Shown here piece after piece: positions 1-64,000 of a DNA stretch of 64,000 nucleotides. The stretch lies in contig NC_079217.1 of NCBI RefSeq assembly GCF_029633865.1, positions 926,463-990,462 on the forward strand, read 5' to 3'. Made by a program: the position numbers and the translations under genes. This stretch comes from Lampris incognitus (taxonomy: Eukaryota > Chordata > Actinopteri > Lampriformes > Lampridae). Under the pieces are notes generated by a model that saw only the letters and a list, made by a program, of their open reading frames with translations, did not search any database and had not been told where the DNA came from. Within the stretch, counting starts at the first letter, position 1. Each line of letters opens with the position of its first letter.

Positions 1-360
1 CATGTGCCACATATTTGCCAAAGGTGGCCATATTGTTTTGTGATCTTTGGGCCAAATTCACCATTTACCACACGCAGGTAGCTACACAACACTAACTACA
101 ATCAAACACGGGGCGCTTCAGGGTCACATCCAGACCACATGTTACCCAGAGCACCGCAGCTTTGCCAGAACAGGCCCATATGTAACTTGGCATATTTGGG
201 CCATATTTGCTATTGTACATGTGGGCCACTTCAGGCTCACCTCCATCTTGTCAGGGCCAGAAGAAGGCCGTCAGTGCCGCATCACTGCCTGAAGTGGCCC
301 ACATCCGGATGCTGTCTGGGGTGGTGGACCAACACCTCATGAAGACACTTTATGTTGGTT
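1..360. repeat. possible dispersed repeat rich in gggcca/tggccc words
   Basis: The stretch repeats short words such as ggccatat, gggccacttc and gtggcccaca in both orientations. This style is common in old teleost DNA repeats. No terminal repeats or coding frame could be fixed, and the short open frames here have no recognisable domain. Family unknown. Confidence 0.25.
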
Positions 361-375
361 TTTCCTTTCATTTGT

Positions 376-378
<3 letters not shown>

Positions 379-406
<28 letters not shown>
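379..406. repeat. (GT)n microsatellite
   Basis: About 14 uninterrupted GT units. No gene is seen between this repeat and the CpG-rich region near position 1500. Confidence 0.9.
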
Positions 407-409
<3 letters not shown>

Positions 410-1489
410 ACTATTGTTACCTCACTATTTTGAAAGAGCGGTGTCTTTATCAGGGTTTTTGAATGAATAATTGTTATATTTCAATGTTTTTTAACGAGTT
501 ATATTGTAATAATGGATATAGCGCCTTTCTGGACGCCCAAAGCGCTTGTAGCTATCGTGCGGAGGAAGCAAGGCTGTTTCCCACGGCGTGGTAGAGCTGG
601 AATAGTATTACATCAGACCTGGGAAATGCAGCAATTTTGTTTTTTTGTTGGGTTTTTTTTTAGGCTCATGACGCTGCTTGGAAAGAAGCAGAGAGGATGT
701 GAGTGGAAGGATGCTTATGCAGAGGTCCTCGGGCGGGTGGACAGTAGGAAGCGTTGGGCTTGTCAGTAGTAAGGAAACGGCAGTTACGAGAATACCCCAT
801 CTGAGCAGGTCATTCTTGGGGATTCAATTGAAATGGGGGAAAAAATCCTTCCCTGTTTTACTTTTCTCTGAGGCGGCGTGGAGAGTGGGTTTTGTAGCAC
901 AGAACGTAGTACAGATGTAGTAGATGTAGTACAGGAATTCACTGTTGTACAGCAGTTTATCGTAGCTCCAAGCGTGTCTTGAAAGGCAATGTATATATGT
1001 ACATGTATGGTCAGGGGGTAAGTGCTGAGGGTGGCCAGCTGCCAAAACATAACAGAATTTAAAGATGAGAGTAAATTAAACCAGCGATGGTTTCTCTTCC
1101 TCCACAACGACCGTGGATAAAGCATGGCCAGTGTTTAGTGTGCTGCCTGGCGGGGCGGGGCTGGTGGGGCTTCTCTACGAAAGAAGGGTTCATGTTTACC
1201 TCATATGAACTTGGGGTACCCTGAAACAATTGACGGGACCCATGACTGTGAACTAGACCGCACTTGTCGTGTCAGCTGTGCCTTTCCACAGATATGAATG
1301 GGTCGGCTCTCCTTCGGCGTGTACGTGTAACTTCCGTTCTCCACCGGTAAGGGGCAGCATTCAGCCGTCCCGGTGTCTAGTCTACCGGCAAATGACACAG
1401 AAGAAGATAAAGTCTTGCGCTTTCCTCTTAACCTTCTGGGTTGTTCAAACCTTAAACTTTCTAACCTTCCCTCGCCGCCTTTGGTTTGA

Positions 1490-2115
1490 CGCAGAATCCG
1501 CACGACGGGAAGCCAGAGCCTCGTGAACCGGCCGCCGAAGGGCGTGTGATGAGGAGCGAGGCCGCTGCGCCGCGCCGCGCCGCGCTGCGCCGGGTGAGTA
1601 GCCCGTCCCGCTAGCTCCCGTGCCGCGCTGCGCCGGGTGAGTAGCCCGTCCCGCTAGCTCCCGTGCCGCGCCGCGCCGGGTGAGTAGCCCGTCCCGCTAG
1701 CTCCCGTGCCGCGCCGCGCCGGGTGAGTAGCCCGTCCCGTTAGCTCCCGTGCCGCTAGCTCCCGTGCGGCGCTGCGCCGGGTGAGTAGCCCGTCCCGCTA
1801 GCTCCCGTCCCGTTAGCTCCCGTGCGGTGGCTCGGGCGGACCTGTGAAGCCACGGACACATGCTAGCTAAGCCCCGCGTGCACCAGCCGGACGCGGCAGC
1901 CGCCTCTCTCGTGCCGACGTGACGCGGTACTGGAGCGGCACGAGCGGGCGGGTGGGTGGTCAAGTCGCTCGACGCCGACATGTTGTGGCAGGTTAACCTC
2001 ACGCGCACCGGCCCCCTACGTGGCAGTCCGGGTGACGGGTCCCAAAACACGTCCTGCACGCTCCGAAAGGCCCGTGGCATCGGTTGGCACGAAGCGCATG
2101 CTGGAGACTCCACAT
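1490..2115. promoter_or_regulatory. CpG-island-like region, candidate promoter or first exon
   Basis: CG dinucleotides are dense here and sparse in the flanking 1 kb. The region holds the 43-bp repeats with donor-like gggtgagt motifs and runs directly into the G-rich minisatellite. A promoter or non-coding first exon is possible, but no reading frame resembling a known protein was found on either strand. The 154-codon minus frame (1697-2161) is low-complexity and runs into the repeat. Confidence 0.35.
1560..1826 (+). repeat. 43-bp GC-rich tandem repeat, about 5 to 6 copies
   Basis: The unit contains gcgccgggtgagtagcccgt followed by cccgctagctccc. Copies differ by ccgcgc/cgctgc swaps and by shortened units after 1740. 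Every full copy carries a good splice-donor-like site (GG|GTGAGT). Confidence 0.85.
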
Positions 2116-2134
2116 GAGCAGCTCGCAGCCGCAG

Positions 2135-3535
2135 GGGGGGGGGCACAGGGGGGAACAACACTTAGGTGGTGGGGGCACAGGGGGAACAACACTTAGGAGG
2201 GGGGGGCACAGGGGGAACAACACTTAGGTGGGGGGGCCACAGGGGGAACAACACTTAGGTGGGGGGTGCACAGGGGGGAACAACACTTAGGGGGGGGGCA
2301 CAGGGGGAACAACACTTAGGGGGGGGCACAGGGGGAACAACACTTAGGGGGGGGCACAGGGGGGAACAACACTTAGGGGGGGCACAGGGGGAACAACACT
2401 TAGGGGGGGGCACAGGGGGAACAACACTTAGGTGGGGGGGCATAGGGGGGACAACACTTAGGAGGGGGGGGCACAGGGGGGAACAACACTTAGGTGGGGG
2501 GGCATAGGGGGAACAACACTTAGGTGGTGGGGGCACAGGGGGGACAACACTTAGGAGGGGGGGCACAGGGGGGAACAACACTTAGGTGGGGGGGCATAGG
2601 GGGAACAACACTTAGGTGGGGGGGCACAGGGGGAACAACACTTAGGTGGTGGGGGCATAGGGGGAACAACACTTAGGTGGGGGGGCACAGGGGAACAACA
2701 CTTAGGTGGGGGGGCATAGGGGGAACAATACTTAGGTGGGGGGGCACAGGGGAACAACACTTAGGTGGGAACAACACTTAGGTGGGGGGGGCACAGGGGG
2801 AACAACACTTAGGTGGGGGGGCATAGGGGGAACAACACTTAGGTGGTGGGGGCACAGGGGGGAACAACACTTAGGTGGGGGGGCATAGGGGGAACAACAC
2901 TTAGGTGGGGGGGCATAGGGGGAACAACACTTAGGTGGGGGGGGCACAGGGGGAACAACACTTAGGTGGGGGGGCATAGGGGGAACAACACTTAGGTGGT
3001 GGGGGCACAGGGGGGACAACACTTAGGAGGGGGGGGCACAGGGGGGAACAACACTTAGGTGGGGGGGGCACAGGGGGGACAACACTTAGGAGGGGGGGCA
3101 CAGGGGGGAACAACACTTAGGTGGGGGGGCATAGGGGGAACAACACTTAGGTGGTGGGGGCACAGGGGGGACAACACTTAGGAGGGGGGGGCACAGGGGG
3201 GAACAACACTTAGGTGGGGGGGCACAGGGGGGACAACACTTAGGAGGGGGGGCACAGGGGGGAACAACACTTAGGTGGGGGGGGCACAGGGGGAACAACA
3301 CTTAGGTGGGGGGGCATAGGGGGAACAACACTTAGGTGGTGGGGGCACAGGGGGGACAACACTTAGGAGGGGGGGGCACAGGGGGGACAACACTTAGGAG
3401 GGGGGGGCACAGGGGGAACAACACTTAGGTGGTGGGGGCACAGGGGGGAACAACACTTAGGTGGGGGGGGCACAGGGGGAACAACACTTAGGTGGTGGGG
3501 GCACAGGGGGGACAACACTTAGGAGGGGGGGGGCA
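2135..3535. repeat. G-rich minisatellite, unit about 30 bp, about 46 copies
   Basis: The unit is aacaacacttagg followed by tggggggg and then cacagggggg. Variation is mainly in the length of the G runs and in cacagg versus catagg. Each unit has two runs of five or more G, so the + strand can in principle form G-quadruplexes along its length. The open frames on both strands across this interval are by-products of the repeat and are not genes. Confidence 0.95.
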
Positions 3536-4089
3536 CCCAAAAGCGACAATAGAAAGGAAGGCCGCGCCACTGACTTCTCGCTTCAACATTTAGACTGCTA
3601 AGTAGAAAGACTTACTTTTCTTTATGTCTTCGTCGTGTTTCTGTTGGCTGAAGTAGCTTCCACCTCGGAAGGAAGGTGCATGTGACCTTTTCATTTTGCA
3701 CCGTCAACACTAACATTCTGAGGGACATGTCCCCTTGTTGATGATGTTCTCATCAACATCTGACTCTTATGTGGAATTAGGAAGCTCACCAACAGTAGCC
3801 CAGTGGTGTGCTCCAACCAAACCCAAGGGGGATTTTATATAATCGAGTGAATACGGCCACTGGAGTATTGGAGTATCGCAATCTGCGAATATTCGCCCTT
3901 AACAGCCAATGGGAGTACTTCGTAGTAAAGTACAATCGCTGGAATCAAGTAAGGGATACATATTTTCAGAATGTACCAGGTAGTCCTATGGTTTCGCTCA
4001 CTTTTCTCCACGCCCTCTCCCTTTGGTTCCGTCTCTGTACAGTATAGAAGTTGAATCGTAGTGCTCCAGGTGCCCACAGACAGTGACAA
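3536..4089. other. no gene recognised
   Basis: Mixed-composition single-copy-looking sequence. Two overlapping frames of about 80 codons on opposite strands (3808-4089) resemble no family known to me. Confidence 0.5.
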
Positions 4090-5150
4090 TAAGTTTTTTT
4101 TAAAACCTTTTTTTTATTTTGCAATTACAAAACATTACAAGATACATTTATACACAAAGACACATACATAAATGGATACAATTAAAACACTTCACAGGGG
4201 GAGGGAATGCATATCATAAAGATGCCACAAATACCAACTCAATAGACCACAGATGAGTACAGATGTATAGCTTTCACCCCTTGCACATCGGTAGATGACC
4301 TAATAGTATCCAAATAATGTTCAAGTTCGTTTTTGAATGTGTTGAAAGAGGGTTTAGAATTTCTAAATTTACATTTGTGAATATGAAAATTGGCAAGTAA
4401 AAATATAAGATTTACAATAAAAAAATTGGTCAGCTTTCTCCTTCTTACAGTCAAAGAAGCCAAGAAGTACATTTTCAAAGGTAAAGGACAGATCAGCAAC
4501 AATGTGTATTTGAATAAAATAAAGGAAATCAGACCAAAACTTTTTAGTAAGTGTACATACAATACCAAAATAGATGCAGAGCAGTTTCAGGCATAGTAAC
4601 ACAAAATCTACTACTACTTTCGGCTGCTCCCGTTAGGGGTCGCCACAGCGGATCATCCGTTTCCATTTCTTGATCCGCATATTTGATTTGGCAAAGATTT
4701 TACACCGGATGCCCTTCCTAACGCAACCCTCCCCATTTGTCCGGGCTTGGGACCGGCACTAAGGATGCACTGGCTTGTGCATCCTCAGTGGCTGGGTTCA
4801 TAGTAACACAAAATGAGCAACCAATATCAATATCATTTTTAAGCCTTTTAAGATATAATTTAGCAGGGTAGAATCTATGAATCAGTTTAAATGCGATTTA
4901 TCTCACATTATCAGTTAACAGGTATTTGTAAAGTCCAAACCTTTTTCCAAGGAACGTTCTCCACAAATTTGTCCCAAAAGAATGTTACATAAGGTATTGA
5001 TACTATATCTCTTTGGAATGAAGCTCTAATACATCTATTTCTACTTTTCTGATAATTTGAAAAACACAGTTTACCGATTACAGATTGATCCAGCTCTATA
5101 GAGGGAACAACAGAAACACTTAATTTTGAGCCTCTTATCAGCATCACCGC
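4090..5150 (-). pseudogene. L1/Tx1-type LINE, 3' part of ORF2, split by another element
   Basis: Read on the minus strand, 5147 to 4815 and then 4607 to 4239 encode a decayed C-terminal LINE ORF2 tail. It includes FYPAKLYLKR-like and NFHIHKCKFRNSKPSF-like segments, which I associate with fish L1/Tx1-clade elements. An A-rich tail lies at 4093-4120 on the minus strand. The reverse transcriptase core is missing, so the copy is 5'-truncated. Stops and a 191-bp insertion (4608-4798) break it. The clade is assigned from remembered pattern, so the exact family is uncertain. Confidence 0.55.
4608..4798 (-). mobile_element. RTE-type LINE 3' end or SINE using it, with 16-bp target duplication
   Basis: On the minus strand the element ends with ctgtggcgacccctaacggg, then agcagccgaaag and a (TAG)n tail. 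This terminus is shared with the RTE LINE at 9130-10925. It is flanked on both sides by catagtaacacaaaat (4592-4607 and 4799-4814), which defines the insertion exactly. It has no coding capacity. It is either a heavily 5'-truncated LINE or a short non-autonomous retroposon that borrows the LINE's machinery. It sits inside the L1/Tx1-type tail. Confidence 0.85.
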
Positions 5151-5159
5151 ACCAGAAGG

Positions 5160-6600
5160 AATGGCATCAAAAATCTGACTGTCACCCCCCTACATCTGTC
5201 AGACCCCTTCTTTATTCAATTTATGGCCTCCTTACTGGAACATCCTCACGTTCCTCCTGCCGAAAAATCCGGTCCCTTACACCGCCCCAACTTTCCAATG
5301 AGGTCTTGGCTTCCATGCCTCCTCGTAATGAATTCTCGTCACTCCTTGTCAACGAGGCTACAGACACACTCTGTTCCTCACTAGCCTCCTCTCTTAACAA
5401 TCTCTTCCCTCTAGCATCCAAACCTGTTCATAACACCCCCCCCCCCAGTCCATGGCTCACTGAGGTCATCAGAGAGCAATTGGCATAAAACCACTGAGTC
5501 CACTGACCTCAGTGACTGTCGATGTCTCCTAGCATTATTCTCCTTCGGCTTAGAAACAGCTAAGACCACTTACTATCAGAACAAGATCTTTGGCACCACT
5601 GATGCTCAAAAAAACGTTTTTTGCTTTTAAATCACTCCTCAGTCCACCTCCTCCAACGACCTCCACCCTGCTCACTCCAGACATGTTTGCCTCATACTTT
5701 ACTGATAAAGTTTCTGCCATCAGTAACCAGTTCTCTTAGCGTGGCCAACTCTGTCTGCCACTGCCAGCTAACAGAGCCTCACTCACCTCATTCTCCCCCC
5801 TGACCGAGGAGGAAATCTCCAAGCTCTGCTGGACTCTTGTCCCACTACCTGTCCGCTGGACCCAACACCATCCAACCTCCTACAGACCATTTCCCCCGCA
5901 GTCACACACATATCACCAACTCCTCACTTACAGCAGGTGTGTTCCCCACTGCATTTAAGCAAGCCCAGGTCACCCCGCTACTCAAAAAACTACACTCAAC
6001 CCAGCCCAGGTTGAAAACTACAGACCGGTTTCACTCCTACTGTTTCTGTCAAAAATACTTGTGCACATGGTCTTTAACCAAGTCTCTGAATTCCTTTCTG
6101 AGAGAAATCTGTACGATCCAAATCAGTCTGGCTTTAAGCAAGGCCACTCTACCGAGACTGCACTCCTGTCGGTAATGGAATCTCTGCATTTGGCTAGAGC
6201 TGCTGGTCAGTCCTCAGCATTATTGCTGCTAGATCTGTCAGCTGCCTTTGACATGGTTAACCACCAAATCCTCCTCTTCACACTCACTGAGCTTGGTATC
6301 TCAGGATCTGCTCTCCGCTGGTTAATATCCTACCTCTCAGGGAGATCTTGGAGGGGAGAAGTATCCAAACCGCATGGCTTATCCACAGTGGTGCCTCAAG
6401 GGTCAGTGCTTGGTCCCCTTCTCTTCTCAATATATACCATCTTACTTGGTGGAATCATCCACTCCTATGGTTTCTCATACCATTGCTATGCTGACGATCG
6501 CTGCATGGATGAAAGAGCACCACCTTCAGCTTAACCTATCTAAGACTTAGCTCCTTGTCATCCCAGCCAGTCCATCCATACAAACAACAGATCAATATTC
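5160..6600 (+). mobile_element. L2-clade LINE, decayed reverse transcriptase
   Basis: Frames on the + strand show the linker region (5190-5485) and then reverse transcriptase blocks: DLSAAFDMVNHQILL (about 6230), [15 protein letters not shown] (about 6390) and the catalytic box YADD (about 6490). These match the L2 LINE clade. Translation needs several frame changes between 5490 and 6060. Sequence after YADD is deleted, because the next codons read AWMKEHHLQLNLSK and belong about 35 residues further on. The C-terminal region and 3' tail are absent. The copy is dead. Confidence 0.8.
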
Positions 6601-6617
6601 AGCTCAGGAAGGTGGAC

Positions 6618-6740
6618 TAGTAATGCACAGTAAGTTATTGATAACTTACAGCGCCGATTTGTCACTTTTTGACCCGCCTGGCCCAACCCGTGAAATTTTG
6701 TAGTAAGCTTACCTGAATCTGCCCGACCCACGCATCACTA
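6618..6740. mobile_element. possible MITE with tagtratgc termini
   Basis: The left end reads tagtaatgcac, and the right end in reverse complement reads tagtgatgcgtgggtcgggc. This matches short hAT-like MITEs of fish. The inverted repeat is imperfect and no clean 8-bp target duplication was found. Confidence 0.35.
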
Positions 6741-8234
6741 TGTTACAGTATTTTCAAATGAGTCACAAAATCAAACAGTGCCATCTAGTGACCTTATTTG
6801 AAATGCAGTGTTTTCATCCCACAAAATCGCATTGTATAAGTCGCAGGACCAGCCAGATGAGTAAAAGAACAGCGACTTATAGTCCTGGAAATACGGTAAG
6901 AGACAACTGCATTCCAGCAGGCAAGGAATACAAAAGAGCAATTCACATATTGCTACATGGTGGGTTAATAACATTTTGAGTTGTTTAATAGTCTACCTTG
7001 GAGACCTTTTGGTGCAGCAAATCTAGGCAATGGTTGAACTGGGAGGTTCCTGGTGTTGCTGCTGTTGCTGTTGTCTGATTCTACATAGTCATCAGGGTCA
7101 GTGGTCTCCTCCCTGGGTGCATGGGCGCCTGGTTATGTTTTAAAATTGGGGAGCAAACTTGGAAAGATAAATAATTAGCATAGGGTCTAGAGGTCTTCCC
7201 CCAGAAAAAAAAGTAATTTAAAACAAGTTTCCTGCATTTCTCCATCATCCAGCCCCTTGGACCAAGCCAAGAAGCAGACCTGCACCAGTCTAGATTCGTC
7301 AGATTGAGGGTGCTATGAAAACCAAGAATGCATCAAGAACAGTATGTAATTGGGTGGCTCAAGACAGGAAATTATTATTAGAAAAATGGCTATTTCATAT
7401 TTGAAATTGTGTAGTATGTTGCAGGCTACTAGGCCATCTTCAACATCAAAACAAGGACAAACAGTTTATATAAATGAAATAGCCTTACAACACATCACAA
7501 TATGATTTGGATAATTTAACCTGGTTAAACAATGATAAACCCGAGGCTTGCTATTCTCAGTACTCAACAAGACCATCTTCAAAGCCTAACAATTGCAACA
7601 AAGTACAAAATTGGATGAATGAAATGGCCTCACAATAACTATCTAATTCCATCCCATCTGTTTATTTTACACACAGGTTCCAGTGGTGGCTATTCTCAAT
7701 AGCACCACTAGCTGGTATAGTTGTAATGTTATACAGGAATGAATAATCTCAACTTCAAAAGCAGATCATTTTAACCTGCATTAACTCAAATAAAGGAGAA
7801 GGTGCCTTTGCACCTCAAGGCTTAAAAGGCCACTTTAGTCAAGGTCTAGAATTTACTGCGAAACCACCCTTTATACCCTGTATGAGAAAATGAGAGAATA
7901 ATCATAATAATGATCACTTTATTTTATATCAGTGGATATAACATTGGCTAGATGCAGGAAGCACAAAAACAAACAAAAAATCCGCCTAAAAGTGCCCAAA
8001 TAATTTTGACCATGCACAGACAAACATGAATGTATTTCTGACCAGAAAATCATGAATGACTCAAAAGACAACTTTGACAACAGCTTCTGCATTCACATAC
8101 ACATCATGGCAACAATCACACAATGTGTTTAAATTATGAACAGTTAAATTCATATAATATCTGGAAACAAGGTAATATTTTTGTTTGAACATTTGTTCAG
8201 CAGAATCACATTCATCGCTTCAGTTAGAAGCATG
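6741..8234. other. no gene recognised; fragments of old repeats
   Basis: 6830-6900 contains gcgacttatagtcctggaaa followed by tacggta, a word found in abundant teleost repeats. 7050-7075 holds a short TGC/TGT run. The remainder is AT-rich with short frames only. Nothing resembling a conserved exon was seen. Confidence 0.45.
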
Positions 8235-9129
8235 TAGGGATGCAACATCATTTCCTTCCACTTTATTTCTTGAACTCTCCAAACACGTTTTGGTGCTCCA
8301 CATTCTTGGCAGCAAATTGCTGAGCAATAGTATAATGGTCCAAATGGCCAGTTTCATTCTGTTGAGTATGCAGGACAGGTAGAAATTGTCTCGTTTGTGA
8401 CATCGTGCTTCTCAGATATGACTTCAGCCTCCTAAGTGCTGAGAAGTTCCTCTCAGCTGAGGCTGATGAGCTTGGCAAAACCAAAAGTATTTTCAGCAGT
8501 CTTGACCTCACCTAAAAGCCTGCAAGGATCGCCTAAAACATTTTTTTTTTTTAGTTTAGCAATTGGTGTTTTCGTCACCTTGGTCGGTAGTGCTTGTGTT
8601 TGGGTTGATATTGATCAGGGTGGGCAACATGATGAGTTCAACTTTCAACTGATGTAGGTCACAGTCACCTGCAGTGTTTGTGCACAACCTCTGAGTCTAT
8701 CCAATGTGTAGTCAGACTCAACAAGGACATTGGACTCACGTTTGAGCGCCAGATGTCTGTCATGAAACTAACCACGCCTGCATTCTCCAAAAGTTTGGAG
8801 AGAAAATAGCAAGCTTTGTTGAGCATATGAGGGATGGCCTTTTCCGTTACAGCAAGGTGACTGGGCAAAGTGTAGCAAGGCTGGAGGTGCTCAATTAATC
8901 GTCAAAACCCCACATTTTCTATCACTGAAAGGGTTGGTCGTCCAGGAAAATAAACTGAACTAGTTTCTCTGTTATCAATTTCGCCTTGTTGCTGTCTGGG
9001 GGCAGTTTCTCTCGCCTTTTTATTGATTCCATCAATATCTCCTGTTGGGGTATTTTGCTTTTCTTTGCAGCCACTGCATGCAGAAATTTCTGGTGTTGTT
9101 CCATGTGGTGTTTTTCCTAATGCCTAATT

Positions 9130-10893
9130 AAGATTGTGGTGTTGGAGATTGGAGCGGATTTCAATAGTGATGGGAGCGGACTTCAATGGACATGTTGGTG
9201 AAGGGAGCAGAGGTGATGAGGAGGTGAAGGGTAGGTATGGTGTCAAGGAGAGAAATGTGGAAGGACAGATGGTGGTGGATTTTGTGAAAAGGATGGAAAT
9301 AGCTGTGGTGAATACATATTTCAAGAAGAGGGAGGAACACAGGGTGACGTACAAGAGTGGAGGAAAGTGCACACAGGTGGACTATATCTTATGTAGAAGG
9401 TGCGATCTAAAAGGGATTGGAGACTGCAAGGTGGTGACAGAGGAGAACGTAGCTAGGCAGCATCGGATGGTGGTCTGTAGGATGACTTTGGAGACCAAGA
9501 AAAGGAAGCGAGTCGAAGGCAGAGCCGAAGATTGTTTAACACAATCTTGGAAAGTCAGAGGATGCTGAGGAGTGGAGAAGAAGCATACTGGTACCGATTT
9601 TCAAGAACAGGGGTGATGTGCAGAACTGTAGCAACTACAGAGGTATAAAGTTGATCAGCCACAGCATGAAGATATGGGAAAGAGTAATAGAAGCTAGGTT
9701 AAGAGGAGAGGTGATGATCAGTGAGCAGCAGTATGGTTTCATGCCAGGAAAGAGCACCACAGATGTGATGTTTGCTTTGAGAATGTTGATGGAGAAGTAT
9801 AGAGAAGGTCAGAAGGAGTTACATTGTGTCTTTGTGGATTTAGAGAGAGCATACGACAGGGTGCCGAGAGAGGAGGTGTTGTATTATATGAGGAAGTCGG
9901 GAGTGGCAGAAAAGTATGTAGGAGTGGTGCAGGATATGTATGAGGGAAGTGTGACAATGGTGGTGTGTGGTTGGAATGGCAGATGGGATCAAGGTGGAGG
10001 TGGGATTACATCAAGGATCGGCTCTGAGCCCTTTCTTGTTTGCAATGGTGATGGACAGGTTGACGGACGAGATCAGGCAGGAGTCTCCATGGACGATGAT
10101 GTTTGCGGATGACATTGTGATCTGTATTGAGAGTAGGGTGCAGGTTGAGGAGAGCCTGGAGAGGTGGAGGTATGCACTGGAGAGAAGAGGAATGAAAGTC
10201 AGTAGGAGCAAGACGGAATACCTATGTATGAATGAGAGGGAGGACAGTGGAATGGTCAGGATGCAAGGAGTGGAGGTGACGAAGGCATATGAGTTTAAAT
10301 ACTTGGAGTCAACTGTCCAAAGTAACTGTGAGTGCAGAAGGGAGGTGAAGAAGAGAGTGCAGGCAGGGTGGAGTGGGTGGAGAAGAGTGTCAGGAGTGAT
10401 GTGTGACAGAAGGGTACCAGCAAGAGTTAAAGGGAAGGTTTACCAGATGGTAGTGAGACCAGCTATGTTATATGGTTTGGAGACAGTGGCACTGATGAAA
10501 AGACAGGAGGTGGAGCTGGAGGTGGCAGAGATGAAGATGCTAAGATTTTCATTGGGAGTGATGAAGAAGGACAGGATTAGGAACGATTATATTAGAGGGA
10601 CAGCTCAGGTTGGACGGTTTGGAGACAAAGAAAGAGAGACAAGATTGAGATGGTTTGGACATGTGTGGAGGAGAGATGCTGGGTATATTGGGAGAAGGAT
10701 GCTGAATATGGAGCTGCCAGGAAAGAGGAGAAGAGGAAGGCCAAAGAGCATGTTTATGGATATGGTGAGGGAAGACATGCAGGTGGCTGGTGTGACAGAG
10801 GAAGATGCAGAAGACTGGAAGAAATGGAAACGGATGATCCACTGTGGCGACCCCTAACGGGAGCAGCCAAAAGTAGTAGTCGTAGTAGTAGTC

Positions 10894-10925
<32 letters not shown>
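9130..10925 (+). mobile_element. RTE-type LINE, 5'-truncated, endonuclease and reverse transcriptase
   Basis: Retrotransposon of the RTE group (probably the RTEX/Expander type). The frame at 9134-9568 holds the end of an apurinic-type endonuclease (GADFNGHVG, QVDYILCRR, and ARQHRMVV in place of the usual SDHR). 9618-10112 and 9967-10857 hold the reverse transcriptase: [35 protein letters not shown], a catalytic FADD (about 10110), then the C-terminal LRWFGHVWRRD block and RRGRPKS. A piece is missing between endonuclease and polymerase near 9570-9610, and a frameshift lies near 9970. It ends in ctgtggcgacccctaacggg, agcagcc and a (GTA)n tail at 10875-10925. It interrupts the BED region of an hAT remnant. 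Confidence 0.85.
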
Positions 10926-10926
<1 letters not shown>

Positions 10927-11028
10927 TTAAACCACAACAGCGCTGCGACACCTTGAAACATTTGCATTGCAAATTTTGCATTTGGCTGTTGGATTTTTTT
11001 CCTCTTTAAGGTTGAAATACTTCCACAC

Positions 11029-11432
11029 GGGTCCGCGGTGGTGTAGCAGTCTAAGCATCGGCTTTGTGTCGATGCAGTTGCCCACTGGGGACTGGGGTTC
11101 GCGCCCCGGTCTCGTCAGATCCGACTATGGCCGGACTCGATGAAGCAGCAATCATTGGCAAACGCTGTCTTCGGGAGGGGGGCGGAGTCGGCTTGTGTTC
11201 GTCACGTGAATGCGTCTCTGTGTGTGTCGGAAGAAACAGTGGTTCGGCCTGGAGTCGCCTTGTCACGAAAGTGGGGAGGCGGTCTCCTTCGAGACTGCCG
11301 GCCGGAGAGATGCAGTTGGCGAATGCATGCAGTACGAGGGTGGGTGTTTGAATTAAAAATAGGGATCGATTGGCCACTAAATTGGGAGAAAAAAGGGAAA
11401 AATCAGAAATAAATAAATAAAAAAAAGAAAAA
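11029..11432 (+). mobile_element. tRNA-derived SINE with 15-bp target duplication
   Basis: The head has a tRNA-like promoter: A-box-like tggtgtagcagtctaagc and B-box-like ggggttcgcgccccgg. The body carries atggccggactcgatgaagc and the tail is A-rich (aaataaataa). The direct repeat gaaatacttccacac stands at 11014-11028 and 11433-11447, so the ends are exact. A second, headless copy of the same body lies at 49676-49989. Long target duplications and an A-rich tail indicate LINE-driven retroposition. Confidence 0.9.
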
Positions 11433-11763
11433 GAAATACTTCCACACCACTGACATGACTATTCAACAGGTAGATAACGCTCATACGACTAATTGGCTAC
11501 TACTGTTGTTATCACTTGGCACACTGTGCCGCTTAACCGGAGGTGCACGGCACAGGAAGTGCTAATATGAAGAAGAAAGCCAGAAAGAAGACGAAGAAGA
11601 TATAACATACAAGCATTTAGGCAATGATTTAAGATAGATTTCCCCATGGTTTGTATTGGATAGGTAGTGGATCATATTTTTTCTCCCGTCCGATATTTGA
11701 TCTAGCATTCTGGGCCAGTGTCGACCCGATACCGATGCCGTGGATCGGATTGGGACATCCCTA

Positions 11764-12960
11764 GTTCTCAGTGTAGTTTTTCTTCATGATTGTTCTCACA
11801 ATTAGATTCTCCAGACTGGTATTTACTGTGGTGCCCAGATTATGAAACCTCTCCTCAAGCGTTTTCACCATCACTGAAATTATTGGGTCCCAATGCTTGG
11901 ATCTGTAGAGCTGCTTTGCGTCACTATATTTGCCAGGACCATCACATCTCAATCTTCCACCTGCTGTAGACATGGTGGGATCGTCAATGTCAGGTTTTTT
12001 GGACAGACACAGACACTCATCCCACAGACCATCAAAGGAGGAATACAAATTAATGTGATGCAGATTTGCTTTAAGGCAATCACTAGCCTCCTTTGCTTCA
12101 CACTGTGTGATTTTTTTTTTGGGGGGGGGGTTGCAAAACCTTGCTGTTCATCTCTGATCTTGTGAATACTTTCTTGCACATCATCAGGCCAAATAAGACT
12201 TCAAAAGATTTTAATCGTTTTGCCAGATCAGCACGTCCTTTGTCAGTTTCTGAGACTTCCTGCAGAGGCTCATGCAAAGCTTGGTAATTATCAAGTACAC
12301 TGTTGATATAGGGCATCCGGATGGTCCGCCTTGTGTGGCAAAGTAGGCACAGTGCACCTGAGCCCTTGTGTTTTAGGCTAGTGAACCTGGCAAGCCGCTT
12401 TTGACTACATGTGACAAAGTTCACCATATCCTGGACAAGGTAAATTGTGTTCCATACAAGATGTACCTCATGTGGCATTCTGTAAAATACCAAGTTCAGG
12501 ACATGGGATGAGCAGTGCACAAAAAATGCATTTGACTGCTCATCTCTTATTCTTGCCTACTCCTCCGAGTAGCAGCCTGACGTAGCACTGGCTTATTATA
12601 GCACTGGCTCTGGCAGTTTTGTAAAGGAATGTTTAGATGGAGCTGCACATCTTTAATGATGGTGGTCAGTGTTGCTGCATCTGACATCTCTGTACTGTAC
12701 ATTCTCACAAAATCTTCATATTACATCAAAATTGTCATTCACATGATGGAGGACAACTGTGACTCCTATAATTTGTGTTGTCTGTTGAGCTATCAATGAT
12801 CAGCGAGTAGAAGTGATTGTGATTTACTCTCTTGGCTATTTCACATATGCAACCATGAGCCAACATTTGTAGCATCGCTTTTTGTATGTCATGTCCCAGC
12901 CACTTGTAGTTATGCTGGAGCTAGTCAGCAAGATCCTGGTAGTCATGGGCCCGTATCATC
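11764..12960 (-). pseudogene. hAT-type transposase remnant (ZMYM1-like), minus strand
   Basis: From 12960 downwards the minus strand gives, in shifting frames, FYSLIIDSSTDNTN (the region of the first catalytic Asp), HCSSHVLNLVF (the hAT C/HxxH-like motif), and SVLDNYQALHEPLQEVSET (12290-12230). It then gives KYSDAKQLYRSKHWDPIISV and LEERFHNLGTT at about 11935-11820. This is the layout of hAT-derived proteins of the ZMYM1-like group. There are stops at several positions, a poly-T/poly-G run at 12111-12130 breaks the frame, and the N-terminal zinc finger and C-terminal dimerisation region are absent. It directly abuts the hAT terminus at 11763, so the other hAT may have inserted into it. Confidence 0.6.
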
Positions 12961-13714
12961 GGTAGTTGGTTCAAATTGCTGATTTCATCTGTGTGGCCTC
13001 GCATGGCAACCCGTTGTCAACCCGAGAATGCATCACCATCCCAGAACCGTGCCGAAAAACAATTTTAACCATCCTGAAGTGAATGTGAACCATCCCAAAA
13101 TCAAAATGTTTTTTCTTTACTTTATCATCATCTATAGTTGTTGTTGTTGTTGTTGTTGTTACTGGCATTACAAAAACAACATTGGAATGAGGAAATAAAT
13201 AATTACATTGGTTATTTATTTATTTATTTATTTGTTTGTTTGTTTTCAAGAAAAAAAAGTCAAACGTTTGCTGGTTCCAGCTTCTTTAATGTGAGGAGTT
13301 GTTGCTTTTCTTTGTCATTTATGACAGTAAATGAAGAGTCTTTGGGTTTTGAACTGTTGGCTGGACAAAAGGAGCAACCTGAAGACTTTACTTTGGGCTC
13401 TGGGAAATAGCGATGAAAATGTTTCACAATTTTTTAACATTGCACAGACTAAAAGATTAATAGTGCAAAAAATTCAGCATATTATTCAATAAAGAAAATA
13501 ATCAGTGGTTTTAGCCCTAAACCAGCAGGTAAGGAACAGACCTGTAAGACACAGAATTTAGTAACAGAATTATTTAAACATTCTGTGTCTCGGTCTGTTT
13601 TCTCAATCTTTGTACTAAGGTCTTCTTACTTTCAAGCCACTTCTCCACCACTTTGTCACAGTCATACTGCTGTGCAGGAGGACCATGAACAGATATTTGC
13701 AGTAGGCAGTTGCA
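12961..13714. other. no gene recognised; (TTG)n and TTTA/TTTG microsatellites
   Basis: (TTG)n at 13136-13160 and a TTTA/TTTG run at 13210-13243. The rest of the interval is AT-rich. The 90-codon frame over the microsatellite is low-complexity. Confidence 0.6.
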
Positions 13715-15332
13715 TCTGCCATCAAGACTGCTAGAGTCAACCCCCTTCTCAAGAAGCCATCACTTAACCCCTCTGACGTCAAAAACTACAGACCGGTTTC
13801 CCTTCTACCCTCTATCCAAAACTTTTAAACGTGCTGTCTTTAACCAACTTTCTTTGTGCCTCCACCAGAACTACCTCCTGGACCCCAACCAGTCTGGGTT
13901 CAAGGTGGGTCACTTGACAGAGACGGCCCTCCTTGCAGTGACAGAATCGCTGCACTCTGCGAGAGAAAACTCTCTCTCCTCTGTCCTGATACTCCTGGAC
14001 CTGTCAGCTGCGTTCGACACAGTGAACCACCAGATCCTCCTCTCTACCCTCGAGGGGCTGGGTGTTTCAGGCTCTGCACTCTCAATGTTTGCATCCTACC
14101 TGACAGGTCGCTCCTACCAGGTGACATGGAGGGGATCTGTGTCGGAGCCTCGCAGACTGACTACAGGCGTTCCACAAGGTTCGCTTCTGGGTCCTGACCT
14201 TTTCTCCCTGTACACGACATCCCTGGGTTCTATTATTCGCTCACATGACTTCTCTCACCATTGTTATGCCGATGACACCCAGCTGATCTTGTCCTTTCCT
14301 CCCTCTAACACACAAGTAGAGACACGCATTGCTGCGTGCTTGACTGACATCTCAGAGTGGATGGCGACGCACCATCTGAAGCTCAATCTGGACACAACAG
14401 AGCTGATGTTCCTCCCGAGGAAAGGTTGCCCACCCTGAGACCTGGCCATCACCATTGACAACACCGTGGTGACGCCAACTCGGACTGCAAGGAATCTGGG
14501 TGTGATCCTGGACGACCAACTGTCATTTGCTGCAAACGTTGCATCGGTTACTCACTCCTGCAGATTTCTCCTCTATAACATCAGGAGGATTCGCCCATTC
14601 CTCACCGACGAGATGGCACAGGTGCTCATCCAGGCTCTGGTCATCTCCCGGTTGGACTACGACAACTCCCTTCTTGCTGGCACCCCGACGTCGGCCATCA
14701 GACTTCTGGAGCTTGTTCAGAAAGCTGCAGCTCGTCTGGTGTTCAACCGCCCTAAGTTCTCCCACACAACTCCCCTTCTCATGTCCCTACGCTGGCTCCC
14801 AGTAGCTGCTTGCATCCAATTTCAGATTCTGGTGCTAGCCTACAGGGCAGGGAAAGGAACAGCTCCTTCCTATCTCCAGGCCATGGTCAAGCCCTACACC
14901 CCCGCCTGACCACTTCGCTCTGCTGCCTCGGGATGCCTGGTTGCCCCGTCAATCAGAGGCCCCTGCTGCCGATCGACCCGGTCACGGCTCTTTTCTGTCC
15001 TGGCCCCACAGTGGTGGAATGAACTCCCCACTGATGTCAGGACAGAGGAGTCGCTGCCCATCTTTCGGCGCAGGTTGAAAACTCAGCTCTTCAAGAACTA
15101 CTACTCTATTACTTGCTCTTAGCACTTATTGTATTCTCTCATTTTTAAAAAAAATATCTTTCTTGCGCTTTTACTTTAGCACTGGTTTTGCTCTTAGATG
15201 CTTGTTTAGAGAGAAGATGCACTTATGACCTCTGATGACTAGTAGTTCTCCTGATTTCCTACGTTAAATGCGCTTATTGTAAGTCGCTTTGGATAAAAGC
15301 GTCGGCTAAATGACTGTAATGTAATGTGAATG
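13715..15332 (+). mobile_element. L2-clade LINE, long reverse transcriptase with two in-frame TGA stops
   Basis: From about 13840 the + frame reads a reverse transcriptase: [48 protein letters not shown] and HCYADDTQL (catalytic YADD near 14270). The same frame resumes after a TGA at 14436 and runs to a second TGA at 14907, then to ELPTDVRTEESLPIFRRRLK. Both stops can be explained by single changes (the second by CGA to TGA). The 3' end, cgctttggataaaagcgtcg then gctaaatgac and a (aatgt)-type tail, is the standard teleost L2 end. The 5' part is truncated, with a frameshift near 13820. No clear target duplication, as usual for L2. Confidence 0.88.
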
Positions 15333-15339
15333 AAAAGCA

Positions 15340-16555
15340 GCATATTTTACTGCTTCAGTGATGGGGTCACAAGCTTTGCCCTCCCCTTCATGGCTGCACT
15401 TGCTTCCCTGTCATTAGGATCACTGGCATGGTTCTCGAAGTGCACCAAAATGGGCCTGTAGTTCCTCATCAAGGCTTCTAATGCGTGCAACATGTGTGGT
15501 AGCCAGCGAGTACCTTCAGTGTTGCCTGGTCTCACAATGGAAATAAATCTCCATCGCCTTGCTGATCTCCTGAAGTTCCTTGTGTGGCCTTGGCGGAGCA
15601 GGTGTAGTTCTTGTGGATGGCAAGTAGGGTTCGCTTGATGTCTTGCAGGTGAGGAACCTGTTTGACACAGTCTAGAGCAGCTAACTCTAGATGATGAGCC
15701 ACACAGCAGCTTGGGATGAGGGATGGGCACAAACGTTGGAGTTTGGCAGTCACGCCATTTTTCACACCCAGCGTAACGGCAGCTCCATCACACCCAAAGC
15801 CAACAAGACACTGTTTCAGGTCCTCCTCTCCCACTCTAACCTTAAACTGTCCAGCCAGAATGGCATCCAAAATGCCCTGGCTATGGGCATGTTCCAGGAC
15901 AACAGTCTGGATGAGCTGGTTCACTGGTTCGCCATTGTGGAGGTAGGTGCAGTAGGTAAGCTCCTGGTCCTTCAGTGATCGGTTGACTGAAGAGTCAGAT
16001 ATGACAGAAAAGAACCTGGCGGATTGCAACTTTTCCTGAAGCTCTTCAGTGAAGCATGAACCGATGGCTGTGATAAACATTCGGCATGCCTTGTCATTGC
16101 TATATGTTGTGCCGAGGTCCAGGCCGTTTGTATGATGGAGAGCCACTAGCTTGGGGAACATGGTGAAGGCGGCCTCCTCTTTAGCAGTGAAGTAGGCTAT
16201 GTTGAAGAGTTTCACCATCTTCTCTTTTATTGCTGCATCCATTCTGTCAAAACCTGACACTAGTGTGCCTCTTTCTGAGTGATCTCTTGCTTGTAGAGCA
16301 TCTTCGGCTGATTTGTGTGCAGTCATGGCTGCATGCTCTTTAATGCTTCTCACTCGTACTTTCCCTCCTGTTACACCATGAAACAGCCTGTTCCCCATTG
16401 CCTGAGCTGGACAGCTCCTACATGTTTTGCAGTACATAAGTTGTGCAGCTTCATCATATTCAATGAATGAATAGCACTTTTTTCTATTCAGGCAGAAATG
16501 TTCTTTTCCATTTTGCTTCATAGCCAGAGCTTCTTTCTTTCTGTAGAGAAGTAGA
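15340..16555 (-). pseudogene. hAT-derived ZNF862-like gene or transposase fragment
   Basis: A minus-strand frame (16555-15545) encodes a TTF-type finger-like N-terminus (CKTCRSCPAQAMGN, SIKEHAAMTAH). It is followed by an hAT core: VKLFNIAYFTAKEEAAF, RFFSVISDSSVNRS (first acidic residue), LVGFGCDGAAVTLGVKNG (second Asp) and IPSCCVAHHLELAALD (C-x-x-H). The pattern matches ZNF862-like hAT proteins. A frameshift lies near 15600: the expected continuation, WRFISIVRPGNTEGTRW to about 15350, is in another frame. The C-terminal dimerisation region is cut off where the L2 LINE ends. About 45 extra N-terminal codons come from an unrelated repeat. A decayed transposon is more likely than a host gene. 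Confidence 0.7.
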
Positions 16556-16685
16556 ATATTATTCCATCCATTATCCAAATCGCTTATGCTGCTGTCAGGA
16601 TCGCGGGGATGCTGGAGTCTATCCCAGCGGTCATTGGGCGGCAGGCGGGGAGACACCCTGGACAGGCCGCCAGGCCAGAATTGAT
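16556..16685. repeat. short dispersed teleost repeat
   Basis: The interval reads ccatccattatccaaatcgc, followed by a ggatgctggagtctatcccagc segment and ggcaggcggggagacaccct. I recognise this as a very common short repeat in fish genomes. The family name is not certain. Confidence 0.6.
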
Positions 16686-16739
16686 TTGGTCAAAAAGCTC
16701 ATTCATTCATTACTTGTGAAAAACGTCACAGTAAAAGAT

Positions 16740-16818
16740 ACAGGAGAAACATACATACATATTCTGTACATACACGCACGCATGCACACATACCTGTATA
16801 CACACGCATGCATGCACG

Positions 16819-16856
<38 letters not shown>
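16740..16856. repeat. compound microsatellite (CATA, GCAC/GCAT, CA, TA)
   Basis: Runs of acatacat, cacgcatgca and about 13 CA units, then tatatata. The minus-strand frame rich in Cys and Val is a by-product. Confidence 0.9.
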
Positions 16857-16858
<2 letters not shown>

Positions 16859-16975
16859 GGCTCATCATGGTCTTTCTTGCCTCTCCTGATATCTACACAG
16901 ATAATGTGGTGAATTAAGGACTTTATTTCAACCAAACCATTTAGTTATTGCTGTAAGGGTGGAAAGACTAACCTA

Positions 16976-18539
16976 CAGTTAAGGTCAAAATTATTAGCCC
17001 CCTTTATGAAATCAAACAAAACCCTTAACTCTTCCATGGAAATGACCACAAAAAAAGTTTTTATAGTTTAATTTCTTCCAAAAGAACAAAGAGAAAATCT
17101 CCACTAAGCTTGATTAAGATATTTTACTGATGTGCTGAATTGAAACAAGAAAAAACAAAAATGACAAGGCCAAAATTATTAGCCCTCTGACAATTAATAG
17201 TCAGTGGTGTAACTTTCTGACTCACAACTGACAACAAGCTCTTATGGTAGTTCCTAACTAGGTTGGCACATGTCTCTTGAGGGATCTTAGCCCATTCTTC
17301 CATGGCAAATTGTTCCAGCTCATCCAAATTGCGTGGTTTTCCAGCATGGACATTAACCTTGAGCTCTCGCCACAGATTCTCAATAGGATTGAGATCCGGG
17401 CTCTGAGAGGGCCACTCCAGGACCTTGATTTTGGTGTCCTTCAAAAAGTTTTGAACCAACTTGGATGTATTCGGGTCATTGTCTTGCTGGAAGACCCAGC
17501 AGCGACCTAAAGCTAGACTGGCAGCAGATTTCTTGACATATGTCAACATAATCTTCTTCCTTCATGATCCCATGCACCCGAACAAGGTTCCCTGTGCCTG
17601 AAGCAGCAAAACAGCCCTACAGCATTATGCTCCCACCACCATGTTTAACTGTGGCGACTGTCTTTTTAGGATTGAAGGCCTCTCCCTTCCTTTGCCAAAC
17701 AAAAGCAACAGCCATGTGCCTAAACAGCTCAAGTTCAGTCTCATCAGACCAAAGGACTGATGTTTCAAATGTTCACGGGCAAACTTCAGTCTGGCTCTGA
17801 TGTGCCGCTGTGTGAGCAATGGAGTTTTTCTTGGACGATGACCTCAAGCCCACCACGATGAAGAGCCCTCACAACAGTCTTCCTTGAAACATCAAGTCCA
17901 GAAGGGGCCAGTTCAGCAACAATCATCTTGGCAGAGATCCGGGGAATGTTGTTGACATCTTTGACTATTTTCCTCTCCAAAGTTTTTGAAATCTTGCACT
18001 TTCAACCATGCCAGGTTTGTTTCTAACAGAATTTGTCTCCTTGTGCTTTGCAATGATGCAACGCACAGCTGTTCTAAACACTGTGAAACTCTTGGAAATG
18101 GCAGCATAGCCTTCCCCCTTAAGATGAGCATCCACTATCTTCTTTCTGAGTTCCAGACTGATTTTTTTACTTTTTGGCATGATGAAATTACTTCTCACCA
18201 AGAATTTAAGGGTAGACCCTCTCAATCAAGTGTTCAAGTGCCACTAGCCCTGTTATTGGAGTCCCTTAAGTCAAGTTCAGTGCTGATTGATTGCTCAGGT
18301 GTGGTTTGAAAGCAAAAAAATCACATGGAGGCTGATAATTTTGACCACCTCAGTTTTCACTACATTTGGTATAAAGCAAACCTGAAGATTTATTTTACAT
18401 TCCAAAATGTACCAAATAGGGGCCTTAACGTTGATGAATGTTTCACTATGTAAAGTTTCATGAATGATGCAAACATTGGGCAGAATTTTAGGGAAATGTT
18501 CCATAGTTCCTTGGGGGCTAATAATTTTGACCTTAATTG
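16976..18539 (-). mobile_element. Tc1-like transposon with IR/DR ends and broken transposase
   Basis: Terminal repeats cagttaaggtcaaaattatt and (reverse complement of the right end) caattaaggtcaaaattatt are flanked by TA at 16974-16975 and 18540-18541. A second, inner pair lies near 17163-17190 and 18328-18352, giving the IR/DR layout of Sleeping Beauty-type Tc1 elements. The minus strand encodes the transposase in pieces. The helix-turn-helix start is MPKSKKISLELRKKIVDAH (18180), followed by RKIVKDVNNIPRISAKM (17970), ARLKFAREHLKHQS (17795), and the catalytic C-terminus with [11 protein letters not shown] (17480) and [13 protein letters not shown] (17370). At least three frame changes show it is inactive. 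Confidence 0.9.
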
Positions 18540-19022
18540 TAGGTGGTGTTGAGTTTTATGTTGTTTTTCTGTGGAGTTTGAATTAAGTGTGTTTAAGTAC
18601 AACAATATAACTAGTGTTCCTGCAAATGAAGTCTGGTGGCTTTGCAGAGCGGCTGTTTCTATGTTTAAAATGATGTTTTACATTCATTCACATGAATACA
18701 TTCATTCACAGAAATGTCTGTCTCTGAGGGATTCTTTCATAATGTTGTGCGACATAACAATACGAGCCCGTGGCAAAAACAAGCACTTTTAAGAGGATGT
18801 ACCGTCACGGTGTGCACACGCAACCCATTTCGTGGCTGTACAAATTCATCCACAAATTGTTGTCCGCATTAGTCACGAGACACAAAACGTGGGAAAATGG
18901 GTGCACGGGTGGCGTGGTGGTCTATTCCGTTGCCTACCAACACGGGGATCGGCGGTTCGAATCCCCGTGTTGCCTCCGGCTGTGTCGGGCGTCCCTACGG
19001 ACACAATTGGCCGTGTCTGCGG

Positions 19023-22000
19023 TAGGCCTGCAACTAACGATTATTTTGGTAGTCGACTAATCTGTCGATTATTTTTTCGATTAGTCGACTAATCTAACGA
19101 TTATTTCTTTCACACCCTCCATCTCTGCTTCCTGAGGGCGCGGATCCTCTTCCGGGCTCCAGTGCATGTTTTACCTCACATGCTTAAGTCTGCACACCTG
19201 TGAATGTCGCCCTGTGTCTCTGTCTTAACATAACACGATCCCATAGCGAATTAAAATAATGACTCATGAAACATTTGAATTTGGAACTTGTTTTGGAGCT
19301 ACTTGTTTAATCAAATGCATCATCAATCATAATGAAAACTAAATAAATACATTAAATAATACAAATGAAAGTCAATGCATTATCAATCATAATAAAAACA
19401 AAGTAAATAAATTAAACAATGCAAATTAAAGTGCAAGTCAAAACGTAAAGATAATGTGCAAATAATGTTTTAAAAGTAACTCAAAATAGCAGCCTCTGCC
19501 CCAGCACCGCGGTTCTGATGGGGCTGTTAACCTGGTCCAGGAGGGGGACGTGGATCCACTCACTAGGCTCCACCATCTCCAACAGGAGGGGAGGATGAGT
19601 CAGATCAGACAGACTTGTAGGTCTTTTGTTTGCTGTGTGTGAGTGAGAGGAGCTGTGTGTGTGTATATGTGTGTCTTACTCTGATCTCATGCAGTTCATA
19701 AATGCTTTAAATTGCAGTGCAGGAACGTGAGCATGTCGACGTGCTCTGGAGTGAGGCTGGCTCTCTTCTTTGAGGCGATGTTCCCAGCTGCTGAGAAGAG
19801 ACACTCAGAGGGAGTAGAAGTAGCTGGAATACACAAAAACGATTTGGCTTGTGATGCAAGGGTTGGATACTTTGCCTCATTCAATTTCCACCAAGACAGG
19901 GGACTTTCTGTCTTTGAGAGGGGCTGCTCTCCGAAGTACATCAGCACTTCATTACTGATCGCTTGGTTGCGTGCATCCTGTTCATCATTGGTCTCACTGT
20001 CACTGTCTGTTGAGTCACATCCAAGCAGTGAATCGAGAGCTGAAACAGACCTATTTGGAGTTCCCGCAGCTGAGTCTGTGGCATCCTTGTCAGCTGATGC
20101 TGCTGTGGCTTCTTCATTCCCACTGGTGTGCTGGTTATTCACAGTACTCCCATCCTTGGACTGTAGGGCCAGAGCTTGTACTTTATTCTGAACAGTAAAC
20201 CTCTCCTCTGGTGTCAGGAATTTCAGTTTTCGAAATCGTGGGTCTAGTGCAGCTGCAATGATCTGTTTGCTTGGGTCATCATCTGTGATGGTGACCTCTC
20301 TTGACCAGCGTGCAGTGGTCTCCTCTGAAGCAGCCGCCTGGAAGGCCTGCACAGGAGCTGTATTATAGGCAGTGTGGGTGGACTTCAAAAGCCCTCTGAC
20401 TAGTGGAGGCAGGGCGGAGACTGTCACATAGCTTTCACCACTCAAGTAGACAGTGGCACATTCAAAGGCCTGGAGAGCTTTGGCCAGTTCATCTAGCAGG
20501 GTCCACTGATCAGCTTTGAGGTCTAGGTATTGTTTCCCTCTCTGTGTTACTGCCGGGTCAGACAGAGTCGCAGTCAGTGGCCATCTCTGTTCCAGCATGC
20601 GAGTCACCATATAATAGGTGCTGTTCCACCTGGTAGAGACATCTTGGACAAGTTTGTGTTCCGGGGTTCCCATCTGTTTCTGCTTTGTCTTAAGCTTGCT
20701 TGAAGCCAGTTCGCTCCTTTTAAAGTGCTCGACGAGACACCTCGCTGCTCCCAGTGCTTTACTGATCTGAGGGTGTTTCAGTGCACGATTGATCACCAAC
20801 TGTAAAGTGTGGCCTGCACAGCGGATAGACACCCACCCATGTTTTTCCTGCAAGATGTTTGCAGCCAGTACGACATTGGAGCCATTGTCATGAACAACTG
20901 CCACAATCTTGCTTGGAGGGATCTCAAACCTTTCCACAGCCTGCTCAATCCATGCAGCAATGTTGGGTCCAGTGTGCCGTTCTTCGAGTGGCATGGTTGT
21001 AAGGCAGAAGCTAGTGAGCTCCCAGTCATCACTTATAAAGTGACAGGTGATGCCAAGATATGCCTCTGTCGCGACACTGGTCCAGGCATCAGTTGTCAGG
21101 GCAATCTTGTTCTTGGTTGCTTTAAGAGCATCTTTAACCTTACCAAAAGTAGCTTCATACTTTCCCTCCATAAGCTTAGTAAAATGAGTTCTGGAAGGTA
21201 AGGTGTAACCTGGATGGAATGTGGTGACCATCTGCTTAAATCCCCCATCTTCAACCATGGATATTGGTCTCATGTCATTGACGAGCATGTTGAGGATGCT
21301 CTCTGTTAAGACTCCAGCCATTTGAGGGGTGCATGAGCCTCTCTTCAGGATGAACTCATCCACACGCCTTTGCTTAGTACTAAAATAGAAAGAGAACAAA
21401 ACAGAAAGCTGTATTAATTATCATCACAAGTTGTAGGCTATGGTATCAGTTTATCTTAGTGTACTGCCTAATACCAATTAAACCATTTAAATGAATAAAT
21501 ATCTTACAACTGAATTATTGATATGCTCCAACCCAGTCTAACTAGCTAACGCTACGACAAGCTACAGCTGATTAGAGCGCACTGTGAAAGCTAGTTGACT
21601 GTCTAGGCTACAGACAGCTCACGTTAGCACCGTGTCGTGTTTTTGCAGACTGCAGATTGACTAGCTAAGTAAGATAGCTAGCTAATGTTAGATGGTGCTA
21701 ACGTTCCCCGTCTCTGCAGTCTTGCCTGCGCTTTAGCCCAAAAAGTTCAATTTTTTTCAACTGAAAAAAAAGAAACCTAGAGCTCATAGCGTAAGTTACT
21801 GCAGAGTCAGTGAATGTTAGAACCCGTTAACAATTAGCTAACGTTAGCAATCTTAACTTAGCTAGTTAATACTCCAGTCTGCAAAAACACGACACTCGGT
21901 GATAAATGACGGAGCTAAACAACTCTAAGCTGTAGTGTGCTATGCTGCAAGCTTGGTGCTGTTTAGCTAATGTTACATACAGCTCGTTGGTGGATACGCA

Positions 22001-22587
22001 GAATCCACATAACTGAAATAGCGTTCGCTTAGCAAGCATCACCCTTGAGACGTTCTGTTTTCCAACATGTAACTTAAGCTAACGTAAACATTACGATACT
22101 GTGGCTAACTAGCTAAACTTACCCATGATCCGAAGTAGCAATCATCGTGGCTCCAGGGTGCTTGCGTTTCAAATGCTCGTGCATCGCCGTAGTGCTGCTG
22201 TGGAATGCCAATTCGGCTTTGCATATTCTGCATTTAACTGACTTCTTTGGCTTGTCATCTGTGAAATACTCCCAGACTTTTGATAGTCTCGGTCTCGCTG
22301 GTTTTTGCTCTTCATTAGCCTCATTCGCTCTCCTTTCCGCCATCGTTCATACGCTTTCTTCTTCTCTTCGTCGTTCATGCAAAATGCAGTTATATCAGAC
22401 GATGGAAGCGATACTGCCCCCAGCACTTCCTATAGGGCATTGCAGTTACAAATGAACATTTGTGCGGTTTTGAGTTAACGTTACTGGCTCTGATTGTTTT
22501 TATACGACGCGTCGAAGCTAAAATTCTGCGTCGACGAGTTTTTATGATCGACGTCGTCGATTATGTCGACTAATCGTTGCAGCCCCA
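19023..22587 (-). mobile_element. complete hAT transposon, exact 8-bp target duplication
   Basis: The left end is taggcctgcaactaacgatt. The right end in reverse complement is tggggctgcaacgattagtc. gtctgcgg stands directly outside both ends (19015-19022 and 22588-22595), the 8-bp duplication expected of hAT transposition. Sub-terminal sequence is rich in cgattagtcgac-like words in both ends, as in other teleost hAT elements of this type. Inside is a two-exon transposase gene without stops. Together these point to a young autonomous copy. The first terminal bases differ between ends (tagg versus tggg), which could lower activity. Confidence 0.93.
19696..22343 (-). CDS. hAT transposase with BED zinc finger, two exons, apparently intact
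   Basis: Joins 22343-22123 and 21379-19696 on the minus strand across a 743-bp intron (donor GG|GTAAGT, acceptor TATTTTAG|T). The frame is kept (Gly split across the junction), giving 634 aa. Exon 1 starts at MAERRANE and carries the BED finger: Cys38, Cys41, His57 and His62, DNA-binding for the transposon ends. Exon 2 holds the RNase-H-like core, with the first Asp in LTTDAWTS (about residue 171), the second in VVHDNGSNV (about 238) and the hAT CxxH motif CAGH (261-264). The C-terminal dimerisation block is [16 protein letters not shown] and [13 protein letters not shown] near the end. The role is cut-and-paste movement in the nucleus. A domesticated ZBED-like host gene is the alternative, but the perfect target duplication and flanking termini argue for a transposon. 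Confidence 0.9.
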
Positions 22588-22775
22588 GTCTGCGGGTGGG
22601 AAGTCGGATGTGGGTATTTGTCCTGGTCGCTGCACAAGCGCCTCCTCTGGTCAGTCGGGGTGCCCCCCGGATTGGCACAGAGGGGGTGGAGTAAGCAACC
22701 AGGGTGGCTCAAAAAGAGTGGGGTAATTGGCCAGATACAATTGGGGTGAAAATGGAGAAAGTTGAAAGAAAAAAA

Positions 22776-25700
22776 AACGTGGGAAAATATGGGAAACTGT
22801 TACACTTTAAAAAATACAGAAATTAATTTCCTTTTCCTGTTATGCCAAACAGATGCTCTGTCTGTCCTGCTGTTCTGGCTGCAACGTAGCTCTAAGCTCT
22901 GTTAGCTTTGTTAGCGGTTAGCTTCATTAGCTGACATTAGCTCAGTTAGCTTTTAATGCCGTGGAGCCATGGGGGGGGGGGGTTGGCTCGCAGGACTGTG
23001 TTGGCCACCAGCTACAAACAGCTAGCAGCCGACTAGCTCTCTGCAGCCTATTTCAACAGAGATTAACGTTAGCCACCCTCGTCAATAATTAGTTTACAGC
23101 ATCCTTTTCGGATTTTGACATGCCCTGGCAACTTCACCGCGATCATAAGTACATAAAAAATACAATATAAAAGCTACGTTACATCCATTTACATGTGGCC
23201 TTACTCCTTACCTCAGACTCGGGGTTCTCAGGTGTGCTGGTGGTTCTTAAAAGTGATGCAGAAGCGCCCTCTTGCGTTAACCACCGCAGCATGCCGAGGC
23301 CCTGCCAGCAAGCTGACTGTGACTGAGAGGATAGATGGACCGCTGCTGCGGGAACATTTCGGGTCTTCGTCGGTCTCGTGCTGATTAGCAAGCCAGTGAC
23401 AGTGAGTGACCATAGTGGCAGCATGAACAGACGCACTCTGATTAAATCGGCGCAAGGTTTAGTTTTCATTTGCTACGACAAAAGTCCCTTTCATCCTGGA
23501 GACGTCCCTGGGAAGATCTCTGATCGTCCTGAACACGTTCTCCATCGTCTCCAGGACGACGGGATGCTGTTAGTCTTGAGCCCTGCATGAGATCTTACGG
23601 TCTTCAGTAACGCTACGCTGCACTTTTCAGTTTCTTGAAACTCTTTTCTCTTGAGTGGCAGGAGAACACTCGTTGGAAGTGTGGCTGGAAAACTTTACTT
23701 CCATATAAGTGTGCAAGTTTTCATGTGATTTAATATCGCATGGTGGCCTTGGACCAATTCCTAAACCCATCAGAAATAAAAGGTTCCTCCCTCAGCTTGG
23801 AAAATGTAAAAAGATTCGGCTTGTCAGCCATTCTACCGCTACGACAGAATGCTCTCTCTACCTTGGAGTCCCATTTGAGCCCTGGATAGTCTTTAAACCA
23901 GCAGTGCTTGAAGGAGCTCTGAACATTTCTAAATAAGGACTTGGGAAACCAAATGTTTGATGATTTTGGGGTCCTCCTTAAGGTAGCGTCAAACCACTCC
24001 TAAAAATTAAACATCAGGAAAAACCAGTAAATATCCACACTGACCTAGCACCCTGCCTTTTAACATGCACTTCGTCATCAGCAACAGTTTACCGGAACCA
24101 CTTCCTTTGCAGTATCCAGTTCTCACACAGAACTTCAGAGAACACCACTTACGCTGCAAATCAACAGCAAACACAATGACACACTGTCGTAAGCAGTAAC
24201 AATCCTCATAGGACACAATGAATTTCTCATGTCTCTCCTCCCCCTCGTAACAGCCAGATGAAGTAGTGCCAGCATGGTAGACAAAGCTGCATAACAATGA
24301 TTCAAAGTCATCTAAAGGGATTTGTAAAATTTGTCGGGGAAAGGTGGGCAAAACAGGTTATAGTCATCCCAAATGCGAGTACTCATAAGAACATGCTGAA
24401 AAAGGATCAGAGCAGTATGCATAACCCACAGCATCCTCAGATTGTGGATGTGTTGTCACAGATTCTGCACAAAACTGAACAGCTTTTCTGTTTTTATCAC
24501 ATATTGTAAATATATTTTAATTATTATATTTCTTATATCTTTTCATGTTTTAGTGCAAATTTTTCTATTTTATATTGTTTTCTTGACCTTTGGTTTGTGT
24601 TTTTTTTTTTACAGTACTTGCACTTTTTTCGGCTATGTTCATTGTTATGCACCAAAACACCAGGTCAGATTCCTTGTATATGAAAACATACTTGGCAATA
24701 AACCTGGTTCTGATTCTGAGATGACTTCTAGGAAATGGCATCCCTTGCTGATCCCAGATTTAAACTGAGGGGCCGCCATCAGTAATGAAAAATAAGAGAA
24801 AAAGCTCTGCCTCAGCTGAGAGAGCGAGAGCCCAGTGAACAGTTTGACGTTTATTCAGCCAGAATGGAAGTCTATACTGCCATCCAGTCTACATCCCTCA
24901 CGGGTTGAAAATTAATGTTTTGAAAAGAGACAAAAGTTGTTCAAAAGACGTTCGTGGCCATGACCAGTGGCATGCTTAAAGCTAAACTATATGTCTGCAG
25001 ACATCTAATAGGTCACGACGGTGTGGCGCTATCTGTGGACGTTCTCAACAGGTCACTAGACCGACGAGCTTCTTAAACACAGTTTGTACTTTTATGGACA
25101 TCTATAATATGTCACTGACAGACGGACGGGCTGTCAACTTAGTTTTGACATCAGAGACATGGCCTGTTCACTGGGAAGGTAATTCATTAAACTAAAATGG
25201 CCCTGAAGCCGCAAGTATTTCAGTTGTCCTGCACTTAAGAGCCCTCTCTCGGTTGTATCCCCATGCATCTGACTTGGCGCCGGCCCACTTGACTCTTCCC
25301 TGCTCTGCTGTGCCGTCACGTTAAAGGTGGAAAAAGTTCTGACGTGATTTCTCTTTGTTTGTTTTTACATCACAAAAACCTGCCATTTTAACAGGGGTGT
25401 GTAGACTTTTTATATCCACTATATAATACTTCATTATGGCCATTTCTGCTTAGGTTAAATCTGGCACATCACAAATTATTAAATGCTCCATGGTGTTTTT
25501 TGTGAGATTGTTTTATTGTCTTTATCAAGTTCATCTTATTATGTTTCTTATTGTGTACTTTTATAGATTTAATTCCACATTTAGCTCCCTGGGGTGTTAT
25601 TATTTATTGTTTGTGTTATTTGTTTGTTTACATGTTATTGTGTTTTGTGTTCACACGCTTCTCCAAACAAATTGCCCGTAGCGGGATTAATGAAGTTGTT

Positions 25701-26045
25701 TGTATTGTGCAAACTAAAAAGGGTTCTCTTTCTGGAGAGACCGAGATGATCCATACATTCACAAGTGTTCAAGAGCTGCGGCCATGTTAGTTTGGCTATG
25801 TGCTTGCTGGCCTTGGACTCGGAAAATCAAGAGGCCTCCCACTGGGTTAATAATGCCACAGTCTAACATGCTAGAAGTAGGAATGTGTAAATTTGCTCAT
25901 GAAAGTTAACATAATCCTTTGCCAAAATAATCCCTTGTTAACTTGTTCCCTTGCTAACCAGCCAGCTAGCCAGTGCATTTTGAACTATTTGATGGTGTAC
26001 TCTTGGACATTGTTAAATTTATTTCCCTTCCTAACTAGTTCCTGT
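22776..26045. other. no coding gene established; upstream of tnfaip1, with repeat fragments
   Basis: 22890-22955 repeats gttagc/gctaac words and 22972-22982 is a G run. 23160-23600 is less AT-rich and could include a non-coding first exon (donor-like cagtgagtgac near 23399), unproven. 24690-24722 reads ggcaataaacctggttctga then ttctga, the look of a Rex1-type LINE 3' tail. 25385-25425 (ggggtgtgtagactttttat then atccact) looks like one Tc1 terminal repeat. The 114-codon minus frame at 24007-24351 has no family I recognise. Confidence 0.45.
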
Positions 26046-26099
26046 CCAGCCACATCCAGTTCTAGGGGAAGGGGAAACCAGAGAGATGGACAACGGATG
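26046..26099 (+). other. candidate 5' non-coding exon of tnfaip1
   Basis: A stretch ending gacaacggatg|gtaagtag (donor at 26100) follows pyrimidine-rich sequence ending in cag. An acceptor-like ctttggcag lies at 26220, ahead of the coding exon. This would fit a spliced 5' leader, but only transcript data could confirm it. Confidence 0.3.
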
Positions 26100-26329
26100 G
26101 TAAGTAGTCACAGGGCATTCTCCTTAACCCCTGCAACTGTATTCATTGGTAATATCCTTTCTGGTGCAGACATACAGAGAATTCTCTAGCCGGCTCTTTA
26201 CTTAAGAAAACCTTTGGCAGGTATGTGTTGGATCAGTGAGAGGCTGTGGTGGCCTCCCCAGCAGTTGTCAACACGGCGGGGGACCTGCGGACCTACGTCT
26301 GTAGGGTGGTCATCTACCTCCAAAGGGAC

Positions 26330-26576
26330 ATGTCTGGGGACAGCTGCCTTCAGCATGTTCACTCACAAGCTGGCTGCACCTCCCCTGTGCTTCCTTTAGC
26401 CTGTTCCAAGACCAAGACCTGCAGCTATCGCGGAGCAGTAAGCCTGGGGAATAAGTATGTCCGGCTCAACGTCGGGGGGGCCTTGTTTTACACCACCCTG
26501 CAGGTGCTGACCAGGCAGAACTCTGTGCTAAAAGCCATGTTCAGTGGAAAGAAGGAAGTTTTCACTGACAGAGATG
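26330..26576 (+). CDS. tnfaip1: tnfaip1 coding exon 1
   Basis: Encodes residues 1-82 plus one base of codon 83. Contains a variable Cys/Ser-rich N-terminus and the first half of the BTB domain ([20 protein letters not shown]). Donor gatg|gtgagc. The following intron is 4,318 bp and contains an AT-rich minisatellite, a MITE and an antisense LINE. Confidence 0.93.
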
Positions 26577-28744
26577 GTGAGCCACTCCCAAAGAACATTA
26601 AACGTTTGCTTCAACTGCAAAAGTAATCCAGTCTGTTTTATATTACTAGAAATTTCTTTTTATTCAAAGCCTAGAAAACATAGCTCAGTAGGCTCACACA
26701 ACACATACTGATAGTCTGAAGCTTGTGCATGTTAACATCAATATTCTCCATACAATGTTATATATGATTCGCATTTTATTTGTCTGTTGGTATACTGCAT
26801 ACTTTTCATAGAATTACCCACAAGTTCTATGTTCATATGGTCTGTATTATAACCCTCAGCTTCAGCTGTCACTTGGATGGCTGGAAAATTGAAAGGTACT
26901 GATGCAAGGCCTTTTAAGTGATCACCATCCGTCCTTTATGTTCCGCCTTGAGGAATGTAATGTAATTTTGAATAGTCCTCCCGTAGTTCAGGTGACGTGA
27001 TCATTATATGGGTCATGCATGAAAGTCCTCAAACCATGCTATTTCCCTTTGTTGAGAGGGCAGTTTTCATGTATGTCCTCTATTGTTTAACCTCTCCAAA
27101 AGTACACGGTGGACTTGGCCTCCTGCCCATATTGTGAGGGCTGACCTGGCAGGGCCTGTTGCCAGTCCTGAAAGTTTTTTTCAGCCATGTAGCTGATTAC
27201 TGGCTACTCTCCAGTCAGCTTCTCTAACTGTAGTGTTGTTGTCAGCATTGTCAGCTCTGCAAAATCTGAGACCACTGCTGGTCATGGCAGCATTGTGTAC
27301 AGATCAGACAATCTTGTCCCCAATTATTACACACCTTTCAGCTGTCCCTGTACATTTGCCCAACACATTGGCTTTAAACTCCAGGGTACCATGCATTCAG
27401 AGTCCTGTACCACCCAACTGGCTAGTTTTACCCCTTTGCTGGTTTCTCAATGTGCTTTTAGTAAACACTGAGCCTAATGAAGTCTACCTTTGTGGGATTT
27501 TTCCCCCCTTAAGACATATTAGATATATTAGACATATCAGATATATTACTAGACATATTAGGTATATTAGACATATCAGATATATTATTAGATATATTAG
27601 ATGTATTATTAGATATATTAGACATATCAAATATATTATTAGACATATAAGATATATTATTAGACATATTAGATATATCAGACATCAAATATATTAGACA
27701 TATCAGATATATTATTAGACATATTAGATATATTAGACATATCAAATATATTATTAGACATCAGATATATTATTAGACATATCAGATATATTATTAGACA
27801 TATTAGGTATATTAGACATATCAAATATATTATTAGACATATCAGTTATATTATTAGACATATTAGATATATTAGACATATCAAATATATTATTAGACAT
27901 CAGATATATTATTAGACATATCAGATATATTATTAGACATATTAGATATATTAGACATCAGATACATTATTAGACATATTAGATATATTAGACATATCAA
28001 ATATATTATTAGACATCAGATATATTATTAGACATATTAGATATATTATCAGACATATTAGATATATTGGATATATTAGACGTATCAGATATATTATCAG
28101 ACATATTAGATATATTGGACATATTAGATATATTAGACATATCAGATAGGGTCTGAGACAAACTGAATGTTGGCTGTCTCTTTCTCTGCAGTTTCTGTCC
28201 ACTTACCAGCTGTCTTTGCTATCCAACATGAACCCTCCCACACAACTTGCAATTCACACATCTTCCTCGGTTGTATGTAAAGGCAAAAGTATTGACCCCC
28301 ATCTACCAGTCAGCACGGGCTCTTCTAGTGCATTTGCTGCCAAATCCCACACAGAAGGCCAGGGTAGTGACATTAGATGCCCCTAACAAGTTTTGTGATT
28401 GATCACCTGTGCCTTCTCAACAACTATACCAGTGACGTCCAAATCTGCTCCTTTAAAGCCATCCTGTCGCTTTTCACTCCAACCCTCATTTAACACGCCT
28501 CGTACTACTAATTACCTACTGACCAAGACCTTGATTAATTGAGTCAAGAGTTGTTAAGTTAGGGCTGGGGTGAAAACTGGCAGAAGGGTAGCGTTCCAGG
28601 AGCAGGGTTGGACACCACTGCTATGTATGAACCCAGTGCCGCACTAATAGCAGTTTCCACAGCCATTTTAAAAGTGTGTGGTGCAGATGATTACTTTGAA
28701 TCACTGTTTTTCATGAACATTATCAAGCTAGGACAGTGTGAGGT

Positions 28745-28797
<53 letters not shown>

Positions 28798-31700
28798 TCT
28801 TTATTGCCCCACAGGAAACTTATTTTCACAGCCAGTACATGCACAGATAACCCACACCGCAACATGTGTGTGTGTGTGTGTGTGTTTGTGTATATATATT
28901 TATATATATATATACATATACACACACACACAGACACACACACATATATACATACATACATACATACATACATACATACAGATACATAAACACATAACAT
29001 TCATTCTCTGCCTGTATTCCAGCACATATACCCGTATCACACCCACAGATAAATCTGGCTCTATGCTCGGTCAGCGAGGCAGTTTGTTTAGTGCCGCTTT
29101 GGCAGAAGGGATAAAACTTCTGCCGAAGCGGTCTCTTCAGAGTGCTATATCTACAGCCTGACAGCTTTAGTGTGAAATATGAATGGACGGGGTAATCAGT
29201 GTCATTCGCTACTTGGAGTGCAAGGCGTGTGATGGTTCTGTCGTTCATATCTGGGAGTTTGGGTGCAGGGGAAGGGATGATCTTGGAGGCAACATGTGTG
29301 ATCCCGGTAAGTTTGTTTTTGTTGGAGATGGTCAGCATGGTATAGAAACGGGGAACAGTACAGCCGGATGGGTTGGATTATGCTTTTGTAAAGTAACAAC
29401 AGAAGGTGATGTGATGGGGGGGGGTGCAGAAAGTGCTCTGAACTTGGGGATAACGTGGAGCCTCTGCTGGGATCGTTTATGGATATCAGTGATGTATTGA
29501 TCAAAGCTGAGCTTTATTGTCTGAAGTGGGTCCCAAGATATTTGAAGTTGTTAACCCATTCTGCTCGCTTGCTGTGGATGGAGATGAGGTTCAGGCCAGC
29601 GAGGGGCGTGTTTAGTGTGTTAATGACCAGTTCTTTTGTCCATGTTCAGTTGGAGGTAGTTGTCCATGCACCACTGTGTAAAATGAGAACTGGAGTGTTG
29701 ATTGGTTGTGATGGAATTATTGTCAATAAGTAATCCCAGAATGGCAGCATCATCAGAGTATTCGTAGTCAGTATCATCAGAGTATTTGTAGTCAGCATCA
29801 TCAGAGTATTCGTAGTCAGTATCATCAAAGTATTTGTAGTCAGCGTCATCAGAGTATTTGTAGTAAGTGGTGATGGGTGAAGGGCTGATGCAGTTGTTTG
29901 TGTCGAAAAAGGGACTGAGGACACAGCCCTGAGGGACTCCAGTGTTGGTGGTGATGGTTGATGATGTTACTCTGCCTGTTCTTACAGCCTGTGGTCTGTT
30001 GCTAAGGAAGTTGTACACCCAGTGGATGAAGATTGGAGGGATGTTGAGATGGTGGAGTTTCTTGATAATTTTGTGGCATTGAATTGTGTTGAAGGCAGAG
30101 CTGAAGTCGAAGAGAATTGAAGAGAAGTTGCCAGGTGATTCCAGAAGTTGGAGGAGGGAGTCAAGGAGACATATAATTGCCTCCTCTGTCCCCCATTTTG
30201 CCCTGTAGGCAAACTGATATGGGTCCAGCTGTGGACTGACAGCTGGTAGGTTGGTGCACAGGATCGGTTTTTCCAGACATTTCGTGGCTATTATGGTGAG
30301 TGCAACCGGTCGGTAGTGGTTGGGTTCAGAGGGGTGGAGCTTCTTGGGTAAGAGTATAATGGTATATATTTTCCAGAGGGTGGGAATTGGTGCTGTCCTA
30401 TAGGATTCCCAGAAGATGGAGTAGAGGATGGGGGTGAAGCTCCATGGTGCAGAGTTTGAGCACCCTAGCCGGGATGCCGTCCAGCCCTGATGCCTTGCCA
30501 AGTTTGCACCTACCCAGCTGCTGTCGTACTTCCTCCATTGTGAAGGTTGGGTGTGGGCTGGTTAGAGGGGAGGACACTAAGCAGCTCCTCACAGAGTGGT
30601 TGTGAACGTCAAACCGTGTGTAAAAAGTGTTCAGAGTGTTTGCAAAGGTGGTGGGGTCTGTGATTGTGGAATGATCTTGAATTGATTTATAAGCAGTTAG
30701 TGTTCCTACTAAATGAAAGGCTTGTTTTGTGTTCATGCTGCTAAACTCCTGCTCCAATCTGTCCTTATATTTGAGTTTGACCTTGATAATGTCATGTTTT
30801 TACCAATTTAGAGCAGACTATTATAAAGTGTCAAGGTTATCTATGCCATATGTTGTATGTTCACCCACTAACCCAGTCTGTTGTCTCTATCCAGGATGGA
30901 TTCTGATAGACCGCAGCGGAAAACACTTTGGTAGCATCCTGTGCTACTTGCGGGAGGGAACTGTCACCTTGCCCAAAGGCCAGCAGGCTGTCCTGGAGTT
31001 GCTGGCAGAGGCCAAGTATTACCACATCCCAGGCTTGGTTGAGCTCTGCCAAAACAGCCTGCAAGTCAGTAGAAGCCAAAGTGACTGATATTTAGAATAA
31101 TGTTTTTTTCTATTCTCTTCTGTGATATTTTATCCCTTCTCAGTCAACATTATATTGCTGCTAAGCACCATCATTGTTTATATTTCAAGGATTTTAAAGA
31201 AACCCACATAATTATGTTCTATAAATAACATTTGAAATGGCATGTGAAAGAGGGCTCAAAACTGAAAGGGACCTGAAAAATCATTTGGAGAAAGATTCGT
31301 TGGCTTTTTGCATTTGATTGATTAGCATAGATTTCAACATTTTGCTAACCCAGAATAGATTAGTGTATTTTTTTTATGTAAGAAATGGAATTTGGGCAAC
31401 ATATCGCATTGCAAAATCTACTTGTCTTAGTAATTTCACAAGAACATGCCTTCATCTTGGTAATAGAAAAGTACAATTACAGTCACAGGGTGGCAATGTT
31501 GCATCGAGAGCATGGATGCCAAGGAACCGGAGGCTTTGACCCAGGCACGCCTGTGTGGCGTTTACATGTTCTTCTTGTGTGTGTTTGGGTTCCCTGTAGG
31601 CACTACGGTTTCCTCCCACTGTCCAAAGAAATGCTTTTTGGGTGGATTTGAGACTTGAAGAGGTATGAATTATTGTGCGCGTGGGCCCTGTAATGGATAG

Positions 31701-34700
31701 GCGGCCTGTCCAGGATTTCTCCGTACCCCCTAATGGCTACCTGGGCAGGCTCCAGCTACCTTAGCCTCAAATTAGATCAAACTGGGACAGACAGAGATTC
31801 ATGAGTTGTAATCATAAATCTGGATGTTATGGCCCAGGTCTGGAGAAGATTGTGTTTTTTAGCAGTACCCGGCCTTGATTATATCATTGCTTATGGGTTT
31901 CACCATGTTTTTCTCTGGAGGTGGTGGAACGGTGGAACGGTGTTGGGAGCTTAGCGGTTTAATGAGTAATGTTCTAAGGAGGTTTTCGAGTGCTCAGTTG
32001 TGCGTTGCCATTGCATTTGATTCTCTGCTGAGACTGTGCCGCCATAAGCCCTGTAGGGAGTAGAATCAAGATCTTTCATCCTTGAAGACATTTCAGTGCT
32101 TGGACACAACTGCACGGGGTTTGCTGAAGTGAGTATACCGCGGCTACAGAAGCAGACTGCATGTAGCACTTCGCTGTTGACAGCTGACTTGCTCTGGACC
32201 GGTGTGTGTCGTTACGCCTCAAGGCTGGGGCAGCAGTACGGTTTGCTGTGGTGCCGTCAGACCAAGACAAGTGGCAGTGCATATGTATCACCATGACAGA
32301 CGTTCACTGGAATGCCTTTTGGGCTGACAGTTGGTGCTTGAACTTGCCAAGGTTTAGACATCCCCCTGTTTCCATGGGGACAGATTGCACGACAGCAGCT
32401 CTTCTTTGAATCAAGCCCGCGGTGCATTCAGAGAAGCTTGCTCTGACTCTTACCATCCCGACGCTTTATGAATGAACATCAGAGGCTCAGCAGTTCTTGT
32501 GCGATGAGTAATTGTCACTCGCAGCTTTTAGTTGTGTGTATCTATGTAAGACGGAGATGTTTTGGCCACAGTCTCGTCTCTCAAGCATTGCTTGGAAACC
32601 AGCGACCGGTCCTAATTCAGATTCAAGACTGTCTGGTATGTTTCTCATCCTGGCAGGAAGCAGCAGGAGAAACTTGTCCCAGCAAAGGGACTTGCTCCCG
32701 GTTGTCCTGCTGTTTGAACTGCTGCGGACTTCCTGATGTAAACGTCACATGCACCTGGTTACACACAGCTTCTAGTTCGATAGAACATGGCCACTGAGTC
32801 TGCCTACACATTTTACCGGCCTGCTTGCTTTAAGTGTTTGTGTTTTTTTCTAGATGGACATTCAGCAGAAATGCTCCATTTGAACTTTGTCTGAAGATAG
32901 ACTAAGTGAAGGCTGTACCTGGGTGTGGTGGGCGTAAAGTCTCGATCAGAAACACTCACTAGTCACAGGTTCTTGTCACCAGATTAACCAGCCACTTTTT
33001 GCTGGTTTGCCGGCCACAGACGTCGATGGTGAGATGAGATGTGTAAGTTATGGTTGTTACCCACCACGCTGAGTTGTGGAGTCATTTCCCAGCTGCAGTC
33101 GAGGTTGGCTGTTTGTTTGGTTTAAATTTGCCTGGTAGTGTTTTGGTGACACATGGCATGTTGTAGATAAGTCTTATAAACTCCATTTCCAGTGTCCTGC
33201 TCCCCAGAGACCTGCTGGCGTTGGTGTCATAGACGTTTGTGTGTCCTTGACTGACAGGACAGTAAGGAGCAGGCTGTGTGTGTAATACCGTGTGTTGTGT
33301 CCTTGACTGACAGGACAGTAAGGAGCAGGCTGTATGTGTAATACCCGTTATCACTTCAGTTAAGGAGGAGGAGAGGCTCATCCACACTTGTGCCAAGGTA
33401 AGAAAGTGTGTGTGTGTGTATGTGTGTATTTAATGGAATACGTTGGATGCAGTGTTTTAACCTGTACATGTTCTTACTGTTCCTGTTGAAACTTGTGTGT
33501 AAAGTGTGTAAAGCTGGGTGGGGATACTGCATGTGTACATGTTCTTGCTGTTCATGTTGAAACTTGTGTGTAAAGTGTGTAAAGCTTTCTATCAACAAAT
33601 CACTGTCCCCTGCATCTGACTCAGCAGCACCTACTCCGGCCCCTCTTCTCCCCATTCCTCTTGACCTCCATCCCCCTCCCCCTGATTGCCGCCTCTCCTG
33701 GTTTGTTCCAGTTGCCCCCACCACTATCTCTGAACTCATCAGCTCATCAAAATCCACAACCTGCTCCCTTGATCCCCTCCCCACCTGTCTACTGAAGAAA
33801 TGCCTCCCTGCCCTATGCCCCTAACTCACCAAACTTTTCAATGCCTCACTGTCCCATGGGATTGTCCCCTCTGCCTACAAAACTGCAGCTGTCACCCCAA
33901 TTCTCAAGAAACCTGGTCTTGATCCATCCTGCCTCAACCACTACCAGCCAATTTCCAATCTCCCCTTCCTCTGTAAAACCCTGGAATGCATTGTCGCCAC
34001 ACAACTCCAAACCTACCTACACTCCAACAACCTGCTCAAACCCCTCCAGACCGGTTTTCGCCCACTCCACAGCACTGAAACTGCACTCCTTAAAGTACTT
34101 AATGACCTCCTCACCTCTGCTGATACTGGAGCCCTTAACATCCTCATCCTGCTCAACCTGAGTGCAGCCTTTGATACTGTGAGCCACAACATCCTGCTCA
34201 CCAGATTGAAAGATGTCGGTATTGAAGGCACCGTACTCAGCTGGCTCCAGTCTTACCTCTCCAACAGGTCACCCTTCATCTCACTTCACAACCACTTCTC
34301 TGTTCCATCCACAGTCACACAAGGTGTCCCCCAAGGTTCTGTACTCGGCCCGCTCCTTTTCATCATCTACATCCTCCCTCTTGATCAGATTCGCCGCCAT
34401 TTCAACTTGGACTTCCACTGTTATGCTGATGACACCCAGATATACCTCAGCACCAAATCCCCTCACAATCCACCCCTCTCTCACATCGACTCCTGTCTGT
34501 CTGCAGTTAAAGTGTGGATGCAGCAAAACCTCCTCAAACTCAACAGTGACAGAACTGAACTCCTCTTCATTGGCTCCAAGTCCACTCTCAGCCAAATCAA
34601 CAACCTTGCACTCACCATCGATGGCAGAACTGTCTACCCTTCCTCCCAGTCACGCAACTTTGGTGTGATCCTTGATCCCTCCCTCTCCCTCGAGCCACAT

Positions 34701-37700
34701 ATCCGCCAAATGGTCAAATCCTCCTTCTACCACCTTCGCATCATTGCAAAAATAAGATCCTCTCTCACACGCCCTGCTGCTGAGATACTGATCCATGCCT
34801 TCATCTCTTCCCGCCTTGATTACTGCAACTCACTCCTCTGTGGCATCAGTGCTAGCTCTATCAAGAGACTCCAACTGGTCCAGAATGCATCCGCCCGACT
34901 TTTAACTTTCACCAAATCCTGGCATCACATCACCCCAGTCCTAAAAGACCTCCACTGGCTACCCATCCCCCACCGGATTAGTTACAAAATCCTGGTTCTT
35001 ACTTATAAAGCCCTTCACAAACTGGCTCCCCCATACCTCACCGACCTCTCCCCCTACCAACCCTGTCGGTCCCTCAGATCCACCTCAGCCTCCCTTCTCT
35101 CCACCCCCAGGTCCAACCTCTGCGGCTTTCGTGACTGAGCCTTCTCCAGAGCAGCTCCCAGGCTCTGGAACTCACTTCCCCAAATCATTAGAGACACAGA
35201 ATCCCTCCCACTCTTTCAGTCCCATCTCAAGACACACCTTTTCTCCATTGCCTTCTCATGCCCCCCCGTCCGCTCATCCATCCCTGTATGTCTGTGTTAT
35301 GTTTATCTGTCGTCTTGTTTCACCCCGTTTATTGTAAAGCCACTTTGAGTTTTAAAAAAGCGCTATGTAAGACTGATTTATTATTATTATTATTATAAAG
35401 CTGGGTGGGATACTGCATGTGTACATGTTCTTGCTGTTCATGTTGAAACCTGTATGTATGTGTAAAGTGTGTAAAGCTGAGTGGAATACTGCACGTGTAC
35501 ATGTTCTTGCTGTTCATGTTGAAACTTGTGTGTAAAGTGTGTAAAGCTGGGTGGGATACTGCACGTGTACATGTTCTTACTGTTCGTATTGAAACTTGTG
35601 TGTATGTGTAACGTGTGTAAAGCTGAGTGGAATACTGCACGTGTACATGTTCTTACTGCTCATGTTGAAACTTGTGTGTAAAGTGTAAAGCTGGGTGGGA
35701 TACTGCACGTGTACATGTTCTTACTGTTCATGTTGAAACTTGTGTGTATGTGTAAAGTGTGTAAAGCTGAGTGGAATACTGCACGTGTACATGTTCTTAC
35801 TGTTCATGTTGAAACTTGTGTGTATGTGTAAAGTGTGTAAAGCTGAGTGGAATACTGCACGTGTACATGTTCTTACTGTTCATGTTGAAACTTGTGTGTA
35901 TGTGTAAAGTGTGTAAAGCTGGGTGGAATACTGCACGTGTACATGTTCTTACTGTTCATGTTGAAACTTGTGTGTATGTGTAAAGTGTGTAAAGCTGGGT
36001 GGGATACTGCACGTGTACATGTTCTTACTGTTCATGTTGAAACTTGTGTGTATGTGTAAAGTGTGTAAAGCTGAGTGGAATACTGCACGTGTACATGTTC
36101 TTACTGTTCATGTTGAAACTTGTGTGTATGTGTAAAGTGTGTAAAGCTGAGTGGAATACTGCACGTGTACATGTTCTTACTGTTCATGTTGAAACTTGTG
36201 TGTATGTGTAAAGTGTGTAAAACTGAGTGGAATACTGCACGTGTACATGTTCTTACTGTTCATGTTGAAACTTGTGTGTATGTGTAAAGTGTGTAAAGCT
36301 GGGTGGAATACTGCACGTGTACATGTTCTTGCTGTTCATATCGAAACTTGTGTGTATGTGTAAAGTGTGTAAAGCTGGGTGGAATACTGCACGTGTACAT
36401 GTTCTTGCTGTTCATATCGAAACTTGTGTGTAAAGCTGGGTGGGATACTGCTTGTGTACATGTTACTCAGTTTAATCGGTCTGTCGCTGTCTGAGATTTG
36501 TCCGTAACCAGGTTATGTAGATATTAAAGCCATTCATTCAGGTTTCTCTGTCTGCTAGCCTGTGGTGAAGCTGGTGTACAACAGAAGCAATAACAAGTAC
36601 TCCTACACAAGGTAAGCGAGCACGCCTCCTCAGCTCCTGCTGGCTTCGGCTGATCATTACAGGTTGATTGATTTTAAGTGCTGTATTGGGAAAGTGCATT
36701 TTGTGCGAGTGACTAAAGTTGTTATTAGCTGCAGGCCAGTAGTGGAGTCAAGTATTAAGCATTTACCCCTCCACTGAGATGTTTGGTTTTGTGCGACAGC
36801 AACTCTGATGACAACCTGCTGAAGAACATCGAGCTGTTTGACAGGCTGTCTCTGAGCTACAATGGACGCATCCTCTTCATCAAGGACGTGATCGGTGATG
36901 AAATCTGCTGCTGGTCTTTCTACGGGCAGGGTCGCAAGTTGGCTGAAGTCTGCTGCACCTCTATAGTCTATGCTACCGAAAAGAAGCACACTAAGGTGAG
37001 GACACTTACCTTTTGCCACATTGTAGTTTTCTTCCCTCCCTCCTGTTTAATTTGAACTCGGCTGCTTCAGATGATGAGACTCGACTACTCATCAGTGTTA
37101 GCCAGTGTTTTAAACTCTTCAGTTGTGGTGTTATTAGAGAAAGATATGTTTTACTGCGTTTTGTTGACATTTCCTTTAACCAGTGCAGAACGCTGTATTG
37201 GGTCAGACTTTATCCTCAGTCGAGGCTGAAGTTTCTCAAATCCATCCCTCACACCAAGCTAGTAGGAGAAACATCTTCAACCTGCAACTCTGCAGTGTGC
37301 GTTTCTAGCTTGCTGATGCTGCCATCACCCCACTGCTGGTTTTCTGATGCAGCCGTAGCTTAAACAGCTGTTTACATGTCGGTCATTTCTCATATGTAGG
37401 CTGCGTAGCAATCTATTCAGTAGAGGTCAGCACCACCACCAGTGCAGCTCCAGTAGAAGAAATAGTGTGATGGTGAATCTTATTTGCTTTGTTGTAGGTG
37501 CAATGAAGTGTGCTTATTGCAGTTTCACAAGTCAAATGAATTGTGGTCATTTTGGCTTTGCAATTTCATATGTGTAGTGAATAATGCATGTTGTAGTTTA
37601 GGATCCTGTTGGAAACCGGGTACAATTTTTAAATTTTTTTTTCTCCACCAAATCTCTTGTTTCTCCCCGTCCCAGGTGGAGTTTCCTGATGCACGCATCT

Positions 37701-37897
37701 ATGAGGAGACTCTGAATGCCCTGCTGTACGAAACGGTGCCTCTTCCTGATAACATGCTGCTGGAGGCCACCCGCCGGTGCCAGAGTCAGTGCGGCTCCCA
37801 CAGTGAGGAAGAAGAGGGGCCAGAGCTTCGTGAGCGCGTTCGCCGTATCCATGTCAAGAGGTACAGCACCTATGATGACCGACCCCTGGGACACTAA
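26330..37897 (+). CDS. tnfaip1: tnfaip1 (BACURD2): BTB adaptor of CUL3 ubiquitin ligase, six coding exons, 323 aa
   Basis: Coding exons: 26330-26576, 30895-31064, 33314-33397, 36559-36611, 36800-36995, 37676-37897. All introns are GT-AG and the sum is 972 nt with one stop. The family recruits substrates such as RhoA to CUL3 for ubiquitination and acts in cytoplasm and nucleus. A T1/BTB domain (about residues 41-140) starts at [16 protein letters not shown]. The conserved core is [17 protein letters not shown] and [18 protein letters not shown]. The end [19 protein letters not shown] is typical of TNFAIP1 rather than KCTD10 or KCTD13, and the mammalian protein is only slightly shorter (about 316 aa). 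The start ACATGTC gives MSGDSCL, like the family's MSGD start. In-frame ATG at 26246 is upstream but gives no conserved sequence. Confidence 0.95.
26640..27517. other. tnfaip1 intron 1, no feature recognised
   Basis: Intronic, AT-rich, no exon-like or repeat signature identified. The 154-codon frame ending at 27697 owes its C-terminus to the adjoining minisatellite. Confidence 0.6.
27518..28149. repeat. AT-rich minisatellite in tnfaip1 intron 1
   Basis: Irregular tandem array built from agacatatcagatatattatt and agacatattagatatatt words, about 630 bp. Units vary between roughly 15 and 39 bp. The long Ile/Ser/Met-rich frames across it are not genes. Confidence 0.93.
28430..28620. mobile_element. 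191-bp hAT-like MITE
   Basis: The left end is cagtgacgtccaaatctgct and the right end in reverse complement is cagtggtgtccaaccctgct. The inverted repeats of about 22 bp match a common teleost hAT MITE (cagtggtgtccaac...). It has no coding capacity. The 8-bp duplication could not be matched cleanly. Confidence 0.65.
28744..28797. repeat. (GATA)n microsatellite, tail of the LINE
   Basis: About 13 perfect GATA units at the 3' end of the antisense Rex1-like LINE. On the LINE strand it reads (TATC)n directly after the aataaa-containing end. Confidence 0.93.
29743..29862 (-). repeat. five 24-bp tandem repeats encoding the YxDD motif of a LINE reverse transcriptase
   Basis: On the minus strand the five units read Y-K-Y-S-D-D-A-D, then the K/E, S/F and A/T variants of the same octapeptide, and finally YEYSDDAA followed by ILGLLIDNN. 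The normal LINE has one such block at this place. Confidence 0.85.
30895..31064 (+). CDS. tnfaip1: tnfaip1 coding exon 2
   Basis: Acceptor ctatccag|gatgg. Encodes residues 83-139, the second half of the BTB domain ([36 protein letters not shown]). Donor ctgcaa|gtcagt is weaker than the others (c at +3). Confidence 0.93.
31100..31540. other. tnfaip1 intron 2, no feature recognised
   Basis: Intronic sequence after exon 2. Short open frames only. Confidence 0.6.
31545..31800 (+). mobile_element. SINE remnant with V-SINE-like core, tnfaip1 intron 2
   Basis: Contains tgtgtggcgtttacatgttc, then gggttccctgtaggc and cggtttcctcccactgtcca, a decayed copy of the core also seen at 43180-43260. It is followed by a ggcggcctgtccagg-type 3' region. 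The tRNA-like head is not visible. Confidence 0.6.
31801..33242. other. tnfaip1 intron 2, no feature recognised
   Basis: No exon-like or repeat features recognised. Short open frames only. Confidence 0.55.
33243..33346 (+). repeat. 56-bp tandem duplication across the tnfaip1 exon 3 acceptor
   Basis: gtccttgactgacaggacag starts at 33243 and again at 33299. The two copies match for about 48 nt with one substitution. Each includes a usable acag acceptor. The second is the one joined to the intact exon. Confidence 0.93.
33314..33397 (+). CDS. tnfaip1: tnfaip1 coding exon 3
   Basis: An 84-nt in-frame exon, residues 140-167 ([20 protein letters not shown] then RLIHTCAK), matching the family's conserved IPxITSxKEEERLI stretch. 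Acceptor ctgacag|gacag and donor aag|gtaaga. A near-copy of the acceptor and first 34 nt lies 56 bp upstream. Only the downstream acceptor keeps the frame. Confidence 0.9.
33430..36470. repeat. 68-76-bp minisatellite in tnfaip1 intron 3, interrupted by a LINE
   Basis: The unit contains ggaatactgcacgtgtacat, then gttcttactgttcatgttga and aacttgtgtgtatgtgtaaa. About two degenerate copies lie at 33430-33584 and about 14 at 35396-36470. Some units lack gtgtatgt and are 68 bp. The two parts flank an L2 insertion. Confidence 0.92.
33585..35395 (+). mobile_element. L2-clade LINE with nearly intact reverse transcriptase, tnfaip1 intron 3
   Basis: One frame is open from 33825 to 35138 (about 437 codons). 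It contains [63 protein letters not shown], the catalytic [12 protein letters not shown] (about 34425) and the C-terminal [12 protein letters not shown] and [14 protein letters not shown]. The frame resumes after a TGA (35136, probably CGA in the parent) with [14 protein letters not shown] to a final stop before 35340. The 3' end, gccactttgagttttaaaaa then agcgctatgtaa, has a (TTA)n tail. Endonuclease is missing (5'-truncated). aaagct flanks both ends and may be a short target duplication. It is in the sense orientation of tnfaip1. Confidence 0.9.
36559..36611 (+). CDS. tnfaip1: tnfaip1 coding exon 4
   Basis: A 53-nt exon between tctgctag and ag|gtaagc. Encodes [17 protein letters not shown] and two bases of the next Ser. 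Strongly conserved in all KCTD10/13/TNFAIP1 proteins. Confidence 0.93.
36800..36995 (+). CDS. tnfaip1: tnfaip1 coding exon 5
   Basis: Residues 185-250, including [18 protein letters not shown] and [20 protein letters not shown]. Ends with EKKHTK|gtgagg. The family normally has Gln where this copy has His before TK. Confidence 0.93.
37676..37897 (+). CDS. tnfaip1: tnfaip1 coding exon 6 and stop
   Basis: Residues 251-323 from [20 protein letters not shown], then an acidic stretch ([11 protein letters not shown]) and the basic end [20 protein letters not shown], stop TAA at 37895-37897. Acceptor cccag|gtgg. Confidence 0.93.
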
Positions 37898-38570
37898 GGC
37901 CACACCATCCACACACTACGTCCTGCTACCCTGCAGCGGCACGTATCGCACAGCATCTGCTCAGAAGCGCCACTCGTGCACAAAGTGGTGGACAGACTAC
38001 GACTTTCCAGATGTCCAACTTTGATAATGAACTATGGACGATAAAGTTTGTTTATGCTCATACATTTTCTTATTCTTTTTTTTTTTGCCACAACTCTTTT
38101 TACCACTTTTTTCCATAAAGTTTAAACTGTGGCCTTAATATATCTGATTTTTTAAAATCGTAGGCGTGTTGTCTGCATTGGCCTTATGAATTTGAAATTT
38201 ATGTCATTTACAGGTTTCAAATATTGACAGTAGTGAATTTTTGATTCTAAGGTTGATATACTTTAGTAGCAAAGAAACAATCACAGATATGAACCACTGT
38301 ATCTTAGCAACATAGCTGTGTTAAAATGTAGGCATTCAGTACGATCGGCCGTAACTGAGCAGGGGAGAATGTGTCTCCGCTCTTTCAGGTTGGTTTTTGT
38401 ATGATCTAACGCTTCACAGCCGCTCACTGCAGAATTAATGAACCGGAAGAACATGAGCGACATTTATTAAGTATGAGTGTGCGGTTACATGTTCATTTGA
38501 ACCAAGTCTTTATCAACAAGTTCATTTTTAACAAGCAAATGCCTCTAATAAAAATGCCTTTTATTCACCA
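37898..38570 (+). other. tnfaip1: tnfaip1 3' UTR (probable)
   Basis: Sequence after the stop contains weak signals (cataaag near 38113). The first canonical AATAAA is at 38547-38552, about 650 nt after the stop. The real cleavage site is not determinable here. Confidence 0.5.
38547..38552 (+). terminator. AATAAA polyadenylation signal, candidate for tnfaip1
   Basis: First canonical signal downstream of the tnfaip1 stop codon on the + strand. Alternative weaker signals lie earlier. Confidence 0.45.
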
Positions 38571-38790
38571 TGTGGACGATGGAAAGGGTCACGTTATTAA
38601 ATGCATGTTTTGGTTTCATTTACACAATTCTTATGTTTTGTTGGAAGGCATCGCCTTTCCAGCGTGTTCTGCAGTGTCCCCCCTTCAACTGAAGTCTCCG
38701 CCAGAACCAGTGGGAACGTAGAAGTCTTTCATAACCGCTGCTGCAGGAACTCCAGGCAACGCAAACAAGCTGCTGATATAGCTGCTTGAT

Positions 38791-39034
38791 GAGCAACTCC
38801 ATAGCTAACGGCTGCAGGTGCACCAACTCCCATAGTTAACGGCTGCAGGTGCACACACTCCATAGCTAACGGCTGCAGGTGCACCAACTCCATAGCTAAC
38901 GGCTGCAGGTGCACCAACTCCATAGCTAACGGCTGCAGGTGCACCAACTCCATAGCTAACGGCTGCAGGTGCACCAACTCCATAGCTAACAGCTGCAGGT
39001 GCACCAACTCCATAGCTAACGGCTGCAGGTGCAC
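38791..39034. repeat. 30-bp minisatellite, about 8 copies
   Basis: Unit aactccatagctaacggctg followed by caggtgcacc, with two variant first copies. The minus frame HLQPLAMELV repeated is a by-product of a unit length divisible by three. Confidence 0.95.
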
Positions 39035-39700
39035 AAACGTGCCACTTGGAGGCATTGGAGGCATGGACAGGGGCAAGAGTAAGGGTGAATATGCTTGTTG
39101 TTTGGTTCTTGTCATGTGAACATGATTAAATCCCCCGTGAATGAGGCATCCGTTAGTTTTGGTGAATATGCGAGTTAAATCTTTTCCCATCAAACATTTA
39201 CGATAGAGTGACAGACGGTCAGGTGTCCCGAGGGGAAATGCTCCGCAGGACCAGGGTAAACATGAATGGAGACGCGCCCAGGAGGTTGGGCAGTAGGCTG
39301 CGCTGCAGCAGCACATGTGGCGTCACAGATGTGACGGTACACGAGCCAGACGCTGCACAGCGCGCGGGGGAAGAGCGGCCTGACGCACACCGCGCTGCTC
39401 GTGCTGACGCCTGATGTGTAACGGGGACACGGACCTTCCAGCTGTGCTCAGACCAACGGCTCTACCGAGGCGCCCTCGAGACTTCCGGTGAAAGCAGGTG
39501 TGGAGCAACTTGTATGAAAGCAATTTCATTTCAACACGAGCCCCTCCTTATTAAGAACGTGCAAACCGTGAAGGCACTCTTGCAAGCGTCACCTTCGTTT
39601 CTGAAACCATAGCGGCGAGGTTCAGGTTTCTGTGGCCCGACGCAGTCTTGCACAGTCCAGCAGCGCGGTGACCGAGTCCAGTCTGCCCCCCCAGCCCGTC
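39035..39700. other. intergenic, no gene recognised
   Basis: Sequence between the tnfaip1 3' region and the SGSM promoter, increasingly GC-rich to the right. Open frames on both strands show no known domain. Confidence 0.5.
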
Positions 39701-40076
39701 ATGTGGGAACGGAGCGCTGTTATTCATCCCTGTCAGGTGGCGTCGCATCGGGGAGGGCGGTGCTATAAATAACCCCGCTGCTCGGAGCGAGGCTCAACTG
39801 ATTTATCCCATTGATCAATCACGGGCAGGGGGCGGGGCCGGCGCCTCTGACGTCATTCGAGGGGGTGGGGGTGTAGAAGATGGCTCCTCAAAGCGCCGCG
39901 GCGCCACACCGATGCGTCAGCGTCCAGCCGGCGGCCGGAGCTCTTCGCGTGGAAAGGCGAGAAAGGAGGAAATAAGAAAGGAGGTTTTTCTGAAGGACCG
40001 GAAGCTGCAGAGTCGAGACTGTTGAGCCGTTTCACGCGTCGACGCCGCCGCCGCCGCCGCCTCGCCGCGCGCGGCC
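39701..40076 (+). promoter_or_regulatory. GC-rich promoter of the SGSM-family gene
   Basis: CpG-dense. A TATA-like ctataaataa lies at 39761-39770, a GC box gggggcggggc at 39828-39838, and a perfect cAMP response element tgacgtca at 39848-39855. The 5' UTR ends in a (GCC)n run, with start context gcggccATGg at 40077. The layout fits a CREB/Sp1-type promoter, with the exact start site unknown. Confidence 0.65.
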
Positions 40077-40136
40077 ATGGCTTCATCCACGGATGAAGAA
40101 TTTAAAGAGAAGCTATTATGGAACGTGAAGCGGGAG
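40077..40136 (+). CDS. sgsm2: first coding exon of an SGSM-family RUN-TBC GTPase modulator, probably sgsm2
   Basis: Twenty codons (MASSTDEEFKEKLLWNVKRE) from a strong Kozak start to a consensus donor cgggag|gtaagc, phase 0. The sequence matches the start of SGSM proteins, which continue with a VKQIMEEAV-type stretch and a RUN domain. The EKLLWNVK segment is closest to SGSM2 as I remember it. These proteins bind small G proteins and carry a C-terminal TBC (Rab GTPase-activating) domain. The next exon is not seen in the remaining 24 kb, implying a very long first intron. The identity rests on 20 residues, so the paralogue is uncertain. Confidence 0.6.
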
Positions 40137-40141
40137 GTAAG

Positions 40142-40310
40142 CCTGAGTACTCCACCAGCCCCTGTTGAGCTGCCCCCCCCCTCCTCCCTTCCTCCAGCTG
40201 CCCTCCCTTCCCCTTCCTCCACCTGCCCCCCCTCCCTCCCTCCCTCCACCTGCCCCCCCTCCCTTCCTCCAGCTGCCCCCCCTCCCCTTCCTCCATCCCC
40301 CGTAAATATC
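40142..40310. repeat. polypyrimidine (CCTCC/CCCTCC) tract at the start of the SGSM intron
   Basis: C- and T-only runs with ccagctgcccc interruptions. The complementary strand is purine-rich. No coding content. Confidence 0.85.
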
Positions 40311-40319
40311 GGGTGTAAT

Positions 40320-40706
40320 TTACATGCGCTCCACCCTTACCTTCATGTGCCACGCGCTCCACCATTACCTTCATGTGTCCACGCGCTCCACCCTTACCTT
40401 CATGTGTCCACGCGCTCCACCCTTACCTTCATGTGTCCATGCGCTCCACCTTTACCTTCACGTGTCCACGCGCTCCACCTTTACCTTCATGTGCCACGCG
40501 CTCCACCTTTACCTTCACGTGTCCACGCGCTCCACCCTTACCTTCATGTGTCCACGCGCTCCACCCTTACCTTCACGTGTCCACGCGCTCCACCCTTACC
40601 TTCATGTGTCCACGCGCTCCACCCTTACCTTCATGTGTCCATGCGCTCCACCTTTACCTTCATGTGTCCACGCGCTCCACCCTTACCCTCATGTGTCCAC
40701 GCGCCC
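40320..40706. repeat. 29-bp minisatellite, about 13 copies
   Basis: Unit gtgtccacgcgctccaccct followed by taccttcat. Variants alternate accctt/accttt and catgtg/cacgtg. All three + frames are open because the unit lacks stops, but these are not genes. It starts about 180 bp after the SGSM exon 1 donor. Confidence 0.93.
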
Positions 40707-40719
40707 TCGCTGATCATTT

Positions 40720-43088
40720 GTTTCCTGCGTAAACCTCCACCAGAGGCACGGGCGCGCTGCTGCAGGAGGCGGTGAGAGAGCCGGGCCGTAAATGAGCACG
40801 TTATAGGGTTTGCCCCCTCGGGGGTGGATGTGCTGCCGTTGTGTTGTGAGGGAGGATGCTGTAATACTCAGCTGTGTTTCTCTCCATGTGGTTTTCATGC
40901 TGCGCCATAAGTTTGACAAACTGGCGCAACGAGGTGAGTGGCGCTGAGCAGACAGCAGGGTCCAGTCGGCTTTCTTGTCCTTTTAGGCGCGTGAAAGCGT
41001 GACTTTTAGGTGGCGTCTCTGGACCCGCACAACGTGTTCAGTCTACTGAAACAAGTGGCTTTGGGTTCAGTCAGGTGTGCAGGGACCAGGTCTGCTCAGC
41101 GCTGTAACGCCTCACTGAGACGCCGACCGGAAGTCGTAGTTTAATGTCTTCTTGCACCGCTGGCAACCGCTGGTGGCATTGTTCTAAACTATAAGTTGTG
41201 ACGTTTCTGTCACCTGCAAACGCAAAGTGCGCTCATCTCCTGCCCTGAAGTGGCCTCCTCTATCTACTATCTGTACCTCGCTCTGGCTCAGCACTTGTTT
41301 GTGGATGTTAAACAGAGCCCTCTAGTGGCAAGATAATTTCACGTCTCCGTGAACCTGTATTTTTTATGTTGGTCTGTGTTATCTGAAGTAGTGTGCACGC
41401 ATTGCAAGAACTGGAAAAACTTTGCAATTTGCAGAAACACAACGCTAAAATCAAGTGGTACTGCTACACGTCTGTCATCCTGACAAACTGTCCTTTTGCC
41501 TTTCAGATTTTAATATCCGAGACTGACACCTACACGGTGCAGGTTTGGATAAGAGAAGTAATCTCCCCAGGAACTGGTACTGCCATCACTACGTCTCTCT
41601 GCGGTGTTAATGTTAACGTACTGCCAGACCGTTAAAAGCAATATATATGAATGCAACGAACCAATCTTGCTACTGACACACCTTCTGACCTCAGACTGAT
41701 TTCTTGTTTTGCACACATGCTCCACTTACCCTGCATCCCCTCCACCCGAGGTTCACCCACAGGTTTTGTTGTTATAAATAACTGAATCAGAATGTCTGCG
41801 CTGCTCGAAATAGGACCATGAGATTGTTGGCAGGATGTCTGCAGGCAGCAGAGATCTTCGTCATCCTCCCCTCCAACCATAGACCATTAGGGATGTGGAA
41901 ATTGCATTTTTGGTCACTGAAACATCCAAAGCTCTATGTCAATATTCCAAGTGCTATCTTTGAACGCACTTAAGAATATGAACTTATAATGTTTGATGTC
42001 AGTAAAGTTTTAATGAAATAATAATGCTTCTAATCCCTTATTGGGTGCCTTGGATCAGTTCTGCCCTGGTTTTGGTTTTGTTTTTGTTGTTTTTCCAGTT
42101 TGCTATCTTGGCATTTTGGGTGGTGCTTGGCATTGCCTCTTCCTTTGCCAGGCATTGCTTGGAACACACTACATCATTGCCTTTGTTCGTGGATGGGGAG
42201 CCAGTGGGGATAATGTGTCCTCATTAAGGACTCGTACAGGTGGTGAGGCACCCGGGCAGCTGTGGGTGAATCCCAGTGAAATCGTGCGTCTCCGCATGCA
42301 TTAGGTTTCCTCGGAGAACCCTGCTGCTGTACAGATGCCCCGCTGCCTGTAGGAGTGGTAGTGGTGGTCCACACTTAGACCAAACCACAAAAGGGTTTGT
42401 GCAATCGCAGGAGAATAGGAAACTGGAAATGCTAAATTGGCAAAATAAAAGGGGAGATTAGTTTTTAATTGCAATCTTGGGAAACAATGAAAAACATGTC
42501 TGCTGCTGTAGTACATAAAATAGCCACAGAAATCCTTTTGATGGATATTATTGACGAACCATACTTGGAGTTGTTTGCTCGCCAAGTTCCACACTGAGGT
42601 TATTTTATCTTATTTGAAGTGACCTTTACCTGCAAATGGAGTAAAGCCATACTGATCTATCTGTATAATTAGATATGCATGTTCTCTCCAATGTTTCAGA
42701 AAAGATTTTGTATTCTGCTTCTGTGATATGTAAATTGTGGCATCATGGAACACAGTTCCATACTTAAGGCCATTAGCTTTTTGATGTTTAAACACAATAA
42801 GCCTTGCTGTGTGAGAGGCTGTGTGGAGCAAAGCCAACCAGGTCCCTGGCTCTTTAACCTATGGTCAGCTGCCTCTATTGCTTGGCAACTGAAAGCCTGA
42901 GCAGCTCGGATGATTTGCATCTATTGGTGATTAATATCGCAGCACTGAGGACAGCCTGTCAGAGTGGGCTCTTGTGCATAAGCAGAAGGCAGCTCTTTGT
43001 CTTCACCTCTAAATAAGAAACATGATCCTCATGCTGTCTTTGGCTATAGATGCCCTGTGCACAGCACTGCTTCTCTCGGGTGTTATCT
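40720..43088. other. SGSM intron 1 (inferred), no exon recognised
   Basis: No known domain or repeat identified. 40888-40930 could be read as an exon-like piece before gtgagt but does not match the family's second exon. Confidence 0.45.
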
Positions 43089-43440
43089 AAGACCTCCGAT
43101 ATGGGCACGGTGGCCCAGTGGTCAGCACTGTTACCTCACAGCAAGAGGGTCCTGGGTTCGAGCCCCAGGCCGTCCCAGGTCCTCTCTGTGTGGAGTTTGC
43201 ATGTTCTCCCCGTGTCTGCGTGTGTGTCCTCCGGGCGCTCTGGTTTCCTCCCACAATTCAAAAAGACATGCATGCTAGGGTTGATACTCCTGCCTGTGCC
43301 CCTGAGCAAGGCAATGGAAAGAAGAACTGGAGTTGGTCCCCGGGTGCTGCAGCTACCTACTGCTCCTAGCTACACAGGTAGAATGGGTTAAATGCAGAGA
43401 ATGAATTTCATTGTATGTATGTACAATGACTAAGTGTGTT
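43089..43440 (+). mobile_element. tRNA-derived SINE with V-SINE-like core
   Basis: The tRNA-like head has A-box-like tggcccagtggtcagcactg and B-box ctgggttcgagccccaggcc. The conserved core is tgtgtggagtttgcatgttc, then cgctctggtttcctcccaca. The 3' part ends tgaatttcattgtatgtatg. This core is shared by V-SINEs such as zebrafish DANA. An older copy is at 31545. Confidence 0.85.
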
Positions 43441-43610
43441 CTATTCTATTCGATGAATGTATTTATTTATCACTTGAACGCCTCCTTAGCAACTTTAGAA
43501 ATACTGCAGAATATGTACTTATTGAAGTTTAGGAACCTTTTGTTAACCTTTATTTACCCAGGATAGTACACTGAGCACATGTGCTCTTTTTCAGCAATGC
43601 ACTGATGCGA

Positions 43611-44072
43611 ATGAATGAATGGATGAATGAATGAATGAATGGATGGATGGATGAATGAATGGATGAATGAATGGATGAATGAATGAATGAATGAATGAAT
43701 GAATGAATGAATGAATGAATGAATGCCTTTATTTGTCGTTGCACAGCTGTACAGAGAAATTAAGTGCATCTCCCCAGTGGTAGAAAATGAAATTCACATT
43801 CACACAGTTCCACACATTCACACCTGGGAGCACCTGGGAGCTGCCCAGTACAACCAGTCTTCACTGGTGGCCACTGAGCAGTTCCACTTGAGCAGTTTAG
43901 TGGGGGTTAAGTGTCTTGCTCAAGGGCACATCAACCGTGGGAATTGAGGGAGGGGAGAGTGCCATTCATGCTCTCTCCCACCGACATTCTCCTATCAGTC
44001 TGGGGATCAAACCGACGACCTTCCGGGTCATAAGCCCATTTCTCTAACCTTTAGGCCATGGCTGCCCCACCG
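43611..44072 (-). mobile_element. tRNA-derived SINE with (ATTC)n tail
   Basis: On the minus strand the head ggcagccatggcctaaaggt, then ggtcgtcggtttgatcccc (B box), lies at 44070-44000. The body includes gagcaagacacttaaccccc and the end is aaataaaggc followed by (ATTC)n, read as the GAAT/GGAT run at 43611-43725 on the + strand. Confidence 0.82.
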
Positions 44073-44564
44073 TAATGGTGTAGAAGTTGTGAAAAGTTTC
44101 CAAGGGCTTGTTAGATCGTTTTCATCTTATACTTTCTATATCATGGAGTTTTAGCAGTGATTCATCTTGATAGTAATGTCACCCCGACTCTGTTATCGAC
44201 ACCCTTAGCTCTGTGTAACTGTACTGCACTTCAGCCAGTGGGCAGTCCTGTCGTTAGCACAAGGCAGGATGGAAAAAGAGTATTTTTTCTCAGCAAGAGC
44301 CATTGTGTTTCTTTAAGGTGCAAGAGCTTCACATACCCCAAAGATGTCACAGATACAATAACGCGATAAAGCTTTATCATTTGGAGTGACTACCCTGATC
44401 TTTGTGTCACGTTGCTCCAGCCCCTGAGAAACAGTATACCTTAGTGCTCTGGCATCCTTCAGCATAACTGATGGGGTGAAATTAAAATGACAAGATGGCT
44501 CCTGGGTCTCCCGGGTCTGACCTGAGATGAGTGTGGTTCATGTCAAGATGTTCCAGCCACACAA
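44073..44564. other. no feature recognised
   Basis: Single-copy-looking sequence between a SINE and the Rex3 element. Confidence 0.5.
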
Positions 44565-46005
44565 TTCCACGAGGTGGTAAATCCCTCACTATGTGGCTGC
44601 CTAGCCCAATTACTGATTACTTTGTCCAGTGGAGGGCAACTATGGCTCTATTTAGAGAAACAGATCATTACCGGAGGGTGTGCTCCTATTATCGGGGCAT
44701 CACACTGCTCAACCTCCCTGGGAAAGTCTACTCTAGGGTGCAGGAAAGGAGGCTCCGACCAATTGTCGAACCTCAGATCCAGGAGGAACAATGCGGATTC
44801 CGTCCTGGCCGTGGAACAACGGACCAACTCTTTACCCTTGCAGAAGTGCTGAGGGAGGCATGGGAGTTTGACCAGACAGTCTACTTATGTTTTGTGGACT
44901 TGGAGAAGGCTTATGACCGTGTACCCCAGGGCACTCTGTGGGGGGTACTGTGGGGTACCGGGGCAGTTGCTACAAGCCATCCGGTCCTTGTATAACCAAA
45001 GTGAGAGCTGTGTCCGCATTCTCGGCACAAAGTCAAACATGTTTTTGGTGGGTGTCAGACTCCACCAAGGTTGTCCCTTGTCTCCGATTCTGTTTGTGAT
45101 ATTCAGGGACAGGATCTTAAGGCACAGCCAAGGTGAGGAGTGTGTCTGTTTTGGGAACCTCAGAATCGCATCACTGCTCTTCTCAGATGATGTGGTTTTG
45201 TTGGCTTCATCGGAATGTGACCTCCAGCACACTGGGGCGGTTTACAGCTGAGTGTCAAATGGCCGGGATGAGAGTCAGCACCTCCACGTCTGAGGCCATG
45301 GTTCTCTACCGGGACATGGTGGATTACTCCCTCCAGGTTGGGAATTAGTTGCTGCCCCAAGTGAAGTAGTTCAAGTATCTTGGGGTCTTGTTCACGAGTG
45401 AGGGTAGGATGGAGCGGGAGATTGACAAGTGGATTGCTGCAGCATCAGCAGTAATACGGACGTTGTACTGGACCGTTGTGGTGAAGAAGGAGCTGAGCCA
45501 AAAGGCAAAGCTCTCAGTTTACCAGTCAATCTTGGTTCCAACCCTCACCTATGGTCATGAGCTTTGGGTAGAGACCAAAACTGTGAGATCACAGACACAA
45601 GTGGCTGAAATGAGTTTCCTCCGTAGGGTGTCTGGGCTCAGCCTTAGAGATAGGCTGAGGAGCTCGGACATCCAGAGGGAGCTCGGAGTAGAGCTGCTGC
45701 TCCTTCGTGTTGAAAGGAGCCAGTTGAGGTGGTTTGGGCATCTGATTAGGAGGCCTCCTGGGCACCTTCCTTTGGAGGTTTACCAGGCACGGCCAACTGG
45801 GAGGAGACCCTGGGATGGACCCAGAACTCGCTGGAGGGACTACATGTCCAATCTGGCCTGGGAACATCTTGGGATCCCCCAGGAGGAGCTGGAGGGTGTT
45901 GCTAGGGAGAGGGAGGTCTGGAGTGCCCTACCCAGCTTGTTGCCACCGTGACCCGACCCTGGAGAAGCGGCTGGTGATGAGATGAGGTGAGATGAGATCA
46001 TTACT
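44565..46005 (+). mobile_element. Rex3 (RTE-clade) LINE, 5'-truncated
   Basis: The reverse transcriptase is readable in three frames. These give NLPGKVYSRVQERRLRPIVE, EEQCGFRPGRGTTDQLFTLA and FVDLEKAYDRVPQG (44690-44940), then LYNQSESCVRILGTKSN, LHQGCPLSPILFVIF and LLFSDDVVLLAS (catalytic FADD changed to FSDD), and finally KYLGVLFTSEGRMEREIDKW to REVWSALPSLLPP. The tail after cgacc is built of gatga/gatgag units (45975-46002), the usual Rex3 end. Frameshifts near 44950 and 45240 and the stop before 45360 show it is dead. Confidence 0.88.
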
Positions 46006-46139
46006 GTTAAACCTCAGCATAACATAATTGCAAATTGTAGACAAAGTAGAAAAACAAAACAAAAAGACCAAGAGGAAAAACATCAGGCATCATTAAGACT
46101 CCTATAGACAAAAATTTCACTGATCACTTAAGTAATGAG

Positions 46140-46972
46140 AATCTTCTTACTTGGCTTCATCACAATCCAATGGAGCAGCTGCAAAAACCACATCACACTG
46201 CATCACAGCTTGCTGTGTATGGGGCTGTGGGCTGTGTTGCCACAGACCGGTCAGAGTGTCCATGATTATTCCCTGTCCCCTGCCGAAAGTGCCTACAATG
46301 GGCATGTGAGCATCAGAACTGGACCGTGGAGTAATAGAACTAGGTGGCCTGGTCTGATGGAGTCACGTTTTCTTTTACATCATGCGGACGGCCCGGGTGC
46401 ATGTGTGTGGTTTACCTGGGGAAGAGATGGCACCAGGATGCACTACGGGAAGAAGGCAAGCTGGCAGAGGCGGTGTGATGTTCTGGGCAATGTTCTGCTT
46501 GGAAACCTTGGGCCCTGGCATTCATGTGGATGTTCCTTTGACACGTGCCACCTACCCAAACATTGTTGCAGACCAAGTGCATCCCTTCATGGCAACAGTA
46601 TTCTCTGATGGCAGTGGTCTCTTTCAGCAGGATAATGTGTCCTGCCACATGAAAGAAATTGTTCAGGAATGGTTTGAGGAACAAGACAAAGAGTTCAAGG
46701 TGTTGCCTTGGCCTCCAAATTCCCCAGAACTCAAACCAATTTAGCATATGTGGGATGTGCTGTAAAAACAAGTCAGATCCATGGCGACCCCACCTCACAA
46801 CTTACAGGACTTAAAGGATCTGCAGCTAACGTCTTGGTGCCAGATACCAGAGGTGACCTTCTGAGGTCTTGTGGCGTCAATGCCTTGACGGGTCAGAGCT
46901 GTTTCGGTGGCATGAGAGGGACCTACACAATATTAGCCAGGTGGTTTTAATGTTTTGGCTGATTGGGGTGTG
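46140..46972 (+). mobile_element. Tc1-like transposase remnant
   Basis: In two + frames: GGVMFWAMFCLETLGPGIHV, GSGLFQQDNVSCHMKEIVQE (second catalytic Asp) and LPWPPNSPELKPI (third, where E is expected two residues later). The frame ends at a TAG at that point. The right terminal repeat is probably ccaggtggttttaatgtttt then ggctgatt (46938-46966). The matching left end and the DNA-binding half are not visible. Inactive and 5'-truncated. Confidence 0.75.
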
Positions 46973-47376
46973 TGTGTGTGTGTGTGTGTTATGTAGGCTA
47001 AACCTAGCTATAATCATATATGCCATTATTTAACATTTTTCTTGTACTTATTTTTACTTCTACACATATACACCTTGAACATTGTGGCTTTAAAGCCCAA
47101 AGTGAAGTTTGAATGTTTGTTGAGTGCTAAAAACAAATGCAAGTAAGACTGAATGCATTTGTGGCCACTTTCATGACTTTCGTTATTGCATCACGTTACT
47201 CTGCAGCATGATGCAGATCAGACAGGCTCATTCCAATGCCGTCAGTATGGAAAAACCCCTGGCTCCAATTAATGCACTAAAGAACCTTTAATATAATTGG
47301 CTTTACATGTCAGACTTTAGAGATGCCCAATGTGTTTCGACTCATTTCAATGCTTGATTATATGTGAACCACAACC
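46973..47376. other. no gene recognised; short (TG)n
   Basis: (TG)n at 46968-46989, otherwise AT-rich sequence without recognised features. Confidence 0.55.
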
Positions 47377-47850
47377 TACTACTACTACTACTTTTGGCTG
47401 CTCCCATTAGGGGGCGCCACAGCAGATCCTCCGTCTCCATCTCTTCCTGTCCTCTGCATCTTCCTCTGTCACACCAGCCACCTGCATGTCCTCCCTCACC
47501 ACATCCATAAACCTCCTCTTTGACCTTCCTCTTCTCCTCTTTCCTGGCAGCTCCATATTCAGCATCCTTCTCCCAGTATACCCAGCATCTCTCCTCCACA
47601 CATGTCCAAACCATCTCAATCTTGTCTCTCTTGCTTTGTCTCCAAACCGTCCAACCTGAGCGGTCCCTCTAATATACTCCTTCCTAATCCTGGCCTTCTT
47701 CATCACTCCCAGTGAAAATCTTATCATCTTCATCTCTGCCACCTCCAGCTCCTCCTCCTGTCTTTTCATCAGTGCCACTGTCTCCAAACCATATAACATA
47801 GCTGGTCTCACCACCATCTGGTAAACCTTCCCTTTAACTCTTGCTGGTAC
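47377..47850 (-). mobile_element. RTE-type LINE 3' fragment
   Basis: The minus-strand frame 47817-47407 encodes the C-terminal block seen at 10450-10857 (VVRPAMLYGLETVALMKRQE, RLRWFGHVWRRDAGY, GKRRRGRSKR) with few changes. It ends in the same gggagcagcc-type terminus plus (TAG)n, read as ctactactac at 47378-47392 on the + strand. The frame is still open, so this is a fairly young 5'-truncated copy. Confidence 0.88.
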
Positions 47851-49400
47851 GGGTCTACTAATCCATGCACGTTACAATACTTTTATTCTGAAATGAAAGT
47901 CAACTTTTATACATCTGGTCTTAATACGTGGCGTGATCGGTCATCATCAGTTGTCAGACGGGAGTGTGAGGATCCGCCGCCATAGCACGAGAGGTTATCT
48001 TTCCCTGCAGGGAGCTGCCTGGGCTGCCATGTTGGCTATATTCCAACCCACAGCTAAACAACATCAATCTGCCTCTCCCCAGAAGAAATATGGCCTTGCT
48101 GTACAGCGATGTGGGATGACTTCTCCGTCTGACTGTCGCTGCCTTTAGGCCTGAGTAATTCCTTCCTTTCACAAGCTGTCCATCTCTCACCATCCTGGCC
48201 CGAGGTCCACTTTCCACACTGGGATTTACATGATGATTGCTTTTGTTTTGTTTTTTTGGAAGCGGGTTTGTTCAACTACGCGACACAGACATAGTGCCAT
48301 AAATAATATATTTGCTAAGTTGTAATCTCTGCAGCAAATTGCCGAGCTTCCTCCTTCTGGATGAAAGGTGCAACAAGTCATCTAGAGTGTGCAAGACAAG
48401 GAGAGACACAGACTGATGTCACTTATTTGTCAGTGTCTTGTGGGGCGCCCCGCCACCACATCGCTCCAGTCCTGATCTGCCAGCCTTAATAAGACCTGAA
48501 TAAGAACCACGTTAATGGACGGTGCCCCTGCGGTGAGCTGACGATAGCAGACCGCCTTATATTAGGTTGCAGCTAAAGTCTAGGGACGAGTCAGGTGGAG
48601 GGCCGGGCGAGTGCGGGGCAGACATCAGGATTCAGACCAGGCCGGTTCAGGGAAGGAAGAGACCGTATGTATCCTACCAAGGTAGCTCAATGATCAGCAG
48701 CAGGGTAACGGAGTGTTCATGTTGAGTCAACTCACCAATCGTCTGCACTGGTGCATTTACTTTACTATGGTTTCTTGTGTGTATGTGTGTGTGCGTACCT
48801 GCCCACTTTCTTCCCCTTGTTTTGGTCATGTCTGCTCAACGGGGGGGGGGGGGGAGATGGTGGGGGAGGGGGGTCTATCGTCTTACTGCGCAGGTGAAAC
48901 GAGCCCTCGCCTGGGACGTGTTCTGATATGGAGAGCAGAGCGCCGCCGCGGTGCGGCGGCGGCGCGGCGTGTTGTGGTCGTGCTCACCAGCAGCCAGGGG
49001 GCGTTGCAACTTAAGATGAGCGAAGGTATTTGTACTCTTACTTGCAGTTGTAGATCCTAATTTGTTGAGCTTGATAAATACACATATCAATGTTAAGTCA
49101 TGTTCAGTGTCTTTGCTTGCACAGCAACAGACATGCCCAGGTGTGAACTCGACCCCTGAGCCAGGCATTCATCAGCCCAGGACCAGGTCTCCTCTTACTG
49201 GCTGCTTCTCTTCTCCTCATGACTTAGGCTCCTAACGCTGCTCCCTGCTAGTCTGTCGCACGCTGAACGATGGGGGTGGAGCCTTTGACCAGCCCACTGT
49301 TGTTTATTCTCACTCTCACTGCTTAAAGGCAACGTGAGTATCTCCAATGTATAGATTCACAGTATGTACATACATCGGCTGAGCTTATGGCCTTAAGTTG
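47851..49400. other. no gene recognised
   Basis: Includes a 15-base G run at 48841 and a short GC-rich (GCC/CGG) stretch at 48938-48972. Several frames of 70-115 codons overlap on both strands and have no domain. Confidence 0.5.
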
Positions 49401-49407
49401 CTGGAGC

Positions 49408-49442
49408 CGGAGGAGGAGGAGGAGGAGGAGGAGGAGGAGGAG
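49408..49442. repeat. (GGA)n microsatellite
   Basis: About 11 GGA units. The Glu- or Arg-rich frames through it are by-products. Confidence 0.92.
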
Positions 49443-49514
49443 GTGGCATGGACGCGGACGGCTGCCGTCAGTCTGCATGTCAGCACGTGTCCCTCTGGTA
49501 AAAATCCTTGCCAT

Positions 49515-50190
49515 GGTTTTTGTTTTGATCCCCCCCCCTCCCTTTTTCTCCCCAATTGTATTCGGCCAATTACCCCACTCTTCCGAGCCGTGCCGGTCTC
49601 TGCTCCCCCCCCCCCCTCTGCAGACCCGGGGAGGGCTGCAGACTGCCCCATGCCTCCTCCCATACATGTGGAGTCCCCATCAGACCCGACTATGGCCGGA
49701 CTCGATGAAGCAGCAGTAATCTCCAGCGCCGTCTCCGGGAGGGGACGGGGTCGACTTGTGTTCGTCACATGACTGCGTCTCGGTGTGTGGGGGAGGGGGG
49801 GGGGGCGGTGGTTCGGCCTGGATTCACCTCGTCACGGAAGTGGCGAGGCGGCTCCTTCCAGACTGCCGGCCGGAGAGATGCGGTCGGCGAACGCACGCAG
49901 GGCGAGGGTGGGGGTTTGAACTAGAATGGGGGTCGGCTGGCCACTAAACGGGGGGAAAAGGGGAAAATCAGAAATAAATTCAGGGACGAGTGGAGTCACC
50001 AGCCGAGTCTTTTCACCTGACACTGAGGAGTTTCACCAGGGGGACGTAGCTCGTGGGAGGATCACGCTCTTCCCCCCAGTTCCCCCTCCCCCCAAACAGG
50101 CCTCCCGACCGACCAGAGGAGGTGCTAGTGCAGTGACCAGGACGCATACCCACATCCAGCTTCCCACCCACAGACACGGCCAGTTGTAGT
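49515..50190 (-). mobile_element. tRNA-derived SINE, reversed, split by another SINE
   Basis: On the minus strand the order is tggccgtgtctgtgggtggg, then cctcctctggtcggtcggg, ggtgaaactcctcagtgtca and gaaaagactcggctggtgac. After a gap (49676-49989) it continues with ccccgggtctgcagag and gggtaattggccgaatacaa plus the tail. This is the family found at 18900-22775. Confidence 0.8.
49676..49989 (+). mobile_element. headless SINE inserted into the reversed SINE
   Basis: The body cccgactatggccggactcg to gactgccggccggagagatg and the tail aaaatcagaaataaatt match 11100-11410. It lacks the tRNA-like head. gtggagtc occurs at 49668-49675 and 49990-49997, a likely target duplication. Confidence 0.78.
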
Positions 50191-50490
50191 AATAATAATG
50201 ACAATAATGATGATGATGATGATGACGATAACAATAATGATAATTATAGTGACAATAATGATGATGATGATAATGATGATGATGACAATATTGATAGTGA
50301 TTATAATAATAATGATAATGATGATTATGATAATGATAATAATGACAATAATGATAACAATAATGATAATTATAATGATGATAATAATAATAATAATAAT
50401 CAATCAATCAATCTTGTATAGCGCTTTCCTAACACTCAAAGTGGCTTTACAATAAACGGGGTGAAACAAGACAACAGATAAACACAACAC
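50187..50490 (-). mobile_element. L2 LINE 3' end, minus strand, with expanded trinucleotide tail
   Basis: 50408-50490 is the reverse complement of the 3' end of the L2 at 33585-35395: tagcgctttcctaacactca, aagtggctttacaataaacg and gggtgaaacaagacaacaga all have close partners at 35300-35375. The AAT/GAT/CAAT microsatellite at 50187-50407 stands where the LINE's (TTA)n tail should be. Coding parts are gone. The neighbouring minisatellite continues the same 3' UTR. Confidence 0.85.
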
Positions 50491-50938
50491 AGACACACAG
50501 GGGTGGATGGGAAGGGGGGCAGACACACAGGGGTGGATGGGAAGGGGGGCAGACACACAGGGGTGGATGGGAAGGGGGGCAGACACAGGGGTGGATGGGA
50601 AGGGGGGCAGACATACAGGGGTGGATGGGAAGGGGGGCAGACACACAGGGGTGGATGGGAAGGGGGGCAGACACACAGGGGTGGATGGGAAGGGGGGCAG
50701 ACACACAGGGGTGGATGGGAAGGGGGGTAGACACACAGGGGTGGATGGGAAGGGGGGCAGACACACAGGGGTGGATGGGAAGGGGGGTAGACACACAGGG
50801 GTGGATGGGAAGGGGGGCAGACACACAGGGGTGGATGGGAAGGGGGGCAGACACACAGGGGTGGATGGGAAGGGGGGCAGACACACAGGGGTGGATGGGA
50901 AGGGGGGTAGACACACAGGGGTGGATGGGAAGGGGGGC
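50491..50938. repeat. 30-bp minisatellite derived from the L2 3' UTR, 15 units
   Basis: Unit agacacacaggggtggatgg followed by gaaggggggc. One unit (50581) is shorter by four bases, and three units read ggta instead of ggca at their ends. The frames on both strands (HPCVSAPLPI and similar) are by-products. Confidence 0.95.
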
Positions 50939-51039
50939 TACGAGAGGGAGAAGCAGCAGCCACACACGACGCCGGCACCACTCTCCCACTTAAACACACA
51001 AAAGGGCAAGAAAAACACAACACATCAGCACTGTGGACG
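50939..51039. other. short unique spacer
   Basis: Between the minisatellite and a SINE head. Nothing recognised. Confidence 0.5.
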
Positions 51040-51215
51040 TTGAAGTTGTGTAGGGGTTTCCTCCCGTGGCCTGTTCCTCTCCCGGGGTGTCCACTGTGTC
51101 TCTAGGGACGCCCGACCAAGCCGGGGGTAACACGGGAATTCGAACCAATGATCGCTGTGTTGGTACACAACAGCATAGCCTGCTATGCTACCCGTATGCC
51201 CCTTGCAGTGGTTTG
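51040..51215 (-). mobile_element. tRNA-derived SINE head, minus strand
   Basis: The reverse complement gives gctatgctgttgtgtaccaa, then cattggttcgaattcccgtg (B box) and cttggtcgggcgtccctaga. This is the same head as at 18900-19010. The body is truncated. Confidence 0.78.
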
Positions 51216-51507
51216 GTGCAGAAAGGTCCAGGCCAGGGCCCACTGCCAACATGCTGTGGAAGAAAACGAAGGGGAAACCCTAAGTGTTGTCATTTGTTCA
51301 TTGTGTATTTGCTTCTTTGTCTGTGTTGCTATGTTGGCCAAAAACAACTTTAAAAGAGGTTGTGTTATTGGGTGTCAGAAGACAGATGTGTGCTGTCATG
51401 AAATCTTCCAGGGGCCCCGACTCTCGTGTTTCCGTTTGCCCATTTTTCTATAGAAAGTCGTACTTGAGTTGAAGTCTGACTCGCTCTAGTGTGACTTTTC
51501 CTTCTGC
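51216..51507. other. left flank of the 20-bp array
   Basis: Unique-looking sequence with no recognised gene. Confidence 0.5.
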
Positions 51508-54500
51508 ATGCAGGAGTGTTGGTCTGTATACAGGAGTGTTGGTCTGTATACAGGAGTGTTGGTCTGTATACAGGAGTGTTGGTCTGTGTACAGGAGTGTT
51601 GGTCTGTATACAGGAGTGTTGGTCTGTATGCAGGAGTGTTGGTCTGTATGCAGGAGTGTTGGTCTGTATACGGGAGTGTTGGTCTGTATGCGGGAGTGTT
51701 GGTCTGTATACGGGAGTGTTGGTCTGTATACAGGAGTGATGGTCTGTATACGGGAGTGTTGGTCTGTGTACAGGAGTGTTGGTCTGTATACAGGAGTGTT
51801 GGTCTGTATGCAGGAGTGTTGGTCTGTATACGGGAGTGTTGGTCTGTATGCGGGAGTGTTGGTCTGTATACGGGAGTGTTGGTCTGTATACGGGAGTGTT
51901 TGTCTGTGTACAGGAGTGTTGGTCTGTATACAGGAGTGTTGGTCTGTATGCAGGAGTGTTGGTCTGTGTACAGGAGTGTTGGTCTGTATACAGGAGTGTT
52001 GGTCTGTATACGGGAGTGTTGGTCTGTATACGGGAGTGATGGTCTGTATACAGGAGTGTTGGTCTGTATGCAGGAGTGTTGGTCTGTATACAGGAGTGAT
52101 GGTCTGTATACAGGAGTGTTGGTCTGTATGCAGGAGTGTTGGTCTGTATACAGGAGTGTTGGTCTGTATACAGGAGTGTTGGTCTGTATACAGGAGTGTT
52201 GGTCTGTATACAGGAGTGATGGTCTGTATACAGGAGTGATGGTCTGTGTACAGGAGTGATGGTCTGTATACGGGAGTGTTGGTCTGTATACGGGAGTGTT
52301 GGTCTGTATACAGGAGTGTTGGTCTGTATACGGGAGTGTTGGTCTGTATGCGGGAGTGATGGTCTGTATACAGGAGTGTTGGTCTGTATGCGGGAGTGAT
52401 GGTCTGTATACAGGAGTGTTGGTCTGTATACAGGAGTGTTGGTCTGTATACGGGAGTGTTGGTCTGTATGCGGGAGTGATGGTCTGTATGCGGGAGTGAT
52501 GGTCTGTATACAGGAGTGTTGGTCTGTATGCGGGAGTGATGGTCTGTATACAGGAGTGATGGTCTGTATGCGGGAGTGATGGTCTGTATACAGGAGTGTT
52601 GGTCTGTATACAGGAGTGTTGGTCTGTATGCGGGAGTGATGGTCTGTATACAGGAGTGTTGGTCTGTATACAGGAGTGTTGGTCTGTATGCGGGAGTGAT
52701 GGTCTGTATACAGGAGTGATGGTCTGTGTACAGGAGTGATGGTCTGTATACGGGAGTGTTGGTCTGTATGCGGGAGTGTTGGTCTGTATACAGGAGTGTT
52801 GGTCTGTATACGGGAGTGTTGGTCTGTATACAGGAGTGTTGGTCTGTATACGGGAGTGTTGGTCTGTATACGGGAGTGTTGGTCTGTATGCAGGAGTGTT
52901 GGTCTGTGTACAGGAGTGTTGGTCTGTATACAGGAGTGATGGTCTGTATACAGGAGTGATGGTCTGTGTACAGGAGTGTTGGTCTGTATACAGGAGTGTT
53001 GGTCTGTATACGGGAGTGTTGGTCTGTATACAGGAGTGATGGTCTGTATACGGGAGTGTTGGTCTGTGTACAGGAGTGTTGGTCTGTATACAGGAGTGTT
53101 GGTCTGTATGCAGGAGTGTTGGTCTGTATACGGGAGTGTTGGTCTGTATGCGGGAGTGTTGGTCTGTATACGGGAGTGTTGGTCTGTATACGGGAGTGTT
53201 TGTCTGTGTACAGGAGTGTTGGTCTGTATACAGGAGTGTTGGTCTGTATGCAGGAGTGTTGGTCTGTGTACAGGAGTGTTGGTCTGTATACAGGAGTGTT
53301 GGTCTGTATACGGGAGTGTTGGTCTGTATACGGGAGTGATGGTCTGTATACAGGAGTGTTGGTCTGTATGCAGGAGTGTTGGTCTGTATACAGGAGTGAT
53401 GGTCTGTATACAGGAGTGTTGGTCTGTATGCAGGAGTGTTGGTCTGTATACAGGAGTGTTGGTCTGTATACAGGAGTGTTGGTCTGTATACAGGAGTGTT
53501 GGTCTGTATACAGGAGTGATGGTCTGTATACAGGAGTGATGGTCTGTGTACAGGAGTGATGGTCTGTATACGGGAGTGTTGGTCTGTATACGGGAGTGTT
53601 GGTCTGTATACAGGAGTGTTGGTCTGTATACGGGAGTGTTGGTCTGTATGCGGGAGTGATGGTCTGTATACAGGAGTGTTGGTCTGTATGCGGGAGTGAT
53701 GGTCTGTATACAGGAGTGTTGGTCTGTATACAGGAGTGTTGGTCTGTATACGGGAGTGTTGGTCTGTATGCGGGAGTGATGGTCTGTATGCGGGAGTGAT
53801 GGTCTGTATACAGGAGTGTTGGTCTGTATGCGGGAGTGATGGTCTGTATACAGGAGTGATGGTCTGTATGCGGGAGTGATGGTCTGTATACAGGAGTGTT
53901 GGTCTGTATACAGGAGTGTTGGTCTGTATGCGGGAGTGATGGTCTGTATACAGGAGTGTTGGTCTGTATACAGGAGTGTTGGTCTGTATGCGGGAGTGAT
54001 GGTCTGTATACAGGAGTGATGGTCTGTGTACAGGAGTGATGGTCTGTATACGGGAGTGTTGGTCTGTATGCGGGAGTGTTGGTCTGTATACAGGAGTGTT
54101 GGTCTGTATACGGGAGTGTTGGTCTGTATACAGGAGTGTTGGTCTGTATACGGGAGTGTTGGTCTGTATACGGGAGTGTTGGTCTGTATGCAGGAGTGTT
54201 GGTCTGTGTACAGGAGTGTTGGTCTGTATACAGGAGTGATGGTCTGTATACAGGAGTGATGGTCTGTGTACAGGAGTGATGGTCTGTGTACAGGAGTGTT
54301 TGTCTGTGTACAGGAGTGATGGTCTGTGTACAGGAGTGATGGTCTGTATACAGGAGTGATGGTCTGTGTACAGGAGTGTTGGTCTGTATACAGGAGTGTT
54401 GGTCTGTATACAGGAGTGTTGGTCTGTATACAGGAGTGATGGTCTGTATACAGGAGTGTTGGTCTGTATACAGGAGTGTTGGTCTGTGTACAGGAGTGTT

Positions 54501-57500
54501 GGTCTGTATACGGGAGTGTTGGTCTGTGTACAGGAGTGTTGGTCTGTATACAGGAGTGTTGGTCTGTATACAGGAGTGTTGGTCTGTATACAGGAGTGTT
54601 GGTCTGTATACAGGAGTGATGGTCTGTATACAGGAGTGTTTGTCTGTGTACAGGAGTGTTTGTCTGTGTACAGGAGTGTTGGTCTGTATACAGGAGTGTT
54701 GGTCTGTGTACAGGAGTGTTGGTCTGTATACAGGAGTGATGGTCTGTATACAGGAGTGTTTGTCTGTGTACAGGAGTGATGGTCTGTATACAGGAGTGAT
54801 GGTCTGTATACAGGAGTGTTTGTCTGTGTACAGGAGTGTTGGTCTGTGTACGGGAGTGTTGGTCTGTATACGGGAGTGTTGGTCTGTATACAGGAGTGTT
54901 GGTCTGTATACAGGAGTGTTGGTCTGTATGCGGGAGTGTTGGTCTGTATACGGGAGTGTTGGTCTGTATACAGGAGTGTTGGTCTGTATACAGGAGTGAT
55001 GGTCTGTATACAGGAGTGTTGGTCTGTATACAGGAGTGTTGGTCTGTGTACAGGAGTGTTGGTCTGTGTACAGGAGTGTTGGTCTGTATACAGGAGTGTT
55101 GGTCTGTATACAGGAGTGTTGGTCTGTATGTGGGAGTGTTGGTCTGTATACAGGAGTGTTGGTCTGTATACAGGAGTGTTGGTCTGTATACGGGAGTGTT
55201 GGTCTGTATACAGGAGTGTTGGTCTGTATACAGGAGTGTTGGTCTGTATACGGGAGTGTTGGTCTGTATACAGGAGTGTTGGTCTGTATACAGGAGTGTT
55301 GGTCTGTGTACAGGAGTGATGGTCTGTGTACAGGAGTGTTGGTCTGTATACAGGAGTGATGGTCTGTATACAGGAGTGTTGGTCTGTATACAGGAGTGTT
55401 GGTCTGTATGCAGGAGTGTTGGTCTGTATGCGGGAGTGTTGGTCTGTATACAGGAGTGATGGTCTGTGTACAGGAGTGTTGGTCTGTATGCGGGAGTGTT
55501 GGTCTGTATGCAGGAGTGATGGTCTGTATGCGGGAGTGTTGGTCTGTATGCAGGAGTGATGGTCTGTATGCAGGAGTGTTGGTCTGTATGCGGGAGTGTT
55601 GGTCTGTATACGGGAGTGTTGGTCTGTATACAGGAGTGTTGGTCTGTATACAGGAGTGTTGGTCTGTATACGGGAGTGTTGGTCTGTGTACAGGAGTGTT
55701 GGTCTGTATACAGGAGTGTTGGTCTGTATACAGGAGTGTTGGTCTGTATACAGGAGTGTTGGTCTGTATACAGGAGTGATGGTCTGTATACAGGAGTGTT
55801 TGTCTGTGTACAGGAGTGTTTGTCTGTGTACAGGAGTGTTGGTCTGTATACAGGAGTGTTGGTCTGTGTACAGGAGTGTTGGTCTGTATACAGGAGTGAT
55901 GGTCTGTATACAGGAGTGTTTGTCTGTGTACAGGAGTGATGGTCTGTATACAGGAGTGATGGTCTGTATACAGGAGTGTTTGTCTGTGTACAGGAGTGTT
56001 GGTCTGTGTACGGGAGTGTTGGTCTGTATACGGGAGTGTTGGTCTGTATACAGGAGTGTTGGTCTGTATACAGGAGTGTTGGTCTGTATGCGGGAGTGTT
56101 GGTCTGTATACAGGAGTGTTGGTCTGTATACAGGAGTGTTGGTCTGTGTACAGGAGTGTTGGTCTGTATACAGGAGTGTTGGTCTGTGTACAGGAGTGTT
56201 GGTCTGTATGTGGGAGTGTTGGTCTGTATACAGGAGTGTTGGTCTGTGTGCAGGAGTGTTGGTCTGTATACAGGAGTGTTGGTCTGTATACAGGAGTGTT
56301 GGTCTGTATACAGGAGTGTTGGTCTGTGTACAGGAGTGTTGGGCTGTATACAGGAGTGTTGGTCTGTGTACAGGAGTGTTGGGCTGTATACAGGAGTGTT
56401 GGTCTGTATACAGGAGTGTTGGTCTGTATACAGGAGTGTTGGTCTGTATACAGGAGTGATGGTCTGTATACAGGAGTGTTGGTCTGTATGCAGGAGTGTT
56501 GGTCTGTATACGGGAGTGTTGGTCTGTATACAGGAGTGTTGGTCTGTGTACAGGAGTGATGGTCTGTATACAGGAGTGTTTGTCTGTGTACAGGAGTGTT
56601 TGTCTGTGTACAGGAGTGTTGGTCTGTGTACAGGAGTGTTGGTCTGTGTACAGGAGTGTTGGTCTGTATACAGGAGTGTTGGTCTGTGTACAGGAGTGTT
56701 GGTCTGTGTACAGGAGTGATGGTCTGTATACAGGAGTGTTGGTCTGTGTACAGGAGTGTTGGTCTGTATACAGGAGTGATGGTCTGTATACAGGAGTGTT
56801 TGTCTGTGTACAGGAGTGTTGGTCTGTATACAGGAGTGATGGTCTGTGTACAGGAGTGATGGTCTGTATACAGGAGTGTTTGTCTGTGTACAGGAGTGTT
56901 GGTCTGTGTACGGGAGTGTTGGTCTGTATACAGGAGTGTTGGTCTGTATACAGGAGTGTTGGTCTGTATGCAGGAGTGTTGGTCTGTATACAGGAGTGTT
57001 GGTCTGTATGCGGGAGTGTTGGTCTGTATACAGGAGTGTTGGTCTGTATACAGGAGTGTTGGTCTGTGTACAGGAGTGTTGGTCTGTATACAGGAGTGTT
57101 GGTCTGTATACAGGAGTGTTGGTCTGTGTACAGGAGTGTTGGGCTGTATACAGGAGTGTTGGTCTGTGTACAGGAGTGTTGGTCTGTATGCAGGAGTGTT
57201 GGTCTGTATGCAGGAGTGTTTGTCTGTGTACAGGAGTGATGGTCTGTATACAGGAGTGATGGTCTGTATACAGGAGTGTTTGTCTGTGTACAGGAGTGTT
57301 GGTCTGTGTACGGGAGTGTTGGTCTGTATACGGGAGTGTTGGTCTGTATACAGGAGTGTTGGTCTGTATACAGGAGTGTTGGTCTGTATGCGGGAGTGTT
57401 GGTCTGTATACAGGAGTGTTGGTCTGTATACAGGAGTGTTGGTCTGTGTACAGGAGTGTTGGTCTGTATACAGGAGTGTTGGTCTGTGTACAGGAGTGTT

Positions 57501-59268
57501 GGTCTGTATGTGGGAGTGTTGGTCTGTATACAGGAGTGTTGGTCTGTGTGCAGGAGTGTTGGTCTGTATACAGGAGTGTTGGTCTGTATACAGGAGTGTT
57601 GGTCTGTATACAGGAGTGTTGGTCTGTGTACAGGAGTGTTGGGCTGTATACAGGAGTGTTGGTCTGTGTACAGGAGTGTTGGGCTGTATACAGGAGTGTT
57701 GGTCTGTATACAGGAGTGTTGGTCTGTGTACAGGAGTGTTGGTCTGTATACAGGAGTGTTGGTCTGTATACAGGAGTGTTGGTCTGTATACAGGAGTGAT
57801 GGTCTGTATACAGGAGTGTTGGTCTGTATGCAGGAGTGTTGGTCTGTATACGGGAGTGTTGGTCTGTATACAGGAGTGTTGGTCTGTGTACAGGAGTGAT
57901 GGTCTGTATACAGGAGTGTTTGTCTGTGTACAGGAGTGTTTGTCTGTGTACAGGAGTGTTGGTCTGTGTACAGGAGTGTTGGTCTGTGTACAGGAGTGTT
58001 GGTCTGTATACAGGAGTGTTGGTCTGTGTACAGGAGTGTTGGTCTGTGTACAGGAGTGATGGTCTGTATACAGGAGTGTTGGTCTGTGTACAGGAGTGTT
58101 GGTCTGTATGCAGGAGTGTTGGTCTGTGTACAGGAGTGTTGGTCTGTATACGGGAGTGTTGGTCTGTATGCAGGAGTGTTGGTCTGTATGTGGGAGTGTT
58201 GGTCTGTATACAGGAGTGATGGTCTGTATACAGGAGTGATGGTCTGTATACAGGAGTGATGGTCTGTATACAGGAGTGATGGTCTGTGTACAGGAGTGAT
58301 GGTCTGTATACGGGAGTGATGGTCTGTATACAGGAGTGTTGGTCTGTATACAGGAGTGATGGTCTGTATACAGGAGTGTTGGTCTGTATGCAGGAGTGTT
58401 GGTCTGTATGCAGGAGTGTTGGTCTGTATACAGGAGTGTTTGTCTGTGTACAGGAGTGTTGGTCTGTGTACGGGAGTGTTGGTCTGTATACAGGAGTGTT
58501 GGTCTGTATACAGGAGTGTTGGTCTGTATGCAGGAGTGTTGGTCTGTATACAGGAGTGTTGGTCTGTATGCGGGAGTGTTGGTCTGTATACAGGAGTGTT
58601 GGTCTGTATACAGGAGTGTTGGTCTGTGTACAGGAGTGTTGGTCTGTATACAGGAGTGTTGGTCTGTATACAGGAGTGTTGGTCTGTGTACAGGAGTGTT
58701 GGGCTGTATACAGGAGTGTTGGTCTGTGTACAGGAGTGTTGGTCTGTATGCAGGAGTGTTGGTCTGTATGCAGGAGTGTTGGTCTGTGTACAGGAGTGTT
58801 GGGCTGTATACAGGAGTGTTGGTCTGTGTACAGGAGTGTTGGTCTGTATGCGGGAGTGTTGGTCTGTATACAGGAGTGTTGGTCTGTATACAGGAGTGTT
58901 GGTCTGTGTACAGGAGTGTTGGTCTGTATACAGGAGTGTTGGTCTGTATACAGGAGTGTTGGTCTGTGTACAGGAGTGTTGGGCTGTATACAGGAGTGTT
59001 GGTCTGTGTACAGGAGTGTTGGGCTGTATACAGGAGTGTTGGTCTGTATACAGGAGTGTTGGTCTGTGTACAGGAGTGTTGGTCTGTATACAGGAGTGTT
59101 GGTCTGTATGCGGGAGTGATGGTCTGTATACGGGAGTGTTGGTCTGTATACAGGAGTGATGGTCTGTATACGGGAGTGTTGGTCTGTATACAGGAGTGTT
59201 GGTCTGTGTACAGGAGTGTTGGGCTGTGTACAGGAGTGTTGGTCTGTATGTGGGAGTGTTTGTCTGGG
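51508..59268. repeat. 7.8-kb minisatellite, 20-bp unit, about 388 copies, with higher-order duplications
   Basis: The unit is caggagtgttggtctgtata. Nearly all variation is confined to a few positions: cagg/cggg, gtgtt/gtgat, tata/tatg/tgta, ggtctg/tgtctg/gggctg. Unit length is almost perfectly constant. Large blocks repeat exactly at a distance of 1,300 bp (51,690-52,978 at 52,990-54,278; also around 55,976 and 57,276) and at 1,160 and 1,560 bp. The minus strand has no stop in any frame of the unit, so a 2,641-codon frame spans it (59373-51448). Confidence 0.97.
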
Positions 59269-59904
59269 TCTGTTGTCTTTAAATGCCAAGCGATTAGTCA
59301 TGTAAGATTTAGTTCTGCTGAAAACCACAAAGACGCTGAGCTCACCCTCCTTTGACTTCTGTGTCCTCTCCAATTTTTCTCCAATATATTTGTAAACAAT
59401 ATATTCTAATCCTCAACCCGTCAGTGTTTTGTGTGGTATTTCATGATTGTTGTTTGCAGGCATGTTTCCACAATAGTGTTCAGTCACTTTTTGGAAAACC
59501 ATTTGAGCGACTTAACAGTCCTTCAAGCTAAATATGTTCTATAAAACACAGTTCTGACACTTGTGTTTTATAGCAACAAGTCATTTGACAACAAATGTCC
59601 TTGCAACCTTGAAAGAACTTTTACGGTTGTGTTCGAATTACTTTTAATTTGGAGATTAACGAAGGACTCATTGTTTAGGCTTGTCTGTTTTATATACGTG
59701 TGACTGCACTTGTGGAATGATGAACTGTGAGGCCAGAAATGCTGCAGTACTTGTTTGACCGGCTCGGTAAACTCACGGTTCCTTGTCAGACCAGACCACA
59801 AGAGGAAGAAAGTGAAAAAAATTAGTAAAGAGACCATTTCCCTTGTCTTGCTCTCCTTCGAGATGAAATAACCCTTCAGCCGCCAGCCGTATCAACATGT
59901 ACCT
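59269..59904. other. right flank of the 20-bp array, no gene recognised
   Basis: AT-rich sequence. An 89-codon minus frame (59568-59837) has a hydrophobic start but no family match known to me. Confidence 0.5.
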
Positions 59905-60125
59905 GGCTCTGCCACATGACGGAAACTAAGCAGGTGTGGGCTTGGCTAGTACTTGGATGGGAGACCTCCTGGGAAAATGAGTTGCTGCTGGAAGTGGTGG
60001 GCCAGTAGGGGGCAGTCTTCCCTCTGGTCCTGATTAAAAACAACAAATATCAAATCCCAGTGCAGTGACAGGGACACTGTGCTGTAGGAGATGCCGTCCT
60101 TCGGATGAGACGTTAAACCAATCTT
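59905..60125 (+). mobile_element. 5S rRNA-derived SINE (SINE3-like) fragment
   Basis: 59926-59975 reads gaaactaagcaggtgtgggc, then ttggctagtacttggatggg and agacctcctggga, nearly the internal promoter half of 5S rRNA (aagcaggg...tacttggatgggagacc). Instead of a 5S 3' end it runs into ggacactgtgctgtaggaga, then tcggatgagacgttaaacca, the body of 5S-derived SINEs. The first half of the 5S part is decayed. Not a functional 5S gene. Confidence 0.8.
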
Positions 60126-60470
60126 TCTTTTTGAACTTAATTTTTATGTCGGTTGGTAGATCCATGACAGGCCCATCGCTTAGTAAACATACATGTTTGG
60201 AGCCTTGATAAATATGTAATTTGCTCCATATGGAAGACATGCCACACCTTTCTAATCCATACGTTACATGTGTGTGTGTGTATGTGGGGGGGGTCTGGTT
60301 TCATCCATTTAGTCGCCATACACGTCAGGGCTGCTGGAAGTAGTGTTCCTGGGAGATGTTTCCTAGACCTCTAGACCACCCGGTATTAGTCCCAGTAGTG
60401 CTGCCGTAGGACCTTGTGGGACGTTCTGCTGGGACACCTCTTCAAGAGCATCAAACGTCTCTTCCCACAA
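60126..60470. other. no gene recognised; short (TG)n
   Basis: Contains (GT)n at 60269-60282 and a G run. No gene. Confidence 0.5.
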
Positions 60471-60890
60471 GACACGTGACCGAGGGCATAGCCAGACACG
60501 TGACCGAGGGCATAGCCAGACATGTGACCGAGGGCATAGCCAGACACGTGACCGAGGGCATAGCCAGACATGTGACCGAGGGCATAGCCAGACATGTGAC
60601 CGAGGGCATAGCCAGACACGTGACCGAGGGCATAGCCAGACACGTGACCGAGGGCATAGCCAGACACGTGACCGAGGGCATAGCCAGACACGTGACCGAG
60701 GGCATAGCCAGACACGTGACCGAGGGCATAGCCAGACACGTGACCGAGGGCATAGCCAGACATGTGACTGAAGGCATAGCCAGACATGTGACCGAGGGCA
60801 TAGCCAGACATGTGACTGAAGGCATAGCCAGACACGTGACCGAGGGCATAGCCAGACACGTGACCGAGGGCATAGCCAAAACACGTGAGG
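60471..60890. repeat. 24-bp minisatellite, 17 units, each with an E-box
   Basis: Unit gacacgtgaccgagggcata followed by gcca. Eleven units carry cacgtg and six catgtg, and one more cacgtg stands just after the last unit. The frames on both strands (SGYALGHV, CLAMPSVT, RHVTEGIA) are by-products of a unit divisible by three. Confidence 0.96.
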
Positions 60891-60904
60891 GTAATTTCCT
60901 ATTG

Positions 60905-61535
60905 GTTGTCCAACACAGCTGGTGAGTGTTGGGCACAACACAGCTGGTGAGTGTTGGGCACAACACAGCTGGTGTGTGTTGGGCTCAACAGAACTGGTGT
61001 GTGTTGGGGGCTCAACACAACTGTGTGTGTGTGTTGGGGGCTCAACACAACCGGCGAGTGTTGGGGGCTCAACACAGCTGGTGAGTGTGGGGCACACACA
61101 CAGCTGGCGAGTGTTTGGCTCAACGCGGGGGGTGAGTGTTGGGGCTCAACACAGCTGGCGAGTGTTTGGCTCAACGCGGGGGGTGAGTGTTGGGGCTCAT
61201 CACAACCGGCGAGTGTTGGGGGCTCAACACAGCTGGTGAGTGTGGGGCACACACACACGCTGGCGAGTGTTTGGCTCAACGCGGGGGGGTGAGTGTTGGG
61301 GCTCAACACAACCGGCGAGTGTTGGGGGCTCAACACAGCTGGTGAGCGTTGGACTCGTCACAACTGGTGATGTGTTGGGCTCAACACAACTGGTGAGTGT
61401 TGGGCTCAACAAACAACTGGCGATGTGTTGGACTCAACAAACCGGTGAGTGTTGGGCTCAACACAACTGGTGATGTGTTGGGCTCAACACAACTGGTGAG
61501 TGTTGGGCTCAACACAACTGGTGAGTGTTGGGCAC
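60905..61535. repeat. irregular 24-27-bp minisatellite
   Basis: Unit approximately ctcaacacaactggtgagtg followed by ttggg, with many variants (ggcgag, gcgggggg, cacacaca) and a nearly duplicated block (61060-61170 resembles 61175-61285). No coding value. Confidence 0.92.
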
Positions 61536-62189
61536 ATCCTTGACTCCGTCTCTGGCGGTCGAAACTATCTAGTGATTACTTCCCAGTGAAACTCCCTCCC
61601 TGCGTTTGAAAGTCATCGCTGGTTTGACTTTTCTTTTATTTATTTTTTTTGTTGTACAGTAGATCCAAGTTGGGACATCTGAATGAATCAAACTTTTTTT
61701 GTTCGGGGGGGGGGGCTCGATTTTTCAAGTTTTCAGTAAATCCGGTAACACAAGTCCTCAGTCGTACGGACTCGTACGGTGCCTTCATTAGTAGAGGGCT
61801 CACGTGCCCAGTCAGCGTTACACATACGGTGCAGTAATACTTCATCATAACATTGAAGTACATTGTGCAACATGACTATTTCGTCAGCTAACTAAGCCAC
61901 AGTGTTGGCGCCAGCAAACGACTTGTTATATCAGCTTGTTTTTAAAGGGCTTTGTCGAGTCCTTGTACAGCACATGTTTCCTTACTGTGTCAGTCAGGAA
62001 CAGGAAAGATGAAAATGTGTTTCACTGACCACACTCTTCGACCAGTGTGACAACCGAGTCTGACAATATATTTCATTCAGCAGAAATACAAAACCTTCTC
62101 AGACTAGTGGCTTTCATCAGTATCTACCATTCAGTACAAGCAGTCTGATACACACTGATGTGGGAGCACTGGGGTACCTACAATACTGG
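61536..62189. other. no gene recognised
   Basis: Spacer between two minisatellites with short T and G runs (61642-61650, 61706-61714). Confidence 0.5.
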
Positions 62190-64000
62190 CTTATTATATT
62201 ATAATAAAATAATGAGCCAGCACATTCACTACTTATATTATAATAACATAATGAGCCAGCACATTCACTACTTATATTATAATAATATAATGAGCCAGCA
62301 CATTCACTACTTATATTACAATAACATAATGAGCCAGCACATTCACTACTTATATTATAATAATATAATGAGCCAGCACATTCACTACTTATATTACAAT
62401 AATATAATGAGCCAGCACATTCACTACTTATATTATAATAATATAATGAGCCAGCACATTCACTACTTATATTATAATAATATAATGAGCCAGCACAATC
62501 ACTACTTATATTATAATAATATAATGAGCCAGCACATTCACTACTTATATTATAATAACATAATGACCCAGCACATTCACTACTTATATTACAATAATAT
62601 AATGAGCCAGCACATTCACTACTTATATTATAATAATGAGCCAGCACATTGACTACTTATATTATAATAATATAATGAGCCAGCACAATCACTACTTATA
62701 TTATAACAATATAATGAGCCAGCACATTCACTACTTATATTACAATAATATAATGAGCCAGCACATTCACTACTTATATTATAATAATATAATGAGCCAG
62801 CACATTCACTACTTATATTACAATAATATAATGAGCCAGCACATTCACTACTTACATTATAATAATATAATGAGCCAGCACATTCACTACTTACATTATA
62901 ATATTATGAGCCAGCACATTCACTACTTATATTATAATAATATAATGAGCCAGCACATTCACTACTTATATTACAATAATATAATGAGCCAGCACATTCA
63001 CTACTTACATTATAATAATATAATGAGCCAGCACATTCACTACTTATATTATAATAATATAATGAGCCAGCACATTCACTACTTACATTATAATAATATA
63101 ATGAGCCAGCACATTCACTACTTACATTATAATGATATAATGAGCTAGCACATTCACTACTTATATTACAATAATATAATGAGCCAGCACATTCACTACT
63201 TATATTACAATAATATAATGAGCCAGCACATTCACTACTTATATTATAATATAATGAGCCAGCACATTCACTACTTATATTATAATAATATAATGAGCCA
63301 GCTCATTCACTACTTATATTATAATAATATAATGAGCCAGCACAATCACTACTTATATTACAATAATATAATGAGCCAGCACATTCACTACTTATATTAC
63401 AATAATATAATGAGCCAGCACATTCACTACTTATATTATGATAATATAATGAGCCAGCACATTCACTACTTATATTATAATAATATAATGAGCCAGCACA
63501 TCACTACTTATATTATAATAACATAATGAGCCAGCACATTCACTACTTATATTATAATAATATAATGAGCCAGCACATTCACTACTTATATTATAATAAC
63601 ATAATGAGCCAGCACATTCACTACTTATATTACAAAACATAATGAGCCAGCACATTCACTACTTATATTACAATAATATAATGAGCCAGCACATTCACTA
63701 CTTATATTATAATAATATAATGAGCCAGCACAATCACTACTTATATTATAATAATATAATGAGCCAGCACAATCACTACTTATATTACAATAATATAATG
63801 AGCCAGCACATTCACTACTTATATTACAATAACATAATGAGCCAGCACATTCACTACTTATATTACAATAATATAATGAGCCAGCACATTCACTACTTAT
63901 ATTATAATAATATAATGAGCCAGCACATTCACTACTTATATTATAATAATATAATGAGCCAGCACATTCACTACTTATATTATAATAATATAATGAGCCA
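62190..64000. repeat. 39-bp minisatellite, about 46 copies, continues past the window end
   Basis: Unit ttatattataataatataat followed by gagccagcacattcactac. Variants include aca/ata swaps, cacatt/cacaat and units shortened by 2-6 bases. The repeated frame NNIMSQHIHYLYY is a by-product. The last unit is cut by the window edge. Confidence 0.97.

Follow-up and report, generated by a model that had tools for sequence, protein, structure and literature searches.

Tol2 and Tgf2 are active hAT elements of fish (for Tgf2, according to an excerpt of PMC4890040, which also describes active hAT elements as rare in vertebrates). Tips of the CAGAG type distinguish them from the element described below, with its TAGGC and TGGGG tips. 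In common with both, the present element is an intact hAT transposon in a genome whose repeats suggest a fish, and encodes a BED-type finger. According to an excerpt of PMC4746887, Ac and Charlie dominate among the hAT families of four teleosts, and the DNA transposons of teleosts are comparatively young and active, so that an intact young copy, which resembles the Ac-type families of teleosts in these respects, is unsurprising in itself.

The reference compared herein is Hermes, a housefly hAT element (PDB 6dww, 4d1q, 8edg), which, like the present element, possesses a BED finger and an 8 bp target site (excerpt of PMC10368747), and for which D180, D248, R318, W319 and E572 are listed as essential residues (excerpt of PMC6027215). 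The DDE core, C-X2-H pair, R-W pair, catalytic glutamate and dimerisation domain align between the two, whilst the relationship as a whole is remote (phmmer E-value 7.7e-26, in two stretches), with Hermes R588 replaced by Ser615 and the arginine that follows its catalytic glutamate by Cys600. The element lies in the window, which is the whole 64 kb stretch of DNA analysed, and probably falls in the Ac-like (hobo/Hermes/Ac) group. It is very probably an intact, autonomous, cut-and-paste hAT transposon, from a young subfamily that acquired its tips, and in most copies Cys600, stepwise from an ancestor with TAGGG at both ends and Arg600.

Methods

The host genome searched comprises 1.48 Gb in 537 contigs, from which 40 full-length copies were retrieved with 500 bp flanks. 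A frame was scored as intact at exactly 1905 coding bases; this excludes in-frame length changes, and thus copies L090 and L095 are counted as not intact even though they are open and read to the usual end. Pattern scans across the genome found left ends at 119 places, right ends at 108 and codon-600 sites at 97, whilst a reversed control pattern returned no matches in any of the three. Among the matches listed, 96 left rows were used (two 290 bp fragment ends and two two-mismatch rows being dropped) and 97 right rows (three one-mismatch rows being dropped), together with all 97 codon-600 rows. Elements were classed on three characters only: the fifth base of the left tip, the second base of the right tip and codon 600. 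The core contains 32 copies, L092–L099 being excluded as older or longer-branched.

Results

The hAT element proper occupies 19023–22587 of the window and is 3,565 bp in length (Table 1). The earlier note had placed it at 19015–22595, which is the correct location, but those limits take in both target-site duplications. On the plus strand GTCTGCGG occurs only at 19015–19022 and 22588–22595, and its reverse complement is absent from the 64 kb window, such that the exact 8 bp duplication reported on both sides is borne out, as are the matching termini, with the 12-mers TAGGCCTGCAAC and TGGGGCTGCAAC being identical at 10 of 12 positions. All six occurrences of CGATTA in the element, a motif chosen post hoc, fall inside the two terminal 130 bp zones, where the CGATTA and TCGAC repeats are possible binding sites for the BED domain. 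The left-end 20-mer, allowing up to three mismatches, has one match, and none in 100 shuffles; this, together with the 40 full-length genome copies described below, excludes chance as the origin of the element.

Table 1. Features of the element and of its host SINE (positions in the window)
Feature	Position	Strand	Comment
SINE target-site duplication, left copy AAAACGTGGGAAAAT	18884..18898	+	15 bp; perfect pair
SINE, tRNA-derived in appearance, split by element	18899..22773	+	Left part 18899-19022, right part from 22596
Left target-site duplication GTCTGCGG	19015..19022	+	Exact match to 22588-22595
hAT element, 3565 bp	19023..22587	- (gene strand)	At least 40 full-length host-genome copies
Left terminal inverted repeat TAGGCCTGCAAC	19023..19034	+	Position 5 is C; G in older copies L098, L099
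Left subterminal zone, CGATTA / TCGAC repeats	19023..19152	+	4 CGATTA; putative BED-domain binding sites
Transposase exon 2	19696..21379	-	Catalytic core, hAT dimerisation domain, stop
Cys600	19801..19803	-	Arg in L098, L099 and Hermes
Catalytic Glu599 (Hermes E572)	19804..19806	-	Alignment to Hermes
Catalytic Asp238 (Hermes D248)	20887..20889	-	Alignment to Hermes
Catalytic Asp171 (Hermes D180)	21088..21090	-	Alignment to Hermes
Intron, 743 nt, GTAAGT...TTTTAG (GT-AG)	21380..22122	-	Imperfect palindrome inside at 21624-21905
Transposase exon 1	22123..22343	-	Carries start codon and BED zinc finger (residues 21-63)
Right subterminal zone, CGATTA / TCGAC repeats	22458..22587	-	Motifs counted in element
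Right terminal inverted repeat TGGGGCTGCAAC, read inward	22576..22587	-	Position 2 is G; A in L098, L099
Right target-site duplication GTCTGCGG	22588..22595	+	Exact match to 19015-19022
SINE target-site duplication, right copy AAAACGTGGGAAAAT	22774..22788	+	Identical to left
Second SINE copy, target site unbroken (paralogous empty site)	50104..50187	-	74/84 bases identical across joined flanks

The insertion interrupts a SINE that we read as tRNA-derived from its appearance; ARAGORN reports no tRNA within it. The second copy of this SINE in the window runs straight through the target site, demonstrating that the element arrived after the SINE. L075, a further copy of the element, also resides in a SINE of this family, and here too the flanks, once joined, align without interruption.

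The transposase gene lies on the minus strand, and its two exons encode 634 codons plus a stop, uninterrupted by stop or frameshift, as had been proposed for this two-exon BED-hAT gene; its intron is of the GT-AG type. Pfam profiles recover both domains, with the BED zinc finger (PF02892) matching over profile positions 1–44 of 44 (43.9 bits, E-value 2.4e-11) and the hAT C-terminal dimerisation domain (PF05699) over 5–83 of 84 (65 bits, E-value 5.3e-18); a DUF659 match to the transposase falls under its cut-off. No catalytic residue is missing, with all five Hermes-essential residues present at D171, D238, R324, W325 and E599. Here R324 and W325 correspond to Hermes R318 and W319, whilst C261 and H264 match the Hermes C-X2-H pair. 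The counterpart of Hermes R588, which is among the tip-contacting residues named in an excerpt of PMC4763223, is Ser615. At residue 600 the hAT profile prefers arginine by about 5 bits: the protein of copy L098 scores 70.1 bits against 65.2 for that of the window, and residue 600 is the sole difference between the two in the profile-matched stretch as printed. Within the intron, an imperfect palindrome of 282 bp (21624–21905), which recurs in the other copies listed, is possibly an old nested MITE.

Searching the host genome revealed at least 40 full-length copies at 98–100 % identity (40 scored of 214 candidates), so that the search for near-identical relatives proposed in the earlier note returned them in number: 33 of the 40 round to 100 %, five to 99 % and two to 98 %. 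Duplications of 8 bp are exact in 31 of the 40 copies and of 7 bp in two, with none clear in the other seven; the duplication of L084 falls in an AT repeat and carries little weight. Within the 250 bp flanks of these 40 copies, the one match of 90 % identity or more is between L063 and L082, on the left side. Of 30 duplications, 20 have T as their second base, and A is the seventh base in 20 as well, a preference that fits the nTnnnnAn motif typical of the Ac-like hAT group; the window duplication GTCTGCGG has the T but not the A. For L089, on a short contig, the left flank finds a full-identity match to itself alone, and hence no empty allele, among 40 scored of 1746 candidates. The 634-codon frame is complete in 32 of the 40 copies, and a stop or frameshift is present in six (L074, L080, L082, L088, L092 and L094); L083 keeps the frame and has lost the splice donor GT.

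Some copies display structures of their own. L063 and L082 face opposite ways at a distance of about 65 kb (G000:C1, near 37.86 and 37.79 Mb), each preceded by an identical extra 290 bp left-end fragment, and represent either a duplication in inverted form or an artefact of assembly. L100 and L101, on different contigs, share a SINE-like insert (95 % like window 11030–11426) that occupies one and the same place in the intron and has a duplication of 14–15 bp; from this shared insert, an insert-bearing element seems to have transposed onward. Beyond the host, viral contigs contained no relative in an exon 2 protein scan and two end-pattern scans, and plasmids yielded no tblastn match to exon 2. 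In prokaryote contigs a 16-mer scan gave 51 loci, with blastn of the element returning four matches, each of no more than 31 bases, and tblastn none. Searches of the literature with the sequence letters of the element ends and of the SINE found no match. A widespread fish MITE may carry a TAGGGCTGCAACTAACGATTATTTT end similar to that of the element.

The multiplicity of copies also bears on whether the gene could be a domesticated, ZBED-like gene of the host rather than a transposon. ZBED1, a domesticated hAT gene, is a single host gene. An open frame that joins BED and hAT dimerisation domains, and a weak match to the BED domain of ZBED1 (2ct5, E-value 0.00091), are what such a gene would display; the window gene is, however, multicopy and mobile, with intact ends and duplications, at least 40 near-identical dispersed copies and an insertion within a SINE. 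Codon changes within the core, counted per copy, number 22 silent and 49 replacement, showing no sign of selection and no strong constraint after insertion. We therefore consider domestication highly improbable, the multiple copies with duplications having ruled it out, and treat the gene as that of a transposon.

Elsewhere in the window, a minisatellite of 7.8 kb (51503–59266; 20 bp unit, about 388 copies, 93 % match) gives rise by chance to three very long open frames on the minus strand, and just past it is a 5S rRNA-like sequence (59875–59993; 47 bits against an Rfam threshold of 38). Two open stretches on the minus strand, 12098–12556 and 15532–16689, look to us like other, broken relatives of hAT or zinc-finger transposases; the former has no Pfam match at an E-value of 0.001, and the latter matches the C17orf113 zinc-finger profile under its cut-off. 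Reverse-transcriptase frames of non-LTR-like retrotransposons are found at 9955–10857, 13689–14438, 29620–30561 and 33825–35138, and a UnaL2 LINE 3′ element at 15266–15319.

With regard to the tips, a consensus of (T/C)A(A/G)NG for hAT elements (Rubin et al., as quoted in an excerpt of PMC6027215) is satisfied at both ends by the older copies L098 and L099, whilst the window copy, whose left tip is TAGGC and right tip TGGGG, departs from it once at each end; this being a consensus, such departures do not exclude hAT membership. They could nevertheless be decay after insertion, leaving the window copy already immobile, which the earlier note had raised as one of two possibilities for the differing first bases and which we ourselves initially supposed. 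Identical departures are, however, harboured by 33 of the 40 full-length copies, most of which lie at distinct sites and have exact duplications, and the same class is the commonest of the 84 paired elements among the matches listed. Tips shared at so many independent sites are inherited, and decay is thus ruled out as an explanation, retaining almost no probability. The remaining tips amongst the 40 copies are TAGGC/TGGAG in one, TAGGG/TGGGG in three, CAGGG/CGGGG without a duplication in one, and TAGGG/TAGGG in L098 and L099, the most diverged.

These inherited tips belong to a family that has moved recently. Pairwise differences within the 32-copy core average 7.6 substitutions per 3565 bp (0.21 %) and the tree is star-like, which, with the near-identity of the copies, indicates that the family amplified very recently. 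Recent movement, which had been put forward from the window alone, is accordingly well supported, and movement today is possible. The core carries 90 singleton substitutions, or 2.8 per copy (0.079 %), corresponding to roughly 0.08–0.4 million years under assumed rates of 2e-9 to 1e-8 substitutions per site per year, which are not specific to the host; the true age would be lower still if assembly errors inflate the singletons. Compared with the majority sequence of the 40 copies, the window copy has three differences, one common to seven other copies and two private (20066, coding, and 21833, intron). An initial bound from neutral survival of the single copy (at most about 1–2 % divergence since insertion) is superseded by these real copies. 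Exact length was likewise set aside as a sign of youth (within 10 bp in 30 of 32 against 13 of 22 among the matches listed), since elements of the ancestral class differ slightly in their standard length.

Comparison of both tips with codon 600 reveals a ladder of changes. Among the matches listed, 84 paired elements could be classed, and those with left G, right A and Arg600 number 22, plus three without the codon; five of these 25 have a further change in left-tip letters 1–2. Left G, right G occurs with Arg600 in 10 and with Cys600 in seven. Left C, right G and Cys600, with 32, is the commonest class, the same tips accompany Arg600 in two (L083 and L090), and eight fall in other classes, two of them with His600. 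None of the 84 paired elements listed has the left change without the right one, and none combines Cys600 with left G and right A. Amongst additional copies, all 11 readable codon-600 pieces from elements with a TAGGG right end encode arginine (20 of 26 further places fetched), whilst Arg600 accompanies a TGGGG right end in L102, L103, L105 and L106. The simplest order is thus from TAGGG-type ends to the right-tip change A2G, then Arg600Cys, and lastly the left-tip change G5C. An older copy carries the same neighbouring base change as L083 and L090, which suggests that the Arg600 of these two came by gene conversion and not by independent reversal. The window copy itself belongs to the young subfamily of about 34 sites with TAGGC/TGGGG tips and mostly Cys600.

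Discussion

Whether this ladder mattered for the burst is a separate question. The starting bases of the terminal repeat can be essential for cleavage in Kat1 (excerpt of PMC4763223), and Hermes has arginine after the catalytic glutamate, as the hAT profile prefers, making the three departures of the commonest class notable. One reading is that the hAT lineage rewrote its own cleavage signal through A2G, Arg600Cys and G5C, and that this set drove the latest burst; a co-adapted Cys600 enzyme would then perhaps ignore older copies with unchanged tips. We regard this as unlikely. Rather, we lean towards the burst having other causes, such as escape from silencing, chance or recent arrival, with the two tip changes and Arg600Cys carried along as passengers in the lineage that founded it. 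Master copies drifting neutrally would equally leave a nested ladder, two copies of the final class (L083 and L090) have Arg600, and the fixed codon differences from L098 and L099 (three silent, seven replacement) approximate the ratio within the core. Against passengers, each of the three changes is at a position where an effect on cleavage would be expected, and Arg600 is preferred by the hAT profile, as the scores of the L098 and window proteins attest. Of the two, passengers are the likelier.

The element combines an 8 bp duplication, a dimerisation domain, DDE and R/W residues and a BED finger, all features of hAT transposons. By analogy with Hermes (excerpt of PMC10368747), the BED fingers of a protein that would be both produced and active may bind the subterminal repeats, whilst its RNase H-like DDE core would bind and cut the tips. 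The transposase would then excise the element, leaving hairpins on the flanks, and reinsertion would generate the 8 bp duplication, favouring nTnnnnAn.

Each family that is young and intact offers a candidate tool for gene transfer and also contributes insertional variation. Here, moreover, stepwise change of both tips and of a neighbour of the active site, with the intermediates persisting in one genome, constitutes a natural experiment, and the ladder bears on which tip letters a hAT transposase needs and on whether enzyme and ends co-evolve.
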